Shown: in pieces, positions 1 to 64,000 of the stretch | How the letters are laid out: each line of letters starts with the position of its first letter | Position numbering within the stretch: position 1 is the stretch's first letter | Origin: Eunapius fragilis | Lineage: Eukaryota > Porifera > Demospongiae > Spongillida > Spongillidae | Length of the DNA: 64,000 nucleotides | Reading direction: 5' to 3' | Assembly: GCA_963681505.1 (NCBI GenBank) | Contig: OY811985.1 | Span: forward strand, 2,404,713 to 2,468,712 | Made by a program: the position numbers and the translations under genes | Notes under the pieces: generated by a model | What the model was told of the DNA's origin: nothing | The model's input: the letters and a program-made list of their open reading frames with translations, nothing else | Databases searched by the model: none

Positions 1-55
1 GCTGGTGAATTCTCTTTCCTTTCTGGGTTTGATGAATAAAGTGCTCACTGAGTTT

Positions 56-394
56 CTAGCTTGCCTTTTTGAAATTTATGAATGGTCTCACAACTAGGAC
101 CCCAAACTCATTCACTGAACACTCGCACTTCCCAAACAACACACAGACCTTGCAATAGCCACCATCTTCAGATTCAGAGTACACTAACCCATTATATTTG
201 CTAAGCCATGAGTGCTGAAAGCTTCTCTTTTGCCCATTTATACTATGGAAAGGAAATTTGTAGCTTGCAGCTGGTATAAAGTGCTTCTTAAGCAAGACAT
301 ACTTGTCATTATCAGTTAGGTTATGTTCTGACTTCAGTTTTTCTATGCTAACATACATATATACACTAGTGCAGCAATCAGCAGTCAATCGCAA
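56..394 (-). pseudogene. hAT-type transposase fragment with TTF-like zinc finger
   Basis: An open stretch of 112 codons on the minus strand contains the pattern FQHSWL-x-KY...YCKVCVLFG, which resembles the TTF-type zinc finger at the start of many hAT transposase-like (DUF4371/ZMYM-like) proteins. No dimerisation or DDE region is visible before the window edge, so this is either the first exon of a gene continuing to the left or a fragment. It abuts, on the same strand, a fragment of an unrelated retroelement (378-640), which favours a fragment. The family call rests on recall of the motif and is moderate. Confidence 0.45.
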
Positions 395-640
395 TTGTTA
401 GGATTGCTCTGGTGATGCACCTGATTAGTGGGGCATTCAAGATGTCATAGACATAGGCCAGAACTGAAGATTTTGGATGGGATAGGCTAATAGCAAGGGG
501 AGAGGGCAGCCTTGTGAGGATACCATGAACTCTTTTACCCCAGTTCCCAAAGCTTTTCACTACAAGGGGAACACAGCAAATCCACCCCAACTCCTGGCGC
601 TTTGGTACATTAATGTATGCACGTTCTTAGGGACAGGATC
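378..640 (-). pseudogene. 3' end of a non-LTR retrotransposon ORF (endonuclease C-terminus)
   Basis: The minus-strand translation ends in the pattern QELGWICCVPLVVKSFGNWGK...RCITRAIL, which lines up with the C-termini of the ORFs at 27148-28553, 33126-35660, 32817-33068 and 35830-36462 (QELGW-x-CIPLAVE-x-YGNWGK...RSIARAIL). It is therefore a fifth, 5'-truncated copy of the same retroelement family. Only the last 85 or so residues remain, after the endonuclease core. The stop codon lies at 378-380 and no 3' UTR can be recognised. Confidence 0.6.
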
Positions 641-642
641 TT

Positions 643-958
643 TCAGACCAAACAGGAAGGGAGAAAAGCATTGTTCAGTTTCTGTCTAAACTGGAAGAAC
701 GTGAAGGTCTGTGAATTTGGAGTATTAAAGGATGGTACAATTCTCATAATTGCAGTGTGGAGATGAAGCTTCAATGAAAGGCCGCCAATTTGGTCGGGAG
801 TGTTCCAAAATGTGGACAGCTCCACAAGCCTCGGCAGTGTCCAGCATATGGCCAAACTTGCCATAAATATCAGAGGCTTCATCGGAAATGCACATTAGGT
901 GTTTGTGTTACCCACATTGTAGAAGGGTCTGAAGAAGGTTGTGGTTCAGTAGGAGGTC
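643..958 (+). pseudogene. Old Ty3/Gypsy element A, gag end with zinc knuckle (segment 1 of 3)
   Basis: Frames on the + strand show gag-like text followed at about 800-900 by CPKCGQLHKPRQCPA-x-GQTCHKYQRL, matching the Cys/His spacing of zinc knuckles in K02A2.6-type Gypsy gag-pol proteins. Frames change and the last cysteine context is degraded. The continuation (protease, RT, RNase H, integrase) lies at 3964-4277 and 9414-10650 on the same strand. Two later insertions separate the pieces. This is a dead copy. Confidence 0.5.
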
Positions 959-1331
959 TGTCACCCAACTGATGGTCCCCCCCAATGATTGGTCCCCCCG
1001 GACCGTCCATGACAACTGCAGATGGTCCCCCGGACCCTCCGCGGCTCTGTGAATGGTTCCCCTAGGACCATCCATGGTGCCATAGATGGCCCCCCTTGAC
1101 CACATATGCGTCCCCCCCCCCACCCCCCCAAAAAAAAAAGATACAATGTAGTAGCATTTACATGCTTTCATCATAGTGATAAAATGATTCTCAAGCCTCT
1201 TGAATAATACTGATGAATGACGAGCCTGCAATTAACATGCATATACAACACATTTAACTGTCTCAAAATGATTAATCAGCTATGTTAGTTATGTAAATTG
1301 ATTCATCTTGTGCATGTCATTGCAAATGGTA

Positions 1332-1660
1332 TCAGGTGAGTACCATAGCCATTGGCATTTCGGCCCTGAAAGAGCAAATATATAAATTACTAGTAGTGCT
1401 AAGTAGTGATGTAGTAGCAATTATTTCTACTTCAGTCACCCACGCTTTTGGATTTTGCATCTTTGTACGCTTTAAGTATTGGTCCATTGACTCATGGCCA
1501 ACAATACCAGATAATTTTGGCAGATTGCTATTCTTCATCATATAGGTTGTTACAATCAACTGCATTTCATTGTGATCATCTTGATCCCCTGTCACAGTTT
1601 GTGCAATTGCACGGGAAAAAAGCAGTTTCCGTCACCCTTTATTCTGCCTGTTTTTTCTGG
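1332..1660 (-). pseudogene. OTU-family cysteine protease domain of the Ginger-like element
   Basis: On the minus strand the OTU catalytic motif GDGNCFF occurs at about 1623-1645. A small insertion then shifts the frame, and the continuing text is RAIAQTVTGDQDDHNEM followed by MDQYLKRT...AWVTEVEIIATTSLL, the usual order in OTU domains (catalytic D-G-N-C, then the W-x-T-x-x-E-I helix). The C-terminal catalytic His was not located. OTU domains are known as accessory modules of some transposons. Because it lies inside the same TIRs and on the same strand as the integrase, I assign it to that element. Confidence 0.55.
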
Positions 1661-2533
1661 TGCCTGTGATATACCAATCAATGATGGCTTAAGATCATGC
1701 CGCCATGATCTTGATTTCCACTATGAAACTTTATTCCAAGCATTAGGCATCTATTTTTTTGCCATTCTTTTCAGACTGGGGAGTAATATATCCAGTTCAG
1801 ATAATCTTCATTGGCAACTTCCACAGAAGGGGATTGAATGCACGCATGTGGTGAATTCAGTTCAACTGTTGACATTGACAACTCTCACAATTAGCACCAG
1901 TCACACCACTCTCTCTTAGAGCAGCTCACTGCTGTCACCCTCAACTTCCTAATTACCACTATCAGCAGCATCTCTACTGTACCCATCACATCCTCTGCTG
2001 TCCCTAAAAGTAGCCTCGTTACTGTCACCATCAACTTCTCTGCTGTCCCCATCATCAACATCACATACTGTTATGTCACCATCACCATCTATTATCTCAT
2101 TTAGGAGTGTGGTATTGCTTCAGATGTACACCATGAACCCTTGAAATGATTTTGCTGCTATCATCAATCAACAGTCACAATTCTGTAAAGACCTCTGCCA
2201 AGGAATTTTACTATTCTGTATGGACCCAGCCATGTAAAGTCTTACTTTCCCTCCTGCACGCTTCTTTTTTGTACAGTCCTTTTTCAGAACAATGGATCCA
2301 GGTTTAAAAACATCAGGATTATAATGCTTTCAATCATACTGCTCTTTTTGTCTGGTCTGTGCTGCAGCAATGTTCATGCATCTTAACCACTTTCAAAATC
2401 TTTCTTTGATGCAGCATTCCTATTTCAATTTCATCATCGTCTAGCTGCTTACCATGTACCAAACTTGCAATATTGGTACAATAATGTACTTCAGGTGGCA
2501 AACATTACTTCAAAAAGAGTGAATTTTGAAGAC

Positions 2534-3682
2534 TCATGTTTCAATATATTGTTTGCAAATCAATAACACTCCAAGTAGTCTTCCCAACATTCCTTCTTTA
2601 GCATATTTTACTAGCACCTTCTGCATGGTTTGATTGAACTGTTCATCTGGGCTGTTTGCTGTTGAAAAATAATAATTAAATGTAATGTTGTATACATATA
2701 GTATAATAACCTGAGGGTGATATGGTGCTGTACGATGATGATCCACATTAAGAAGGGTCATTAATTCTGAATCAAGTTTGTTATTAAATTCACTGCCTTG
2801 ATCAGTAGTTATAACTCTTGGAATTCCAAACTTCATAAATAACTGTAAAAAAATAGAAGTCAATATAAACTCATTACATAATCTTTATCAATGCACATAA
2901 ACCTTAAAAGAGCTTCAGAGATATAACAGTCCTCTTTGGTTCTACATGGAATTGCTAGTACAAACTTACTGAAATAATGAGCAATTGTACATATATAGCG
3001 ACTTCCTTGTTTTGATGGTGTATGAAATGGCCCCATAAAATTAATACGTATGTGGTACTATGGAGAGACTACAGGCACAGGATGAAGTTCTGGCATGGCA
3101 ATATTCATTTTTGGGTTGACCCTTTAATAGATATCACAAGTGTGAACCTAAATGATTTAGATGTTAAACAATTTTGTAAAATATAGCAAATGAATATCAT
3201 TTTAAAGAGAATGAACTATTATATGAAAAATAAATAAACTTATTAATTGTTGAACACCTTTTGTAACACCTGGCCATATACATTGTTCTGTAATTCTTTC
3301 TTTTGGTTCCCATATGACCAGATGTAGGATCCTCATGACAAGCAATGACAATTCGTTTCTGCTCCTGTCTGTCTATAATGTATCTAACCTGAAAGATGCA
3401 CACTAGTATGGTACCCCAATAAAAACTATAGCCTAAGACTGATTTGTATATTATGATATTTTCTGTACATATAAATACTTACCGAAGTCCATTTTTCTTT
3501 TTGTAGTGCACATCTCCATTGTTCACAATAAATCTATTTGCTTTCCATCTGATACTGTGCTTGTAATTTTTAGAACAATGGAAGTGGTACCCCATTCCTT
3601 GAACATAACGAATTGCATCTGTGATGAGTTGTATGTCATCGAATTCGTTACAATCCTCCGTTCTTGCTGCTATACTCGCCAT
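2534..3682 (-). pseudogene. Ginger-type integrase/transposase, exons with decay
   Basis: Minus-strand exons can be followed from 3682 downwards: an N-terminal exon to about 3481 with a GTAAGT donor, then an exon from about 3389 carrying CHEDPTSGHMG and, one frame over, RITEQCIWPGVTKGV (the H2C2 zinc-binding region), then a piece at about 2905-3145 with GPFHTPSKQGSRYICTI, then ITTDQGSEFNN and TAPYHPQ. A short intron at about 2657-2711 (GT...TTTCAACAG) separates YHPQ from NSPDEQFNQT. The second catalytic Asp and the Glu are present, but the first Asp position reads Asn (INFMGPF). In-frame stops and a frameshift show the gene is dead. Confidence 0.7.
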
Positions 3683-3963
3683 TCATTTTAAAATGTACTC
3701 CAATTGAGAAATGGACACGTGGCATGGATATGTCTCTTAACTCATAAGTGGTAATTAACATTTTCTGAATCTACAGAGCTTTACGTTTCATGGCCGGCTC
3801 GAAAAGGTTGAGGTTGTTGAAATATTGGTGAATACAAAAGGGGGACCATATTTTGCAGAGGGGGGACCATGGATGGTCCAGGGAGGGGGGGGGGGGGGAC
3901 GTCTGAACATGGATGGTTCGGCCGGACTGGTCATAGCCCGGACCATTTACAGAGTGACAGGTC

Positions 3964-4277
3964 CTCATGATGGAGGTGCAAAAGGTTGGTAAGAAGCTGC
4001 TAGCAGAGATGAAGTTTGCTGGTAAAGAGAGAACAGGTTTAAGGTGGTCTGCCAGTTGGGTTCGACAGCCTCTTGTAATGTGCTAACCTACCGTGATTAT
4101 TAGTCTTGGAAAACCCATGTTGGAGAGAAGTTCAACCACTCTTACCACGTATGACGGTTCGGTGAAGAGGTCTAGGCAGTTAGTTGCCTATTGACAGTCA
4201 GGAACAAGGATACCAGCTAGCACTCATTGCTTTCTTTGGACTCTTGTCTAAATCTACATAGACTGCAGTATTATGTG
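3964..4277 (+). pseudogene. Old Ty3/Gypsy element A, protease region (segment 2 of 3)
   Basis: On the + strand at about 4054-4100 the frame reads DS-(T)ASCNVLTYRDY, matching the retropepsin core D-T/S-G-A-S-C-N-V of K02A2.6-type Gypsy elements, followed by TYDGSVK, which fits the segment after the protease core. Stops and frame changes are frequent. The piece lies exactly between the zinc knuckle segment (ending 958) and the RT segment (starting about 9414), the expected order once the two insertions are removed. Confidence 0.5.
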
Positions 4278-4410
4278 TGTAACAGACTTGGCGGTAGCAG
4301 CATACAAAAGATCATTGAAGGTAACAATACATGCACATATATAGGACACAACACGCATGCGCGCACGATCAAGGTTCAAGGTTCATATTAGTCATACAAT
4401 GGGTGCTACA
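4278..4410 (-). repeat. 3' LTR of Gypsy element B
   Basis: 133 bp, reading TGTAACAGACTT...GGGTGCTACA on the + strand. It matches 9277-9409 except for about three bases (ATA versus AAT near 4326, and G versus A near 4361). Confidence 0.95.
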
Positions 4411-4431
4411 CCACTCCCTCTCTTCTTTTCT
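4411..4431 (-). promoter_or_regulatory. Polypurine tract of Gypsy element B
   Basis: Read on the minus strand, the bases just before the 3' LTR are almost pure purine (AGAAAAGAAGAGAGGGAGTGG with one T). This is the expected primer for plus-strand DNA synthesis in LTR elements. Confidence 0.75.
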
Positions 4432-4441
4432 GAGTGTGTCC

Positions 4442-7400
4442 TCACACCCCAATACTGTCATCCACAGGAATGCTGTCTGGTATGCTCACTCGCTCCCCAT
4501 ACCATGCTGGGGGTCGTGTATTCCGTGTTGAGCGTCTGAGTGGTGCAGGAACAGGCCTCTCTTCCAGAGGGGCAAGTGCCCCTGGTGGTGGTACTTCCTT
4601 TGGTGCCGGTTCTGTTTCCCTGTGTGGGTCTGCCGGTGCCGTCGTTGGCATATCCAGAGGTGTGGCTTGTATGTCCTCATTTTCTGGATAAGTGAATACC
4701 ATGTCCTCAGCATCATCATCATCCTTGTTTGACTCCACAGGGGTAGATTCCTTAGGTATGGTTTCATCTGGTAGCAGGTCATCACACTGGTCTAAGCTGC
4801 CTGGTGCAGGCTTCAGTCGATTAAAGTGAACCACTTGTTTCCTCCTGGGATTGCTGCAATCCACAATCCTATAAACAGATGGGCTAATAACCTTGGTAAC
4901 TCTGAAAGGCCCTTGCCAAGGTCTTATGAACTTCCTTGAGCATCCCCTTGGGACCACTGAGCTATGAAGAAACACAAGATCATCTACCTGGTATGGGTGA
5001 CCCTTGATTGTTTTGTCATACACCTCCTTCTGGTGATTCTGTTTTCTTTTGGCCTTCTCCTGGACCAGCTGGTAAGCTCTCTTCATCCTCCCCACCAATG
5101 TCTGGCTGTAGCGCTCAGGTGACTCACATGTTTCAGGTGGGATACCATACATGATATCTTCTGGAAGGCGTGGATCCCGCCCAAACATTAAACTGAAGGG
5201 TGTCATACCTGTTGTTTCATGGACACTGGTACGATAAGCCAAAAGAAGAGATGGCAATAGTAGGTCCCATTTGTCTTCATCCTGCTGAACAGCCTTACTC
5301 AGCATTTCCAGCACCGTCTTATTAAATCTCTCAACCAATCCATCTGACTGTGGGTGGTATGGGGTTGTTCGTGTCTTCCGCACACCAAGTAGTTGACATA
5401 TTTCTTTTATCAAGGCAGACTCAAAGTTCCTTCCTTGGTCTGTGTGGAGAGACTCCGGCACACCAAATCGACACACAAAGTCGTTAACAAACACCCGAGC
5501 AACCGAGCTAGCTTCCATATTCTTCAATGGGTAGGCTTCCTTCCATTTAGTAAAGTAATCACCCACCACTAAAATATACTTATTCCCACGTGGAGTCTCT
5601 GGTAAGGGCCCCAGAATATCCATAGCTACCCGCTCCAGTGGTCTATCTACCTTGCTGACCTCCAAAGGTGCCCTCCTCTTAGGTGGTGACTTGCGTGAAT
5701 TACACACTAAACACTTACTACACCATTGCTCCACATCACGTCGCTGCCCTGGCCAGTAGAACCGATGTTGAACTTTCTCCAGTGTCTTTCTTGTTCCCAG
5801 GTGTCCTCCAATAATGGAGTCATGCAGTCCGTACAGGATGTCAGGTATCCAGACTGATGGAAGTACCAGCTGAAGACGTCTATCTGCCCCCCCTCCTGGA
5901 ATGTCTTCCCATTGGCGATATAAAATGCCATCTGTCAACACCAAGTTCTTTCGTTGGGTCCACAGAGACTGGAGTTTCCAACTGGCACTAGGTGGACACC
6001 TGTCTAGAAAAGTATTATTCTGCAAACAGTCAATTACTGTTTTCAAATCATTATCTTCCCCTTGGTGCTGCTTAATCTCATCCCTGGACCACACGGGTAG
6101 GATGATCTCAGTTGACGCTACTCCTACAGACCCCATTACTGAATCCTCTCCCTCACTCAACTGTGTCCCACACTGCCCACACATGCTGCGTGACAGAGCG
6201 TCTGCATTACTGTGCAGTTTACCTGGACGATGGATGACTTTATAGTTAAACTCAGCAAGTGCTTCCAGCCACCTGGCCACTTGTCCTTCTGGCTCTTTAA
6301 AACTAAGAAGCCACTTTAAGCAGTTGTGATCCGTCCGGATTTGAAACTCTTTCCCATAGAGGTATGGCCTGAAGTGATGGACAGCCCACACCAAAGCCAG
6401 CATCTCTCGTCGGGTGGCACAATACTTCCGCTCATTCTTTGACAAGACCCTACTTGCATAGGCCAAAACATGCTCACAACCACCAACTACTTGTGAAAGT
6501 ACAGCTCCCAACCCTTCCCCACTTGCATCTGTATCAACCACAAACTGTAAATGAAAGTTTGGAAATGACAAAATAGGTGCAGATGACAACTGCTTCTTTA
6601 ATTCAAAGAAGGCCTCGCTACACTCCTGGGTCCATATCCATTCCCTCCCCTTGTGTGTGAGGGCATGGAGAGGGGCAGCTACTAGAGCAAAACCCTTGAT
6701 GAAGCGTCGGTAATATGAGGCTAAACCCAGAAAGCATTGTAGCTGCTTCTGACTCGTAGGCACAGGCCAGTTTGCAATACATTTCACCTTCTCAGGATCA
6801 GTTGAAATTCCCTGGTCTGATATCACATGCCCCAGATAGGACACCCGACTCTGCAGCAGGTGGCATTTGGTTGGGTTAACCTTTAAACCAGCACCCCTCA
6901 AACGAGCTAAAACATCCCTCAACTGCTGGAAATGCTCATGGACAGTATGACTAAATACAATTATGTCATCCAAATATACCAGACAGGATGTCCAATGAAG
7001 CCCTGCTAAAACGCGTTCCATTAATCTTTGGAACGTGGCTGGGGCATTGCACATCCCGAAGGGCATAACCTTAAACTGGTAGAGGCCATATGGGGTTATA
7101 AACGCAGTTTTTTCCTTGTCCCCAGGGTTAACTGCCACCTGCCAGTAGCCACTAGCTAAATCTATTGTTGAAAAATAGCGAGCACCCCCCAGGGCATCCA
7201 AAGTATCATCGATTCTAGGTAGAGGCTGGGCATCCTTACGGGTGCAGTCATTCACCTTCCGAAAATCTACACAAAACCGGGTAGACCCATCTTTTTTCCT
7301 GACTAGCACAATGGGTGATGCCCAGGGACTATGGCTAGGTTCAATAACCCCACGTGACAGCATATCATCCAGTAACTCACGAACCTCCTGCTTCTGGTGA

Positions 7401-9256
7401 ACTGGTAGTCGTCTGGCTTGCTGACGTACTGGCCGACTGCTCCCTGTGTCAATCGAATGGTACACTAGGCTGGTGTGGCCCAAACTGTTCTCCCCCACTG
7501 CAATTACATCCTTGAATTCCAGCAATAGTGATGCTGCAGCATCCCTTTCCTTTTCAGACAGTTTGTCAGCACCACGTAGCATGAGGTGGACCACATCTTC
7601 CACTCCAACGTTTGCTGTGATGTTTACAGGCTCCTGTATCACACTGCACACAGTATGGCTGATGGGCCTTGCAACCGCCACCTTCTCACCCTTGTGGACC
7701 ATCACTGTTTCTGCTGAAGGATTAAGAACTTGAATTACTGCCTGTGAGGAACTTGCCTGAGACAAGGAATGTGCCACAATAAGGCAGTGTTGTTCCATGA
7801 AACCATTAAGTGGCTCCAAAAGGACATCTGTCTGGTGTGTCAGCTGACTCGTCTGCACATCTATTGTTACTGGAAGACGTATCTGGCAATAGGGTGGTAT
7901 CTCATTGTTCTCTGCCATGGACACAAAGCAGACAGCATTATCAACATGCTCTCTTGTACACATGTGCACCTGTTGCCCACCCGCATACAACACCTTTTGC
8001 TGCATGTCCAGAACACAGCCATGTTGAGACAAAAAATCAGCTCCAAGAAGGCACTCCTGAGTAAGGCTCGTGGCTATTAACACCATGTGTACAGCTGACA
8101 AGCCCCCAACTTTAATCACTAATGCACATTGCCCAACTAATCCCAGTTTTTCACCATTCGCTGTTACCACTGCTCGTACTGGTGCTTCCAAACTGTACCC
8201 CCTGTTCTTTACTTTTAATTTCTTCCATACTTCCTCCCTTATCAGTGTAACCGCTGACCCCGTGTCCAACAGCAGTTTGGTGCTGCGTCCTGCAACAGAA
8301 CCTATCACCATCAACGTTGAGCTTACCGCTGCCACACTGTCCTTCCCCTTCCCAGTCCTCCGGCGATGAGGGCAGTTCCGCTTTAAGTGTCCACGTTGAC
8401 CACATGACCAGCAGGTACTGTTACACACCCTTTTTTCCGTAGTGGTGTACTCCTTCCTGGGCCTCGTGGCTGCTAGTCCTCCAGGCGTCTTCAATAGCTC
8501 TAGCTGTTCCTGTAATTGTCGTATTGCAGCCTCCGAATCCTGAAGTTGCCTATTCAGCTCCTTGATAGTGGGAAGTGTGCTCTTGACAGGTTCCAGAGCA
8601 GATACAGTAGCTTCCATCTCCCCCTCCAGACGTCCGACAGCCAAGGACTCGTGCACACTCCTTTCTTTGTGCAACCTTTTCTGCGCAGATTCTACAGTTT
8701 CCTGTTGCGTGGCTAGCTGTAGCGCCTCAGCAAGCGTCGCCGGCATTTCGCGCATTAACTTCAACTGGACAGTGGGAGAGCGAACGCCTTGGATAAAATG
8801 ATTTCTCACCATTTCCTGCCGCTGCTCCGTGGACCATTGAGGATACGCCTTATCGGCTAGCTCAGTCAGTACTCCGACAAATTCGCCCAATTTTTCGTCA
8901 GTCCTCTGTGTACGCTGCTGCAACTTAAACTGCCACTCGAGCTCGTTCCCGTCGGGGTGGTATTGGTCCTTCAGACAGCGAACAACTGCTTCGTAGTCTG
9001 TGGAGACAGCCAACCCTTGTTGTGAAACAATACGGAAAGGAGCGTCCTCCAGTAGTGAAACAAGCTCGCACGTCCACTGGTCTTCGGGTATCTTTACCTG
9101 GCGAACGTATAGCTCAAACCGCATTAGCCAAAGTGGAAGGTCCGTCTTCTCTGAGAACCGTGGAGGTGGGCGCCGACTCATCCTTACTACCTGCTGTTCT
9201 CTTACGACGGCCGGTGTTTCCGCGTTTTCCGTGGTCGCGGACTCTTCGGCGCTCAT
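4442..9256 (-). CDS. Gag-Pol polyprotein of Gypsy element B
   Basis: A single 1604-residue frame with no break. Gag occupies about residues 1-275. A CCHC zinc knuckle (CWSCGQRGHLKRNC) lies near 279-295. The aspartic protease has LLLDTGSAVTLI near 328. The reverse transcriptase has CVDFRKVN near 660 and YLDDIIVFS near 760. RNase H has VVDTDASGEGLGAVLS near 905. The integrase has an H-H-C-C finger near 1150-1182 and Asp, Asp and Glu in MDILGPL (about 1210), HTDQGRNF (about 1270) and LVERFNKT (about 1306). A GPF-type C-terminal module lies near 1448. No chromodomain was seen. Gag and pol are fused without a frameshift signal. The ATG at 9256 begins right after the primer-binding site. Confidence 0.95.
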   Translation of the reverse strand: MSAEESATTENAETPAVVREQQVVRMSRRPPPRFSEKTDLPLWLMRFELYVRQVKIPEDQWTCELVSLLEDAPFRIVSQQGLAVSTDYEAVVRCLKDQYHPDGNELEWQFKLQQRTQRTDEKLGEFVGVLTELADKAYPQWSTEQRQEMVRNHFIQGVRSPTVQLKLMREMPATLAEALQLATQQETVESAQKRLHKERSVHESLAVGRLEGEMEATVSALEPVKSTLPTIKELNRQLQDSEAAIRQLQEQLELLKTPGGLAATRPRKEYTTTEKRVCNSTCWSCGQRGHLKRNCPHRRRTGKGKDSVAAVSSTLMVIGSVAGRSTKLLLDTGSAVTLIREEVWKKLKVKNRGYSLEAPVRAVVTANGEKLGLVGQCALVIKVGGLSAVHMVLIATSLTQECLLGADFLSQHGCVLDMQQKVLYAGGQQVHMCTREHVDNAVCFVSMAENNEIPPYCQIRLPVTIDVQTSQLTHQTDVLLEPLNGFMEQHCLIVAHSLSQASSSQAVIQVLNPSAETVMVHKGEKVAVARPISHTVCSVIQEPVNITANVGVEDVVHLMLRGADKLSEKERDAAASLLLEFKDVIAVGENSLGHTSLVYHSIDTGSSRPVRQQARRLPVHQKQEVRELLDDMLSRGVIEPSHSPWASPIVLVRKKDGSTRFCVDFRKVNDCTRKDAQPLPRIDDTLDALGGARYFSTIDLASGYWQVAVNPGDKEKTAFITPYGLYQFKVMPFGMCNAPATFQRLMERVLAGLHWTSCLVYLDDIIVFSHTVHEHFQQLRDVLARLRGAGLKVNPTKCHLLQSRVSYLGHVISDQGISTDPEKVKCIANWPVPTSQKQLQCFLGLASYYRRFIKGFALVAAPLHALTHKGREWIWTQECSEAFFELKKQLSSAPILSFPNFHLQFVVDTDASGEGLGAVLSQVVGGCEHVLAYASRVLSKNERKYCATRREMLALVWAVHHFRPYLYGKEFQIRTDHNCLKWLLSFKEPEGQVARWLEALAEFNYKVIHRPGKLHSNADALSRSMCGQCGTQLSEGEDSVMGSVGVASTEIILPVWSRDEIKQHQGEDNDLKTVIDCLQNNTFLDRCPPSASWKLQSLWTQRKNLVLTDGILYRQWEDIPGGGADRRLQLVLPSVWIPDILYGLHDSIIGGHLGTRKTLEKVQHRFYWPGQRRDVEQWCSKCLVCNSRKSPPKRRAPLEVSKVDRPLERVAMDILGPLPETPRGNKYILVVGDYFTKWKEAYPLKNMEASSVARVFVNDFVCRFGVPESLHTDQGRNFESALIKEICQLLGVRKTRTTPYHPQSDGLVERFNKTVLEMLSKAVQQDEDKWDLLLPSLLLAYRTSVHETTGMTPFSLMFGRDPRLPEDIMYGIPPETCESPERYSQTLVGRMKRAYQLVQEKAKRKQNHQKEVYDKTIKGHPYQVDDLVFLHSSVVPRGCSRKFIRPWQGPFRVTKVISPSVYRIVDCSNPRRKQVVHFNRLKPAPGSLDQCDDLLPDETIPKESTPVESNKDDDDAEDMVFTYPENEDIQATPLDMPTTAPADPHRETEPAPKEVPPPGALAPLEERPVPAPLRRSTRNTRPPAWYGERVSIPDSIPVDDSIGV

Positions 9257-9257
9257 G

Positions 9258-9275
9258 ATCCCACTCCTGACACCA
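9258..9275 (-). promoter_or_regulatory. Primer-binding site, tRNA-Leu type
   Basis: One base inside the 5' LTR the minus strand reads TGGTGTCAGGAGTGGGAT, which matches the complement of the 3' end of eukaryotic tRNA-Leu as I recall it. It directly precedes the gag start codon. Confidence 0.75.
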
Positions 9276-9276
9276 A

Positions 9277-9409
9277 TGTAACAGACTTGGCGGTAGCAGC
9301 ATACAAAAGATCATTGAAGGTAACAAATCATGCACATATATAGGACACAACACGCATGCGCACACGATCAAGGTTCAAGGTTCATATTAGTCATACAATG
9401 GGTGCTACA
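9277..9409 (-). repeat. 5' LTR of Gypsy element B
   Basis: 133-bp direct copy of 4278-4410. In the element's orientation this is the upstream LTR and should hold its promoter. No TATA motif was singled out. Confidence 0.95.
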
Positions 9410-10650
9410 TGTGGAACAAGTTCATCTAATGGAACAGCAGAATTGCGAAGCTAAGGTGAAAAGGAATTGGATAGTGAAGAAATTTCTGGATCTATTCAGG
9501 GAATAGGGTGTTTGCCCAGTGAATATGACACAGAGCTGGAGGAGGGAATGTCTCCTGTACAGAATCATTCCGCATGTTATGAAGGCGGCAGTGGAGGAGT
9601 ACAGAGTCATTGCTCGAGTTGACACACCTACTCCATGCACCAGCAACCTGACTATCATTGGATGGTGGACATGAAGCAGGTACGAATCTGTTTGGATCAT
9701 AGGGATTTGAACAAAACCATTTGTCGAAACCATTTTTGGATGCCTACCATTGTATGGTATGTGACCTTAGCTCACTAATGCCAGGATTTTCAATTTGCTG
9801 AATGCTAAGTATGGTTTTCTTAAGAGCGTAGCAGATTACTGACTACGTCCTATCTGTTGTTACAAATGGTTGCGGCTTGTTGTCATCAGCTCCGGAGGAA
9901 TTCCAGCAAAGACTGAAAAGGAAGTTTACTTGGGGTGGAGGGCATTGTGGTGGTTGCAGATGAAAATTTGCTGTTTGGTATTGGAAACATAGGGAAAGAG
10001 GCAAGGCACAGCCATGGTATCTGATGGAGTTGGCCTATAAATCTGTCAACGGATGGAATTATTATAAGCCAGATCTGAATAAGGTGGCAGCAGTGCCACA
10101 GCCAAAGACTGCACAGGAAGTATGCTGGTTCTTAGGCATGTGTAATTACTTGTCCTGCTTTATGCTGACCCTATTAAAAACAAGTGAACCTCTTAATCAT
10201 CTGATTGAAGATGGAGTAGAGGTTTGGTGGTCTGAGGCTGATATGAAAACGTTCAATGACTTGAAGTGGTTATAAGTGCTGACCAATCCAGTGTGATGTG
10301 AGTGGAAAAGGCCTTAGAACAGTCTTACTAGTAGGGGCAACCTGTTGTTTCTGCATCAAGGGTTCTTACCAAGAGTGAACAGATCTGTGTAGAGTGTCTA
10401 GCCATTGTTTTTGCGCCCTTGGGAAGTTTGACCAGTATATTTACGGTAAGAGGGTGAAGGTTCCTGTAGTAGTCCAGAGTGATTGGGGCCCTCAATTCAT
10501 GTCCCGGGAGTTTCAGATTTTTGCAAAAGAGTGGGAGTTTTTGCATGCAGTATCTTTGACATATAACAGCCCTTTGAATGGGAAAGCAGAATCGGCAGTC
10601 AAGATTTTCAAAGAGAGTACAGTCCAAGATATGGCACTACTGGAATGACG
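9410..10650 (+). pseudogene. Old Ty3/Gypsy element A, RT to integrase (segment 3 of 3)
   Basis: Broken + strand frames show, in order, RT-like text (EEYRVIARVDTPTPCTSNL, about 9594-9650), the post-RT tether (AVPQPKTAQEVCWFLGMCNYLS, 10087-10155), an RNase H remnant (VVSASRVLTKSEQICVECLAIV, about 10340-10410), and an integrase core (VQSDWGPQFMSREF then NSPLNGKAESAVKIF, 10470-10610). Many stops and frameshifts interrupt it. It continues the zinc knuckle and protease pieces upstream. Confidence 0.65.
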
Positions 10651-11298
10651 AAAATTTTGGCACCACAGTTTTTAGGGCCACTGGGGAGCAATTGCCCCCA
10701 CCCCCACTGCCTCTTCTCCCTGGATCTTCAGCTTACTGATCACTTTTAAATGGCAAAGATTGCTATGACCTTGCTGGCTGATCGAATTGTTGTATCTCAG
10801 CAATGTTATAAGCGAATAGATTATTAATGAGTTTGGGCAACCTATGCAGGAAAACCACTATAGCCTCTAAGTGGAGAATTGTCAGCATATCATGTGGTTA
10901 TAGATTGATTATCCCCAGGGGCCTTCTCGTCTCCATTTTGATATCCCTTGCAAATCACAACTACATTAAGTTTATTGTCACATATGCTTTAGCATGCCTA
11001 TTTTACTTTTCTTGCATTCGTAACATGCAGAAAAATGTATTTAGTTGTTTGTGGCTGTAATCCATGAATTGGAAAGAAAGCCCTTTTTTCTTGCAGTAGT
11101 AGATTAAATTTCCACCTTTGGCCTTCGTCGTTAGCTCTATGTATTGTATTGTATGCAACTCTCTGTTTTACAATATTAGGATACACATATCTTATGGTTT
11201 TGAAATTTAAAATTTGTACACAAAAATTAGCAATTACAATCTTGTATGTTGCATTTATTTACTGGTATAATGATTTTATCTTTTTATTCTACTGTTAG
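10651..11298. other. Upstream region of the megasynthase; no gene seen
   Basis: AT-rich DNA between the dead Gypsy copy and the NRPS-PKS frame. No coding similarity was recognised. Its right end, just before 11299, is a pyrimidine-rich tract ending in TACTGTTAG, which looks like a 3' splice site. An untranslated first exon and the promoter may therefore lie in this stretch or further left. Confidence 0.5.
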
Positions 11299-11308
11299 GG
11301 ATAGTATC

Positions 11309-12205
11309 ATGACAAATTTCACATGTTGCATTATTGGACGGTCCCAACTAGCCATGGACTGTTCCAAGCTGCTGGTAAAGAAGGGAATTGCAATCAAACA
11401 CATATTTACTGATGATCTCACCTTCAGAGACTGGTCTGAGGGTTTAAGCATTCACGTTGATGAAATAGACAACCTGTTACCTCTTTTTGAACCAAGCAAG
11501 GCATCCTTTTTTGATCAATTTGACTATCTTTTTAGTATAGTGAATGACATAATAATACCGCTCTCTGTTCTAAAAGCTGTTCGCAAATTTTCAATCAACT
11601 ATCACAATGGACCACTTACAAAATACAGAGGTACAAATGTGACACACTGGGCTCTGATTAATGGAGAGACGACGCATGGAGTAGTATGGCATGAAATAAA
11701 TGAAAAAGTGGATTCTGGAAACGTTTTTGTTGGCAAGGATATAACCATTGAGATTGATGAAGACCTATTGGCAGTAAATTGGAAATGTAGTGAAGCTGCC
11801 AAGCTGTCCTTTGCTGAGCTGTGTGACAAAATTTTGACATTTTCACTGACAGGCTGCAATCCGACAGGCTGCAATCCGTTGCAGCCTGTTGGAAAACTGT
11901 ATAAAATGAATGAAAAACCGTCTGCATTTTGCTTGCTGCCATTCAGCCGTCCTGCACAGCAAGTTTATAATTTCTTTCGGGGTACATCTGATCTAATGTC
12001 GTCTTCCATGAGTAGTAAACAGACGCATTCTCTTTCAACTCAACCAAATGAACTTGGGTTACCAAAAGTTTTCTTCGGTAGCTTAGGCAAGCTCTTTGTT
12101 GTCACTGGGATGAATATTTTAAAAGAGGCACTTATGCCACACTCGGTTCCTGGCACACTGGTTTCTATCGCTGACCATTTGAGAGTTTCCACTGAAGACT
12201 ATGAT
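11309..12205 (+). other. Megasynthase: N-terminal formyltransferase
   Basis: The core INYHNGPLTKYRGTNVTHW resembles methionyl-tRNA formyltransferase-like domains at the head of some NRPSs, where they formylate the first carrier-bound amino acid using formyl-tetrahydrofolate. The catalytic triad Asn-His-Asp can be placed at Asn118, His120 and Asp156 (KVDSGN). A region resembling the formyltransferase C-terminal subdomain follows (PGTLVSIADHLRVS, about residues 300-315). An insertion with a short tandem repeat (TGCNPTGCNP) sits near residue 205. Confidence 0.85.
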
Positions 12206-15200
12206 GTAATGATTACTGGCTTAAAGGAATTAGATGGCTCTGATGTTCCAAAGCCATTCAAGCAGACTTTACCACTGAAGGTAGGAGCAATGGTGGAAAT
12301 CGAGCAGGCCCACTCCCCTGGCTCTCTACTGTGGAAGCTAAGTGAGTATGCATTGGCAGGTAGGCACGAAAGGAAGTGGGTTGCATCTTTTGTTTATCCC
12401 GGATTGTATGCACCAGGAGTAAAGTCAAAACATGTACCTGTACTAATGTGGCCATACCAACCTCAGAATGTTGTAGCTTCAGCAGATGCAATTTCCAACA
12501 CTGTTAGTAAACAGTTTTTGTGCAGTGTTGGTATGAGTATGTTTTCATCGTTGGCATTGCATTACGAACCTGAGATCCTTTTGCTTGCTTCATTCTTGTG
12601 CTACCTTATTCTGTTAACCCCATCTATGTCTGGGGGTTTTGACGTAAAGCTTAGAGGAATCCCTGATGAACCAATATATATGCAATCCATTATTAGCTGT
12701 CTTCCTACCGCTTTCTGCCTCAATCGCAATGATTCACAACCATATACTTTTTTGAAGGCTATCAAAGAGTTGAGTACCCTTCTATACTCAATTATCAATG
12801 GAGAAATGAAGTCAAATGTTCGCACTAAGACTGTGGCATCTGATATTTTTATAAGATATTCAGTGAAGCCGGTATACAATCAGATTGTAGTATCAGTCAT
12901 TGATGATGGAAAAGATTTTGATATGCCTTATAACAATAAAGTGGCCATTCTTTGCTGCCGGGAGGTGGAAGCAGTTAGTATATACCTTGCAATTCATTCC
13001 AGTATTCAAGCTGTGACTATAAAAGAGGACTTTCTCGCTTTCTTGCATGATGCACTCCATTGCCCAGATGAACAGCCCATTTCCTGTTTTAGACTATGTA
13101 GTGAAAATACTACCAATTTTCTGGCGCATCACAAAACTCTGAAAGGACCAGATTGTACTGACTTCCCGAGATGGTTTCACAAACCATTTGAAGTCATTGC
13201 ACAAGAGCTTCCATTTGGAATTGCTGTGGTAGATGAAGTAGGGCAGTATACATACCGGGAATTGGATAGAAAAGCGGAGGATATTGCAAGTGTCATTCTT
13301 AGTAGAGCACAGGGTAAAATTATAACCAATGTGGCTCTTCTTTTGAACAGAACATGGCTTTCGATAGCTGCCTCACTGGCAGCCATGAAATTGGGAATTA
13401 CTTTCATACCAATTGAACCAGACTCACCCAGTGGATTCATATCTGCAATACTTGAAGATTCTAAGACTTACTTGTTGATAGTGGATGATGAGTGCAAAAC
13501 GTTTGGTATAAAATGTGTTCAAAAATTAGAGATAATTAGCTTAAAATTTATTCCAAATGCCTCAAAGCAGCTTCAGCAACAGCACTTGGAGTTCCCAGAG
13601 AATGCAGCAGTTCTGCTATACACGTCAGGGACTACTGGTAAGCCAAAAGGTATTTTAATTGAACATCAGGGTCTATGCAATGTAATCAGCTGCGTGATTT
13701 CAAGGATGCAAATCAAGAAGCATCGAGTTGAAGACGAACATGTGGATTACTCTGTGTATGATGCTTCCCCAACCTTTGATACCTGTTTCCTACAATTATT
13801 TCCAATCCTTTGGAATGGAGGAACTGTTTTCATTGCTCCAACCAATCCATTAATGAAGAACAGATGCTCTAAGTTCTTCAAGCATGTCACATTTCTTTCT
13901 ACTACACCACGTAAGCTGTCTCTGTACAGTTCTGATGTGTTTGAATGTGCCATTAATGTGGCTGTTGGAGGTGAGGACCCTAGCATTGAGCTGTACAAAA
14001 GATGGAAAAAGCCTGATAGAAAGCTGTGGAATATGTATGGCCCTGCTGAGATTTCTGTCATTACCACAATGGGTAGCATTCAAGACCAAGTTCACCTTGG
14101 CCAGGCTGTAGACAACTCTATTCTCAAAATTTGCAATGCATTACAAGTCCCAGTGCCTGTTGGCGTTCCGGGAGAATTATATGTGTTTGGTTGTGGTGTT
14201 GCACGAGGTTACACGTCAGATATAGCAACTGAGGGGTTATTTGGGAAAGACCCTGAAACAAATATGCGGTGGTATCGCACTGGTGACCTTGTTTTACTGA
14301 ACAGCAATGGCCTCTTGCGATACATCGGTAGGATTCCTTTGGATTCACAAGTCAAGATTGGTGGAATGAGGGTTGAACTTCTTGGGATTGAATATGCCAT
14401 CAAACAGTTTCCATGTGTTGAGTATGTCAAAATGAGCGTCGAGAAGCCTGCCAAAAATGTCACCCTTCTGGTAGCTTACATTGCACCTGAAACAATAGAT
14501 ACCTTGCAAATTGGTATTAGGTTGAAAAATTTGTTTCCTGAGCATATGCTACCTTCTTATATTATTCCTATTAAACTAAGTGATGCAAAACTTACTAGGA
14601 CTGGCAAAATTGAACTTGACCTGTCAAAATATATTAACAGGTTTTCACCATGCTCCGTACCTCCGCAATCTGGGTTAGAGAAAGATTTGCTTTCTGTGTA
14701 CCAGGAATGTCTTGGTATCACACACCACAGTACAATGGGTATGAGTGATTCTGTTAAAATGTATGGTGGGGATTCTGTGATTGCTGTATCTATATCAGAT
14801 GAAATACATCGTAAACTTATGTGGAATGTTAGTCCTTTGGATATCTTGAAATATACACCAAGTGAGATTATAAAGAAATACAGTCATGTGGCAAACCCTG
14901 TGAGCATTTATTCAACCAAACAACATTGTAGTATAGATAAAAATTCTACCTTGGGCCCTCTGTTCACACACGAGCGAAATAGCATCAAACTTGTCTCACA
15001 GCATAAGCATTCTGATAACCAATCTGGGTTACAGCATGGACAAAAAGGCATTTTTGAGTTTTCTAGCATGCAACAGTCGCTTCTACTGTTGAATACTGTT
15101 CAGGCAGGCCCTGCATACAATATTCCCCTTGTTTTTGAAATATCTGGCTCTATTAAATTGCAGCGCTTTGTATTCAGTGTTCAAAAAGCCCTGCACTTTT

Positions 15201-18200
15201 TCACTTCTCCAGTTCAGTTAAGTTTTCCAACTGCATCAGTGATTCATGAAGTAGATCTCAGCAACCTACCTTGCGGCGCCAGAACTAGTGCTCTGCATAT
15301 GATTCAGAGAGATGCCTGCACTCCTATAGACCTGAAGACTTTACCATTTCGATGCACCATTTACTACAGTTATCAACACTGCATTTTCAGCTTAATAGTG
15401 CATCACATGTATTTTGACTATCACTCCTGGAGCATTCTGCAACTAGTAATTCAAGAATTGTACAGCTCAGACTCTACCGAATCTAGTACCTATCAGGATT
15501 CAATGCAGAATTACATAAAATCAGAGAAAAGCGAATATGCAGCAAACAAAAGGAAAATTGATGAATTTTGGTATAGATGTGTTCATGGTTTTCCGTGTTT
15601 TATCCCATTCCCTACATCATTTCACCGCACTTCCATCAAATACTACAGAGGAAAAAGGCAAGTAAACAGCTTTAATAGGGGACTTTACCGACGCTGCCAT
15701 AACTTCTGTTCTACATTTGGAGTGCATCCTATGACGTTGTTCCTATCCATATTTGCACTCATGATCCAGCAGTTGTCAGGTGTAGATAGGTTTTGCATTG
15801 CAGTTGTGTGTAGTCGTCGTACAACACCAGAACTCAAAAGAGTAGTTGGTTTTGTTGCTAGCACTTTGGTTTGCAGCTTTTCTAGTGGCACATTAAGTGG
15901 TTCATTTTCTGAGCTACTGCAGTACACAGAATCTTGGTATGAGGAAGCAGTAAGGAATGGATGTATACCATTTGAAAAACTACTCAATATATGGGGATAC
16001 AACACTTCCCAGTCTAACCACCACTTTCCTCAGTTCATTCTTAATTTCATATCTGACTTTCACACACCCACTATCCTTCTTGGTGATGGGATAATCGTTG
16101 ACCCAATAAATATTGATACCTTCACTGCTAAGGCAGAACTGTTGCTTGACGTTTGGTTTTCAGAGGATGACTTTTCCAATGCATGGGAGTATGATTCTCA
16201 TCTATTCACTAAAGAAGCAATTGATATGTGTGTGGGCAAGTTGTACATAGAACTACTAAATTATTTCCTTGCTCATTATTATTCTAAAATGTGTGATTTT
16301 CAGCAAAGTACATCAAGTTGTATTTCAGAACTACTGAGAATAAACGTCAGTAATTTCCTTTTATCAAATAAATTTCAGGACAGTCATGAATTGGCATACT
16401 CCCTTTCAAAACATCAACAAGTGATAGTTAAGGCTATCAAATCCATGCCAGATGCTTACTGGGGTTACTTTAATGGCACCTGTAGCCAAAAAGTCAAGCT
16501 TGGAATAACAAAAACTGATGTTGAGATTGCAATTGACTCTGTGGTGAAAGCTAACCCATATCTAAGCTCTGTATTGTCAATAAATCATGACAGCCTGCAA
16601 TATAAACAGTTCAGTTTTGACATTGGTTTCGACACTGTACTAGATAATAGTGAAGCTGAAAAGATCAGATGTCGTGAATACATGTGGCCATTTGATATTT
16701 TCAAGGGACCACTATTTCATTGCACATTGGTTCATCACATAAGTGATGGCAGCAAGGAAATCTTAATAGCTTCAAATCAGATTTTGCTTGATGAAGAGGC
16801 ACTGAGGCTTTTCTGTGGTTTGGTTTGTGATACCCTAGAGCTGAGTGTCATCAAATCCTTTCCTACATTCATTTCCATCCCTGCCATGGATGATAGAGAG
16901 GCCGAAGATTACTTCAGACAGACCCTCAATACTACACTCCCTCTGTTGACACCACCACCCACTGCATTGCCATCACTTGCATCACCTTCCATGGTTACAG
17001 AGAAGTTTCTTGATGTCTCCCGTGTTGTTCCACAAGGTAGTGTACCTGCTTTCTGCTGTGTGGTCTCTGCACTTATGCTTTGGATTTTAAAAAGGAGCAC
17101 CCAAATACAGCTTTGTTTCCTTCATTCCCGCCATGAAGCAAACCAGTGCTTCTGTGCCTGTGAAGACATTACACCTCTTAGTATCACATTAAAGGACAAC
17201 ATATCCTTTCATGATCTTATGCAAGAATGTGTTAATACCCTAACTGAAAGGGAGAGTGTTCGTTTGAACTACTGGATGGTTCAAACGAGATTTGATCCAT
17301 ATTCTGATTATTTAAAACCACACCATGAAATGCTGGTGCAAGTTGTCAGCTGTGGTCGTCCATGTGTGTTGAACTATACAAGGCCTTTTAGGTTGCATTT
17401 GTGTTTTAAAACCGACACGAAAATGGTGATGTTGACATCAGCCTTAAATGCTGAGCAATCACCCATTGTGCATGAAGTGTTCCAGAAGCTTGTAAGGGCC
17501 ATCCAAGCCATTGAAAGTTTGAGTACTCCCATACACACATTGCTGCAAAGTGTGACGTTTTCCCCTTCCTTGGTGCATGGAAACCAGTTTAACCTAACCA
17601 ACAAGTGCATACAGCAAATGATAATTCAGGCTATTGCCATGAAAGCAGATACTATATATTGCTACTCTTATGCTGATACTTCAAAAGCAACCTCAATGAA
17701 TGCTATGACCTACAGAGAGCTGGGGCACCAGAGTAATTTACTTGCCACAACTCTTTCTTCAATTATTGATAAATACAAACAATGCAGTAGGCATATTGCT
17801 TTATTAATGCAAGGGGAATTTGAACTTCCTGTTGCTGTTATTGCTGCAGTTTTAGCACACCTAACCTTCATTATTTTGGATCCTGCTGAACAAAAAAGTG
17901 CTATATTGGAGAAAATGAAAATAGTTAATCCAGCAATAATGTTATATGATCTTGCTCATCTGGAGTTGGCAAAGACTCTCTTGTACTCTACGTTCACTGT
18001 CATACCTGTTCTAGTCGATGTATTTGGTGAGCATCATTGTAGTTATATCAGAGAAGAAATAGTTAGTTTACAGGTGCCAATAGTATCCCCATCTTTGCCA
18101 GATGAGGTTGCTTATGTTGTATTTACATCTGGCTCAACAGGGCAACCAAAAGCAGCACCCATTCCAGTTGTTTCATTCTGCAACTTTTTGGAATGGCACA

Positions 18201-21200
18201 AGTCAATGATACCGTATAATGGCCCACTAAACTGGCTACAATGTAGCAGCTTATCATTTGATATTTGTATTGCTGAATTTCTTGGGCAGTTGTTCTGTGG
18301 CAATACACTGTTCCTTAGTAACAATAATCGAAAAATGGACCTTGAAAATTATTTTCTAAAAATATTGAAACTATTTAACATTGAAGGCATGCATGTTGTA
18401 CCAACCTTTCTTTCATATATGCTTCGAACAATGTCATTGTCAAAAATTCACTTGAATTCTTTAAGACATGTGTTTTCTACAGGAGAAAAATTGAGTAGAG
18501 ATGTTTGCACTCAATTTTTCAGATTGTTTGAAAATGCTTTGTTGCATAACTGGGGAGGCGCCTCCGAATGCACAATTGAAATGATGCATTGTGTTTTGAG
18601 CTATGAGCAGTGCATATCAGATGTTCCAGTTGGAACCCTAGTGCCCAATTCAGAAATAGCAGTTGTAAACCCATCATCACTAGCCTGTGTTCCAAAGCTA
18701 ATCCCCGGTGAGATCCTTGTAACAGGAACCGTTGTATTCAATAGATATTTGAACTACCCAACAGAGAAGGTCCTCATTCAAAAAGATGGAAAAACTTGGT
18801 ACAGAACTGAGGACATTGGATATATTAATAGTAAAAATCAGATTGTACTGTTGTATCGTATCGGAAGCCTTAGAAAAGTAGCAGGACAAAGTATTGATCT
18901 GCAAGGAGTGAAGTGTTTAATCAACCAGCTGAACATTTCAGAAGTCCAGGATATAATAGTTGACATTGTGGAAGAACTTAATCCAGGACTACCATCCTTG
19001 ATCTGTTTTCCTATTGTATCATCTCTAGCTAAAGGACTTGAACAAACAATACAAGCTACACTAGTAGAAAAACTACCAAAGAGATGTGTTCCTCGTGTTA
19101 TAAAATGTCTAGAAGAGCATAACGTGCCTCTCCTTAGCTCAGGTAAGGTGAACTATAAAGTCCTTAGGGAAATAGCAGTTGAAACAAAAGGTCACATTGG
19201 TAGTGAAAGTTCTGAAGTTTCATCCCAGTTCAGCAAAATTTTGCTAGATCAATTGGCTGGTTTTATTCCTCATTTAAAACCACGTGACTTACCCATGAGG
19301 TTCATGACTCTTAGTCATCTAGGATTAACTTCTATGCACATCGTCAGCTTGGTAGATAAACTAAGAGAGTGTGGATTGAGGATTCATGTAAGTATGTTAC
19401 TAATGCCATACACTCTTGCAGAGATCATCAACATAATTGAAAAATGTAATTCTAATCAACCACCATTCCAGTGCCTGCCTAAATCACAGGCTATACCAGT
19501 ATATTCTGAGGTGCCCATTGCCATACTTACAGTACAAGTTAATCTGCCAGGTGCAACATCATGCAATGAGTTTTGGGATGTTATTCACAACTGCGTGGAT
19601 ACTATTACACACAATCTACCTCAATCAGAGTCTGTGTTAGCTGTTGATGAGCAGGCTCAGTATGTTGGCTCACGAGGTCTAATTAAGGACAGGGATGCCT
19701 TTGATGCAGAACTATTTGGTATTCCAAAGGCCCATGCTGAAATGCTGGATCCTCAGCAGAGAATTTTAATCCAGATGGTGTGGACAGCATTGGAGGAAAT
19801 TGGCTGTGCCCCAACCAGACTCACTGAAGGCCAAAGGATTGGTTGCTTTGCTGGTGTTCAATTTCCATCCTATTTATTGAACTGTTTAAGTGCAGCTAGG
19901 TCAATGCGTGAGCAAGACGCTGCTGTGTGGAACAATTGCAGGGATAATGTATCGTTGCTGATTGGTCAGATATTGGATTTTCGAGGGCCCTGTGTAACTG
20001 TTGCAAACAACTGTGCAACATTTGCTGTTGCACTCCACTATGCTCGTTGCAGTTTGATGTTAGGTGAGTGTGATATTGCTGTAGTAGCTGCAGGCACCAT
20101 TGCATCGGATGAAACAGGGTACTGGTCACAAAAGAATGACATCTACTCCTGTGATGGCCAGTGCAGACCATTCTCAGAAACAGCTACTGGCACTGTCATG
20201 TCTGACGGTTTGGTAGTCATTGTGCTTAAACGCCTACCTGATGCAGAAAGAGAACATGATGATATTTTGTGTCTGATCAGGGGAAGTGCTGTGGGGGCAG
20301 ATGGAGCACTGGCTGGAGTTAGACGGTATGTTCCTTCTGCAAATGGCCAGATAGAAACATTAAGAAGAGTTTTTCACACTTCAGGTGTTGAACCCAGTTC
20401 TATTTCACTGGTGGAGGCTCATGGTACTGGTACTAAGGTTGGAGATCATATTGAACTAGAAAGTCTGACAGAAGTATTCAGTAATCATTTTTCTTTGAAT
20501 AAGAAGTGTATCTTGGGATCTGTGAAAGGTAACATTGGCCACACAGGTGTTGCATCTGCTGGTCCTTCTGTTGCTAAAGCTGCTTTAGCTCTGAAGCATG
20601 CTGTGCTGCCTCCAAGCATCCATTGTAATAACCCAGTGCCACAATTAATGGAAAGTCAGATTTTTGAGGTAATTTCAAGTCCAAAGCCATGGCGATCAAC
20701 TCCGCACCATAATCGGATGGCCCTTGTTCATTCTATTGGTGCACTAGGGACCAACTGTGCAGTTATTCTCGAAGAATACATTGGTAGACCTGTAAGTCCA
20801 TGTGCTACTTGTCATTTTGAGGAGCCATGCTATCCTGTCTGCATCTCTGCAACATCTGAGTGGTCATTGGAACAACTGTGCAGCAAAATAAAAAAATACC
20901 TTTCAGAAATGGAATTCCCAAATTCATTGTTCATGCTAAGGGACATTTCATATACTCTTGCTGTTGGCAGGAAGAATCTATCTATAAGAACTGCAACAGT
21001 GATTGATTCATTGAGTGAGTTTGATAAATGGTTGTCCTTTGCACCACAAGAGAAAAGGTCCTGTGTGATAAATCCAGTTGTTATTGTGTTTTCTGGTTTT
21101 GGACAGTGCCTGGACTTTTCCTCAATCAAAATATATTATGAAATATGTCCATCACTTAAAGATGATGTTTTGACATGCTTTCATATTCTTCAGACTGCTT

Positions 21201-23548
21201 TTCCAGAGAATGATGCAGAAATAAACACCCTTAAATCAGGTGCTGCATACTTGATAGAACCCAGCAACGAACCATTGCAACATGTTCTAAACGTGATATA
21301 TCAAGTTGCAATGTACAATTCTTTGAAATTACTTGGGGTGAAAGTGTCATGCATTATGGGGCATAGCCTAGGAGAATATGCTGCTGCGTATGCCTGTGGA
21401 GCTTTGTCACTTGAGGATGTGCTGAAAATTGTATTCAAAAGAGCTCTCTTAGTTGAAAAAGTGGAGCATGATGGAAAGATGCTGAGGGTTAACCAGGGAG
21501 GGAAAAAGCTGCAAGCTAACCTGCAAAAGTATCTCAATCCAAGCCATGATGTAGCAGTTGCTTGCTTTAACTCTCCAGAACATTGTGTAGTATCAGGGTC
21601 TTCAGATGATCTGCACAAATTACAACATCTATTGGTTTCTGACGGCATTAAGTGTGAATGGCTTAATAATAAGCATGCTTTCCACCATTCAAATTTAAAA
21701 CAAATTGAACACGAATTTAGAAATTGCTTCCAAAATGTGACAGCAAAAAAACTAGGAACAACATGGTTGACAAGTATTGATGGGCTTTGCAGGGTTAACC
21801 CACCTGGAACAATCATTGCAGTAGACTACTGGCTAAAGCATTTGACTTCAGCAGTGAACTTCTCTGAGGCATGCAATTATTTAAGTGAACATCTCAATAA
21901 AAAAATGGATAGTGCCTGCTCTCCTATTATTATTGAAGTTGGAATGCAGTCTGTAATGAAAATTTTGTTATTATCAAACAAAGTACAGTTTCACGATGTA
22001 TTCTCATTTTCTCTGAAGATGTCACATGCTCATCTACTATCACATCTCACTAACATCTGGAAATATGGGATTGATATTGAATTTAATAAAATGCCATTAT
22101 ATTTTGAAGCAAATCGTCTCAGATTGCCAACATATCCTTTTCATTTGCAAAAATATTGGGTTTCTAGTCAGAATCAATATTGTGCTCAAGGGCAGAACAG
22201 TGTTTGTAATGTTGACCCCTTACCAATATCTAATATCAGAACTATTTCGTCAGTACTTGAATTCATCAAAACCCTTACTGGTGACCATTTTCAGGATAGC
22301 TTTCCTGAAGATTCAGCATTTCTTTTAATGTTAATGGAAAGTTTACGGAGAAAATATAAAGCTAATGTTTCTCAGCTGCTTATAGAAAAGAAATCACCTT
22401 TGCAAATAGCGGAGTATATTTGCTCAATGAATCCTGTTGCTCAAGTACATATTGACTGTATGCATCTACTCACTCCAAAGGATGATACAAAACCTAAAAT
22501 ATTTATCATGCATGCAGTTGGAGGCAAGCTATACTCATTTATTCCTCTAGCCACTAGCATGTCTGCCAATTTTCAGGTATATGGTGTGTATGCTTCTGTT
22601 ACACTGCTGAACTATGACTCTACAGAGGAATATGCTGCCTTCTATTTAAGTGAAATCCGGAAAGTTCAAAATAGGGGTCCTTATTATATAGGAGGCTTTT
22701 CATTTGGAGCTTGGTTGGCTCATGCTGTAGCTAAAATCCTGGTCACAGAAAAGGAGCAAGTAAAACTGTTTATGATAGACCCAATTCCTCTTCAAGCAGT
22801 TGATTATATAGTCTTGAAACAACACCCTGAATTCGTACATTCACTGGTTTCATATGGAGATGCTTTTGTTATTCATGCTCTGCAGACATCTTCAGCTCCC
22901 AGTATGTTGCTAAATTTTGCAAGGAACTTCTACAAGCAGTATGAGTTGCTACTACAGTACAAAATGTCTTGTACACCTGTTTGTTGCAGCACAGTAATTT
23001 TACTAGCAGAAAAGGGGATATCACTTCAGCATGACATGTTGCTCCTTAATCCTGAAAAGTGGTCTAATACTGTAATGCTAACTGATGTTCAGGTTGTCAA
23101 GATTCCTGGAACTCATGCCACCTGCATTGCCTCTACCTACTGCTGCCACATTGCAAGTACTATTCTCAAGAGTTCAGGGCTTTGTTACAAGGAAATGGCT
23201 ATTCCTGTTTGTTCTGACCATGAAATCCAGGGAATATGGAAAGTGCACATTATTGAAAGCAATGGAATACTTTCTTGTTTTAGGCCCAACCAGTTTAAGG
23301 TGGTGAGAAATAACTATGTTTTTATATTACCAGATTGCGTGAAAACCACAAATCAAATGTTACTTACCTTATTGAATTCATCTGGCTCTTTTGAAATTCA
23401 AACAGGAAAATGTACTTTCAAAATTGAAATGTCATTTGTAAATCCCGATCTATGCCCATGTGAAATAACTGGAGAAATATCAACTATGGGTTGTACTACT
23501 TTAAGGATGTCCATTGATAAACATGTCTTCATATTAATGAACATTTAG
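11309..23548 (+). CDS. Hybrid formyltransferase-NRPS-PKS megasynthase
   Basis: One frame without an intron encodes about 4,079 residues from the ATG at 11309. An in-frame ATG at 11246 exists, but a likely 3' splice site lies at 11298, and the formyltransferase homology starts at the second ATG. Numbering below is from 11246. Order: formyltransferase (22-320), condensation-like piece (430-570), A1 (650-1125), carrier (Ser1177), C1 (HH1386-1387, Asp1391), degenerate C2, degenerate A2 (2110-2645), carrier (Ser2696), KS (Cys2923, His3059, His3099), AT (Ser3374), carrier (Ser3690), TE (Ser3819, Asp3845, His3957), and a tail of about 110 residues. No KR, DH, ER or methyltransferase was seen. It should make a small N-formylated aminoacyl-polyketide by an assembly line. 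The nearest neighbours are transposons, so there is no visible gene cluster. The lack of introns contrasts with the intron-rich genes to the right and fits lateral acquisition or retrocopying (inference). Confidence 0.93.
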   Translation: MTNFTCCIIGRSQLAMDCSKLLVKKGIAIKHIFTDDLTFRDWSEGLSIHVDEIDNLLPLFEPSKASFFDQFDYLFSIVNDIIIPLSVLKAVRKFSINYHNGPLTKYRGTNVTHWALINGETTHGVVWHEINEKVDSGNVFVGKDITIEIDEDLLAVNWKCSEAAKLSFAELCDKILTFSLTGCNPTGCNPLQPVGKLYKMNEKPSAFCLLPFSRPAQQVYNFFRGTSDLMSSSMSSKQTHSLSTQPNELGLPKVFFGSLGKLFVVTGMNILKEALMPHSVPGTLVSIADHLRVSTEDYDVMITGLKELDGSDVPKPFKQTLPLKVGAMVEIEQAHSPGSLLWKLSEYALAGRHERKWVASFVYPGLYAPGVKSKHVPVLMWPYQPQNVVASADAISNTVSKQFLCSVGMSMFSSLALHYEPEILLLASFLCYLILLTPSMSGGFDVKLRGIPDEPIYMQSIISCLPTAFCLNRNDSQPYTFLKAIKELSTLLYSIINGEMKSNVRTKTVASDIFIRYSVKPVYNQIVVSVIDDGKDFDMPYNNKVAILCCREVEAVSIYLAIHSSIQAVTIKEDFLAFLHDALHCPDEQPISCFRLCSENTTNFLAHHKTLKGPDCTDFPRWFHKPFEVIAQELPFGIAVVDEVGQYTYRELDRKAEDIASVILSRAQGKIITNVALLLNRTWLSIAASLAAMKLGITFIPIEPDSPSGFISAILEDSKTYLLIVDDECKTFGIKCVQKLEIISLKFIPNASKQLQQQHLEFPENAAVLLYTSGTTGKPKGILIEHQGLCNVISCVISRMQIKKHRVEDEHVDYSVYDASPTFDTCFLQLFPILWNGGTVFIAPTNPLMKNRCSKFFKHVTFLSTTPRKLSLYSSDVFECAINVAVGGEDPSIELYKRWKKPDRKLWNMYGPAEISVITTMGSIQDQVHLGQAVDNSILKICNALQVPVPVGVPGELYVFGCGVARGYTSDIATEGLFGKDPETNMRWYRTGDLVLLNSNGLLRYIGRIPLDSQVKIGGMRVELLGIEYAIKQFPCVEYVKMSVEKPAKNVTLLVAYIAPETIDTLQIGIRLKNLFPEHMLPSYIIPIKLSDAKLTRTGKIELDLSKYINRFSPCSVPPQSGLEKDLLSVYQECLGITHHSTMGMSDSVKMYGGDSVIAVSISDEIHRKLMWNVSPLDILKYTPSEIIKKYSHVANPVSIYSTKQHCSIDKNSTLGPLFTHERNSIKLVSQHKHSDNQSGLQHGQKGIFEFSSMQQSLLLLNTVQAGPAYNIPLVFEISGSIKLQRFVFSVQKALHFFTSPVQLSFPTASVIHEVDLSNLPCGARTSALHMIQRDACTPIDLKTLPFRCTIYYSYQHCIFSLIVHHMYFDYHSWSILQLVIQELYSSDSTESSTYQDSMQNYIKSEKSEYAANKRKIDEFWYRCVHGFPCFIPFPTSFHRTSIKYYRGKRQVNSFNRGLYRRCHNFCSTFGVHPMTLFLSIFALMIQQLSGVDRFCIAVVCSRRTTPELKRVVGFVASTLVCSFSSGTLSGSFSELLQYTESWYEEAVRNGCIPFEKLLNIWGYNTSQSNHHFPQFILNFISDFHTPTILLGDGIIVDPINIDTFTAKAELLLDVWFSEDDFSNAWEYDSHLFTKEAIDMCVGKLYIELLNYFLAHYYSKMCDFQQSTSSCISELLRINVSNFLLSNKFQDSHELAYSLSKHQQVIVKAIKSMPDAYWGYFNGTCSQKVKLGITKTDVEIAIDSVVKANPYLSSVLSINHDSLQYKQFSFDIGFDTVLDNSEAEKIRCREYMWPFDIFKGPLFHCTLVHHISDGSKEILIASNQILLDEEALRLFCGLVCDTLELSVIKSFPTFISIPAMDDREAEDYFRQTLNTTLPLLTPPPTALPSLASPSMVTEKFLDVSRVVPQGSVPAFCCVVSALMLWILKRSTQIQLCFLHSRHEANQCFCACEDITPLSITLKDNISFHDLMQECVNTLTERESVRLNYWMVQTRFDPYSDYLKPHHEMLVQVVSCGRPCVLNYTRPFRLHLCFKTDTKMVMLTSALNAEQSPIVHEVFQKLVRAIQAIESLSTPIHTLLQSVTFSPSLVHGNQFNLTNKCIQQMIIQAIAMKADTIYCYSYADTSKATSMNAMTYRELGHQSNLLATTLSSIIDKYKQCSRHIALLMQGEFELPVAVIAAVLAHLTFIILDPAEQKSAILEKMKIVNPAIMLYDLAHLELAKTLLYSTFTVIPVLVDVFGEHHCSYIREEIVSLQVPIVSPSLPDEVAYVVFTSGSTGQPKAAPIPVVSFCNFLEWHKSMIPYNGPLNWLQCSSLSFDICIAEFLGQLFCGNTLFLSNNNRKMDLENYFLKILKLFNIEGMHVVPTFLSYMLRTMSLSKIHLNSLRHVFSTGEKLSRDVCTQFFRLFENALLHNWGGASECTIEMMHCVLSYEQCISDVPVGTLVPNSEIAVVNPSSLACVPKLIPGEILVTGTVVFNRYLNYPTEKVLIQKDGKTWYRTEDIGYINSKNQIVLLYRIGSLRKVAGQSIDLQGVKCLINQLNISEVQDIIVDIVEELNPGLPSLICFPIVSSLAKGLEQTIQATLVEKLPKRCVPRVIKCLEEHNVPLLSSGKVNYKVLREIAVETKGHIGSESSEVSSQFSKILLDQLAGFIPHLKPRDLPMRFMTLSHLGLTSMHIVSLVDKLRECGLRIHVSMLLMPYTLAEIINIIEKCNSNQPPFQCLPKSQAIPVYSEVPIAILTVQVNLPGATSCNEFWDVIHNCVDTITHNLPQSESVLAVDEQAQYVGSRGLIKDRDAFDAELFGIPKAHAEMLDPQQRILIQMVWTALEEIGCAPTRLTEGQRIGCFAGVQFPSYLLNCLSAARSMREQDAAVWNNCRDNVSLLIGQILDFRGPCVTVANNCATFAVALHYARCSLMLGECDIAVVAAGTIASDETGYWSQKNDIYSCDGQCRPFSETATGTVMSDGLVVIVLKRLPDAEREHDDILCLIRGSAVGADGALAGVRRYVPSANGQIETLRRVFHTSGVEPSSISLVEAHGTGTKVGDHIELESLTEVFSNHFSLNKKCILGSVKGNIGHTGVASAGPSVAKAALALKHAVLPPSIHCNNPVPQLMESQIFEVISSPKPWRSTPHHNRMALVHSIGALGTNCAVILEEYIGRPVSPCATCHFEEPCYPVCISATSEWSLEQLCSKIKKYLSEMEFPNSLFMLRDISYTLAVGRKNLSIRTATVIDSLSEFDKWLSFAPQEKRSCVINPVVIVFSGFGQCLDFSSIKIYYEICPSLKDDVLTCFHILQTAFPENDAEINTLKSGAAYLIEPSNEPLQHVLNVIYQVAMYNSLKLLGVKVSCIMGHSLGEYAAAYACGALSLEDVLKIVFKRALLVEKVEHDGKMLRVNQGGKKLQANLQKYLNPSHDVAVACFNSPEHCVVSGSSDDLHKLQHLLVSDGIKCEWLNNKHAFHHSNLKQIEHEFRNCFQNVTAKKLGTTWLTSIDGLCRVNPPGTIIAVDYWLKHLTSAVNFSEACNYLSEHLNKKMDSACSPIIIEVGMQSVMKILLLSNKVQFHDVFSFSLKMSHAHLLSHLTNIWKYGIDIEFNKMPLYFEANRLRLPTYPFHLQKYWVSSQNQYCAQGQNSVCNVDPLPISNIRTISSVLEFIKTLTGDHFQDSFPEDSAFLLMLMESLRRKYKANVSQLLIEKKSPLQIAEYICSMNPVAQVHIDCMHLLTPKDDTKPKIFIMHAVGGKLYSFIPLATSMSANFQVYGVYASVTLLNYDSTEEYAAFYLSEIRKVQNRGPYYIGGFSFGAWLAHAVAKILVTEKEQVKLFMIDPIPLQAVDYIVLKQHPEFVHSLVSYGDAFVIHALQTSSAPSMLLNFARNFYKQYELLLQYKMSCTPVCCSTVILLAEKGISLQHDMLLLNPEKWSNTVMLTDVQVVKIPGTHATCIASTYCCHIASTILKSSGLCYKEMAIPVCSDHEIQGIWKVHIIESNGILSCFRPNQFKVVRNNYVFILPDCVKTTNQMLLTLLNSSGSFEIQTGKCTFKIEMSFVNPDLCPCEITGEISTMGCTTLRMSIDKHVFILMNI
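12206..13185 (+). other. Megasynthase: linker with condensation-like piece
   Basis: About 325 residues between the formyltransferase and A1. The part around residues 440-480 (EILLLASFLCYLILL...GGFDVKLRG) and the following text resemble the C-terminal half of condensation domains. No HHxxxD motif is present, so it is probably structural. I cannot assign it firmly. Confidence 0.4.
13193..14881 (+). other. Megasynthase: adenylation domain 1 and carrier 1
   Basis: The A-domain core motifs are intact: A3 LLYTSGTTGKPKG (about 790), A5 MYGPAE (about 930), A7 YRTGDL (about 1009), A8 KIGGMRVEL (about 1040), and A10 with lysine in RTGKIEL (about 1118). The carrier has GGDS with Ser1177 as the phosphopantetheine site. 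This should be the loading module that selects the amino acid to be formylated. The specificity pocket was not decoded. Confidence 0.88.
15068..16315 (+). other. Megasynthase: condensation domain 1
   Basis: The second His and the Asp of the active-site motif HHxxxDG are kept in HHMYFDYHSW (His1386, His1387, Asp1391), with Gly replaced by Tyr. Text further on (GVHPMTLFLSIFALMIQQLSG...VVGFVASTLV) follows the usual C-domain order. It is likely to catalyse amide bond formation, if the second module is charged. Confidence 0.75.
16328..17560 (+). other. Megasynthase: degenerate condensation domain 2
   Basis: A second C-domain fold follows directly. Where HHxxxD is expected it reads NQILLD (Asn1844, Gln1845, Asp1849), so the general-base His is gone. 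The C-terminal half is also divergent. This domain is probably inactive or purely structural. Confidence 0.6.
17573..19450 (+). other. Megasynthase: divergent adenylation domain 2 and carrier 2
   Basis: A3 is clear (FTSGSTGQPKA, about residue 2292). A5 reads NWGGASE instead of N-x-YGPTE. A7 reads YRTED with Gly lost. The A8 hinge (IGSLRKVAGQSIDL) lacks the usual G-x-R-I-E-L. The A10 lysine is kept in SSGKVNYK (about 2632). Loss of the A7/A8 features suggests weak or no adenylation. The carrier keeps LGLTS with Ser2696. Confidence 0.75.
19493..20800 (+). other. Megasynthase: ketosynthase
   Basis: The catalytic Cys2923 sits in ANNCATF (normally TACSSS). His3059 is in EAHGTGT and His3099 in KGNIGHTG. 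The dimer-side motif LDPQQRILIQ is present. The complete Cys-His-His triad supports decarboxylative condensation. The unusual active-site flanks (NNCATF, and GTVMSDG where G-x-G-x-G is common) make it divergent. From its motifs it looks more like the KS of bacterial NRPS-PKS hybrids than animal fatty acid synthase; this should be tested by phylogeny. Confidence 0.9.
21038..22165 (+). other. Megasynthase: acyltransferase
   Basis: The nucleophile elbow GHSLGEYAAA contains Ser3374. The specificity motif HAFH (His3477-His3480) is the one associated with malonyl-CoA selection in cis-AT polyketide synthases. The C-terminal linker RLPTYPFHLQKYW is typical of AT exits. The N-terminal part (FSGFGQCLDF) has lost the usual GQG-x-Q spacing. 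Confidence 0.88.
22208..23545 (+). other. Megasynthase: carrier 3, thioesterase and unknown C-terminal tail
   Basis: The last carrier is worn but keeps Asp-Ser (PEDSAF, Ser3690). The type I thioesterase has GGFSFGAW (Ser3819), MIDPIP (Asp3845) and PGTHAT (His3957), a full Ser-Asp-His triad, so release by hydrolysis or cyclisation is likely. After the TE come about 110 residues (EIQGIWKVHIIESNG... onward) with alternating hydrophobic strands. They are unlike any NRPS domain I know and could be a small beta-barrel. Confidence 0.8.
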
Positions 23549-26500
23549 CAAATTGTTGGTTGTGCATGTTACAGATAATCTATTGTGCTATTACATTTGT
23601 ATTCATACAGCAGTATTAAGTTTATAATTCACGAAAAAAAAGTTATGTACATGGTGGTGGGTGATCTGAACAAACCAGCTATTGCAAAAAATGCAACTAA
23701 GGGATATGCAAAAGCAGTGTACTGTCAGTGCCAATGCACCAAACCAGTTGTAGTGAGAGTAGAAAGAGGTATAGTAGACAACTGAACAAAGGGAGCACAT
23801 AATTTTATGGAAGTAGTAAAGGTGAGTTGAGTGCCTGCCTGGGTTAATTGCACCAGCCACACAGGGATCAAAATGCAAAATGCAAAAAAAATGGTTTAAC
23901 AACTATGATTACAAGCTGAAAAAGTGTACAGCAAAATGCAGATCAAATGAATGCAGAATTGACAGATCTTCTAGCATAGTTGTTGGAGTACTGGGAAGAG
24001 TATCATCTTTGCCTACTAAGGTACATTGAATTGTTTCATATGTGAGATATATTCAATGCATATAGCATGGGAATTTGTGCTTTACATATGTTCATTTTTC
24101 ATTTGATGAAACTTAAACAAGCATGTATACATGACAGCTTACTATGTCAATATTTGAAACTAACCCTACAGCTACATCATATAACTATGCTTGTTTGAAA
24201 TGAGAAATTCTGTCCTACAATGAGATCCTAGCACTAGAGCTTGGATTGATTTTCTTTCACCTCCTGATGGCTTTGTGTTGCATGTATGTAGACTTGATAG
24301 TCCTCCAAGCTGCAGGGAAATCATGCATAAAAATTCAATGCTTTCATGCAGCTGCATCGTTGATGAAGGTATTCTGAAATGGTTGTGTGGGAACTGGCAA
24401 TGGAACAGCCCCCTTTGTGTCTGATGGCCTGCCGAGCAAGGCACCAACTAGTTACGAGTGTTTGCCAACCGGAGAAACTACAATGTACTTGTTTCATGCA
24501 TGTATTGTTCATGTATTGAGTTGTTTGTCCTATATCAGCTGGTGAATGGGGTACAGGATATTATATGGGCTACTAACATAGCATTATTCCCCCCCAAATT
24601 CATTATTTAATCTGGTTTTCAGATTCTTTACCACAAATAAACAAATTCACTGCATTCTTGTTTTTGTCCAGTTCTTTACTGACATCAATTTCTTCAGAGT
24701 TTCTTATGCCTGCACACTGGGTACTGCTCTACAATTTTCACCTTAACTAATTCTTTTTCATATAACTGCAGCTAACTTAACTACAACTTTTCTTGACCAT
24801 CTTCACTGCAACTTTCTTGGTCATCTATACTGCTCCTTTCTTGGTTACTGCTGCTTTTTCCCATTTTCTGCTCAGATGGTCTTAATTCCATTGCCTCTCT
24901 TCCTCTCTGAGAATGTCAATCTGACATCAATTACTTATGCTTCTCTCATATTCTTTCTCACTTGACAGCAACACACTTCCTTCATTACAATTTCCTTTGC
25001 CTTGCCCAGAGAGGTTTGATCTTCCAAAATGTGCACTTGTCCCTCTTCCATTAATTCCCCTAGATGACACCATTTATGGCTTCCAGTAAGAAACAATTGC
25101 ACCTGGAAAAGAATGCCCATATGGCATGGTTTTCATGGTACTATGCTATTTAGCTGATCTGCAAGGGAAGACAACTGAGTTAACTTAAAATGTTTACACT
25201 TTCATTAGAAATGACATCCAAACAGCTTTTAAACTGTGCGATTCCCTTGCTCTATAAAGACCTGATATTAAGATTTTCTTGGTCACTTCTCCCTCCCATT
25301 CTTTAACAACGTGCACATTCATGAACTCATGAATATAAGTTTTTTGGGTACCCAGGAGAGCATATACTGGTTTTGATAATGTGACTGAAAGCCATGCTTG
25401 CCTTCTTAAAGAACCCTTGTCACTAATGATAGCAATATTGACAATCCAGTACAATGCCACACACATAACCTAAAGTTGCCTCCCATGCCTACTGTCAGGT
25501 TCATACACTACTCCAAATACAACTGCTGATATTCTCTCTAATGGAAACAATACCATGAAATAGTGCCCAATGATCCGTATAATGACCAATCCACTTTAAT
25601 GGCCCATCAGGCCTGTGTCATGTATCAATGAGATCAGTAGAATAAGTACACTGTTAACTAACCTGCCCCATGTCATAAACAATTGACCTCATGAGAGTGC
25701 ACATGGCATATGTGGCAGGGCTGTACAAACTTGTCCATTGCTGATATAAGACCAGTACACATTCCTAATTGTTATTTTATTTTCATTGCACTTCACATGA
25801 CATGTGTTTAATCCTCTGCATAAATTGTATGTTTGTACACTCCAGCAGTGTGCAGGGAATACTCTGTGCCTCGGGTGACTACACAAAAAAATATCGATGT
25901 TTTGGAATAACACCCTACAGTATGATATTCCTTACTAGAAATCAGAGGTACCAGCTTGAATCCGCTTCGCACAGCAAAATTAAAAAAAAAAAAACATGAA
26001 TCAAAATTAGGATTTTATTTTGCACATGGTATAATAGTAATTTGATGCATCAAATCTATCACAACCACAAACTAATTTTGTATTGAAAAATCGGCAGTAG
26101 TAGCATATTATAGACTATCAAAAGTTTATTGGTGATTTTATTAACGAATTAACAGGTTGCATTCTAATACTACTGCATCATTGACTAATACAAGGCAACG
26201 CATTTAATTGCAGCAAGATTCTTACAATTAGTAATAATGGAAGTGCTAATACTGAATGGAAAATTGTAGTTCCTACACCCAAGCAAGTACCACATAAAAG
26301 GAGCCAAGAATTTATATACTGAACTTAACTTAGAGGTTTGTGCCCGTGCCAACAGCTATGTGATGAACGAATATATGTTGATAAATATGCAAGGTGAAAG
26401 GTAGGTGCTGCCTGCCCCGTAAGGGAAAGAATGCTGAGATGAAAAGAATACCAGATGGTGGTCAGAGCAACAGTGCTGATAGTGGCCGGGGAAGAAGAAC

Positions 26501-26939
26501 ATATGCAAACAAAAATTAAACACCAGTGCATACATATGTATGTATATATACTTGGATCATTAATACTGCACATGATTTGAATCAATTGAAAAATCCTTCA
26601 GACAACGAATTCTGTTGAGGAATATTAATCGAATAAAAAATAACTGACTCCAAATCAAAATATGATTCGCGCCTTTTTTTTTTTGTTGTGTGTAAGCTTA
26701 GTACATCTGAACCTGCGGCAGCACGTTCAATATAGGATTGATTGAGGGTTGATGAATGTCATTAATAAAACTTCACTAGCGTCTGGAGGGACAACGGAAA
26801 AACGTATCACTTATCTCTTTATCGCGATGGAATGAGAGCACAACGATCTACAGTTCTACGTTGGTTCCGTGTCATAAAACGGTGTGGTTATAGAGAAACA
26901 ATTTCCTGTTTCTCGTGCCCAGTCCTAAAATAATTCTTG

Positions 26940-26940
<1 letters not shown>
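23549..26940. other. Intergenic region with no recognised gene
   Basis: About 3.4 kb of AT-rich DNA. Only short open stretches occur and none matches a family I know. Two minus-strand stretches (24935-25120 and 25194-25466) are longer than most but unassigned. The region probably contains decayed repeats and the 3' end signals of the megasynthase. No canonical AATAAA was found close after the stop codon. Confidence 0.5.

Positions 26941-26977
<37 letters not shown>
26941..26977. repeat. (TCG)n microsatellite
   Basis: About twelve perfect TCG units. CpG-rich trinucleotide arrays stand out in this AT-rich neighbourhood. Confidence 0.95.
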
Positions 26978-26978
<1 letters not shown>

Positions 26979-27147
26979 TTCTTAGGAAGGTATAACTCGA
27001 GCTACGAACGGTTTTGAAGAACGGCAATAGTACCAATCGCTTCAAAATTTACCGGCACGCTATCCTTACATGTCATATAGACACAAGTTCTATTCAATAA
27101 TGATGGCATCTTAGCGGGCAAGAAATCTTCAATTCGTCGATCCTTGT

Positions 27148-28553
27148 CCCTTTTACAGGAGTTGGGACCCCCTCTTGGTCTATACATCAATATCTCTAAA
27201 TGTGAGCTCTACTGCCCAGGCGATACCCCCACTTTCCCATCAGAGCTTAAAGTATCCCATTTGCCTCATTTTGAGATCTTAGGGTGCCCAATAGGTGATT
27301 ACATATACTGTGCAAATTTTATTGCCTCAAAACGTCTCCAAGCACACAAGCTGTTGCTCCGTTTGAAAGATGTCGCTGCCACAGACCCACAAGTGGCTTT
27401 AACTTTACTTCGTTTGTGTGGTAGCTTTTGCAGGTTAAGTTACTTGGCTCGTTCAACTCCAACTGATTTGGTATTGGAAGCTTTCAAGCTTTTTGATGAT
27501 GACGTCCACCACTGTTTCATGGACTGTATAGGTTTCGCAACTTCTGATGAGGCATGGTGTCAGGCCCAGCTTGGCCTCCACAGTGGTGGTCTAGGTTTGC
27601 GCTCACTGTCCCTTCACTCAAGCTCAGCATATATTGCTTCTGTCTGTTCCTCTGGTGTTGTTGATTCTGAAGACATACACCTCACAAATGCCGTTGACCA
27701 CTTCAATTCTCAAGTTTCTCCAATCGAGAACCTTTCTGTCAATTCGATTATCTCCTCACCTGTCAGTCAGAAGCTTCTGTCTTCAAAAGTGAATGACCAT
27801 TGTTTTCAAAACCTGTTTGATCGATCCTCTCCTGCTAACAAGGCTAGGCTGCTATCAGTTTCAGCCCGTCATGCCACATCCTGGCTCTCAGTTATTCCTT
27901 CCACATCCCAAGGTCTACATCTTGACCCTATTGATTTCAGGGTAGCTGTCAAGTGGTGGCTGGGCCAAGATACCTCCCAGGGCTCTCAGTGTTCCTTCTG
28001 CCCTGCCCACAGCCTGGACCCTCTTGGACACCATGCTTTAACTTGCAAATGTGGGGGTGATGTTGTATTACGCCATAATGCACTCAGGGACACTTTAGTG
28101 CACTTCCTTCACCGTGCGCATGCTTCTGTCCAAGTTGAAGCTGGCGCTGGGCTCTTTCCTGACCATTCGCAGTCACGACCTGCCGATATTCTGGTGCAGA
28201 ATTGGAACCTTGGGAGGCCCGTTGCCCTGGACATCTCCGTTGTCTCACCGCTAAATCCTTCAACTTTAGCTGAAGCGGGAGCAACGGTTGGTGCAGTCCT
28301 TGAGGCAACGGAGAGCAGGAAACACCAGGCCAATGACGACAAGTGCTCAGCTCTAGGGTGGGTCTCAACCCCTCTAGTAGTTGATTCCTATGGGGCTTGG
28401 GGTAAAGAGGCTTCTACTTTTTTTGAACAAGTTGCAGCTCGGCTTGCTATCCACAAGTCCCTGCCGAAGTCACAGGCTTCTTTCGAACTGTTCTCCAACT
28501 TAAGCATTTGCTTAATTAGAGCGAATGCTAGAGCCATTCTCCGAAGAGTGTAG
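27148..28553 (+). pseudogene. 5'-truncated non-LTR retroelement ORF with restriction-like endonuclease
   Basis: An open frame of about 468 codons begins abruptly just after the RT active-site region (LQELGPPLGLYINISKCELY corresponds to IEELGPALGLHVNLAKCEMF in the copy at 34245). It then carries the thumb and connection region, a zinc-binding stretch (CSFCPAHSLDPLGHHALTC), LRHNALRD, and RPADILVQNW...ALDISV, which fits the R-P-D...D arrangement of restriction-like endonucleases in R2/NeSL/R4-type retroelements. It ends ARAILRRV. The frame is open to its stop at 28551. The 5' edge is preceded by TTTTACAG, which looks like a splice acceptor, so exonisation or a spliced source transcript is possible. 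Confidence 0.7.
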
Positions 28554-29340
28554 AACCGTACCTGTGTGTGTAGGAATGTGTACAAAAAAATTTTCGCGCG
28601 AATATTATGATGAATGATGTATAATAGATTTTTATTAATAATTTTAGGCAGTAAACCTGCACTAAATTTATTTGGTGTTCCTATTATCGCAGTTTAGTTG
28701 TTACTTTGGCTAGTGAAGTTGTTTTTCTAAAAATGCCTTCGCGTAATCAAAAGAAGAGATCTAAGCAACGAGCGGAATACCTCCAAAAGCAAGACGAGAA
28801 CAAAGCTAATGCCCGAGCGCTCTACAAGGCCAATCCTGAAAAGAAGAAGGCCTCTGTACGCGACAGCTACAAGGCCGATATTGAATCTAAGCGATCTGCT
28901 AAAAGGCGGCGATACGAAGAGGACCTCGAGGAGAACCATGCTGCTAAAAGGCGGCGATATGAAGAGGACCTCGAGGAGAACCGTGTTGCTAAAAGGCGGC
29001 GATATGAAGAGGACCTCGAGGAGAACCGTGCTGCTAAAAGGCAGCGATATGAAGAGGACCTCGCGATCGAGGAGAACCGTGCTGCTAAAAGGCGGCGATA
29101 TGAAGAGGACATCGAGGGAAACCGCGCTGCTAAAAGGCAGAAATATGAGGACAATTCAACTGCCATTAAAGCATCTGAAAGGAGTCGGTATTGGAATGAC
29201 CCTGCTGTCCGATTGGCTAAAAGTGCTGCCGAGAGGACGCGGTACCGCAGGGGGTCACAGAACTACCACTACCACCCAAAGGTATGTTATGGCATGTTGT
29301 ATTAACATTAAAAAGCTGTGCATGTAACATTTGTAGAGCG

Positions 29341-29424
29341 TAGTCGGGTGGCCCTACTACCGCGTTTGGTCGGGCTTGTCACCCTACTACCTGACCAAAC
29401 GCGGTAGTAGGGCCCGCCCGACTA
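29341..29424. repeat. Near-perfect 84-bp hairpin
   Basis: Arms of about 34 bp (TAGTCGGG...CCCTACTACCGCGTTTGGTC and its complement) surround a 16-bp loop that itself repeats part of the arm (CCCTACTAC). No target duplication was found. It could be a tiny MITE or a structured RNA element. Confidence 0.85.
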
Positions 29425-29576
29425 TGTACAGCCGGATCTGCACAAAACATTCACTTCACATGTAAAGCTTGCATTGTGACTCAACTGTGTTTTAATCTGA
29501 TGTATAAAAAGGAATCCTTATCTGAAGGCTTCCTTATCATAAACTTGTCTAGCCATGTACATATGTTGCAACTGTA

Positions 29577-30893
29577 CAGGCCCGTAGGCTGGTTTTAAAC
29601 TGGGGGGGTTCCTTAATCATTAACCCTGGAACTATTATTATACATAATACTACTTGAATCACTGAATCCTGCGGACAACCCCTCCCCCCACTCTCGCACA
29701 CCAGCGGTGGATGCACTTTGTTTACGCAGCCGATACTGATATGAAAGAAGAGTTTATGTGCAATTATTGTATCTCTAGCCGGGAGACCCATGCATGAAAA
29801 ACTACGATCTAGTTTATAGACACATGCAATACGACGTTTGCAATTCAGTCATAAATAATATGTGTACTTTTCTTTAGTATGCATGGGTCTTATCTGGGCA
29901 GAGCTCGACATGCAATGCTTTGATCTCCCATTCAGCTTGCTTCAGACAATCATTTTCTGGCTCCAAATCGATGGATGTGATAGGACCAAAAAGTGACGCA
30001 TAAGACCGTTCTCTCCTGATATAGTCGCCCTATATAATTTGTGTAACTTCACTGGAAGATAAATGGTCATTTACGAGCCTTCAAATGTCATTTGCAGTGC
30101 TTTGAAATTTTGAAGGCGTTCACTATCTACATCTACATCCACGTGCACTACTGACTTCATTTGGAGTTTGAGTGATATTCCGTGTCCCTTGGTCAACATT
30201 CTGTAAACTTAATTGAGCGTCATTGGGCAATTGCAAACTATACTATTGGAGTCAGTAGCTTCGCCTTCTGGCAAAGTGAAAGTCGCTGCACTTTTGGTAC
30301 AGTTTTCAGCCATTTTCCGTTTCTTGGAAAAGAAAAAGTTGTCAAGAGACTTGATTTGCACAATTTAGCAGATCAATTGCGTTCTCTTTCCCTCTGTTCC
30401 GGCCGTTTTATATCAGAAACAACGGAGTAAGCAGCAGTGAGCAGTGCTAGTTAACCTGAAGTGGCAATAGAGGCATTGCCAAATATATCGTATATCACAG
30501 GGGAAAAAATCGTGTTCCGGACCTTGGGTTTTATCCTATCAACCTTGCATGGGATCTGTTCCATCAAATGTATTCACTGTTGACTTAGGCACTTTAAATA
30601 CATTTGATGGAACAGATCCCATGCAAGGTGGATAGGGTAAAACCAAGGTCCGGAACATGATTTTTTTCCCCCAGTGCGGTATACATGCATTTTGGTGAAA
30701 CCATTCAACGGACGATATGCAAATCAAATTATAAGAACAAATAATACCCCTAGGGGTTAAACTAGTTAAAGTGGATGATAGAAATTAATCTTGGAGTAGG
30801 GTGGCCAGAACTAATCTGTGACATGCGGGGGGGGGGGGGGGGGGGGGGGGGGGTTCCCGGGAACCCACGGAACCCCCCCAGCCTACGGGCCTG
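29577..30893. mobile_element. Non-autonomous DNA transposon, 5-bp TSD CTGTA
   Basis: The termini are inverted copies of CAGGCCCGTAGGCTGG, and both flanks carry CTGTA (29572-29576 and 30894-30898). A G-run and GGGTTCC follow each TIR inward. The CAGG-type TIR and 5-bp duplication suggest the hAT superfamily (5-bp subgroup). No transposase frame was found in its 1317 bp. A separate MITE is nested at 30496-30676. It sits within the presumed intron of the KRR-repeat gene. Confidence 0.8.
30496..30676. mobile_element. Foldback MITE, CACAGG family, copy 1
   Basis: Two arms of about 78 bp are almost exact inverted copies (30496-30574 and 30599-30676), with a central spacer of about 24 bp. The ends start CACAGGGGAAAAAATCG and CACTGGGGGAAAAAAATC. 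The terminal motif recurs in the element at 37317-37499. No clean target duplication was seen. Confidence 0.85.
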
Positions 30894-31928
30894 CTGTATG
30901 AATATAATTGCAGTTGCAAGGGCTGAGAACTAGGTGAAATGAAAATAACTGCAACCATATCCTTCTCCCATATAGCTACTCCTTGTATGAACCCAAATCT
31001 CATGCACTAATGGAGTATAATGGTGGTCTTGAAAAAGCTATTCTTAGGGATAGTGAGCTTCTAAGTGAAGTGAATGATGCCTTTTGTAAGTCTCATCCAT
31101 TGCTAGCTCAGAAGGTTGTTACTAGATCTGCCCGTGCAGCAGTAAGTAAGATTGGGGCAGAGGCATTGGTTTCTAAAGCACTAAGTGTACAAAGAGCAAA
31201 ACAGGGTCATTGCTAAAAACTATCCGTAAATGCAATGAAATTAGGAGAAAATGATATTTTAGTAGGGCATAGGTATCATACTGCTGGCTCTGAACCTTAC
31301 TTTTTAATACTTTGTACACTTACACAAAACGACTTGGGGCCATTCCAGTAGACCTCATTGGTAGGTGTGTAGTGTCAGAGGAGATAGGGGACAGAGATAA
31401 GGTTACCATGCGCCCCTTGAAATGGAAATGTACAAACGAGTGTCGCAACCTCACTAGTGAAAAAGTAGCAATAGTGTTGAGGACAAAGTCACTGTTCCAA
31501 ATGTCCATTGAAGATCTTCGAGCTGGGCTTGATGATCTTGATTCAGGGTGTGGCCGTATTAATTGGTGCTTTGTCCATTGTACGTACACACCACCAGTAC
31601 TAGCAGCAGACTTTCTTGCCACCACATGCCGCCCTATCATGATCAGTCTTGTACTTTTGCAAATCAACTTGTTATAGCCACCATAAGGTACTTCTACTCT
31701 CACATTTATGTAGTGAAAATATCAGACATTCTACCCACACTCATAATGCTGCAGACCCTGTCCACAGATATTACTCACCTGAAAACTTATCCTTATCAAT
31801 CTACATGGTGCCATGTTATCCCAGATCTACATGCAGTCATGTAGTTCACTTCCTGAGTTCCCACACTATCCATCTTTACTGCATGTAGCTACACCTCCAT
31901 GTTTAGATTGGAGCATTTTCAAATTTAA

Positions 31929-32073
31929 CCAATAAAATTTTAGCACATGCCGGTTAATATGATGGAATTGGACCAATAGAATTATAGCACAGTCTGCACA
32001 CGTGTTAAGGCTTTGCAGGTATAAAAGTCAGTCATGCACAAGCTGAATTATAGTGCACTTTACAAAAAGAGGT
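31929..32073 (+). promoter_or_regulatory. Pol II promoter with two CCAAT boxes, TATA box and leader exon
   Basis: CCAAT occurs at 31929-31933 and 31973-31977, each followed by a similar AATTTTAGCAC/AATTATAGCAC block, so the module looks duplicated. TATAAAAG lies at 32020-32027. A GTAAGA donor at 32072 and a TGTAG acceptor at 32180 would put the next ATG exactly at the start of exon 2 (32181). Spacing between TATA, leader and donor is normal for a short untranslated exon. Confidence 0.65.
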
Positions 32074-32180
32074 AAGAATTTAATAATACTCTATGTGGAT
32101 TCACGTGTAAACTTGCTTGAAAAAAGAATAAGGTAAAAAAAATTTTAATCATACTCTCTGTCTCTGTCACGTACATGTAG

Positions 32181-32694
32181 ATGGCAGCTGAAGACCTGAG
32201 GGGATTTTTTTACCAACGAGGGGTCGGAGGAGGAAGAGGAGGAAGAGGATGACATACATCCTCCAACTCCTCTCCCCTTCACCCCGCCACCTCCAGAAGC
32301 CCCGCTCCTGCCACCACCAGCAGCACTGCCCCCACCACTACCAGCAGCGCTACCCCCACCGGCACCACCAGCGCTGCCCCCGCCGGCGCTCCTGGCGGCA
32401 CAACCAGCAGCAATACTCCCGCCGCCACCACCACCAGCTGCGCTCTCGCCGGTACCACCGCCGCCTGTGCTCCCTCCCTGGCCTGCATGGCCACTGCCAC
32501 GCTGGCTGAATGCAGCATGGCGGGGAGGCCGGGGAGGAGGACATCCCCGCAGGAGACGAGGGCGCGGGCGAGGACAATTCATAATTAACACAACTCATTC
32601 ATATAATAATAATTATTATTATTATTTAGTTGTTAGTTTATATAATAATGTAGTTCTGTATGTGCATTTATTCCTTTCATGTATTCTCTTGTAA
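32181..32694 (+). pseudogene. Frameshifted acidic, Pro/Ala-rich gene behind the TATA promoter
   Basis: Exon 2 starts with an ATG (MAAEDLRGFF). After a run of seven T (32205-32211) the coding-looking frame is one base off. It begins TNEGSEEEEEEEDD, then a long Pro/Ala stretch built from PPPAALPPP-like units, then WRGGRGGGHPRRRRGRGRG. A one-base slip in the T run explains the break. The 3' end runs into retroelement 3' UTR at about 32595, so the true C-terminus may be lost. The Arg/Gly end would suit nucleic acid binding (inference). No family recognised. Confidence 0.45.
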
Positions 32695-33068
32695 CCTTAT
32701 TATTACCTGCATTATTTTTATTATTCATTAATTAATAATAATTGAAATAGTACACCACTCACAAGAACAAACAACTAACTACAATACACTACACTATTGT
32801 AAACTAAACAAAAAGTCTATTCATGAGCTAACTCCCTTCCCATGATGGCCCTTGCCACAGACCTCACCAGTGACAGGTTGAGGCGTCCATAAATTTCAGC
32901 AACCATTTTAGGTTTGAAACTGGACTGGCTGACAGCAAGTAAGGATGCCAAACGTGAAAATACGCACTGTGCTTCCTTCCCCCAGTTTCCATACAATTCA
33001 ACTGCCAGGGGAATACACATCCACCCCAACTCCTGGCACCTTGTGTCATTAGTGGCATGTTTTCTCAT
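32595..33068 (-). pseudogene. Truncated retroelement copy with 3' UTR
   Basis: Minus-strand frame 33068-32817 gives RKHATNDTRCQELGWMCIPL...RSVARAIMGRELAHE, the C-terminus of the RLE retroelement. Its 3' UTR (32816 down to about 32595) contains a segment of about 30 bp (minus strand ACAAGAGAATACATGAAAGG...) shared with the 3' UTR of the + strand copy at 35737-35770. The 5' truncation point lies against an A-rich/(AAT)n tract and the 3' end falls in an ATT-rich stretch. Confidence 0.7.
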
Positions 33069-33087
33069 TAAAAAAAAAATAAAAATA

Positions 33088-33123
<36 letters not shown>
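33088..33123. repeat. (AAT)n microsatellite between two retroelement copies
   Basis: About twelve AAT units separate the minus-strand copy (to 33068) from the + strand copy (from about 33126). Confidence 0.95.
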
Positions 33124-33124
<1 letters not shown>

Positions 33125-33125
33125 T

Positions 33126-35660
33126 GTTCTGCCTTCACTTCGACGCAAGGGACGACATGACAAGCCACTGCCAGTGGATTCTCTCTGCAACATGTGGTCA
33201 GATGACAAACTGGGAGCCCTTTGGTCTTTGGCCAAGAGTCGGTCAGCCAATCGTAATCATCCAGGAGGTGTGTCCATCAACAATCGGACAAAGGTCATTG
33301 ACCAAGCTGTGTCATTAGGCAGATCTGGTATGTTTGGGAAAGCTTGCAGAGTCCTTCAGTCCAGCGGTATTGCCCCAAATAATGAGACAACGTGGCATCT
33401 GTTGAAATCCAAACATCCCAGCTGTCCCACTCCAGTAGCTCCAGCGTCTGACTCTGCCCCTCTCACCCTCGAGCCAGATTTCAATATCCTTTCTGTCCTA
33501 CGTTCCTTCCCCAAGGACACTGCAGCTGGTCCTTCTGGTCTTCGAGTCCAACACCTGCTTGATGTGGCTAGTGTCCCACTTCCCACATCCATTTGCTCCT
33601 CCCTCAGGCAGTTGGTCAATATCCTGGCAGCTGGAAAGGTACCTACATCTGTGTCTAAGTTCTTGGCTGGAGGCTGCTTGATTGCCTTGAACAAAAACAA
33701 GGAGGGCTGCCCACCAGACATTAGGCCCATCGCAGTGGGGGAGACAATAAGGAGGCTGACTGGGAAGTGCATGTGTGCCTTGGTGAAGGACAAGGCTACT
33801 GAATTCTTCCAACCCCTGCAACTCGGTGTGGCCTGTCGTGCAGGGGCAGAGAAGGTGGCCCATGCTCTCAGGGGATGCATTGAAGAGCACTGGATGGACG
33901 AGGACTTTGTTGTACTTAAGGTGGACATGAGGAACGCTTTTTATATTGTCTCCAGACAAGCAGTCCTTGATGAGTGTGCTACTTTTTTCCCTGAGTTGCT
34001 ACCCTGGGTGTCTTGGTGTTATGGGACCCATCCTCTGCTATGGCACCCTCTTGGCCAGATCAGCTCTGAGTCTGGAGTGCAGCAGGGTGACCCTTTAGGT
34101 CCCTTACTGTTTGCACTAGTCCTCCAGAAGTTGGTATCTAGCCTGGACGCAGATGAGGAGTGTGCTGAAATCCTTCTCCAAGCTTGGTACCTTGATGATG
34201 GAGCTTTGGCTGGCACCCGCTGAGCTGTACTACGTGCCTTACATGTGATTGAGGAGTTGGGTCCTGCATTGGGCCTACATGTGAACCTGGCCAAGTGTGA
34301 GATGTTCAGCAGGCAGGGTAACACATCATTCCCACCGGAGGTGAGGTGCTCACTCCTGCCTAATCTGGACATCCTGGGTGCTCCAATTGGGGATTATCTA
34401 CACTGTTCTAAGTTTATCGCTGGGAGGTGTGCTGAGTCCAGGAAGCTACTCTCCGGTCTAGTGGATGTTGCTGCAGTCGATCTCCAGGTAGCAGTTTCCT
34501 TATTGCGCATGTGTGGTAGCTTCTGCAGGATGGTCCACATAGCAAGGGTTACCCCACCAAGCCTGGCCACAGATGCTCTAAGGTCTTTTGATGAGGAGGT
34601 CAAGCAGTGCTTTGTAATGTGCTCCGCCATCAATGTTACCAATGATGCCTGGAGCCAGGCACAGCTAGGACTAAAATTTGGGGGTCTGGGTCTTCGCTCC
34701 CTTTCTCACCATGCTGCTGCAGCGTTCATTGCCTCCCTGTCATTCTCCGGCTTTGGCAAGGCTGATAATGTTCACCTAAAACAGGCAGTGGCAATGTTTA
34801 ACACTCAGGTCTCCCCCTTTAATGCCATTACAGTCAGTTCTGCTCTGGAGTCTCCCATTCACCAGAAGGTCTTGTCAGGATTGATCCAAACCCAACATTT
34901 CCACATCTTGTTGGAATCCTCCTCTCCAGCTAACAGAGCTCGCCTCCTGTCAGTAGCTGCTCCTCATGCTTCCTCTTGGCTATCAGTGGTCCCTTCCCCT
35001 GGTTTGGGCTTGCACCTGGAATCGAATGAGTTCCAGATGGCTATTAGGTGGTGGCTGGGGTTAGATACTTCTTGTCGGTCCATGTGCCCATTCTGCCCCG
35101 ATACTGCTCTTGATCCTCTTGGTCACCATGCTGTGACCTGCAGGCATGGGGGGGATGTGGTCACACGCCATAATCGTCTACGAGATGAGGTATTTGACCT
35201 TTGTCGTCGTGCCCACCTAAGTGTGAGTGTGGAGAGAGGTCATGGCCTTACCAGAGACCTTGCCCACACCAGACCTGCTGACATCCTCATTGCTGGCTGG
35301 GACAGAGGCAAACCTGCGGCACTAGACCTGACCATTACCTCACCACTATGCTCTGTCATCTTAGGTGAATCATGTCACCAGGTTGGTGCGGCAGCCCTGG
35401 CAGCAGAGACCCGCAAGCTCCACTCCAATGGACCCAAGTGCCAAGAGTTGGGCTGGTCCTGCATCCCATTGGCAGTGGAGACTTATGGCAATTGGGGCAA
35501 GCAGGCACAGGATACCTTCTCCAGGCTGGCATCCTTCCTAGCCATTCACCAGTCTTCCCCCAAGGCAGTAGTTGTGGCTGAAATTTATGGCCGGTTGAAT
35601 GTGGTCCTGGTTCGGTCCATTGCTAGAGCCATCCTGGCCAGGGAGCTTCCACCCTCCTAA
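33126..35660 (+). pseudogene. RLE-type non-LTR retrotransposon ORF: RT plus endonuclease, one in-frame stop
   Basis: The frame is continuous from about 33123 to 35660 except for one TGA at 34221-34223, just after the RT active site. The RT shows DTAAGPSGLRVQHLL, then RPIAVGETIRRLTGK, VDMRNAF, GVQQGDPLGPLLFALVL and the catalytic WYLDDGALAG (about 34190). Downstream are the thumb region, a zinc stretch (CPFCPDTALDPLGHHAVTC, about 35088), RHNRLRD, and RPADILIAGW...ALDLTI (about 35275). The order RT then restriction-like endonuclease is that of R2/R4/NeSL-type elements; the exact clade is uncertain. The 5' end is truncated at an (AAT)n tract. The stop fits a single C-to-T change at a CGA codon. 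Confidence 0.8.
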
Positions 35661-35829
35661 CTTACCATTAGTAGTTTAATTGTGTATGCATTTAAATAGT
35701 AATCATTATTATTACAATAATAATTATAATAATAATACAAGAGAATACATGAAAGGAACAAATGCACATAGTCAGAAGGGAGCACAAATACGCATATATA
35801 CATAATACACACCAACATATTATTATTAT
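35661..35829 (+). other. 3' UTR and ATT-rich tail of the + strand retroelement copy
   Basis: It includes AATAATAATTAT-type runs, then ACAAGAGAATACATGAAAGG (shared with the 3' UTR of the copy at 32595-33068), and ends in TATTATTATTATTTAA, where the opposite-strand copy begins. The element pair is therefore arranged tail to tail. Confidence 0.65.
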
Positions 35830-36462
35830 TTAACTAAAGTCAGAAGGGATCACAGTCCTAGCCAGTATGGCCCTTGCTATGGCTCTCACCAGGGTGATAT
35901 TCAACCTTCCAAACATGTCACTGATCACCCTGGCTTTACGAAATGAGGAAGAGCCAAAGGCCAAGCGTGTGGCCAGTAGAGCAAAGGTTCCTCTTGCTTC
36001 CTCACCCCAATTGCAGTAAGTTTCTACTGCTAGAGGCACACACCTCCAGCCTAGTTCAGCACATTTAGGGTCATTGGCTGTGTGCTTTCTGTTTTCTGCA
36101 GCTTCAGCAGCAGCACCCACCCTCCTACTTGCCTCAGCCAAAATAGCAGGGGTAAGAGGAGATGTGACCGTGATGTCAAAGGCCGCCGGCTTGCCTTGAG
36201 CCCAGTCCCTCACTAGCACATCAGCTGGGCGAGCGCGATCCAGTCCTGGAGTGAGGCCACTTCCAGCTTCTAACCTTGCTGCAATGTGGGCTTGGTGGCA
36301 AAAGCTCAGAAAGACATCACGCAACCTATTGTGACGTATAACTACATCGCCACCACGCCGGCAGGTAGCTGCATGATGGCCTAGAGGGTCCAATGCCACA
36401 TCAGGGCAGAGACCACATGAAGAGCCTCTGGAAGTGTCCAAGCCCAACCACCACTTCACTGA
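35830..36462 (-). pseudogene. Truncated retroelement copy, endonuclease region
   Basis: A minus-strand frame of 209 codons starts inside KWWLGLDTSRGSSCGLCPDVALDPLGHHAATC and runs through RHNRLRD and RPADVLVRDW...AFDITVTSPL to ARAILARTVIPSDFS. It is open to the stop. The 5' truncation point is next to TAATAATAATCAG. It is a distinct copy of the same family, clearly diverged from the + strand neighbour. Confidence 0.75.
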
Positions 36463-36584
36463 TTATTATTAAAGTTATTTGTTATAGCATTAAGAGATAA
36501 AGGGGATCGTCCAAATTCTATATGCTCTTCCTACATTTCATTGACTACTATACTGCTATGACAGGGTGAAAAAAATCTTATGAA

Positions 36585-36876
36585 ACAAGTAAATAAAAAT
36601 ATTCTCTAACGAGAGAGTTGTTGGTATATAGGATTGACCAATGGTGGTGTAAAAAGCACGGAAACAAGAGTGACAGAAATTTTACTGGAAAATTGAAATA
36701 GGCCTATATTTAGCACACAAAATAACAGCGCATGCCTGAGTAATGGGCTAAATGTAGGCCTATTTCAATTTTCCAGTTAAATTTCTGTCACTCTTGTTTC
36801 CGTGCTTTTTACACCACCATTGGTCAATCCTATATACCAACAACTCTCTCGTTAGAGAATGTTTTTATTTACTTGT
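36585..36876. mobile_element. Foldback MITE with 130-bp arms
   Basis: Arms 36585-36714 and 36747-36876 are inverted copies with only a few mismatches (for example AAAAAT/AAAAAC near the ends). The ends start ACAAGTAAATAAAAA and the spacer is 32 bp. The transcript would fold into one long hairpin. No coding capacity. No clear target duplication. Confidence 0.9.
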
Positions 36877-37316
36877 GTAGTTTAATTTCCGTTGACACTT
36901 CATATCCGCAATATAATGAGTCATTAATTTTGTGTAATAAACGCGGCAAACAGGTAATCAGCTGAAATGCATGGTTCTTACTTCTGTCAGTGTGCAAAGG
37001 AAGACTTCTCGTGGCCATGCAGTATGGTCTGATCCAGGAAGGGGGGTGGAGTGCCATGGGTTGGTTTAAATCTTACATCTTACAGTTTGTTCCAGAATGA
37101 TTCCTGACAGGGAAATTAAGGCAGTCACGTTTTATTCGTAGCAAATCGAACACAGAGATGTGTTATTAATCGAACACAGAGATGTGTTAAGTTGTTTGAA
37201 ATCTGTCAAATCACTTCTAAAACCAATGCATACTAGGCCTATAATTTATATCGTTCTTTTAACTATATTTTAACCGCGGGGGAAAAAAAACTTCGCTACC
37301 TGGTCGGTCTGTTATA

Positions 37317-37499
37317 CACAGGAAAAAATATCGTATTCCCAGCCTGGATTTTGCACAACGATCCCAGGTTGATAACGACTAAATCAACTGTGAATTTTGT
37401 TAATAGCCTATCAACCTGGGAAATTCTGGGATCAACCTGGGATCGTTGTACAAAACCCAGGGTAAACCCAGGGGTGGGAATACGATTTTTTTTCCTGTG
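37317..37499. mobile_element. MITE, CACAGG family, copy 2
   Basis: Ends are CACAGGAAAAAATATCGTAT and its complement, with inner inverted blocks around GATCCCAGGTTGAT. ATA flanks both sides (37314-37316 and 37500-37502), a possible 3-bp duplication. The terminal motif matches the element at 30496-30676, although the interiors differ. Confidence 0.8.
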
Positions 37500-37834
37500 A
37501 TATATCATCTACAAGCTGGACTGTATGGCCTAATGGGTACAAAACAGGTATTTAACGGGACATTGATTACCGCTAGGCGTGACTGAGCGTGATCCAAGGC
37601 AATGAAGGCATACATGTAGTGTACCGAAGAACCAATGATTATTAATTATTGATATTCAAATCGTTACGCCATTTTTTTCAGCTCCTCCTTTTGGCATACA
37701 GTACAGCTTCGATGGTAGGTTGTAACCGATATTTAGCGCGTTCTTTACACCAACTGGCGGGTGGTTTTATAAATTACAATTTAATATCATGGTCCATACG
37801 TACCCGTGTGTGACGTGTATAATATGCGATGTCT

Positions 37835-37844
<10 letters not shown>

Positions 37845-37892
<48 letters not shown>

Positions 37893-37895
37893 TCC

Positions 37896-37965
<70 letters not shown>

Positions 37966-37980
37966 CCTGTGCGTGTGTGT
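37845..37980. repeat. (GT)n microsatellite
   Basis: Two long GT runs interrupted by ATTCCTGTGC and ATGCCTGTGC. Long open frames here (Cys/Val repeats) are artefacts. Confidence 0.95.
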
Positions 37981-38280
37981 GGGCGGGGTGCATGTTTTCT
38001 GTTTATGCGCGCGCGGGTGTGCGTGTGTGTGTGCGGGGTGCATGTTTTCTGTTTATGCGCGCGCGGGTGTGCATGTGTGTGTGCGGGGTGCATGTTTTCT
38101 GTTTATGCGCGCGCGGGTGTGCGTGTGTGTGTGCAGGGTGCATGTTTTCTGTTTATGCGCGCGCGGGTGTGCGTGTGTGTGTGCAGGGTGCATGTTTTCT
38201 GTTTATGCGCGCGCGGGTGTGCGTGTGTGTGTGCAGGGTGCATGTTTTCTGTTTATGCGCGCGCGGGTGTGCGTGTGTGT
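37981..38280. repeat. 60-bp minisatellite, five units
   Basis: Each unit contains GGGGTGCATGTTTTCTGTTT, then ATGCGCGCGCGGGTGTGC and a short GT run. Copies differ by one or two bases. The alternating purine-pyrimidine tracts could adopt Z-DNA. Confidence 0.95.
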
Positions 38281-38359
38281 CCTTCCTTACATGTATATTG
38301 TGCAATGTTTTTAGTTCATTTCCATAAGTGCTTTGAACACTACGCAGCATGACTTCCAG

Positions 38360-40303
38360 ATGAATGGACCATTGTGGGTTTTCATGCTGGTCGTGGTTCT
38401 GACCATTGCTGTTGTGTACCTGATTAAGAAAGTGATATTGATTGTTGAACCGACTGTGCATCCTACACAAGACAGTGAGTGCATTTTTGCTCCTCTTGTA
38501 TGACTAAACTTGATCGATCAATAAAAGCACGTTGGGCCAACTTTCTTCTGTGTGATGGTTAACTTGAGCTGTGTGGTCCGCACATACCCTTTCATATATA
38601 CGGAAAAAAAAGTACATTGTACATAAGGCTTGGAGAAGGAATTTGTATAATGGAATGGTATGACTTTTCAGGCACTAGAACGTAAGCAGGGGAAGGGGGA
38701 AAGTTTATATAAATGCTCTGAAATATATATGTACATTACTGAACACATGTGCACACAGACCATCTCATTTTATTTGTATTGCTGTGTTGTATTCCTATTC
38801 CTGCTTTGTGCAGATAACTTCTATGGTGACTGCAGGGGCATTCGCGTGTTCTACTATGACCAATCTGCACTTCACAATTCATCTTTACCAAACAGTGGTA
38901 CTGAATTTCATTTTGCTAGTGACCACAGCAGTGGCCACACAGACCGGTGGTACAGACGCATAGCAAAGATTGCTAATGAGCAGAAGTGCAGTTGCATTGT
39001 TGAGGCTGGAGTAGTGGTAGATTGCCAGAGAAAGGATCAGGATGTGCTGCTCAAGGTTAAGTGGGACTGTGGAATCATAAAAGTTTACTCTTATGCCAGA
39101 GGGGATTTGGAAAACATTCGCGTATTCGACATGGGACCAACAGGTACATGTATTTTCTGTGTATTATGAGTCAATACTTAAGTATACATATAAATGACGC
39201 ACTGGTATGAAATTGTTCTAATATGAGGGTGGTATGAGGGTGAACTGAAGTGAGGACCATACTTTGAAGATGTACATACGGGATCACTGCATGCTTGTAT
39301 CATAGGGTGGCCCCTGTTTTTATCATGGCGAAGGACCAAGCTTACAGGGGGATCATAAGGGGAGGGGCATTTTTTAGGTTTTTTGCACCGAATCAGTTAC
39401 ATGTACTATTGTATACTTAAAGACCAATAAGATGCTGTTTAAGGCCCGACACACACAGAGCGATATCGCCAACGATATCGCTGGCGATTCCCGGATTTCT
39501 TTTCTTTTCCCCCGTAATTTATTAAATTACGAACAAATTACGGACGAAATGCAGGAATCTCCAGCGATATCATTGACGATATTGCTCCATGTGTATTGGG
39601 CCTAAGAATCTAAACAGAGTTGAACAGGGCCCTAGTAGTTCCTTATCAGCATGGATGGGCATGTGTGTCTTTGGTTGTATGGCCTTGTTACACAGTTACA
39701 TGTATGTGCCTCGACCGGGTCTATTATTACCCTTTGTGCGCCATGGCCGGTGTGTGGGATTATATGCACTCAACGGCGATCTCCCAGTGCCCCAGGAGAG
39801 CTGACCTTCATTTTGCATCTGTCGGCATCATGTCCAAAAACAGGTGCCAACCTGACCGTGCAGGCACCAAAAAGGTCATGGTCCAGCGTCTGTTGGATTA
39901 CGAGGCCCTCGCTGAGCCAAAGTGTCCACATCTCTACCTCCTCCCACACGAGACGAGCATCGGGTCTCCACAAGCCATAGCCCATCAGTCCCCAGGCTCC
40001 CCCATGCCACCACCTAGTGATAGGTCTGACACCAGTGCCCCTCGCACATCCATCCCTCCGCTGTCACCAGCACTCACACATGTCACTACTGCCCCACCTG
40101 TGCACAAACCAGATCGAGCCCAGAAGTTGCTGCCTAGTGACCGCTGCAGTCGACGTCCGGCCACTCCCACAGAGATATTATAGGGCGTTTGGCCTCTGGC
40201 CACTGAATGTCTCCCCGGGCCCGCATGCTTATGCTTAGCTCATGCCTGCAGCACAAACCGTAAGCACCAGAGCAAGGCCTCGAGATCCAGCTCGAGCTGC
40301 AGC

Positions 40304-40334
<31 letters not shown>

Positions 40335-43300
40335 GCCCATCTCTAGGTCCAGACTCAAGTTATTTGTTCTGGGTGCAGTCCCCAAGAAGAATGGGAAGTG
40401 GGTGGGGTTGATACTCCTGGGGGATGTGATGGCACCTCGACACATGCCTACCATTTGGGCTTGATGGCACTTCGACACATGCCTACCATTTGGGCTTAGA
40501 TCTGCTCCATTCCTCTTCAACCAGTACACAGATGCCCTTCACAGGATCCTCCATTACAATCACCAGGTAGATGCAGTCCTATCTGGATGATTTTCTGATT
40601 GCTGGAGCCCCCCAGGCATGGATCAGTGTGCAACATCTGTCCATTCAATCTTGATGGTGTGTGATAGACAGGGCGGGCATCCTGGTTAAGCTGGAGAGAC
40701 CTTGTACCTCCCCCATCACCTTACTCATGGTAGAATCAGAGGTCAAGTCCTCTCCCCCCCTTAATCTTGGGCATTATGTATATAAAATACTCTGAATTTA
40801 TAATGGACACACCCTCTGGCCCCCCCCCCCCCCCATCCTGTTTAGGTTTCTGGGTCACAACCTGGAGGACATCATGTCCAGAGTAAGACCCTCCATGGCC
40901 AGGTCACCTCAGCGTGAGCTCCTGTCGCTTGATTGGGAGGCTCTCTTTTGCCACGAAGGTTGTCCCAGCCAGTTGATTGTTCCTGCGCCACCTAATTACC
41001 TTGTCCACAATGGTCAACAAGCTGCTACATCACTGCATCCAACTCTCCTCCGAACCCAGGGCTCACCTCGCCTTGTGGGCATGCTTTCAGCCTTCATGGA
41101 ATAGTAGGGCCATGTTTTTAGATCCAGTTTGGAACCCCGAAGAATGTCCGAAAATCTTGAGAGCCAGAGGCGTCTGTGAAGAGGTTTAGCTAATAGCTTC
41201 CCTTCTACTCCATCCAATAGAGCTATTTGTCATCCTTGTAGCTGCCTGCACCTGTGGTAGTAGGCTTGCAGTGCGGTGAGTCACCTTCCACTGTGACAAC
41301 CTGGCCGGTGGTCCACGCATGGACAGGCCATTCCTCATGGGCTCATGGGCCAGCTTCGAGAGTTCTTTTCCTTTGCCACCAAAGACAACTTTACCGTCCA
41401 ACTGGTGCATGCATGTCCTGGGAAAGCACTGTCTTGCGACTTGATGGCCAATTCTTTGCTCTTGCCCCACAGGCCGATCCTCTCACCTGTCCCTACAAAC
41501 ACAACTAGCCAAGCCTCCTGGCTTGGTACACATGGCACATAGTTGGTGGCAGCATCATCATCTGGGGCCTATGTAGCTGGATGGCTTACCCTACTATCCT
41601 GGCCAGCCAAGCTGGACCAGTTTCCTGGCTTAATGCTGGAGGTCACCTGGTTTGTGGTCAGGGGCACCTGTTTATGGCAACCCATGGTTGGCAAAAGCAT
41701 ATACAGGCTCGTGTGATGCTTTTCATAGAGGTGCCTTCCCATTTGGCCAGGCTATAATTGCACAGCTAAGTGTCTTGATCAACAACCCCTTTATCAGATA
41801 ATAATCAGTCAACTGGGCACATTGCATGATTTAAGCATGGCAGTTTGTACCGCGGGGAGCTTAGAGCCCGGGGTTGCACACAGAAGTTGTAGGTGTGGGT
41901 ATTATGTACAAGTACATATATCATTTTGATGCAAAGCATTCAGAGTTAAAGAGTGCCAAATAGCCCGAGGGGGGCTGGGCAGGTGAAGGGTAAGAGTAAT
42001 ATATCATGTTGTTAATTGCTCTTCATTGGTTAACATTAACAGTTGCCCCACAGGTAGAAATTCCCATTGGGGAAGTGATATTACCTTGCCATAAAGGCAA
42101 GTAAAATAATGCAATTTACCTGCCTGCCCTCAACTGTTCCCTACAAGAAAGTGCTTACACAAACTGTTAAATGCTTACACAAACTGTTAAATGCTTTGCT
42201 TAAAGCTACCACAACACCCATGACGTGCTTCCATTACAGGCAAGGTGAGGTGTGTGTTGAGTAACTGCCCATTTTCAAAACCAGGTCCAACCAGGAAGTA
42301 GTGCAGCATGACTTGGCTGCTGAGCTTCAGCAAACAGATGGTGGTGATGAGTCGCAAATATCCCTTTGGATAACCCAACCGATAGCTCTAAATTATCAGT
42401 CAATGACACCCCATTTTGCTCACATGTGTAAATTTTTTTAACTTGTTGCTATCGATTGAGTTGAATGAATTAGAAATCAAACTGTGTGCCAATGCTTGGG
42501 CCAGTGGACTGTACAATTTACTTGCCCTGTGGTGCGGGGCCAGTGAGTTGCAGGGTCCAACCACTGGCCCTGCAGGGCAAGCAGCCCAAACTGCTTTGTT
42601 GAACCCTGGCTCTTGCTAATTTGCATGCACTCAATACCAGTACATATAGTACACCCAATGTGTGTTTATGTGCACAGATAAATCGTTTAAGCTTATACAT
42701 GCATATTTTATCTCCTGCAGGCTACCGATCACCAATTGTACTGTGTGATGTGTGCCTAACACCAGTGACAGGATTTTCATTTCGTTGTGTCCATGATGGG
42801 TGCTCCAAGGGACTGGAGGAGGTCTATGATCTCTGTTATAAGCATTATAATGCAGACAGTCACCTTGATGGAGGGTTCCAGACACATCAGTTTCAGTGTA
42901 TTATGCAAACTGTCTTCAGTTTTGAACCAGAAAGGTGACATTTAAGTATTTCCTGTGTCTTGTAAACGTAAACCAGGTGATCATACTGGGGCACAGAATT
43001 AAATAAAATCACTCGTACATAATTTCATCATTGGAATTTTATCCTAGGAATGTGGTTCCTCTCAGACTTGGAAGTAAAAAATGCAATCTAGTTGGGTTGT
43101 TTGCTGGTGCTCATGTAGTAAGGAAGCAGAACACATCTGTTGAAGGTAACTAGTCACAGCTATCAAGGATGTTCTTTCTGAGTGTAATTACATTTATATG
43201 CTACAGTGTATGTCATATTCTTTGGGGTTGCCACTTATTTCTCCCAACATGCTGAAAAGGAAAATGCATTAAACTTAGTATTTTATACTTAGTAATTTTA

Positions 43301-45056
43301 TAGTTGGCCCCATTGATTGCAAATGACTTTATCTAGGCATTTTGCAGGTTGTGCTGTACTGTATCAAATGCTAGTATTAAGGTAAAGGAATATTTTGTTC
43401 AATTGGCTAAACTTACATTAAACTTTGTATACATGTATCTGCAGTATGTTTGGTTGTATGTGTGTGAAAACAACTAAACATTTCAATGTCTTGCTCTTGG
43501 TGCAGCCATACTCAATATGAAGTGTTTATGTTCAGATACCAGGCTCAGAATGTATATTTGACCCTTGTGGATTTATATATATATACGTGTAGCATTCAAA
43601 TCAAATTCATATACATGTATCTTCTGAACTACTAATGCCATCAACTTTCAACACAACATACCACACCACTTCTAGATATGAGCGTACATTCGGTGTTTTA
43701 CTCATGTGGGGTACCGACGTTACAAGGTCCATGGGGTTCGATACCACCAGGAGCATTCAAATTGTTTCAAAGTTGGAGTGGTCCTTGTCATTTATTGATT
43801 TCTTTATTTTTTTCATTTATCAGTTACGGAGATATACACTGTACATTGTAGCTGTGCAAAGTGCATGCACGGTTTCCCGCTTGATTTGCATTGATTTAGG
43901 CACTTGCCTCCCATACATTGAATCCCTAAATTATTGGCGTGAATAGAGCAGGAAACCATATCCACACTTAGCACAGCTATATAAATTAACCAACAGAGCA
44001 AATCAATAGCGACAGACCCTTCTACAGTAAATCTGAAGTGATTTGAATACCTGAAGATGTGGCTGTTTGGAGTCTTCAGGGTTTGAACCTCATAACGTCG
44101 GTACCCCTTTTGTGCAAGACACCAATTTATAATTTTTGCATATAGAAATGGTGCGAAGTGTTGAAAATACGAAGTTGATAGCGGAAGCTATAGCAATATA
44201 ATTTTGATGAAATCTACAGAGGTCAAAAATCTCCTACTGAAGAACATTCCATATTTTGTTTAGTTTATTCTTTAATCGGAATAACTTCATTGAACACTGA
44301 TTTGTAACGTTTATACATATACACTAAAGTGATTGAATGTCAAATCAAGTATTCCATAGTATGTACGTTTCATTTTGATACCTGAATTTACTTTGTGCAT
44401 GTTAATATATACCCTTAGCATTATAGCTGGTTTCAAAATGACATTGATTTTATAGAACAAGTTGCTCATTTTCGTCACGAATGTCAGTTTGCTGCCGATA
44501 GTGCTCAGGATGTACACTGATTATTCTCCACTTCAAATTACTTATTAAATATGCAAAAAATAAGTAGCTGATGTAATTATAGACTATACCAAATAAGATA
44601 CTACCAGCTTTATATAGACTATACCAAATAAGGTACTACTTTCTATATTAGCTATTTGTACTTGCCGTTATTTTTAGACTAACAAAAAAGGTACTACTTA
44701 CTTTGTTTTCTTGCATCTACTGACCCCTGTGGAATATATTTTATAGTGATGATACAATTAAAGGGTTGAGTTATGCATGACGGACGGAAATAAAGAACAT
44801 AACAATGGGTCCACGGGTTCTCATTCTTTAAAAGAAGTGCATGGTTTTATGACATAAAAGCAATACGGAACTTTGTGTGTCAATAACATACGAGATGTAA
44901 TAGGTTAAATGAAAAATGAATTATATTTAGAACCAGACACAGGCAATCAACTGGGACCAGAACATGTTAACTAGTTTGAATGCTTATTTTGCAGGAAGAA
45001 TTCGTCGAGTTGTTCATAAAGGTGGAGAACATAAATTTGGCATGGCTAATGCGTGG
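38360..45056 (+). CDS. Membrane-anchored MIB/HERC2-ZZ-MIB/HERC2 exons (N-terminal part of a probable Roco gene)
   Basis: Five exons join with matching phases: 38360-38474, 38814-39143, 42721-42934, 43048-43145 and 44995-45056, all with GT-AG borders. Exon 1 gives a short N-terminus and a hydrophobic helix (VFMLVVVLTIAVVYLI), so it is probably a signal anchor. Exon 2 has a MIB/HERC2-like end (VKWDCGIIKVYSYARGDLENI). Exon 3 is a ZZ zinc finger (CDVC...FRCVHDGC...YDLCYKHY...H..H). Exons 4-5 start a second MIB/HERC2 (LVGLFAGAHVVR). In Mind bomb these modules bind the Notch ligand tail; no RING or ankyrin part was found here. The next exon after 45056 could not be fixed. By strand and continuity it most likely leads to the exons at 48411-52902. 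Confidence 0.65.
39443..39602. mobile_element. PIF/Harbinger-type MITE, TSD TAA
   Basis: 160 bp bounded by GGCCCGACACACACAGAGCG and the complement of GGCCCAATACACATGGAGCA. TAA flanks both ends (39440-39442 and 39603-39605). Inner inverted blocks around GATATCGCTGG. A GGCCC terminus and 3-bp TAA duplication are typical of PIF/Harbinger. It lies in the intron after exon 2 of the MIB/ZZ gene. Confidence 0.8.
39620..41780 (+). pseudogene. DIRS-like retroelement remnant in an intron
   Basis: Broken + strand frames show an N-terminal gag-like stretch (NRCQPDRAGTKKVMVQRLLDYEAL, about 39840-39910), a (CAA)n run at 40300-40335, then RT-like text FGLRSAPFLFNQYTDALHRILHYN followed by LSG-stop-FSD (about 40495-40600, where FGLRSAPK and YLDDFL are expected), and an RNase H end (QLVHACPGKALSCDLMANSLL, about 41400-41460). 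The motif style is that of DIRS-type RT-RNase H. No tyrosine recombinase part was recognised. Many stops; dead. Confidence 0.5.
41781..42720. other. Rest of the intron; nothing recognised
   Basis: AT-moderate intronic DNA between the DIRS remnant and the ZZ exon. It ends in a good acceptor (TATCTCCTGCAG). Confidence 0.5.
43708..44107. mobile_element. Candidate TIR element of 400 bp
   Basis: The ends are GGGGTACCGACGTTA and its exact complement (TAACGTCGGTACCCC). No target duplication could be shown, and the interior has no coding sequence. It lies in the intron between 43146 and 44994. Confidence 0.55.
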
Positions 45057-45429
45057 GTAAGGTTCAATTGGTGTGATTTTATTTACACATTTCATGCAGA
45101 CATTAACATCCTTATAATACCCTAGTTAATCCATTTTCCCCCTTATCATAATTGTTGCATACAAACTGTGTACTATCGGCTTTGAGTTTGAACCAAAATA
45201 CTAAAATTTACTAAATTTTGCCGCTGAAAACTTAAATGTATTTATCACTATTTTTTTAACAGTGACATTGTATCACGTATGTCCTTTTTTCATTGGAATA
45301 CTCTATAGTGCTGTGGAAGCGTTTTTCCAGATCATGTGTAGTTAGGGGTGTATTGGAAGCACTAAACTTCACAGCACTATCTGATTCTTTGCTGATTATG
45401 TTCTAGTGGAAGTTTAGAGATTGCGATAA

Positions 45430-46530
45430 CTAAATGTATTCCAGTTCTCAAGGTATATATCCAGACATTCAGGTTCAACCAGGGTGTATGCGTTTTACTA
45501 TCCAGACATTTAGGTTCTACAAGGGCATGTGCATTTTACATTTGTACTTCAATACTTCCCTAGAGGCAACATCAAAACTCACATGCACAGCACAATTACA
45601 GGCTGGGTACGAGCATAATTACTAAATGTTATGACACTTCCCTTGTTCACCAGATGTATACCTGTTCAACTCAGGCCCTCTGATATAGTTGAATTAAGCT
45701 GATCGATTTATTCCTTTGTGAAGCAGCTCTTTGTGGTTGATTCTCCACTGTAACACTTGCTCAACCTAATTTTCGCCCATCATTCTCTTTCTGTATGGGT
45801 TTATTGGGTTCTTTCGCATTCATAGCTTCACTGGGCAATGATCCCAAGTCCCAGAACTTTCGTAATGCAATGTCAAGGCTTACTTCATCAGATGTATGTG
45901 ATAAAAACAAGAGTTAATAGCAGGGTCACCTGATGATACACCAACTTCTGGCCCAGGCAAAACCCATCTAAATTTGATCTCCACTGCCAGTGGTGCATTC
46001 AGTTTTGCCAGTCTCTATATTTAGATCCTCTAAATCTATAATCACCGTTATGATCAGAATCTGCTAACTCCAAACCTACCAATTGTGGATGCCACACAGC
46101 TGCAAATGACACAGGTCGTTCTAAATATCAAGGGAGCAACTTATAGAGACTCCAGTTTCAACAAACATCCACCTTTGATTTGGTCTTCAGAGTTGCCTGC
46201 ACAACTTCACATGTCAATTGACTTTGAACTGATCCAACTGTTTTGATCAACAGCTTAAGGAGAGGCTGTCCCTAACTGGACTTGCCCTTTCAATGTCTCC
46301 AATCAATGCCACCTTGTGAAACTTTTTCAAACAGATGAAACACATATCTGCCTTCATCAGAATTTGCCTGCAAGCATTAGCTACAAGAGCTCGGTATGTA
46401 ACTGACCAAAATACATACAACAATGGTTTGATCCGCCAGACAATATTGTTACTGCAGTGTACAAGAGAGGTCAAATAACAAAACCTATCTATCCTAATTG
46501 AGGTGAAAAGGTAGCCTTTCAAATGAGATT
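45430..46530 (-). pseudogene. BEL/Pao retroelement remnant
   Basis: On the minus strand, in order, are CRQILMKADMCFICLKKFHKVA (about 46380-46310), resembling the zinc-knuckle region of BEL/Pao gag, and further on DEVSLDIALRKFWDLGSL (about 45895-45840), resembling the segment that leads into the BEL/Pao reverse transcriptase. Frames are broken by many stops. It lies antisense in an intron of the MIB/Roco locus. Confidence 0.45.
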
Positions 46531-48410
46531 ATCAAAGTAGTTATGTTCCCACTGAATTTCTTCTCTGAGTCAACTTTGGTAACTTGATCCTAGGTTGAGA
46601 ATTGTGACTGCTGTGAGAATCAAAAGCTTCAACAGATACATGTATATTCATTAGAGAGGCAGTAGTTTTACGCTTCACTTGTGGGCATTCTTTTAGTTTA
46701 GTATGTGGTTCTGCTAGGATTCAGGAGAACACCAACTCTCTGAGCAGTAGTTCTGGTAACGTTTATTTTTGATCATTTGTTCATTCTGATCAATACCCAT
46801 CCGGAGGCAATGGACGGCTTTTCGATTCTTCAGCACCCTTTCAAGACCAGCTGTACTTTTCAGCATATTCATCATCCTGCTGAATCTCCACCAACAGTTG
46901 TCAGTGCCAGGTTTTCACCATCCAGTGCTCAGAGCATATGTTTTTTATGAAGTGTTGTCTCGTTGCCTCAACATCGAAATTACAATTACAATTACAATTA
47001 CAAAATTACAATTCAGCAGTCGGGGGTTCTCGATAGACTCCATACTTTGGAAATAATGTGGCTGGTTGCTTACCACCCAACACACTGATGGGACTGTTAT
47101 TCTATCATCATATTATGACAACATTCTGTAAGAGATTGCGTAATATACACGCATGTGTAATGCTGCGGTGGGTACTTTCACCTATATGCCCAATTATATT
47201 TAGCAAAAGTAGTAGGTCCACCAAATCATCTTCTCCACATAAAACTCAGGCAAGTACATTTCAAAAAAGGTTTGAGTTCATAGATCACTTCTTCTAAGCA
47301 TCCGTTTATCACAACTACATGTACACATGTTTTTGATGCTATGGGCCGCTGTGGCAGTGATCCACACAATGTAGCAAATGGTTCACTGTATCATGTGGGT
47401 AACCAGTGGCTGCCACTGGCAAGTAAAACTAACTCTTCACACAATTCTACTAGGAGGATAAATTGTGTAATCATTGGAAGTGTGTGGCAGCAACCTGCAC
47501 ATCAAACTTGAACAAGGAAACAATTGTGTGACTCTTTCAACCCCTCAAAAATCCAGTGACTATCAACAGTGCAACCTTGACTGTACTTCTGCCAATCTCA
47601 ATGCCATGTTAGATAGTAAAAAGGTCAGTATTTTCCAGCACTGGATTTACATTACTTGGCTACTTACATTGATGTGTATGTATTGTGTGTTCAATGGAAG
47701 TCACACATAACATCTACAAGTATTATTATCCACAAGCAGTAATTACACATTCTTGAGAAATGTCAAGTCCTTTGAGAAAAGTTAGTCGGAAAACACTTCT
47801 TGAGATAGATAGTACATTTTCCAATAGCATAACTCTTGCCATGATGATTAGTGTTATTTTTATTATCTGTGTTAGCTCAAACTGGTGCAGTTCATTATTG
47901 CATAGGTAGCAAGTACACTTTTTGTTAGCCCATTACAAACAGATCTGGAAGTACTCATATAGAAACTGCCACAAGTGTCTTCTTCATAATCAAAATAGTC
48001 GTTAAACATGTGAATCTATTATAGAGATCTCTGCGATAGGTACACACATGCGTTTATATTACACCTCTGAAAAGTGCCAGTTTGTGCACAGGTGTGAAAG
48101 TAAAAGTCCAATCATTTTACGAACGTTACTTATCTGATCCAGGAAATAATATCAATAATTATGGACATAGAAAATGTTAATGTGGACATATGGTAGCCAT
48201 CCAACCAGATTGGTTTGATGTAAGAAATAGCCTATGCCATCATGTATAAAGTAACAGTTGTGCACAGTTTTATTACAAGTGGTGTTCAACGTAATTCCTT
48301 TTTAATTTCATATATACAATGTTATTTATTATCCAAAGTGGCTGTGTTCAAATACACCAAGCAGCCTTCTGGGTGAGTTTTCTTTACAAGTAAAATTTAT
48401 TTATTCTCAG
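46531..48410. other. Intronic stretch with one tentative exon
   Basis: Mostly unremarkable. A + strand open stretch ending at 47623 (CGSNLHIKLEQGNNC...NAMLDSKK, donor GTCAGT) could be an exon of the same gene in phase 0, but no convincing acceptor was found. A second candidate at about 48348-48381 has good borders but the wrong phase for its neighbours. Confidence 0.3.
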
Positions 48411-51400
48411 AATTGCACTGCTGAGATTGAATATAAAAGAAAAAAGGAGCTACATTATGAAGATATACATGTAGGGAGCGAAAGCAAGGTACAGCAAGTA
48501 CTTATGACATACACGTATGTACTTATTGGAATTGTTAAAGGTCAACCTAACCCATAATGATTGGCCATACCTATATCAACTGTGGTTTTTGAAACATGAT
48601 GAGCATGACAGCACATATCACATACACTTCCATCAGTTTTTTTACTAATAAGGAGTGTAGCCTTTCCCAAGGAGGTGCAAACCCTAGTAGCCAGCCTATC
48701 TCAGGCAGCTCCATGTTCTAGTAGAAGGTGCTACTGGGCCTGCACCTGCTTGAGAAATGCTGCTAGTGCCTGGGGTATCTATTAAAGTAATTTATTATTT
48801 TCTTAGACAATTGAAGCAAGCATGCTAAATCTCTTCTTCAATAAAGGAGGTGGGTGGTCAGCAATCATTGCCACAGATAGAACTCAATGGTATAAAATGG
48901 CTCTTCAATGGGTCACAAATCTTGGCATTGCTTTACAAAATGCCAGACTTGTATGAAACAAGTTCCTGCATGCCTTATTGGAGGAAAAAAGTGTCCAAGA
49001 TATATGATGAGTCCATGCTACCTGTTTCAGAAACCAGAGTATATATATATATGTATGACTAATTATTATGTAATACCACTTGTGACATACAATGCACTTA
49101 TTTTGATATTGGTAAATCATCCCTGAAGAAAAAAAAAACGTAGTGTCCTGATGTTTCCAGAGGGATAATTAATAATCTTACCTTTTGTAAATTTAAATTT
49201 AAAAAAACATTTAAGGCAAAGAGGCTTATGTACAATACATAGGTCGAATAAATGACCTCGATATTGTAATCTGTGTTAAGGATACTTTTTTTTAACCCTT
49301 TAAACTCCTTCATATTTTACCTTTAGGAGTTTCTTTTTATGGTCTGCATGAATTAGCATCATTCCAGAAATGTTCGGTGACATTTATATTTCGTGGGTCG
49401 TCAAGAAATGAAAAATATCCATGCTAAAATTGTTACCTATTGAAATGTGACAATGAAATCTGAAGAGGATAGATGGTCTCTTGATGTGCTTGGTGCTTTG
49501 TCCTTCGTTATCCTATCAAGGATTATCACTATTACTTGCTGAAATTGTGAGCTGAAAATAAAAACAATACATGCCTTAGTTTTTTAATATTGTTTGGTAC
49601 TGTGGTTGTATATTCATTCTACATTTACTGCTTAGTCTTGTAAATTTTCACTAGAGGATAGGCATTATAGAAATCAAGATCTGTTAAAAAAATCCCTGAT
49701 ATCAAGACGGAGCGCTTTACTCATGCCGGTACATAATCTCACATGTGTACCTATACTAACCCACAATCACAATTATCACTCACGACACACTTTTTACATC
49801 TGAATGTATGATGTGTTTAACCTTCAACATTTAAAATGTATTTGAACAAAGTTGGTTTACATCATCCCAATAACATACAGGTAGATTCAGATATTATTGC
49901 ATTAGAACCAGGTGATGGAGGTTCAATATATTCAGATCACTTCCCAGTTGTTGGTATGTTTTTTAATTTTTACCCTCATAATGCTACTGTAAATATTATA
50001 TTCTTGTACTAGCCTTTGACAACTTCTGCATTCTTAAGGAAATTACTAAGTTTCATCACAGCATTGAGTGCAAAAAACTTAAATGTGGCAGCTATTGTTA
50101 CATACTCAAGAATCCATCATTGCTTACACTTTCAAATACATCACTGTCTGAGATTGATTCACAGGAAACATTCTGGGAAAGCTGTCATGAACTGAGTGTA
50201 GTTAATCTCTTGCACAACAAGTTAAGGAGCATTCCAGATCAGTTGTTAAACCACAAGCAATCTCTTCGGATTGTAGCCCTTTCATTCAATAATTTCGATT
50301 ACATCCCTAGAGCGTTGTTTGAGTGTCATGCACTTGAAAACCTAAATTTGATTCAGAACCAGCTGGCTATTGTTCCTCGTGACATTTGTGGCTTTGAAAA
50401 TCTGAAAGATTTGTTCCTAGACAATAATTCCATCAGGATGCTGCCTGATGAACTTGACAAACTTGTTCATCTGAGAGTGCTTGGTCTCAGTTCTAACTTA
50501 CTGACATCCCTGCCACCCTCGTTTTCAAAACTGCATTCTCTGCATCGGTTAGAGCTTCACCATAATCATTTTAAATTCTTTCCTTCTGTACTTTATTCCA
50601 CTGAGTTCTGTTCACCTGAACCAAAACTACGTACTCTCACACTCAATAACAATAGGATACAAGTTGTTCCAGAAGAGGCCAAGCACCTGATCAACTATCT
50701 CACTCATTTTACCATTGACAATACTGCAAAACCAATACAAATAGGGGATGGCCCTCCAAATGGAATTCTCAGGATTCTGGTTTTAGGGAAGAGCGGATCG
50801 GGAAAATCTTCTTTGGTGAAGGTGCTAGTTGACCAAGATAAGTACATTACTCCAGTTGACAAAGAAGTTGTAGATCACACAATTGGAATCAATCAGTATT
50901 CATATACTTTTAAAAACAAGATTACCGACAAGGTATATGCAATTAACTTATGGGATTTTGCTGGAGAGAAGTGTTATGCCATGATGAACCAAATCTTTTT
51001 ATCTCCAGGGTGCTTAGTTTGGTTAGTCTTTGACATGAGTAAATATGTCCTTAATGATAGAAAACATTTTGAGGACACAATTGGCACTTGGTTTAGGGCA
51101 ATAATAGCAAGGATTGGCACTTCAGTTGTATGGATTATTGGTACACATGCTGACAAATGCCCTCAAGCAGCTCAAGCCATTAAGGCCAATGTGGAAAAGC
51201 TTACGTTAGAGATGCTTGACTACGTAAAGCAACATGGTGATGATGGGAATACTTACAGCCATGCAGAGTTAGATGTGAAAATAATCACAGATTCAAAGCA
51301 GTTTTTTGTTATATCTAATGCACATGACCTAGAAGGTCACAATGCTCTTCGCAGTAAGATTGAAGAGCTTCCAATGCATGTGACATTGTCTGCTTCATTT

Positions 51401-52902
51401 GAGGAACTTAAACCTCATTGGTTATCCTCAGAAGAACGTCTCTTAGAACTTACTACACAAAAGATGAGCAAACTTGACCCACCAATTACGCATAAAAAGG
51501 ACGTTAGGACATTGCTTAAAGAACCAGCTGACATCAACTCTTTTCTAAACTATCTACATATTAGAGGTGAAATATATATATATGGAGAAATTATTTATTT
51601 GGATATTGTCTGGTTAATAAGCCTTTTGCGTGAGATATTTCGAAGTGATATATGTGAACATCAATTAAGGCAAAACGGTTGCAATACATGTATTGAAAAT
51701 GGCTTGAACCTTTTCACATCTACTGGTACCATTAAGGAAGATCTACTTCTGGAGCTATGGAAACCAATGGGTGTGTCCAAAGGAACAGAGACAATTGATT
51801 TACTTGTTAAGTTTAATATAGCTTTTGAGATTGTTACAAGCGGTTGTAATAGCCGTACATTTATGTTTCCTTGGTATCTTACTGAGACCAATGAAGATAA
51901 AATCACATTCGCCAATATCTACCAGTTACTCCCGCTTAAGGGACAATACATTATATTGTTGTATGAATTTGATTTCATCCCCCCTACTTTCTTTGAGCAG
52001 TTATTATCTTGTTGTTCGCAAAGCATTCCTGCTTTGAATATTAAAAGGCACAAGATGATTGCATACCATAATAACCTACTAGTCTCTGTACTGTGGATGC
52101 CTAAAGATGGCCATCCATACACAGGGTATGTTACATTTGTTGTTACTGATGAGGAACCTGCTGCTATCCCACCCAATAACGCTGGTTATGATCATAAGTG
52201 GTCTGTAATGGAGCAGCTGATTGAAGGATTTCCTGCGCTACTAAATACATGGAAGGGCATGCATCCAGTGAAATTTGTTGCCTGTCCCCTGTGTGTGCAA
52301 TCCCAGGAACACCAACCTCACAAGTTTGATTTTATGCAACATGATCAAAAAACTGTTCATTGCAACCTCCGTAGTCACAAGGTATCAGCTACAATGATAT
52401 CTCCACCAAAATGTAAGTGTCTATCATCACAATATTTTTGCATTCTAGTTAATTTATTCTATAGCTGCAAGCTGTTTGTTCCACACATTTAAATAACATC
52501 TATGCATAATGAAATTAATAAGCACTGTAGATAGTATACATGTCAATATTTTTCAGCACTGGCACTTAACTATGTGATTGTGTGTGTGTGTTGTTGTGTG
52601 TGTGCAATGAAATGCAATATATCTTTCTTTCAGCGATTCGAAGGAAGATAGATAACCATTTATTGCATACTATTGCTATGCACCCTCGCATCCAGTCTGA
52701 ATGGAAGAAAATTGCCAAGGATTTGAATTTACAAGATGATGAAATAACAGCTCTTGAATCTGATTACAGTACGGAAACAACATATGAAAAGTCCTTTCAA
52801 ATGCTTTATAAGTGGAAGCGACGTGTTGGCCATAATGAATCTGAGGATCTTTTATATAACGCTCTCACTGCAGTAGGAGTGAACTTGCCTGATCTTGGAT
52901 GA
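48411..52902 (+). CDS. LRR-Roc-COR-Death protein (Roco family)
   Basis: Exons 48411-48488, 48807-48950, 49881-49953, 50013-52412 and 52634-52902 join in phase (the last junctions are G|CC and T|CG). The main exon holds about seven leucine-rich repeats (50170-50710), then a Roc GTPase with P-loop LGKSGSGKSS (about 50789), WDFAGE (about 50950) and THAD (about 51145), then a COR region with LHIRGEIYIYGE and RTFMFPWYL. It ends near FVACPLC. The final exon is a Death domain (SEWKKIAKDLNL...MLYKWKRR...LYNALTAVG) ending at TGA 52900-52902. Roco proteins are dimeric G proteins; Death domains link them to cell-death or immune signalling. The first two short exons give no known domain. They may connect to the MIB/ZZ exons upstream. 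Confidence 0.85.
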
Positions 52903-53206
52903 CATATACGTGCATCTGTGCATGTGTGTATGTTATTGGTGCAATTCCATTGCATCATGTAGGAAGTTTTATTGATTTGATTTGCCTATTTTTGTGCATT
53001 CTTAGTAGTACTGCTATGATGAATTTTGCTTACACATGACATATTTTGCTTTGGGGTTGAGCAAAGTATAGGGATTAATTACGTGTTCAGTTATAAGCAT
53101 ATCATCCTTCTAAGTTGTCTCCATGTGACCCACTCCAGTACTGATGCAGCAATCCGATTAAGGCCACTTGTGCTTACAAGAAAGCCAGTGAAACAGAGTA
53201 AAGAAA
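52903..53206. other. 3' flank of the Roco gene
   Basis: About 300 bp of AT-rich sequence with GTGCATGTGTGT-like runs. No polyadenylation signal of standard form was singled out and no gene is seen. Confidence 0.4.
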
Positions 53207-54130
53207 CTAGGCTATCGAAAAAGGTGTAATTGAATAATCAATAGCTGGAGAGAGAGCACTGATATGGCTGCTGTCTAAAACAATTTGGGACAAGGCTGAA
53301 CCTAAACCATCACCCACTTGCCTCTGTATCCAGAATACACTGCTTAATAATCTGGCAGCGGTATAAAAACCTTTTTGAAAAAATGCATCAGTACACACTT
53401 GAGTCGACCGTTCACAATCCTCTCCTTATTTTTGCATATAACAGAACCATGCAATGGGGATGATAGTTGCATGTGCTAAATGTTTAAGTGATGCCAACCC
53501 CAAAGAACACAGTAGATCTCTTTAGTTAGATGAAATAGGCCTGTCTGCAATGCACATGATTTTTCCAGGATCAATGCAGTCTCTATATAAGAAACATCAT
53601 GGCCTAAGTTAATGAAGTGGTTGGAATATAAATTCAAATTGTGATTTACAGCCCAGCAATCTATAATAATTTGCAAATGTGTTAGTCGGGCCACGCCCAT
53701 CTACATGCATGCACTACAAAAATACGTCAGTTAATATGGCTAGGTTTGACAACAATGTTTGCAGTTGCTTTGAGGAGTGTGGGGCTATTCAAGATGCATG
53801 GTCATAGGCATATCCAAGTATCAGCCGAGGTGTGCTGTTTTAGGGTGGTGCTTACCTTGCTTCCTCATGTGCCTCTGGGATCAATTCAGTAGACATGGAA
53901 CACAGAAAGAGCTTGAAAGCAATTCAACCGCTCTGTTCCTGCAAATAAGCAAGTAGTGGACTCTTTCTCAACGAAGGTCAATGTCAAGCAGCACTTCTCT
54001 GCCCAGACTACCAGATTGAGGCTTAACACTTTTGGCTGTGCCTGCCCCAGGAACTGCTGATTGGTTAATGGTAACCCCATCCCTGGTCTGGGTCTATGAC
54101 TGTCCTCAGATGAAGCACAAGTTTTGACCA
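53207..54130 (-). pseudogene. Ty3/Gypsy RNase H-region remnant
   Basis: The minus strand contains text such as CILDTEASGWWFRFSL and, in another frame, DGLGSALSQI, which together match the RNase H start of Gypsy elements (x-x-DTDASGxGxGAVLSQ). The rest of the stretch to about 54130 is too decayed to place with confidence. Confidence 0.4.
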
Positions 54131-54826
54131 AATGGTGGCTGGGCCTCTCACTCTTCGAGGATGTTGCCTTTTGCCCCCCCCCCCCCCCCCCCTGTGGTGG
54201 ACCTCGGATAAGCTATAGGTCACCCTGCCCCCATATATGGGATTGTGGACCTAACGCATATTTTTCAAGTTTGAAATTATTCCATATTCAAAGAGACACC
54301 TATGTCCTCTACAATTTCTTTCTTACGCACTGGAAATTAGTCCCTCCATCTTGGAGTTATAGTGGCCTGAATTTTTAATTACGCGTTTACATTTAGTCGT
54401 ACATTTTAATTGTACACGTCAACTTTGATGCTCCTTCCTGGAATATATGCGCATGGTCCCTTTTCGCTGCCACGACCCTATATGTTTGGTATGCGTACAA
54501 AGCCGGGAAATAAAGTTTTCAACACAGCAATATATATATATATGAATGACACGACACATATGAATGAAATGCAACATGGCATATACTTTGCTTACTCGAA
54601 CAAAATACCATTCTTTTGGTATTTTTACGACCTTGCAATTGCAAGGTCAACCTCTCAGCAATGTGAAACTTTTTCATTGGTATTTCACTAATTTCTTTAA
54701 ATTGTGCGTATGTGTTTCATGTATTTCCGTGTACCTTTTTTTTTTTTTAATTTTCTAATATACTGTTGGCAAATTAGGTCAACATCAATTTCAATGTAAT
54801 TATGCAGGTGTATTAGAGTTAGACCG

Positions 54827-55127
54827 CAGGGGCGGATACAGGGGCAACTGGGTTTTGCCCCCCCTCCAAGTTAGAAATTAAATTTCATAGCTACAAGGGG
54901 CGGTGTCTTACGTCGCGTGATGATATAAATACAACGAAAACGGGCCTAAGTTACATGATAACAGTAAAAAAGCGGCTGGGGCTTCGGCCCAGGCCCCGGA
55001 TACATCTTCCTCTTTTACGCGCAATTTTTCGTAACCACGCCCAAACCGTAATAATGAATGTCCCTCCCAATTGCCTCCCCCCCCCCCCCCCCCCCCCCCT
55101 CGCAAAAAAATTCTGGATCCGCCCCTG
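54827..55127. mobile_element. 301-bp MITE, TSD GACCG
   Basis: The ends are CAGGGGCGGATACAG and the complement of CAGGGGCGGATCCAG. GACCG flanks both sides (54822-54826 and 55128-55132). A C-run lies inside the right end. The CAGGGGCGGAT terminus is a common hAT-type end in marine invertebrates. The 5-bp duplication matches that of the element at 29577-30893. Confidence 0.85.
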
Positions 55128-55132
55128 GACCG

Positions 55133-55878
55133 GCAAGTCGACGTCGCTCTGTAGTCATTGAGCTACGAATATAACTTTTAAAAACTTTCACTGGCGATAC
55201 GGCGAACTCTCGCGCTAAATGATTACCTGTTTCTTTCGCTCCAAACGTGAGTATCGTTGCTGACCGCTTTGTCGCCACGATAACCAGAAATGGTTAATGC
55301 GAGGGTTAATGTGGCTAAAGATATGGTTAATTTGTATACTTTTATTCACGTTAATTTATTCATGATCGACTGGAAGGGACACCCTGGAACCCCCCCCCCC
55401 CCCTCTTTGTATACACCTCTGGCACTCCAACAGGAGATTGGCAGTAGGCTCAGCCACTATAATAGGGAAGCTGTAATAACGAAGCATGACATACATGTGC
55501 GATACACTAAGTTTGACCTTGATGAGGGAGAATGCTCGGGGTATCCATGCAAGATCCTGTGTTCTGTTATGTGTGTATATTGGTCGTGAAATGTTACCAT
55601 TCGTAGACAGGTATGCCTATGGTTGTATTCTATAGCCATGTTTTTTTTTCCAGCTAATATACATATCTGTAAGGTCACGTACAATGTAACAGAACCTTCC
55701 AGCACCAACGAGTCCATTATGTAATGTACAGCAGCGTCTGAAGTTCCTGTCGTTAAACTGATATTGCCGGAAGTATGACATCACGTGACATCACCTGTAA
55801 GGATGCGGGCTTTATTACTAATTAAATTGTGCGCTGCCTGGGTACGGGAAGAATTGTTGATGATCAACAACACGAATA
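55133..55878. other. Upstream region of the SHARK-type kinase
   Basis: Contains a C-run (about 55390-55403) and no coding sequence. The last 150 bp contain TATGACATCACGTGACATCACC, a duplicated TGACATCACGTGACATCA block that resembles CRE/E-box sites, 70-110 bp before the start codon. A promoter is likely here, without a TATA box. Confidence 0.45.
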
Positions 55879-58800
55879 ATGAGTTTCTCTGCTGACGCCG
55901 AGCGATGGTATCACGGTAAAATTACCCGGGAAAACGCGGCTCACCTTGTGAGCCAGGGTCCCATGGCGAGGCGCGAGGGTCTGTTCCTGGTTAGAGAGAG
56001 CACACGCACCTCTGGTAGCTACGTCCTGACCCTGTGGGCCAAGGGAAACGTGCAGCACTTTCAGATCATGGGCCACGGAGAGGGGTGGTTCTCCGTCGAC
56101 AACGGCCCTCTCTTCCAGGGACTGGACGAGCTGATACACCACTATCAACTCAAATCGGACGGCCTTCCCGTTCAGCTTAATGACTACGTTATTGGCAACC
56201 CGCCGCCACCCGGCGCGCGAAAGCGGACGGAAACGGAGCTTCACAAGGCCGTGGCGACCCGCGACTTGGCCTCCGTGTTGTCCATACTCTCGCAACCAGC
56301 CTCGTCGAACCTGGGCACGGTGGACGCGCAGAACATCGAGGGAACGACACCCGTCCACGAGGCAGCTAAAAGAGGTTACGGGGACGTTCTCAGCGTACTC
56401 CTGCAACAGAGACCCGACCTGACATTACGAGATGCAAAAGGAGCCACCGCCTTGCACGTGAGTGTTACATGATCCTGTGTTACATGATCCTTCCTAGACG
56501 TGCATATATATCCCCCACCTGTCGAGAACCACCCCACGTACGGGCCCCTCCTATTCATGCATGATTTGGTCCTTAATGAAGGCAGAGACCATCTATATAT
56601 GACCTCTGATGGAGACCAGGGAGACCAGAGTTTGCATGTTAAACTGAATCATACACACTATATAGCAATAATGATATGATACGAATGGTGGATGTCTGCA
56701 CAACATTTTTTGTGCTGCAGAAGGCCCAGTACTTGGGAATTCTCCCCCTTTGGTGGTCTGGATACCCAGATGGTACCCAGCAGGTGATAGATGTGGCAGG
56801 AAAAAAGGTCGTAATATGGGAATGATGGAGAGGGTTCACTCTGAGGACTAGTACCCTTGCCAGTAGGGACTGCTTGGTGTCCTGTTTCATCCCACAACTT
56901 AACTTGTTATGACTTGGGCGGTGATGATATGGAAATGGCTTCTTCAATTTGAGGGCATTTATGCGCTCATCCTTCCGACTAACCCTTCCAATTCACTTAC
57001 CTTCAACTCATCTCTCTCCTTTCCCCCCCTCTCTCTCCCTCCCTCCCTCTCTCCCTCTCTCTGCCTCCCTCCCCCTCCCTCCCCTCCCTCCCTCCCTCCC
57101 TCCCCCTCCCTCCCTTTCTCCCTCCCCCTCCCTCCCCCTCCCTCCCCCTCCCTCCCTTTCTCCCTCTCGTATGTCCAGTTGGCAGCCAGGAGTGGCCACG
57201 TTGAAGCCGTAAGGCTGCTAATAGAAAAGGGCGGGGCAGATGTCCAAGAGAGGAATGCCTCCACGGGGTGGGTGGCCCTCCACGAGGCAGCCTTCCGCGG
57301 CCATGTTGACGTGTGCATGGCTCTCATCCAGCTCAACGCACCCCTGCGACCTCGTACCCCTGATGAGGACACACCCAAGGAACTTGCCACCAGATACAAG
57401 CATCCTGAGGTGGCAGAGCTGTTAGGTAGGGTGTGTGAGGGGGTGGAGCTGTTAGCTTGAGAGGGTGGAGCTGTCTGGTAAGGGTGGTGTGAAGGGTGGA
57501 GCTGTTAGGTAAGGTTGTATTCATGAGAGACACTACCAAAACATACTGAAAGCACCAATCAGTGGTTAGGGCTCCCAGGGTTGGTTAGAGTTGACAAGCG
57601 TGCGTTGCATGCATGTGTTTGCAGCTGCGCCGTTCTGTTGGGAGACAATCACACACGCATGCTTTGTCCTGTTATTGTAAGGTTGTATATCCTGTTATGT
57701 GAAGTGGACCATCCTGTTGTTTTGGCAGTTTTTGGAATCTTGTTATAACTGTATCCATATTTAGCTCTCCCCTACTACATGTAGCATTGTTTATACATGT
57801 ATCTTTACATAATTTCATGGCTGACTCAAGTACGTATTGGAATATGGTCAGTACCCCTTCTTAGTGAGGTGCTGCATGTTTGTTGGAGTGTGGGTACATT
57901 TGATGAATGCCTGTTGACATGAGACATGAGGAGGGGGGGGGGGGCATCACAGTCATCAGGAGTACCTGGTGGACATGAGGGAATGAGGGGTGGGGGGGGG
58001 GGGGGGGGCATCACAGCCATCAGGGGTACCTGGTGGACATGAGGGAATGAGGGGTGGGGGGGGGAGGCATCACAGTCATCAGGAGTACCTGGTGGACATG
58101 AGGGAATGAGGGGTGGGGGGGTGGGGGGCATCACAGTCATCAAGAGTACCTGGTGGACATGAGGGAATGAGGGGTGGGGGTGGGGGTGGGGGATCATAGT
58201 CACAGATCTTGAGCCTTTAGAGGCACATTATTGTGGAAAGCAAAGTAAGTCTTGTGCGCAGAGTAAGACCATAATACCATAAGGGTGTTCTTTTTTTTTT
58301 TCCGGCAAGAAGAGTCTCTTGTACACACAACAGTGGCTGTAGGACCCAACCCTCCAGTCTCTTGTATGGCTGTAGGACCCATCCCTCCAGTCTCTTGTAT
58401 GGCTGTAGGACCCAACCCTCCAGTCTCTTGTGTGGCTGTAGGACCCAACCCTCCAGTCTCTTGTATGGCTATAGGACCCAACCCTCCAGTCTCTTGTATG
58501 GCTGTAGGACCCAACCCTCCAGTCTCTTGTATGGCTGTAGGACCCAACCCTCCAGTCTCTTGTATGGCTGTAGGACCCAACCCTCCAGTCTCTTGTGTGG
58601 CTGTAGGACCCAACCCTCCAGTCTCTTGTATGGCTGTAGGACCCAACCCTCCAGTCTCTTGTGTGGCTGTAGGACCCAACCCTCCAGTCTCTTGTATGGC
58701 TGTAGGACCCAACCCTCCAGTCTCTTGTATGGCTGTAGGACCCAACCCTCCAGTCTCTTGTATGGCTGTAGGACCCAACCCTCCAGTCTCTTGTACACAA

Positions 58801-60370
58801 CAGTGGCTGTAGGACCCATCCCTCCAGTCTCTTGTATGGCTGTAGGACCCATCCCTCCAGTCTCTTGTACACAACAGTGGCTGTAGAACCCAACCCTCCA
58901 GTCTCTTGTATGGCTGTAGGACCCAACCCTCCAGTCTCTTGTATGGCTGTAGGACCCAACCCTCCAGTCTCTTGTATGGCTGTAGGACCCAACCCTCCAG
59001 TCTCTTGTATGGCTGTAGGACCCAACCCTCCAGTCTCTTGTACACAACAGTGGCTGTAGAACCCAACCCTCCAGTCTCTTGTATGGCTGTAGGACCCATC
59101 TCTTGTACACAACTGTGGCTGTAGGACCCATCCCTCCAGTCTCTTGTATGGCTGTAGGACCCAACCCTCCAGTCTCTTGTATGGCTGTAGGACCCAACCC
59201 TCCAGTCTCTTGTATGGCTGTAGGACCCAACCCTCCAGTCTCTTGTATGGCTGTAGGACCCAACCCTCCAGTCTCTTGTACACAACAGTGGCTGTAGGAC
59301 CCAACCCTCCAGTCTCTTGTATGGCTGTAGGACCCAACCCTCCAGTCTCTTGTATGGCTGTAGGACCCATCCCTCCAGTCTCTTGTATGGCTGTAGGACC
59401 CAACCCTCCAGTCTCTTGTATGGCTGTAGGACCCAACCCTCCAGTCTCTTGTATGGCTGTAGGACCCAACCCTCCAGTCTCTTGTACACAACAGTGGCTG
59501 TAGGACCCAACCCTCCAGTCTCTTGTATGGCTGTAGAACCCATCTCTTGTAAACAACTGTGGCTGTAGGACCCAACCCTCCAGTCTCTTGTATGGCTGTA
59601 GGACCCAACCCTCCAGTCTCTTGTATGGCTGTAGGACCCAACCCTCCAGTCTCTTGTATGGCTGTAGGACCCAACCCTCCAGTCTCTTGTATGGCTGTAG
59701 GACCCATCCCTCCAGTCTCTGTAGGACCCATCCCTCCAGTCTCTTGTATGGCTGTAGGACCCAACCCTCCATCTCTTGTATGGCTGTAGGACCCAACCCT
59801 CCAGTCTCTTGTACACAACAGTGGCTGTAGGACCCAACCCTCCAGTCTCTTGTGGCTGTAGGACCCAACCCTCCAGTCTCTTGTATGGCTGTAGGACCCA
59901 ACCCTCCAGTCTCTTGTATGGCTGTAGGACCCAACCCTCCAGTCTCTTGTATGGCTGTAGGACCCATCCCTCCAGTCTCTTGTATGGCTGTAGGACCCAA
60001 CCCTCCAGTCTCTTGTATGGCTGTAGGACCCAACCCTCCAGTCTCTTGTATGGCTGTAGGACCCAACCCTCCAGTCTCTTGTATGGCTGTAGGACCCATC
60101 CCTCCAGTCTCTTGTACACAACTGTGGCTGTAGGACCCAACCTACTAGAAATTAAATGTTTAAAAAGTGGGGAAAAGCTCGACTTCACGTACTCTAGCAT
60201 CATAGGAACAGAACTTGTTTTGTTCAAGATGGTGATAGCAAGTACTGGGGTTGATGTTTATTTTAGCAAGCAGGTTGAACACCTTAACATCATGTCAGTT
60301 ACTTAAGTAATGGGAGTTAGTCCATTTTTGTGCAAGTTGTAAATGTGTGTGGTCATGTCCTCTCCTCATA

Positions 60371-60436
<66 letters not shown>

Positions 60437-61026
60437 GCCTGTATACATGTACATGTATGCATGTTGTAGTGGTATGGTCTGACGATGAAATGCGTTTTTC
60501 ACTTCTGTGCCTTCCTCCTTCCTATGGTCAGAGTGGGCAGCCTCTAACTATCCCAAGGCCAGAATGAGCAATACCGACTTCCTTCACAAAGCTATAGACA
60601 GGAATGTAAGAACTGTTTGTGCATGTAAATACGCGGTTATACCCCAACGTTAAACAGCCTCATTGGCCTTCACTAATTTTGATGGACAGGGTGATGGGGT
60701 GGGGGAGAGGTTTACCTCCTGCATTTCTTATATCTTTGTTGTCCACGTACATGTACACCACTTAAGAATGCAGTCGAGCTTCTAATGCAAAGAGGTGTGG
60801 CTGATGGATCATTCCTGATACGGCCTAACTCCAGAAAGGCCGGCAGTTATGCGCTAACTCTGCTCTACAAGCAAACACCATATCACTATGAGGTTGTTTG
60901 TGAGGTATGAAATGCTTCCGCAGCCCCTACACTTGAGGTGTGGCCTCTTTCCTCACTCTCTGAGGTGTGATCCCACCTGTTGTGCTGTGGTGCGTGTTTG
61001 TTTGTGAGGTGGCATTGCATCGAGCC

Positions 61027-61057
<31 letters not shown>

Positions 61058-61965
61058 CGCATGCATATGCCACCACATGTTCATGTACACTAATGTATTA
61101 ACAATACACGCACACGCACACACACACTCACACACGCACACACACTTGCACTGCATGTGCACCACCAATGTACACACACTTGGCCACACACAGTCAGACT
61201 GCTGGTACTTTATTGACGATGGCCCGCTCTTTGACACTCTGTCTGCTGTTGTCGACCACTATACCATATTCGCTGATGGCCTCCCCACAACTCTTCGTTA
61301 TCCTGTTCCACCCAGCGGGAAGAAACCAACGCTATTCTCTGTCCCAGTAAGTCACATGACCTTACCAAGTATGGTGATATGTCACCTGATCTTATCATGT
61401 GAGCCATGGTACTGTTTGACCAGCAGTACAAGTACATACATTTGTACCTGTATGTGTAGCAGTACAACACCTCTGCATGACATTCATTAACAGAAATATT
61501 AACATATTGGCTTCTTTTGCTGTGTTGCAACTTGACCCATCCCCCCTTACCCTCCTCCCCTTGACCTACCCTCCCTGTCCCCTCCTCCCCTTGACCCACC
61601 CACCCTGTCCCCTCCTCCCCTCGACCCATCCTTCCTGTCTCCTAGACCCTCCCTATCCCTTCTCCCCTCAACCCATCCTCCCCTTGACCATCCTCTGTCC
61701 CCTCCTCCCCTTGATCCACCCTCCCTATCCCCTCCTCCCCATGACCCTTCCTCCCTGCCCATTCTCCCTGTCCCCTCCTCCTCTCGACCCACCCACCCTG
61801 TCCCCTGCTGTGTGTAGGCTATATATGTGTGTAGACTGCCATATTTGCCAACTTGCCTAACACCTGATCTAATTAGTGATTGCTTGGTTAATCCATACAA
61901 ACACACACACATATATACCTACACACATGTGTATCTACACACACACATGCACACACACACACACA

Positions 61966-62020
<55 letters not shown>

Positions 62021-62841
62021 ACACACAGCCACAACCAGGGGCACTGCTTTTCGCTCAAGGCTTTAAGAACCTGCCCAAACACCTGCAATCACACATCTCG
62101 GCCCCCACCATTCCGCGTACGAGGGACCAGTTGCCGTATCCTGTCCCCGCCCCCACCCCGGTGGATGTGGGAAGACCCGCCCCTCTTCTTCCCCCCACTC
62201 AGACCCTTGTCAGGGATAAGGGTCCCCAGATGTCCTACATATCAGCGCTCGACTTGCAGCTGGGAGCAGAACTGGGGCAGGGAGAGTTTGGATCAGTCCT
62301 GAAGGGCATATACAAGGTTCCTGATGGGAAGAAGGTGAGGAGGTACTGAAAGGGGTATATTAAGTTTGCCTCCTTTCTTTAAAATGTATTTTTTAAACGG
62401 GCATTGGACTGAGGGCAATCTCCTCTGGAAAAGATGGCTGAATTCCCTAGCGCTATTAATTACTCTGCGGGATTGTCATTTGACATACATGTAGATGACG
62501 TGTGATGGAATACAGCAGTACACATGGTGTGGAGGGAGACTAATTATATATTTAATTATTGTTAAACCAAGCTATAAATATTGCTGGTGTACATGTACAT
62601 TTCACAACTGTTAACGGTTGGATTTTAGGTGAATAATGTTTGGTGTGTACTTCTCACATGTTAGATTGGCTTTGAAAAGGAATTTGCAATTATTTGATAT
62701 GGGAGCCTTGTAAAAGTAAAGGGTTAAAAATGCAACTGAAGGGTTTATTAAGTTATTAATGTGAGTTGGTCCTTTATCTGGCAATAGATTGAAGTAGCTG
62801 TGAAGACTTTGAGGTTGGATTCACAGGGTCATGGAGAGAAG
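55879..62841 (+). CDS. SHARK/HTK16-type SH2-ankyrin-SH2 tyrosine kinase (3' end outside window)
   Basis: Seven exons join in frame: 55879-56457, 57179-57425, 60532-60605, 60767-60904, 61194-61346, 62029-62334 and 62788-62841. Exon 1 gives an N-terminal SH2 (WYHGKI...GLFLVRES...SYVLTLW) and the first ankyrin repeats. Exon 2 gives more ankyrin repeats (ALHLAARSGHVEAVRLL). Exons 3-5 form a second SH2 (DFLHKAIDRNNAVELL...GSFLIRPNSRKAGSYALTL...YFIDDGPLF). Exon 6 gives a Pro-rich linker and the glycine loop GQGEFGSV; exon 7 gives the ATP-binding lysine in VAVKTL. The remaining kinase domain lies beyond 64000. This order is specific to the SHARK/HTK16 family of cytoplasmic kinases in invertebrates. 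Exons 3, 4 and 7 are short and were built from splice sites and homology. Confidence 0.92.
57009..57170. repeat. Polypyrimidine (CCCTCTCT)n tract before exon 2
   Basis: Over 150 bp of almost pure C/T directly upstream of the exon 2 acceptor (CGTATGTCCAG). It acts as an unusually long polypyrimidine tract and could form triplex DNA. Confidence 0.9.
57925..58197. repeat. G-rich minisatellite of about 60 bp units
   Basis: Five units containing GCATCACAGTCATCAGGAGT, then ACCTGGTGGACATGAGGGAA and a G-run of variable length. The G-runs could form quadruplexes. Intron 2 of the kinase gene. Confidence 0.95.
58330..60137. repeat. 33-bp minisatellite of about 55 units
   Basis: The unit includes CTCTTGTATGGCTGTAGGAC and CCAACCCTCCAGT. 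A variant with TACACAACAGTGGCTG recurs roughly every 2-6 units, giving a higher-order pattern. Because 33 is a multiple of 3, several frames on both strands stay open for hundreds of codons. These are artefacts. The array lies in intron 2 of the kinase gene. Confidence 0.97.
60371..60434. repeat. (CA)n microsatellite
   Basis: A perfect CA run of about 32 units in intron 2 of the kinase gene. Confidence 0.97.
61031..61172. repeat. (CA)n-rich stretch
   Basis: Broken CA runs before exon 5. The acceptor used by exon 5 is CACACACAG at 61193, at the end of this stretch. Confidence 0.8.
61540..61805. repeat. C-rich minisatellite, CCCTCCTCCCCTTGACCCA type
   Basis: Irregular units of 20-30 bp combining CCCTGTCCCCTCCTCCCC and TTGACCCACC, in intron 5 of the kinase gene. 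Confidence 0.9.
61899..62027. repeat. (CA)n microsatellite abutting exon 6
   Basis: A long CA run whose last CACAG is the 3' splice site of exon 6 (62029). The normal polypyrimidine tract is replaced by CA repeats. Confidence 0.95.
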
Positions 62842-62849
62842 GTGAGAGG

Positions 62850-64000
62850 CTGGTGTGTGCACACGTGTGTGCTACATTGCAGGTATTGACTGGTTTGTGC
62901 ACACATGTGTGTTACATTGCAGGTATTGGCTGGTGTGTGCACACATGTGTGTTACATTGCAGGTATTGGCTGGTGTGTGCACACGTGTGTGTTACATTGC
63001 AGGTATTGGCTGGTTTGTGCACACATGTGTGCTACATTGCAGGTATTGGCTGGTTTGTGCACACATGTGTGTTACATTGCAGGTATTGGCTGGTGTGTGT
63101 GCACACATGTGTGCTACATTGCAGGTATTGGCTGGTGTGTGTGCACACGTGTGTTACATTGCAGGTATTGGCTGGTGTGTACACACATGTGTGTTACATT
63201 GCAGGTATTGGCTGGTGTGTGCACACATGTGTGTTACATTGCAGGTATTGGCTGGTGTGTGCACACATGTGTGTTACATTGCAGGTATTGGCTGGTGTGT
63301 GCACACGTGTGTGTTACATTGCAGGTATTGGCTGGTTTGTGCACACATGTGTGCTACATTGCAGGTATTGGCTGGTTTGTGCACACATGTGTGTTACATT
63401 GCAGGTATTGGCTGGTGTGTGTGCACACATGTGTGCTACATTGCAGGTATTGGCTGGTGTGTGTGCACACGTGTGCTACATTGCAGGTATTGGCTGGTGT
63501 GTGCACACATGTGTGTTACATTGCAGGTATTGGCTGGTGTGTACACACATGTGTGTTACATTGCAGGTATTGGCTGGTGTGTGCACACATGTGTGTTACA
63601 TTGCAGGTATTGGCTGGTGTGTGCACACATGTGTGTTACATTGCAGGTATTGGCTGGTGTGTGCACACATGTGTGTTACATTGCAGGTATTGGCTGGTGT
63701 GTGCACACATGTGTGTTACATTGCAGGTATTGGCTGGTGTGTGCACACATGTGTGTTACATTGCAGGTATTGGCTGGTGTGTGCACACATGTGTGCTACA
63801 TTGCAGGTATTGGCTGGTGTGTGCACACATGTGTGTTACATTGCAGGTATTGGCTGGTGTGTGCACACATGTGTGTTACATTGCAGGTATTGGCTGGTGT
63901 GTGCACACATGTGTGTTACATTGCAGGTATTGGCTGGTGTGTGCACACGTGTGTGCTACATTGCAGGTATTGGCTGGTTTGTGCACACGTGTGTGCTACA
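62850..64000. repeat. 40-bp minisatellite, at least 28 units, running off the edge
   Basis: The unit contains TTGCAGGTATTGGCTGGTGT followed by GTGCACACATGTGTGTTACA. Unit-to-unit changes are few (CACATG/CACACG, GTGTT/GTGCT, small GT gains). Each unit carries ACATTGCAG directly followed by GTATTG, i.e. a splice acceptor next to a donor-like sequence. It lies in the intron after the VAVKTL exon. Confidence 0.97.

Follow-up and report, generated by a model that had tools for sequence, protein, structure and literature searches.

A giant FT-NRPS-PKS gene resident in a sponge nuclear genome, duplicated as a whole and likely of bacterial ancestry

A giant enzyme gene of bacterial style lying in a sponge assembly raises the question of whether it belongs to the animal or to one of its symbionts, and of what its protein might make. 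The gene lies in a stretch of 64,000 nucleotides (C15:2404713-2468712, hereafter the window) that contains no N and is part of a 7.18-Mb contig, in a genome of 218,937,333 bases in 24 contigs. A sequence-only reading of the window had described an open frame of about 4,080 codons, and we found a single frame on the plus strand, at 11309-23548, with 4,079 codons plus the stop codon, no internal stop and no intron. A whole-genome search with each half of the protein led to one further full-length copy, on another contig (C3:2062487-2074576, minus strand). This copy is also intronless and has the same domain order; it counts 4,029 codons from stop to stop and 4,013 from the equivalent ATG, and the two copies are identical at 1,657 of 4,079 positions (41%). 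Neither this paralogue nor the further NRPS gene described below figures in the sequence-only reading. An in-frame ATG at 11246 would lengthen the window frame at its 5' end, but the start of the paralogue (MEFTCC) aligns with 11309.

Matches to Pfam and NCBIfam, completed by comparing both copies and their bacterial relatives, gave the order FT_N-FT_C-half C-A1-T1-C1-C*-A2-T2-KS-AT-T3-TE for the whole protein, which ends in some 110 further residues without an assigned domain (Table 1). The domains named by the sequence-only reading were all recovered, but it had overlooked the half C between FT and A1 and the piece after TE. The Pfam matches comprised Formyl_trans_N, AMP-binding (two stretches), Condensation (one), the N and C parts of ketoacyl-synt, Acyl_transf_1 and Thioesterase, with a weak match to PP-binding (22.8 bits, cut-off 20.8). 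Since a single protein joins A, T and C domains to KS and AT, the gene encodes an NRPS-PKS hybrid; it also has the architecture of an FT-initiated NRPS, as the N-terminal FT stands in cis with A-T (PF00551, kept triad, collinearity with bacterial proteins). None of the reducing and dehydrating domains DH, ER and KR was among the 11 Pfam families matched at E <= 0.001, and in this respect the protein departs from an animal type I FAS or FAS-like PKS.

Table 1. Positions of the giant gene's domains and of neighbouring features, numbered from the first base of the window.
Feature	Position	Strand	Basis or remark
Host LTR element	4301..9409	-	Terminal matches of 110 nt, 4301-4410 and 9300-9409
Putative 3' splice site of 5'-UTR intron (TTTTTATTC..TAG)	11281..11298	+	10 nt before ATG
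Formyltransferase, FT_N + FT_C-like, residues 1-326	11309..12286	+	PF00551, best stretch residues 82-163
Probable half C (C-terminal part of a condensation domain), residues 336-613	12314..13147	+	Collinearity with Legionella alone
Adenylation A1, residues 620-1110	13166..14638	+	PF00501, TIGR01733, nearest solved structure LgrA
Carrier T1 (GGDS)	14666..14878	+	PF00550, weak
Condensation C1 (HHMYFDY)	15047..16288	+	PF00668
Degenerate condensation-like C*, edges approximate	16376..17668	+	Custom C profile, E ~7e-5
Adenylation A2	17681..19183	+	Second PF00501/TIGR01733 stretch
Carrier T2 (GLTS)	19226..19438	+	Motif only
Ketosynthase KS	19502..20773	+	PF00109, PF02801
KS-AT linker + acyltransferase AT (GHSLGE; HAFH)	20837..22183	+	PF00698, PF22621
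Carrier T3 (PEDS)	22256..22438	+	Motif only
Thioesterase TE (GFSFG)	22448..23188	+	PF00975
C-terminal piece, ~110 aa after TE, common to both copies	23213..23545	+	

We then looked at the catalytic residues in alignments of both copies, under the usual motif names. With the exception of C*, neither copy has lost the residues of C, KS, AT and TE or the carrier serines (for T2 and T3 the identification is by motif alone). The claim that FT, A1, C1, KS, AT and TE retain their key residues thus holds for the paralogue as well as for the window copy, with an unusual context in KS. FT, 49% identical in the C3 copy and collinear with a Legionella protein (see below), keeps N97-x-H99 and D135 in both copies; the C1 active site reads HHMYFDY in one and HHIIFDY in the other; KS, 58% identical, keeps both His and has its Cys in the context ANNCATF. 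At the AT site the window copy reads HAFH, presumably of malonyl type, and the C3 copy YAYH. The specificity codes of the A domains, read by eye, match no code that we know of.

Three domains deviate from this picture or were harder to place. The half C was located by collinearity: positions 194-451 of PF00668 match the Legionella protein at this point, and the corresponding stretch of the sponge protein, between FT and A1, is probably its counterpart, with no direct Pfam or PDB match of its own, no match for its profile in the PDB and no profile-profile match to C1. The second condensation domain had been called degenerate, with good reason: C* matches a custom C profile weakly in both copies (E ~7e-5, the profile being built from five sequences, among them the C1 domain of either copy) and the catalytic HH is replaced in both. 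It gave no Pfam match and no match in a profile search of the PDB, and a profile-profile comparison with C1 aligned 50 columns of the active-site region at a probability of 15.7%. The second adenylation domain had been considered dead, which the alignments do not bear out: A2 keeps its P-loop (TSGSTG), the Asp of A7 and the Lys of A10, and is 48% identical between copies against 50% for A1, although its A8 motif is degenerate and off consensus. Structures predicted from two-row alignments were too poor for use (mean pLDDT of 32.7 for C* and 34.4 for TE plus the C-terminal piece).

An intronless frame with a bacterial domain order, found in an animal in whose kind many bacteria live, could be a symbiont gene stitched into the assembly by contamination or a mis-join, and a run of 5,000 N (C3:2053349-2058348, between simple repeats) does lie 4.1 kb past the 3' end of the C3 copy. 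Against this, the two copies are diverged and sit on two contigs, with no N in the window, and their composition is host-like. Both have a CpG o/e of 0.27, TpG being at 1.42-1.45 and CpA at 1.39-1.42, while 50 synonymous-codon shuffles gave CpG values of 0.557±0.018 and 0.568±0.021 for the two copies. Low CpG together with raised TpG and CpA has the appearance of a methyl-cytosine decay signature. The sequence-only reading had proposed composition as a test against a symbiont; three bacterial FT-NRPS relatives have CpG o/e of 0.85, 1.19 and 1.27, the lowest value being that of the Legionella relative, whose GC content is nearly the same. Host sequences gave 0.31 (an LRR-Roc frame), 0.39 and 0.40 (the window flanks) and 0.47 (the LTR frame); CpG depletion is uneven in the host, with 0.82-0.93 in three cathepsin exons and 0.44 in an NRPS frame on C8. 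Arginine is encoded by AGA or AGG at 85 of 129 and 64 of 113 positions in the two copies, which also speaks against contamination.

Host repeats adjoin both copies. The LTR element of the window ends 1.9 kb upstream of the giant gene; it carries an unbroken frame (4442-9256) with RT, RNase H and integrase, and its terminal matches are 97% alike. Its sequence occurs on 14 contigs with at least 41 matches, itself included, of which 38 fall within the query's first 136 bases; the count is a lower bound, as 40 of the 53 candidates were scored. On other contigs some matches come in pairs spaced by about 5 kb, as additional full-length copies would. Another host repeat lies about 100 bp past the stop of the C3 copy, and the flanks of the two copies have only short dispersed repeats in common. 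A genome search with the 2 kb downstream of the window gene matched only itself. Elsewhere in the window, positions 34179-34329 are 79% like the sequence just after the C3 copy's stop, and a reverse-transcriptase frame of 349 codons lies at 33174-34223. With host-like composition, CpG depletion, adjoining host repeats and a megabase contig of chromosome scale, the gene is a resident nuclear gene, as the sequence-only reading had held, and contamination is very unlikely.

The host itself is very probably a demosponge, since silicateins are demosponge proteins and one is encoded in the same genome. Peptidase_C1 gave 84 matches, 30 of them given as loci, of which 19 were looked at by pattern or by eye; among these 19, most loci with a readable active site have the Cys of a cathepsin. 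The exon at C10:2295000, by contrast, reads QGQCGASYAF, with Ser in place of the active-site Cys. When this 39-residue piece was compared with the PDB, silicatein alpha (6zq3) came first (E 4.1e-13), a 'cathsilicatein' second and cathepsins next (best 60 of 106 matches). Groups of Peptidase_C1 exons lie at C10:2244000-2328000 and C5:7721000-7724000, and one on C5 is silicatein-like by eye.

The motif TTTTTATTC..TAG just before the start codon had been read as a likely 3' splice site. It is present, and in the C3 copy the same motif recurs 11 nt ahead of the start codon, which suggests a putative 5'-UTR intron upstream of the ATG. The motif is expected 0.13 times per window and occurred in 11 of 100 shuffles, figures to be read with the fact that it was selected after both copies had been seen. 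Intron-rich animal genes had also been announced further to the right; a scan of two of the six frames of 40001-55000 did not bring them out and found an LRR-Roc frame alone (ROCO-type, 50120-52492, 790 codons). Two frames of the window have no Pfam match (58200-60227 on the minus strand, 675 codons, about 54% GC; 27144-28553, 469 codons, 41-47% GC), and the end of the window (62853-64000), with three overlapping open frames and a strong GC skew, is probably a tandem repeat.

How old is the gene, and is it kept? Between the copies pS is saturated, at 0.715 overall and 0.67-0.76 across the parts of the protein, for a pN of 0.391. The pN/pS ratio is below 1 in all 13 parts, from 0.39 in KS to 0.71 in the C-terminal piece (0.55 overall), these ratios being loose because pS is saturated. 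Synonymous saturation with pN below pS in every part indicates an old duplication and a protein that has been kept. In a tree of the adenylation domains A1 grouped with A1 and A2 with A2, both with a support of 100 (the tree had 15 rows and several long branches, and 5 of its 12 inner branches are open), meaning that the duplication came after the whole protein had been assembled and took in the entire gene. The two copies account for all KS matches in the genome (two of two candidates), in a search that an exon-split KS could escape. One could still imagine a resident gene that is degenerating, whose frame survives while its second module (C* and A2) is dead and yields no product: the catalytic His of C* is lost in both copies, the A8 motif of A2 is off consensus, and the overall pN/pS of 0.55 would fit. 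We consider this quite unlikely, because some 4,000 codons have stayed open in both copies while synonymous divergence reached saturation, A2 is as conserved as A1, and the deviating motifs of A2 and KS are largely common to both copies.

Looking at possible ancestors, we found the closest architecture in bacterial FT-half C-A-T synthetases (Legionella lytica WP_252582488.1, Mycetohabitans rhizoxinica). From its N terminus onwards, the Legionella protein has by Pfam FT_N and FT_C, then the C-terminal half of Condensation, then A, T and TE; it is collinear with the sponge protein over FT_N, FT_C, half C, A and T (302 of 1,232 alignment columns identical), whereas it does not have the C-C*-A-KS-AT part and its CpG is not depleted. 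The bacterial linear gramicidin synthetase LgrA likewise begins with an FT on the same protein as A and T, and is nearest to A1 among PDB structures; its architecture is not known to include a PKS module or a half C. LgrA was among the FT matches, where the pair of sponge FT domains scored 58.1 bits with sugar formyltransferases, 47.1 with ArnA and 34.9 with LgrA. For KS, bacterial modular PKSs were nearest, and no chain named fatty acid synthase appeared among the best 60 of 146 PDB matches. No close bacterial donor was found, every plasmid match being below 60% identity: among the matches listed, identity did not exceed 30.3% for the first 1,333 residues (20 of 1,603 records), 30.8% for FT plus half C (25 of 199 records) and 32.9% for KS-AT (12 of 1,051, cyanobacteria). 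A scan of a genome collection with two peptide patterns returned 138 stretches and one weak KS-AT match, and with so few patterns and matches it says little about donors. The earlier suggestion of an acquisition from bacteria is supported for the loading module, whose domains run in the same order as those of the bacterial proteins. Bacterial ancestry by transfer is likely from these comparisons.

The lack of a close donor would also suit a wider animal lineage, in which the gene descends from an older animal NRPS-PKS family rather than from a separate acquisition by sponges. Suring et al. 2023 (PMC10531068) list NRPS in 13 phyla, Porifera not being listed in the part of the survey used here, and the PKSs of molluscs are poor in introns and in some cases carry C domains (PMC10764717, in part). 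This origin is nevertheless unlikely: the FT-half C-A-T start matches bacterial proteins, and 'formyl' has no occurrence in the main text of either the animal NRPS survey (PMC10531068) or the rotifer paper (PMC11258130). We rather think it probable that this is a demosponge nuclear gene for a one-protein NRPS-PKS, a descendant of the FT-initiated synthetases of bacteria that was taken up long ago and has since been duplicated as a whole.

Other NRPS-type genes were seen in the same genome. A further intronless NRPS frame of 1,766 codons from stop to stop (C8:9016994-9022294) has the order A-T-C, with an intact HHILIDG, followed by a stretch without assigned domain; its CpG o/e was given above. 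Five frames resembling A domains, each of 577-599 codons, are neighbours at C7:1622703-1636637; four of them were measured and have CpG o/e of 0.27-0.36 over their matched parts. Phosphopantetheinyl transferase (PF01648) gave no match in the genome (one candidate scored), in a search that a gene in short exons could escape.

From its motifs, a working of the protein can be proposed. A1, whose motifs are intact, would load an amino acid on T1, and FT would formylate the T1-bound amino group from formyl-tetrahydrofolate, given the kept N-x-H...D triad and the precedent of formylation by the FT of LgrA. C1 would join the formylated residue to a second amino acid on T2, for which A2, in spite of its degenerate A8, is probably the loader; C* would be non-catalytic. 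KS and AT may then add one malonate-type unit on T3, and TE would release an N-formyl dipeptidyl beta-keto product, that is, an N-formyl dipeptide plus one C2 unit. For the release step our guess is either hydrolysis or closure of a ring, which would give a tetramic-acid-like lactam. As A2 and C* are off consensus and the ANNCATF context of KS is unusual, the assembly line may not work as drawn.

Modular NRPS-PKS hybrids had been described as rare in animals, which needs qualifying: nematodes (nemamide) and bdelloid rotifers have published hybrids, in phyla other than this one (PMC10531068, PMC11258130), and molluscs have C-domain PKSs (PMC10764717), as far as the portions drawn on here go. 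The rotifer genes are ascribed to transfer in the cited part of that paper (PMC11258130). The animal type I KS enzymes of PMC10764717 are likewise encoded by animals; that survey saw no type I KS protein in sponges, and no FT is named in the sections cited. In those sections, Lin et al. 2024 (PMC10764717) report PKSs in all animal phyla investigated except sponges and ctenophores, after removal of contigs assigned to bacteria, fungi, plants or algae; removal by taxonomy could hide an intronless gene such as this one. In the main text of PMC10531068, 'sponge', 'Porifera' and 'Amphimedon' have no occurrence. The idea that sponges themselves encode such biosynthetic genes is already in print (PMC10542158, PMC12833800). 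According to the cited part of PMC10542158, antiSMASH found 1-10 clusters in each of three chromosome-level sponge assemblies, flagged as possible genuine transfers, and 1 NRPS and 5 NRPS-like clusters in the Geodia barretti draft; the authors leave contamination versus transfer undecided and urge study, and that part describes no single gene. The alkaloid gene bundle oro (PMC12833800) resembles our gene in placing specialised metabolism on sponge chromosomes; the part cited shows no NRPS-PKS of such kind in it, and states that its enzymes fall in animal clades and are not transferred. Our literature searches on NRPS and PKS in sponges and animals, whose scope was published descriptions, showed no described sponge FT-NRPS-PKS gene among the matches listed.

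A giant enzyme gene of bacterial style thus sits in an animal group for which PKSs had been reported missing, according to the cited sections of PMC10764717. Where a sponge genome is methylated, comparing CpG depletion with synonymous shuffles offers a simple test of transferred gene against symbiont contamination; the question of transfer or contamination that the cited part of PMC10542158 raises for chromosome-level sponge assemblies becomes directly testable in this way. Most sponge pathways characterised to date are bacterial, as stated in the cited part of PMC12833800. For this sponge we lean slightly towards the view that sponges themselves may run an ancient N-formylated peptide-polyketide line, a bacterial FT-NRPS-PKS that would have entered the demosponge germ line so long ago that synonymous sites have become saturated since its duplication, and that now persists in two diverged copies, alongside a further intronless NRPS gene.
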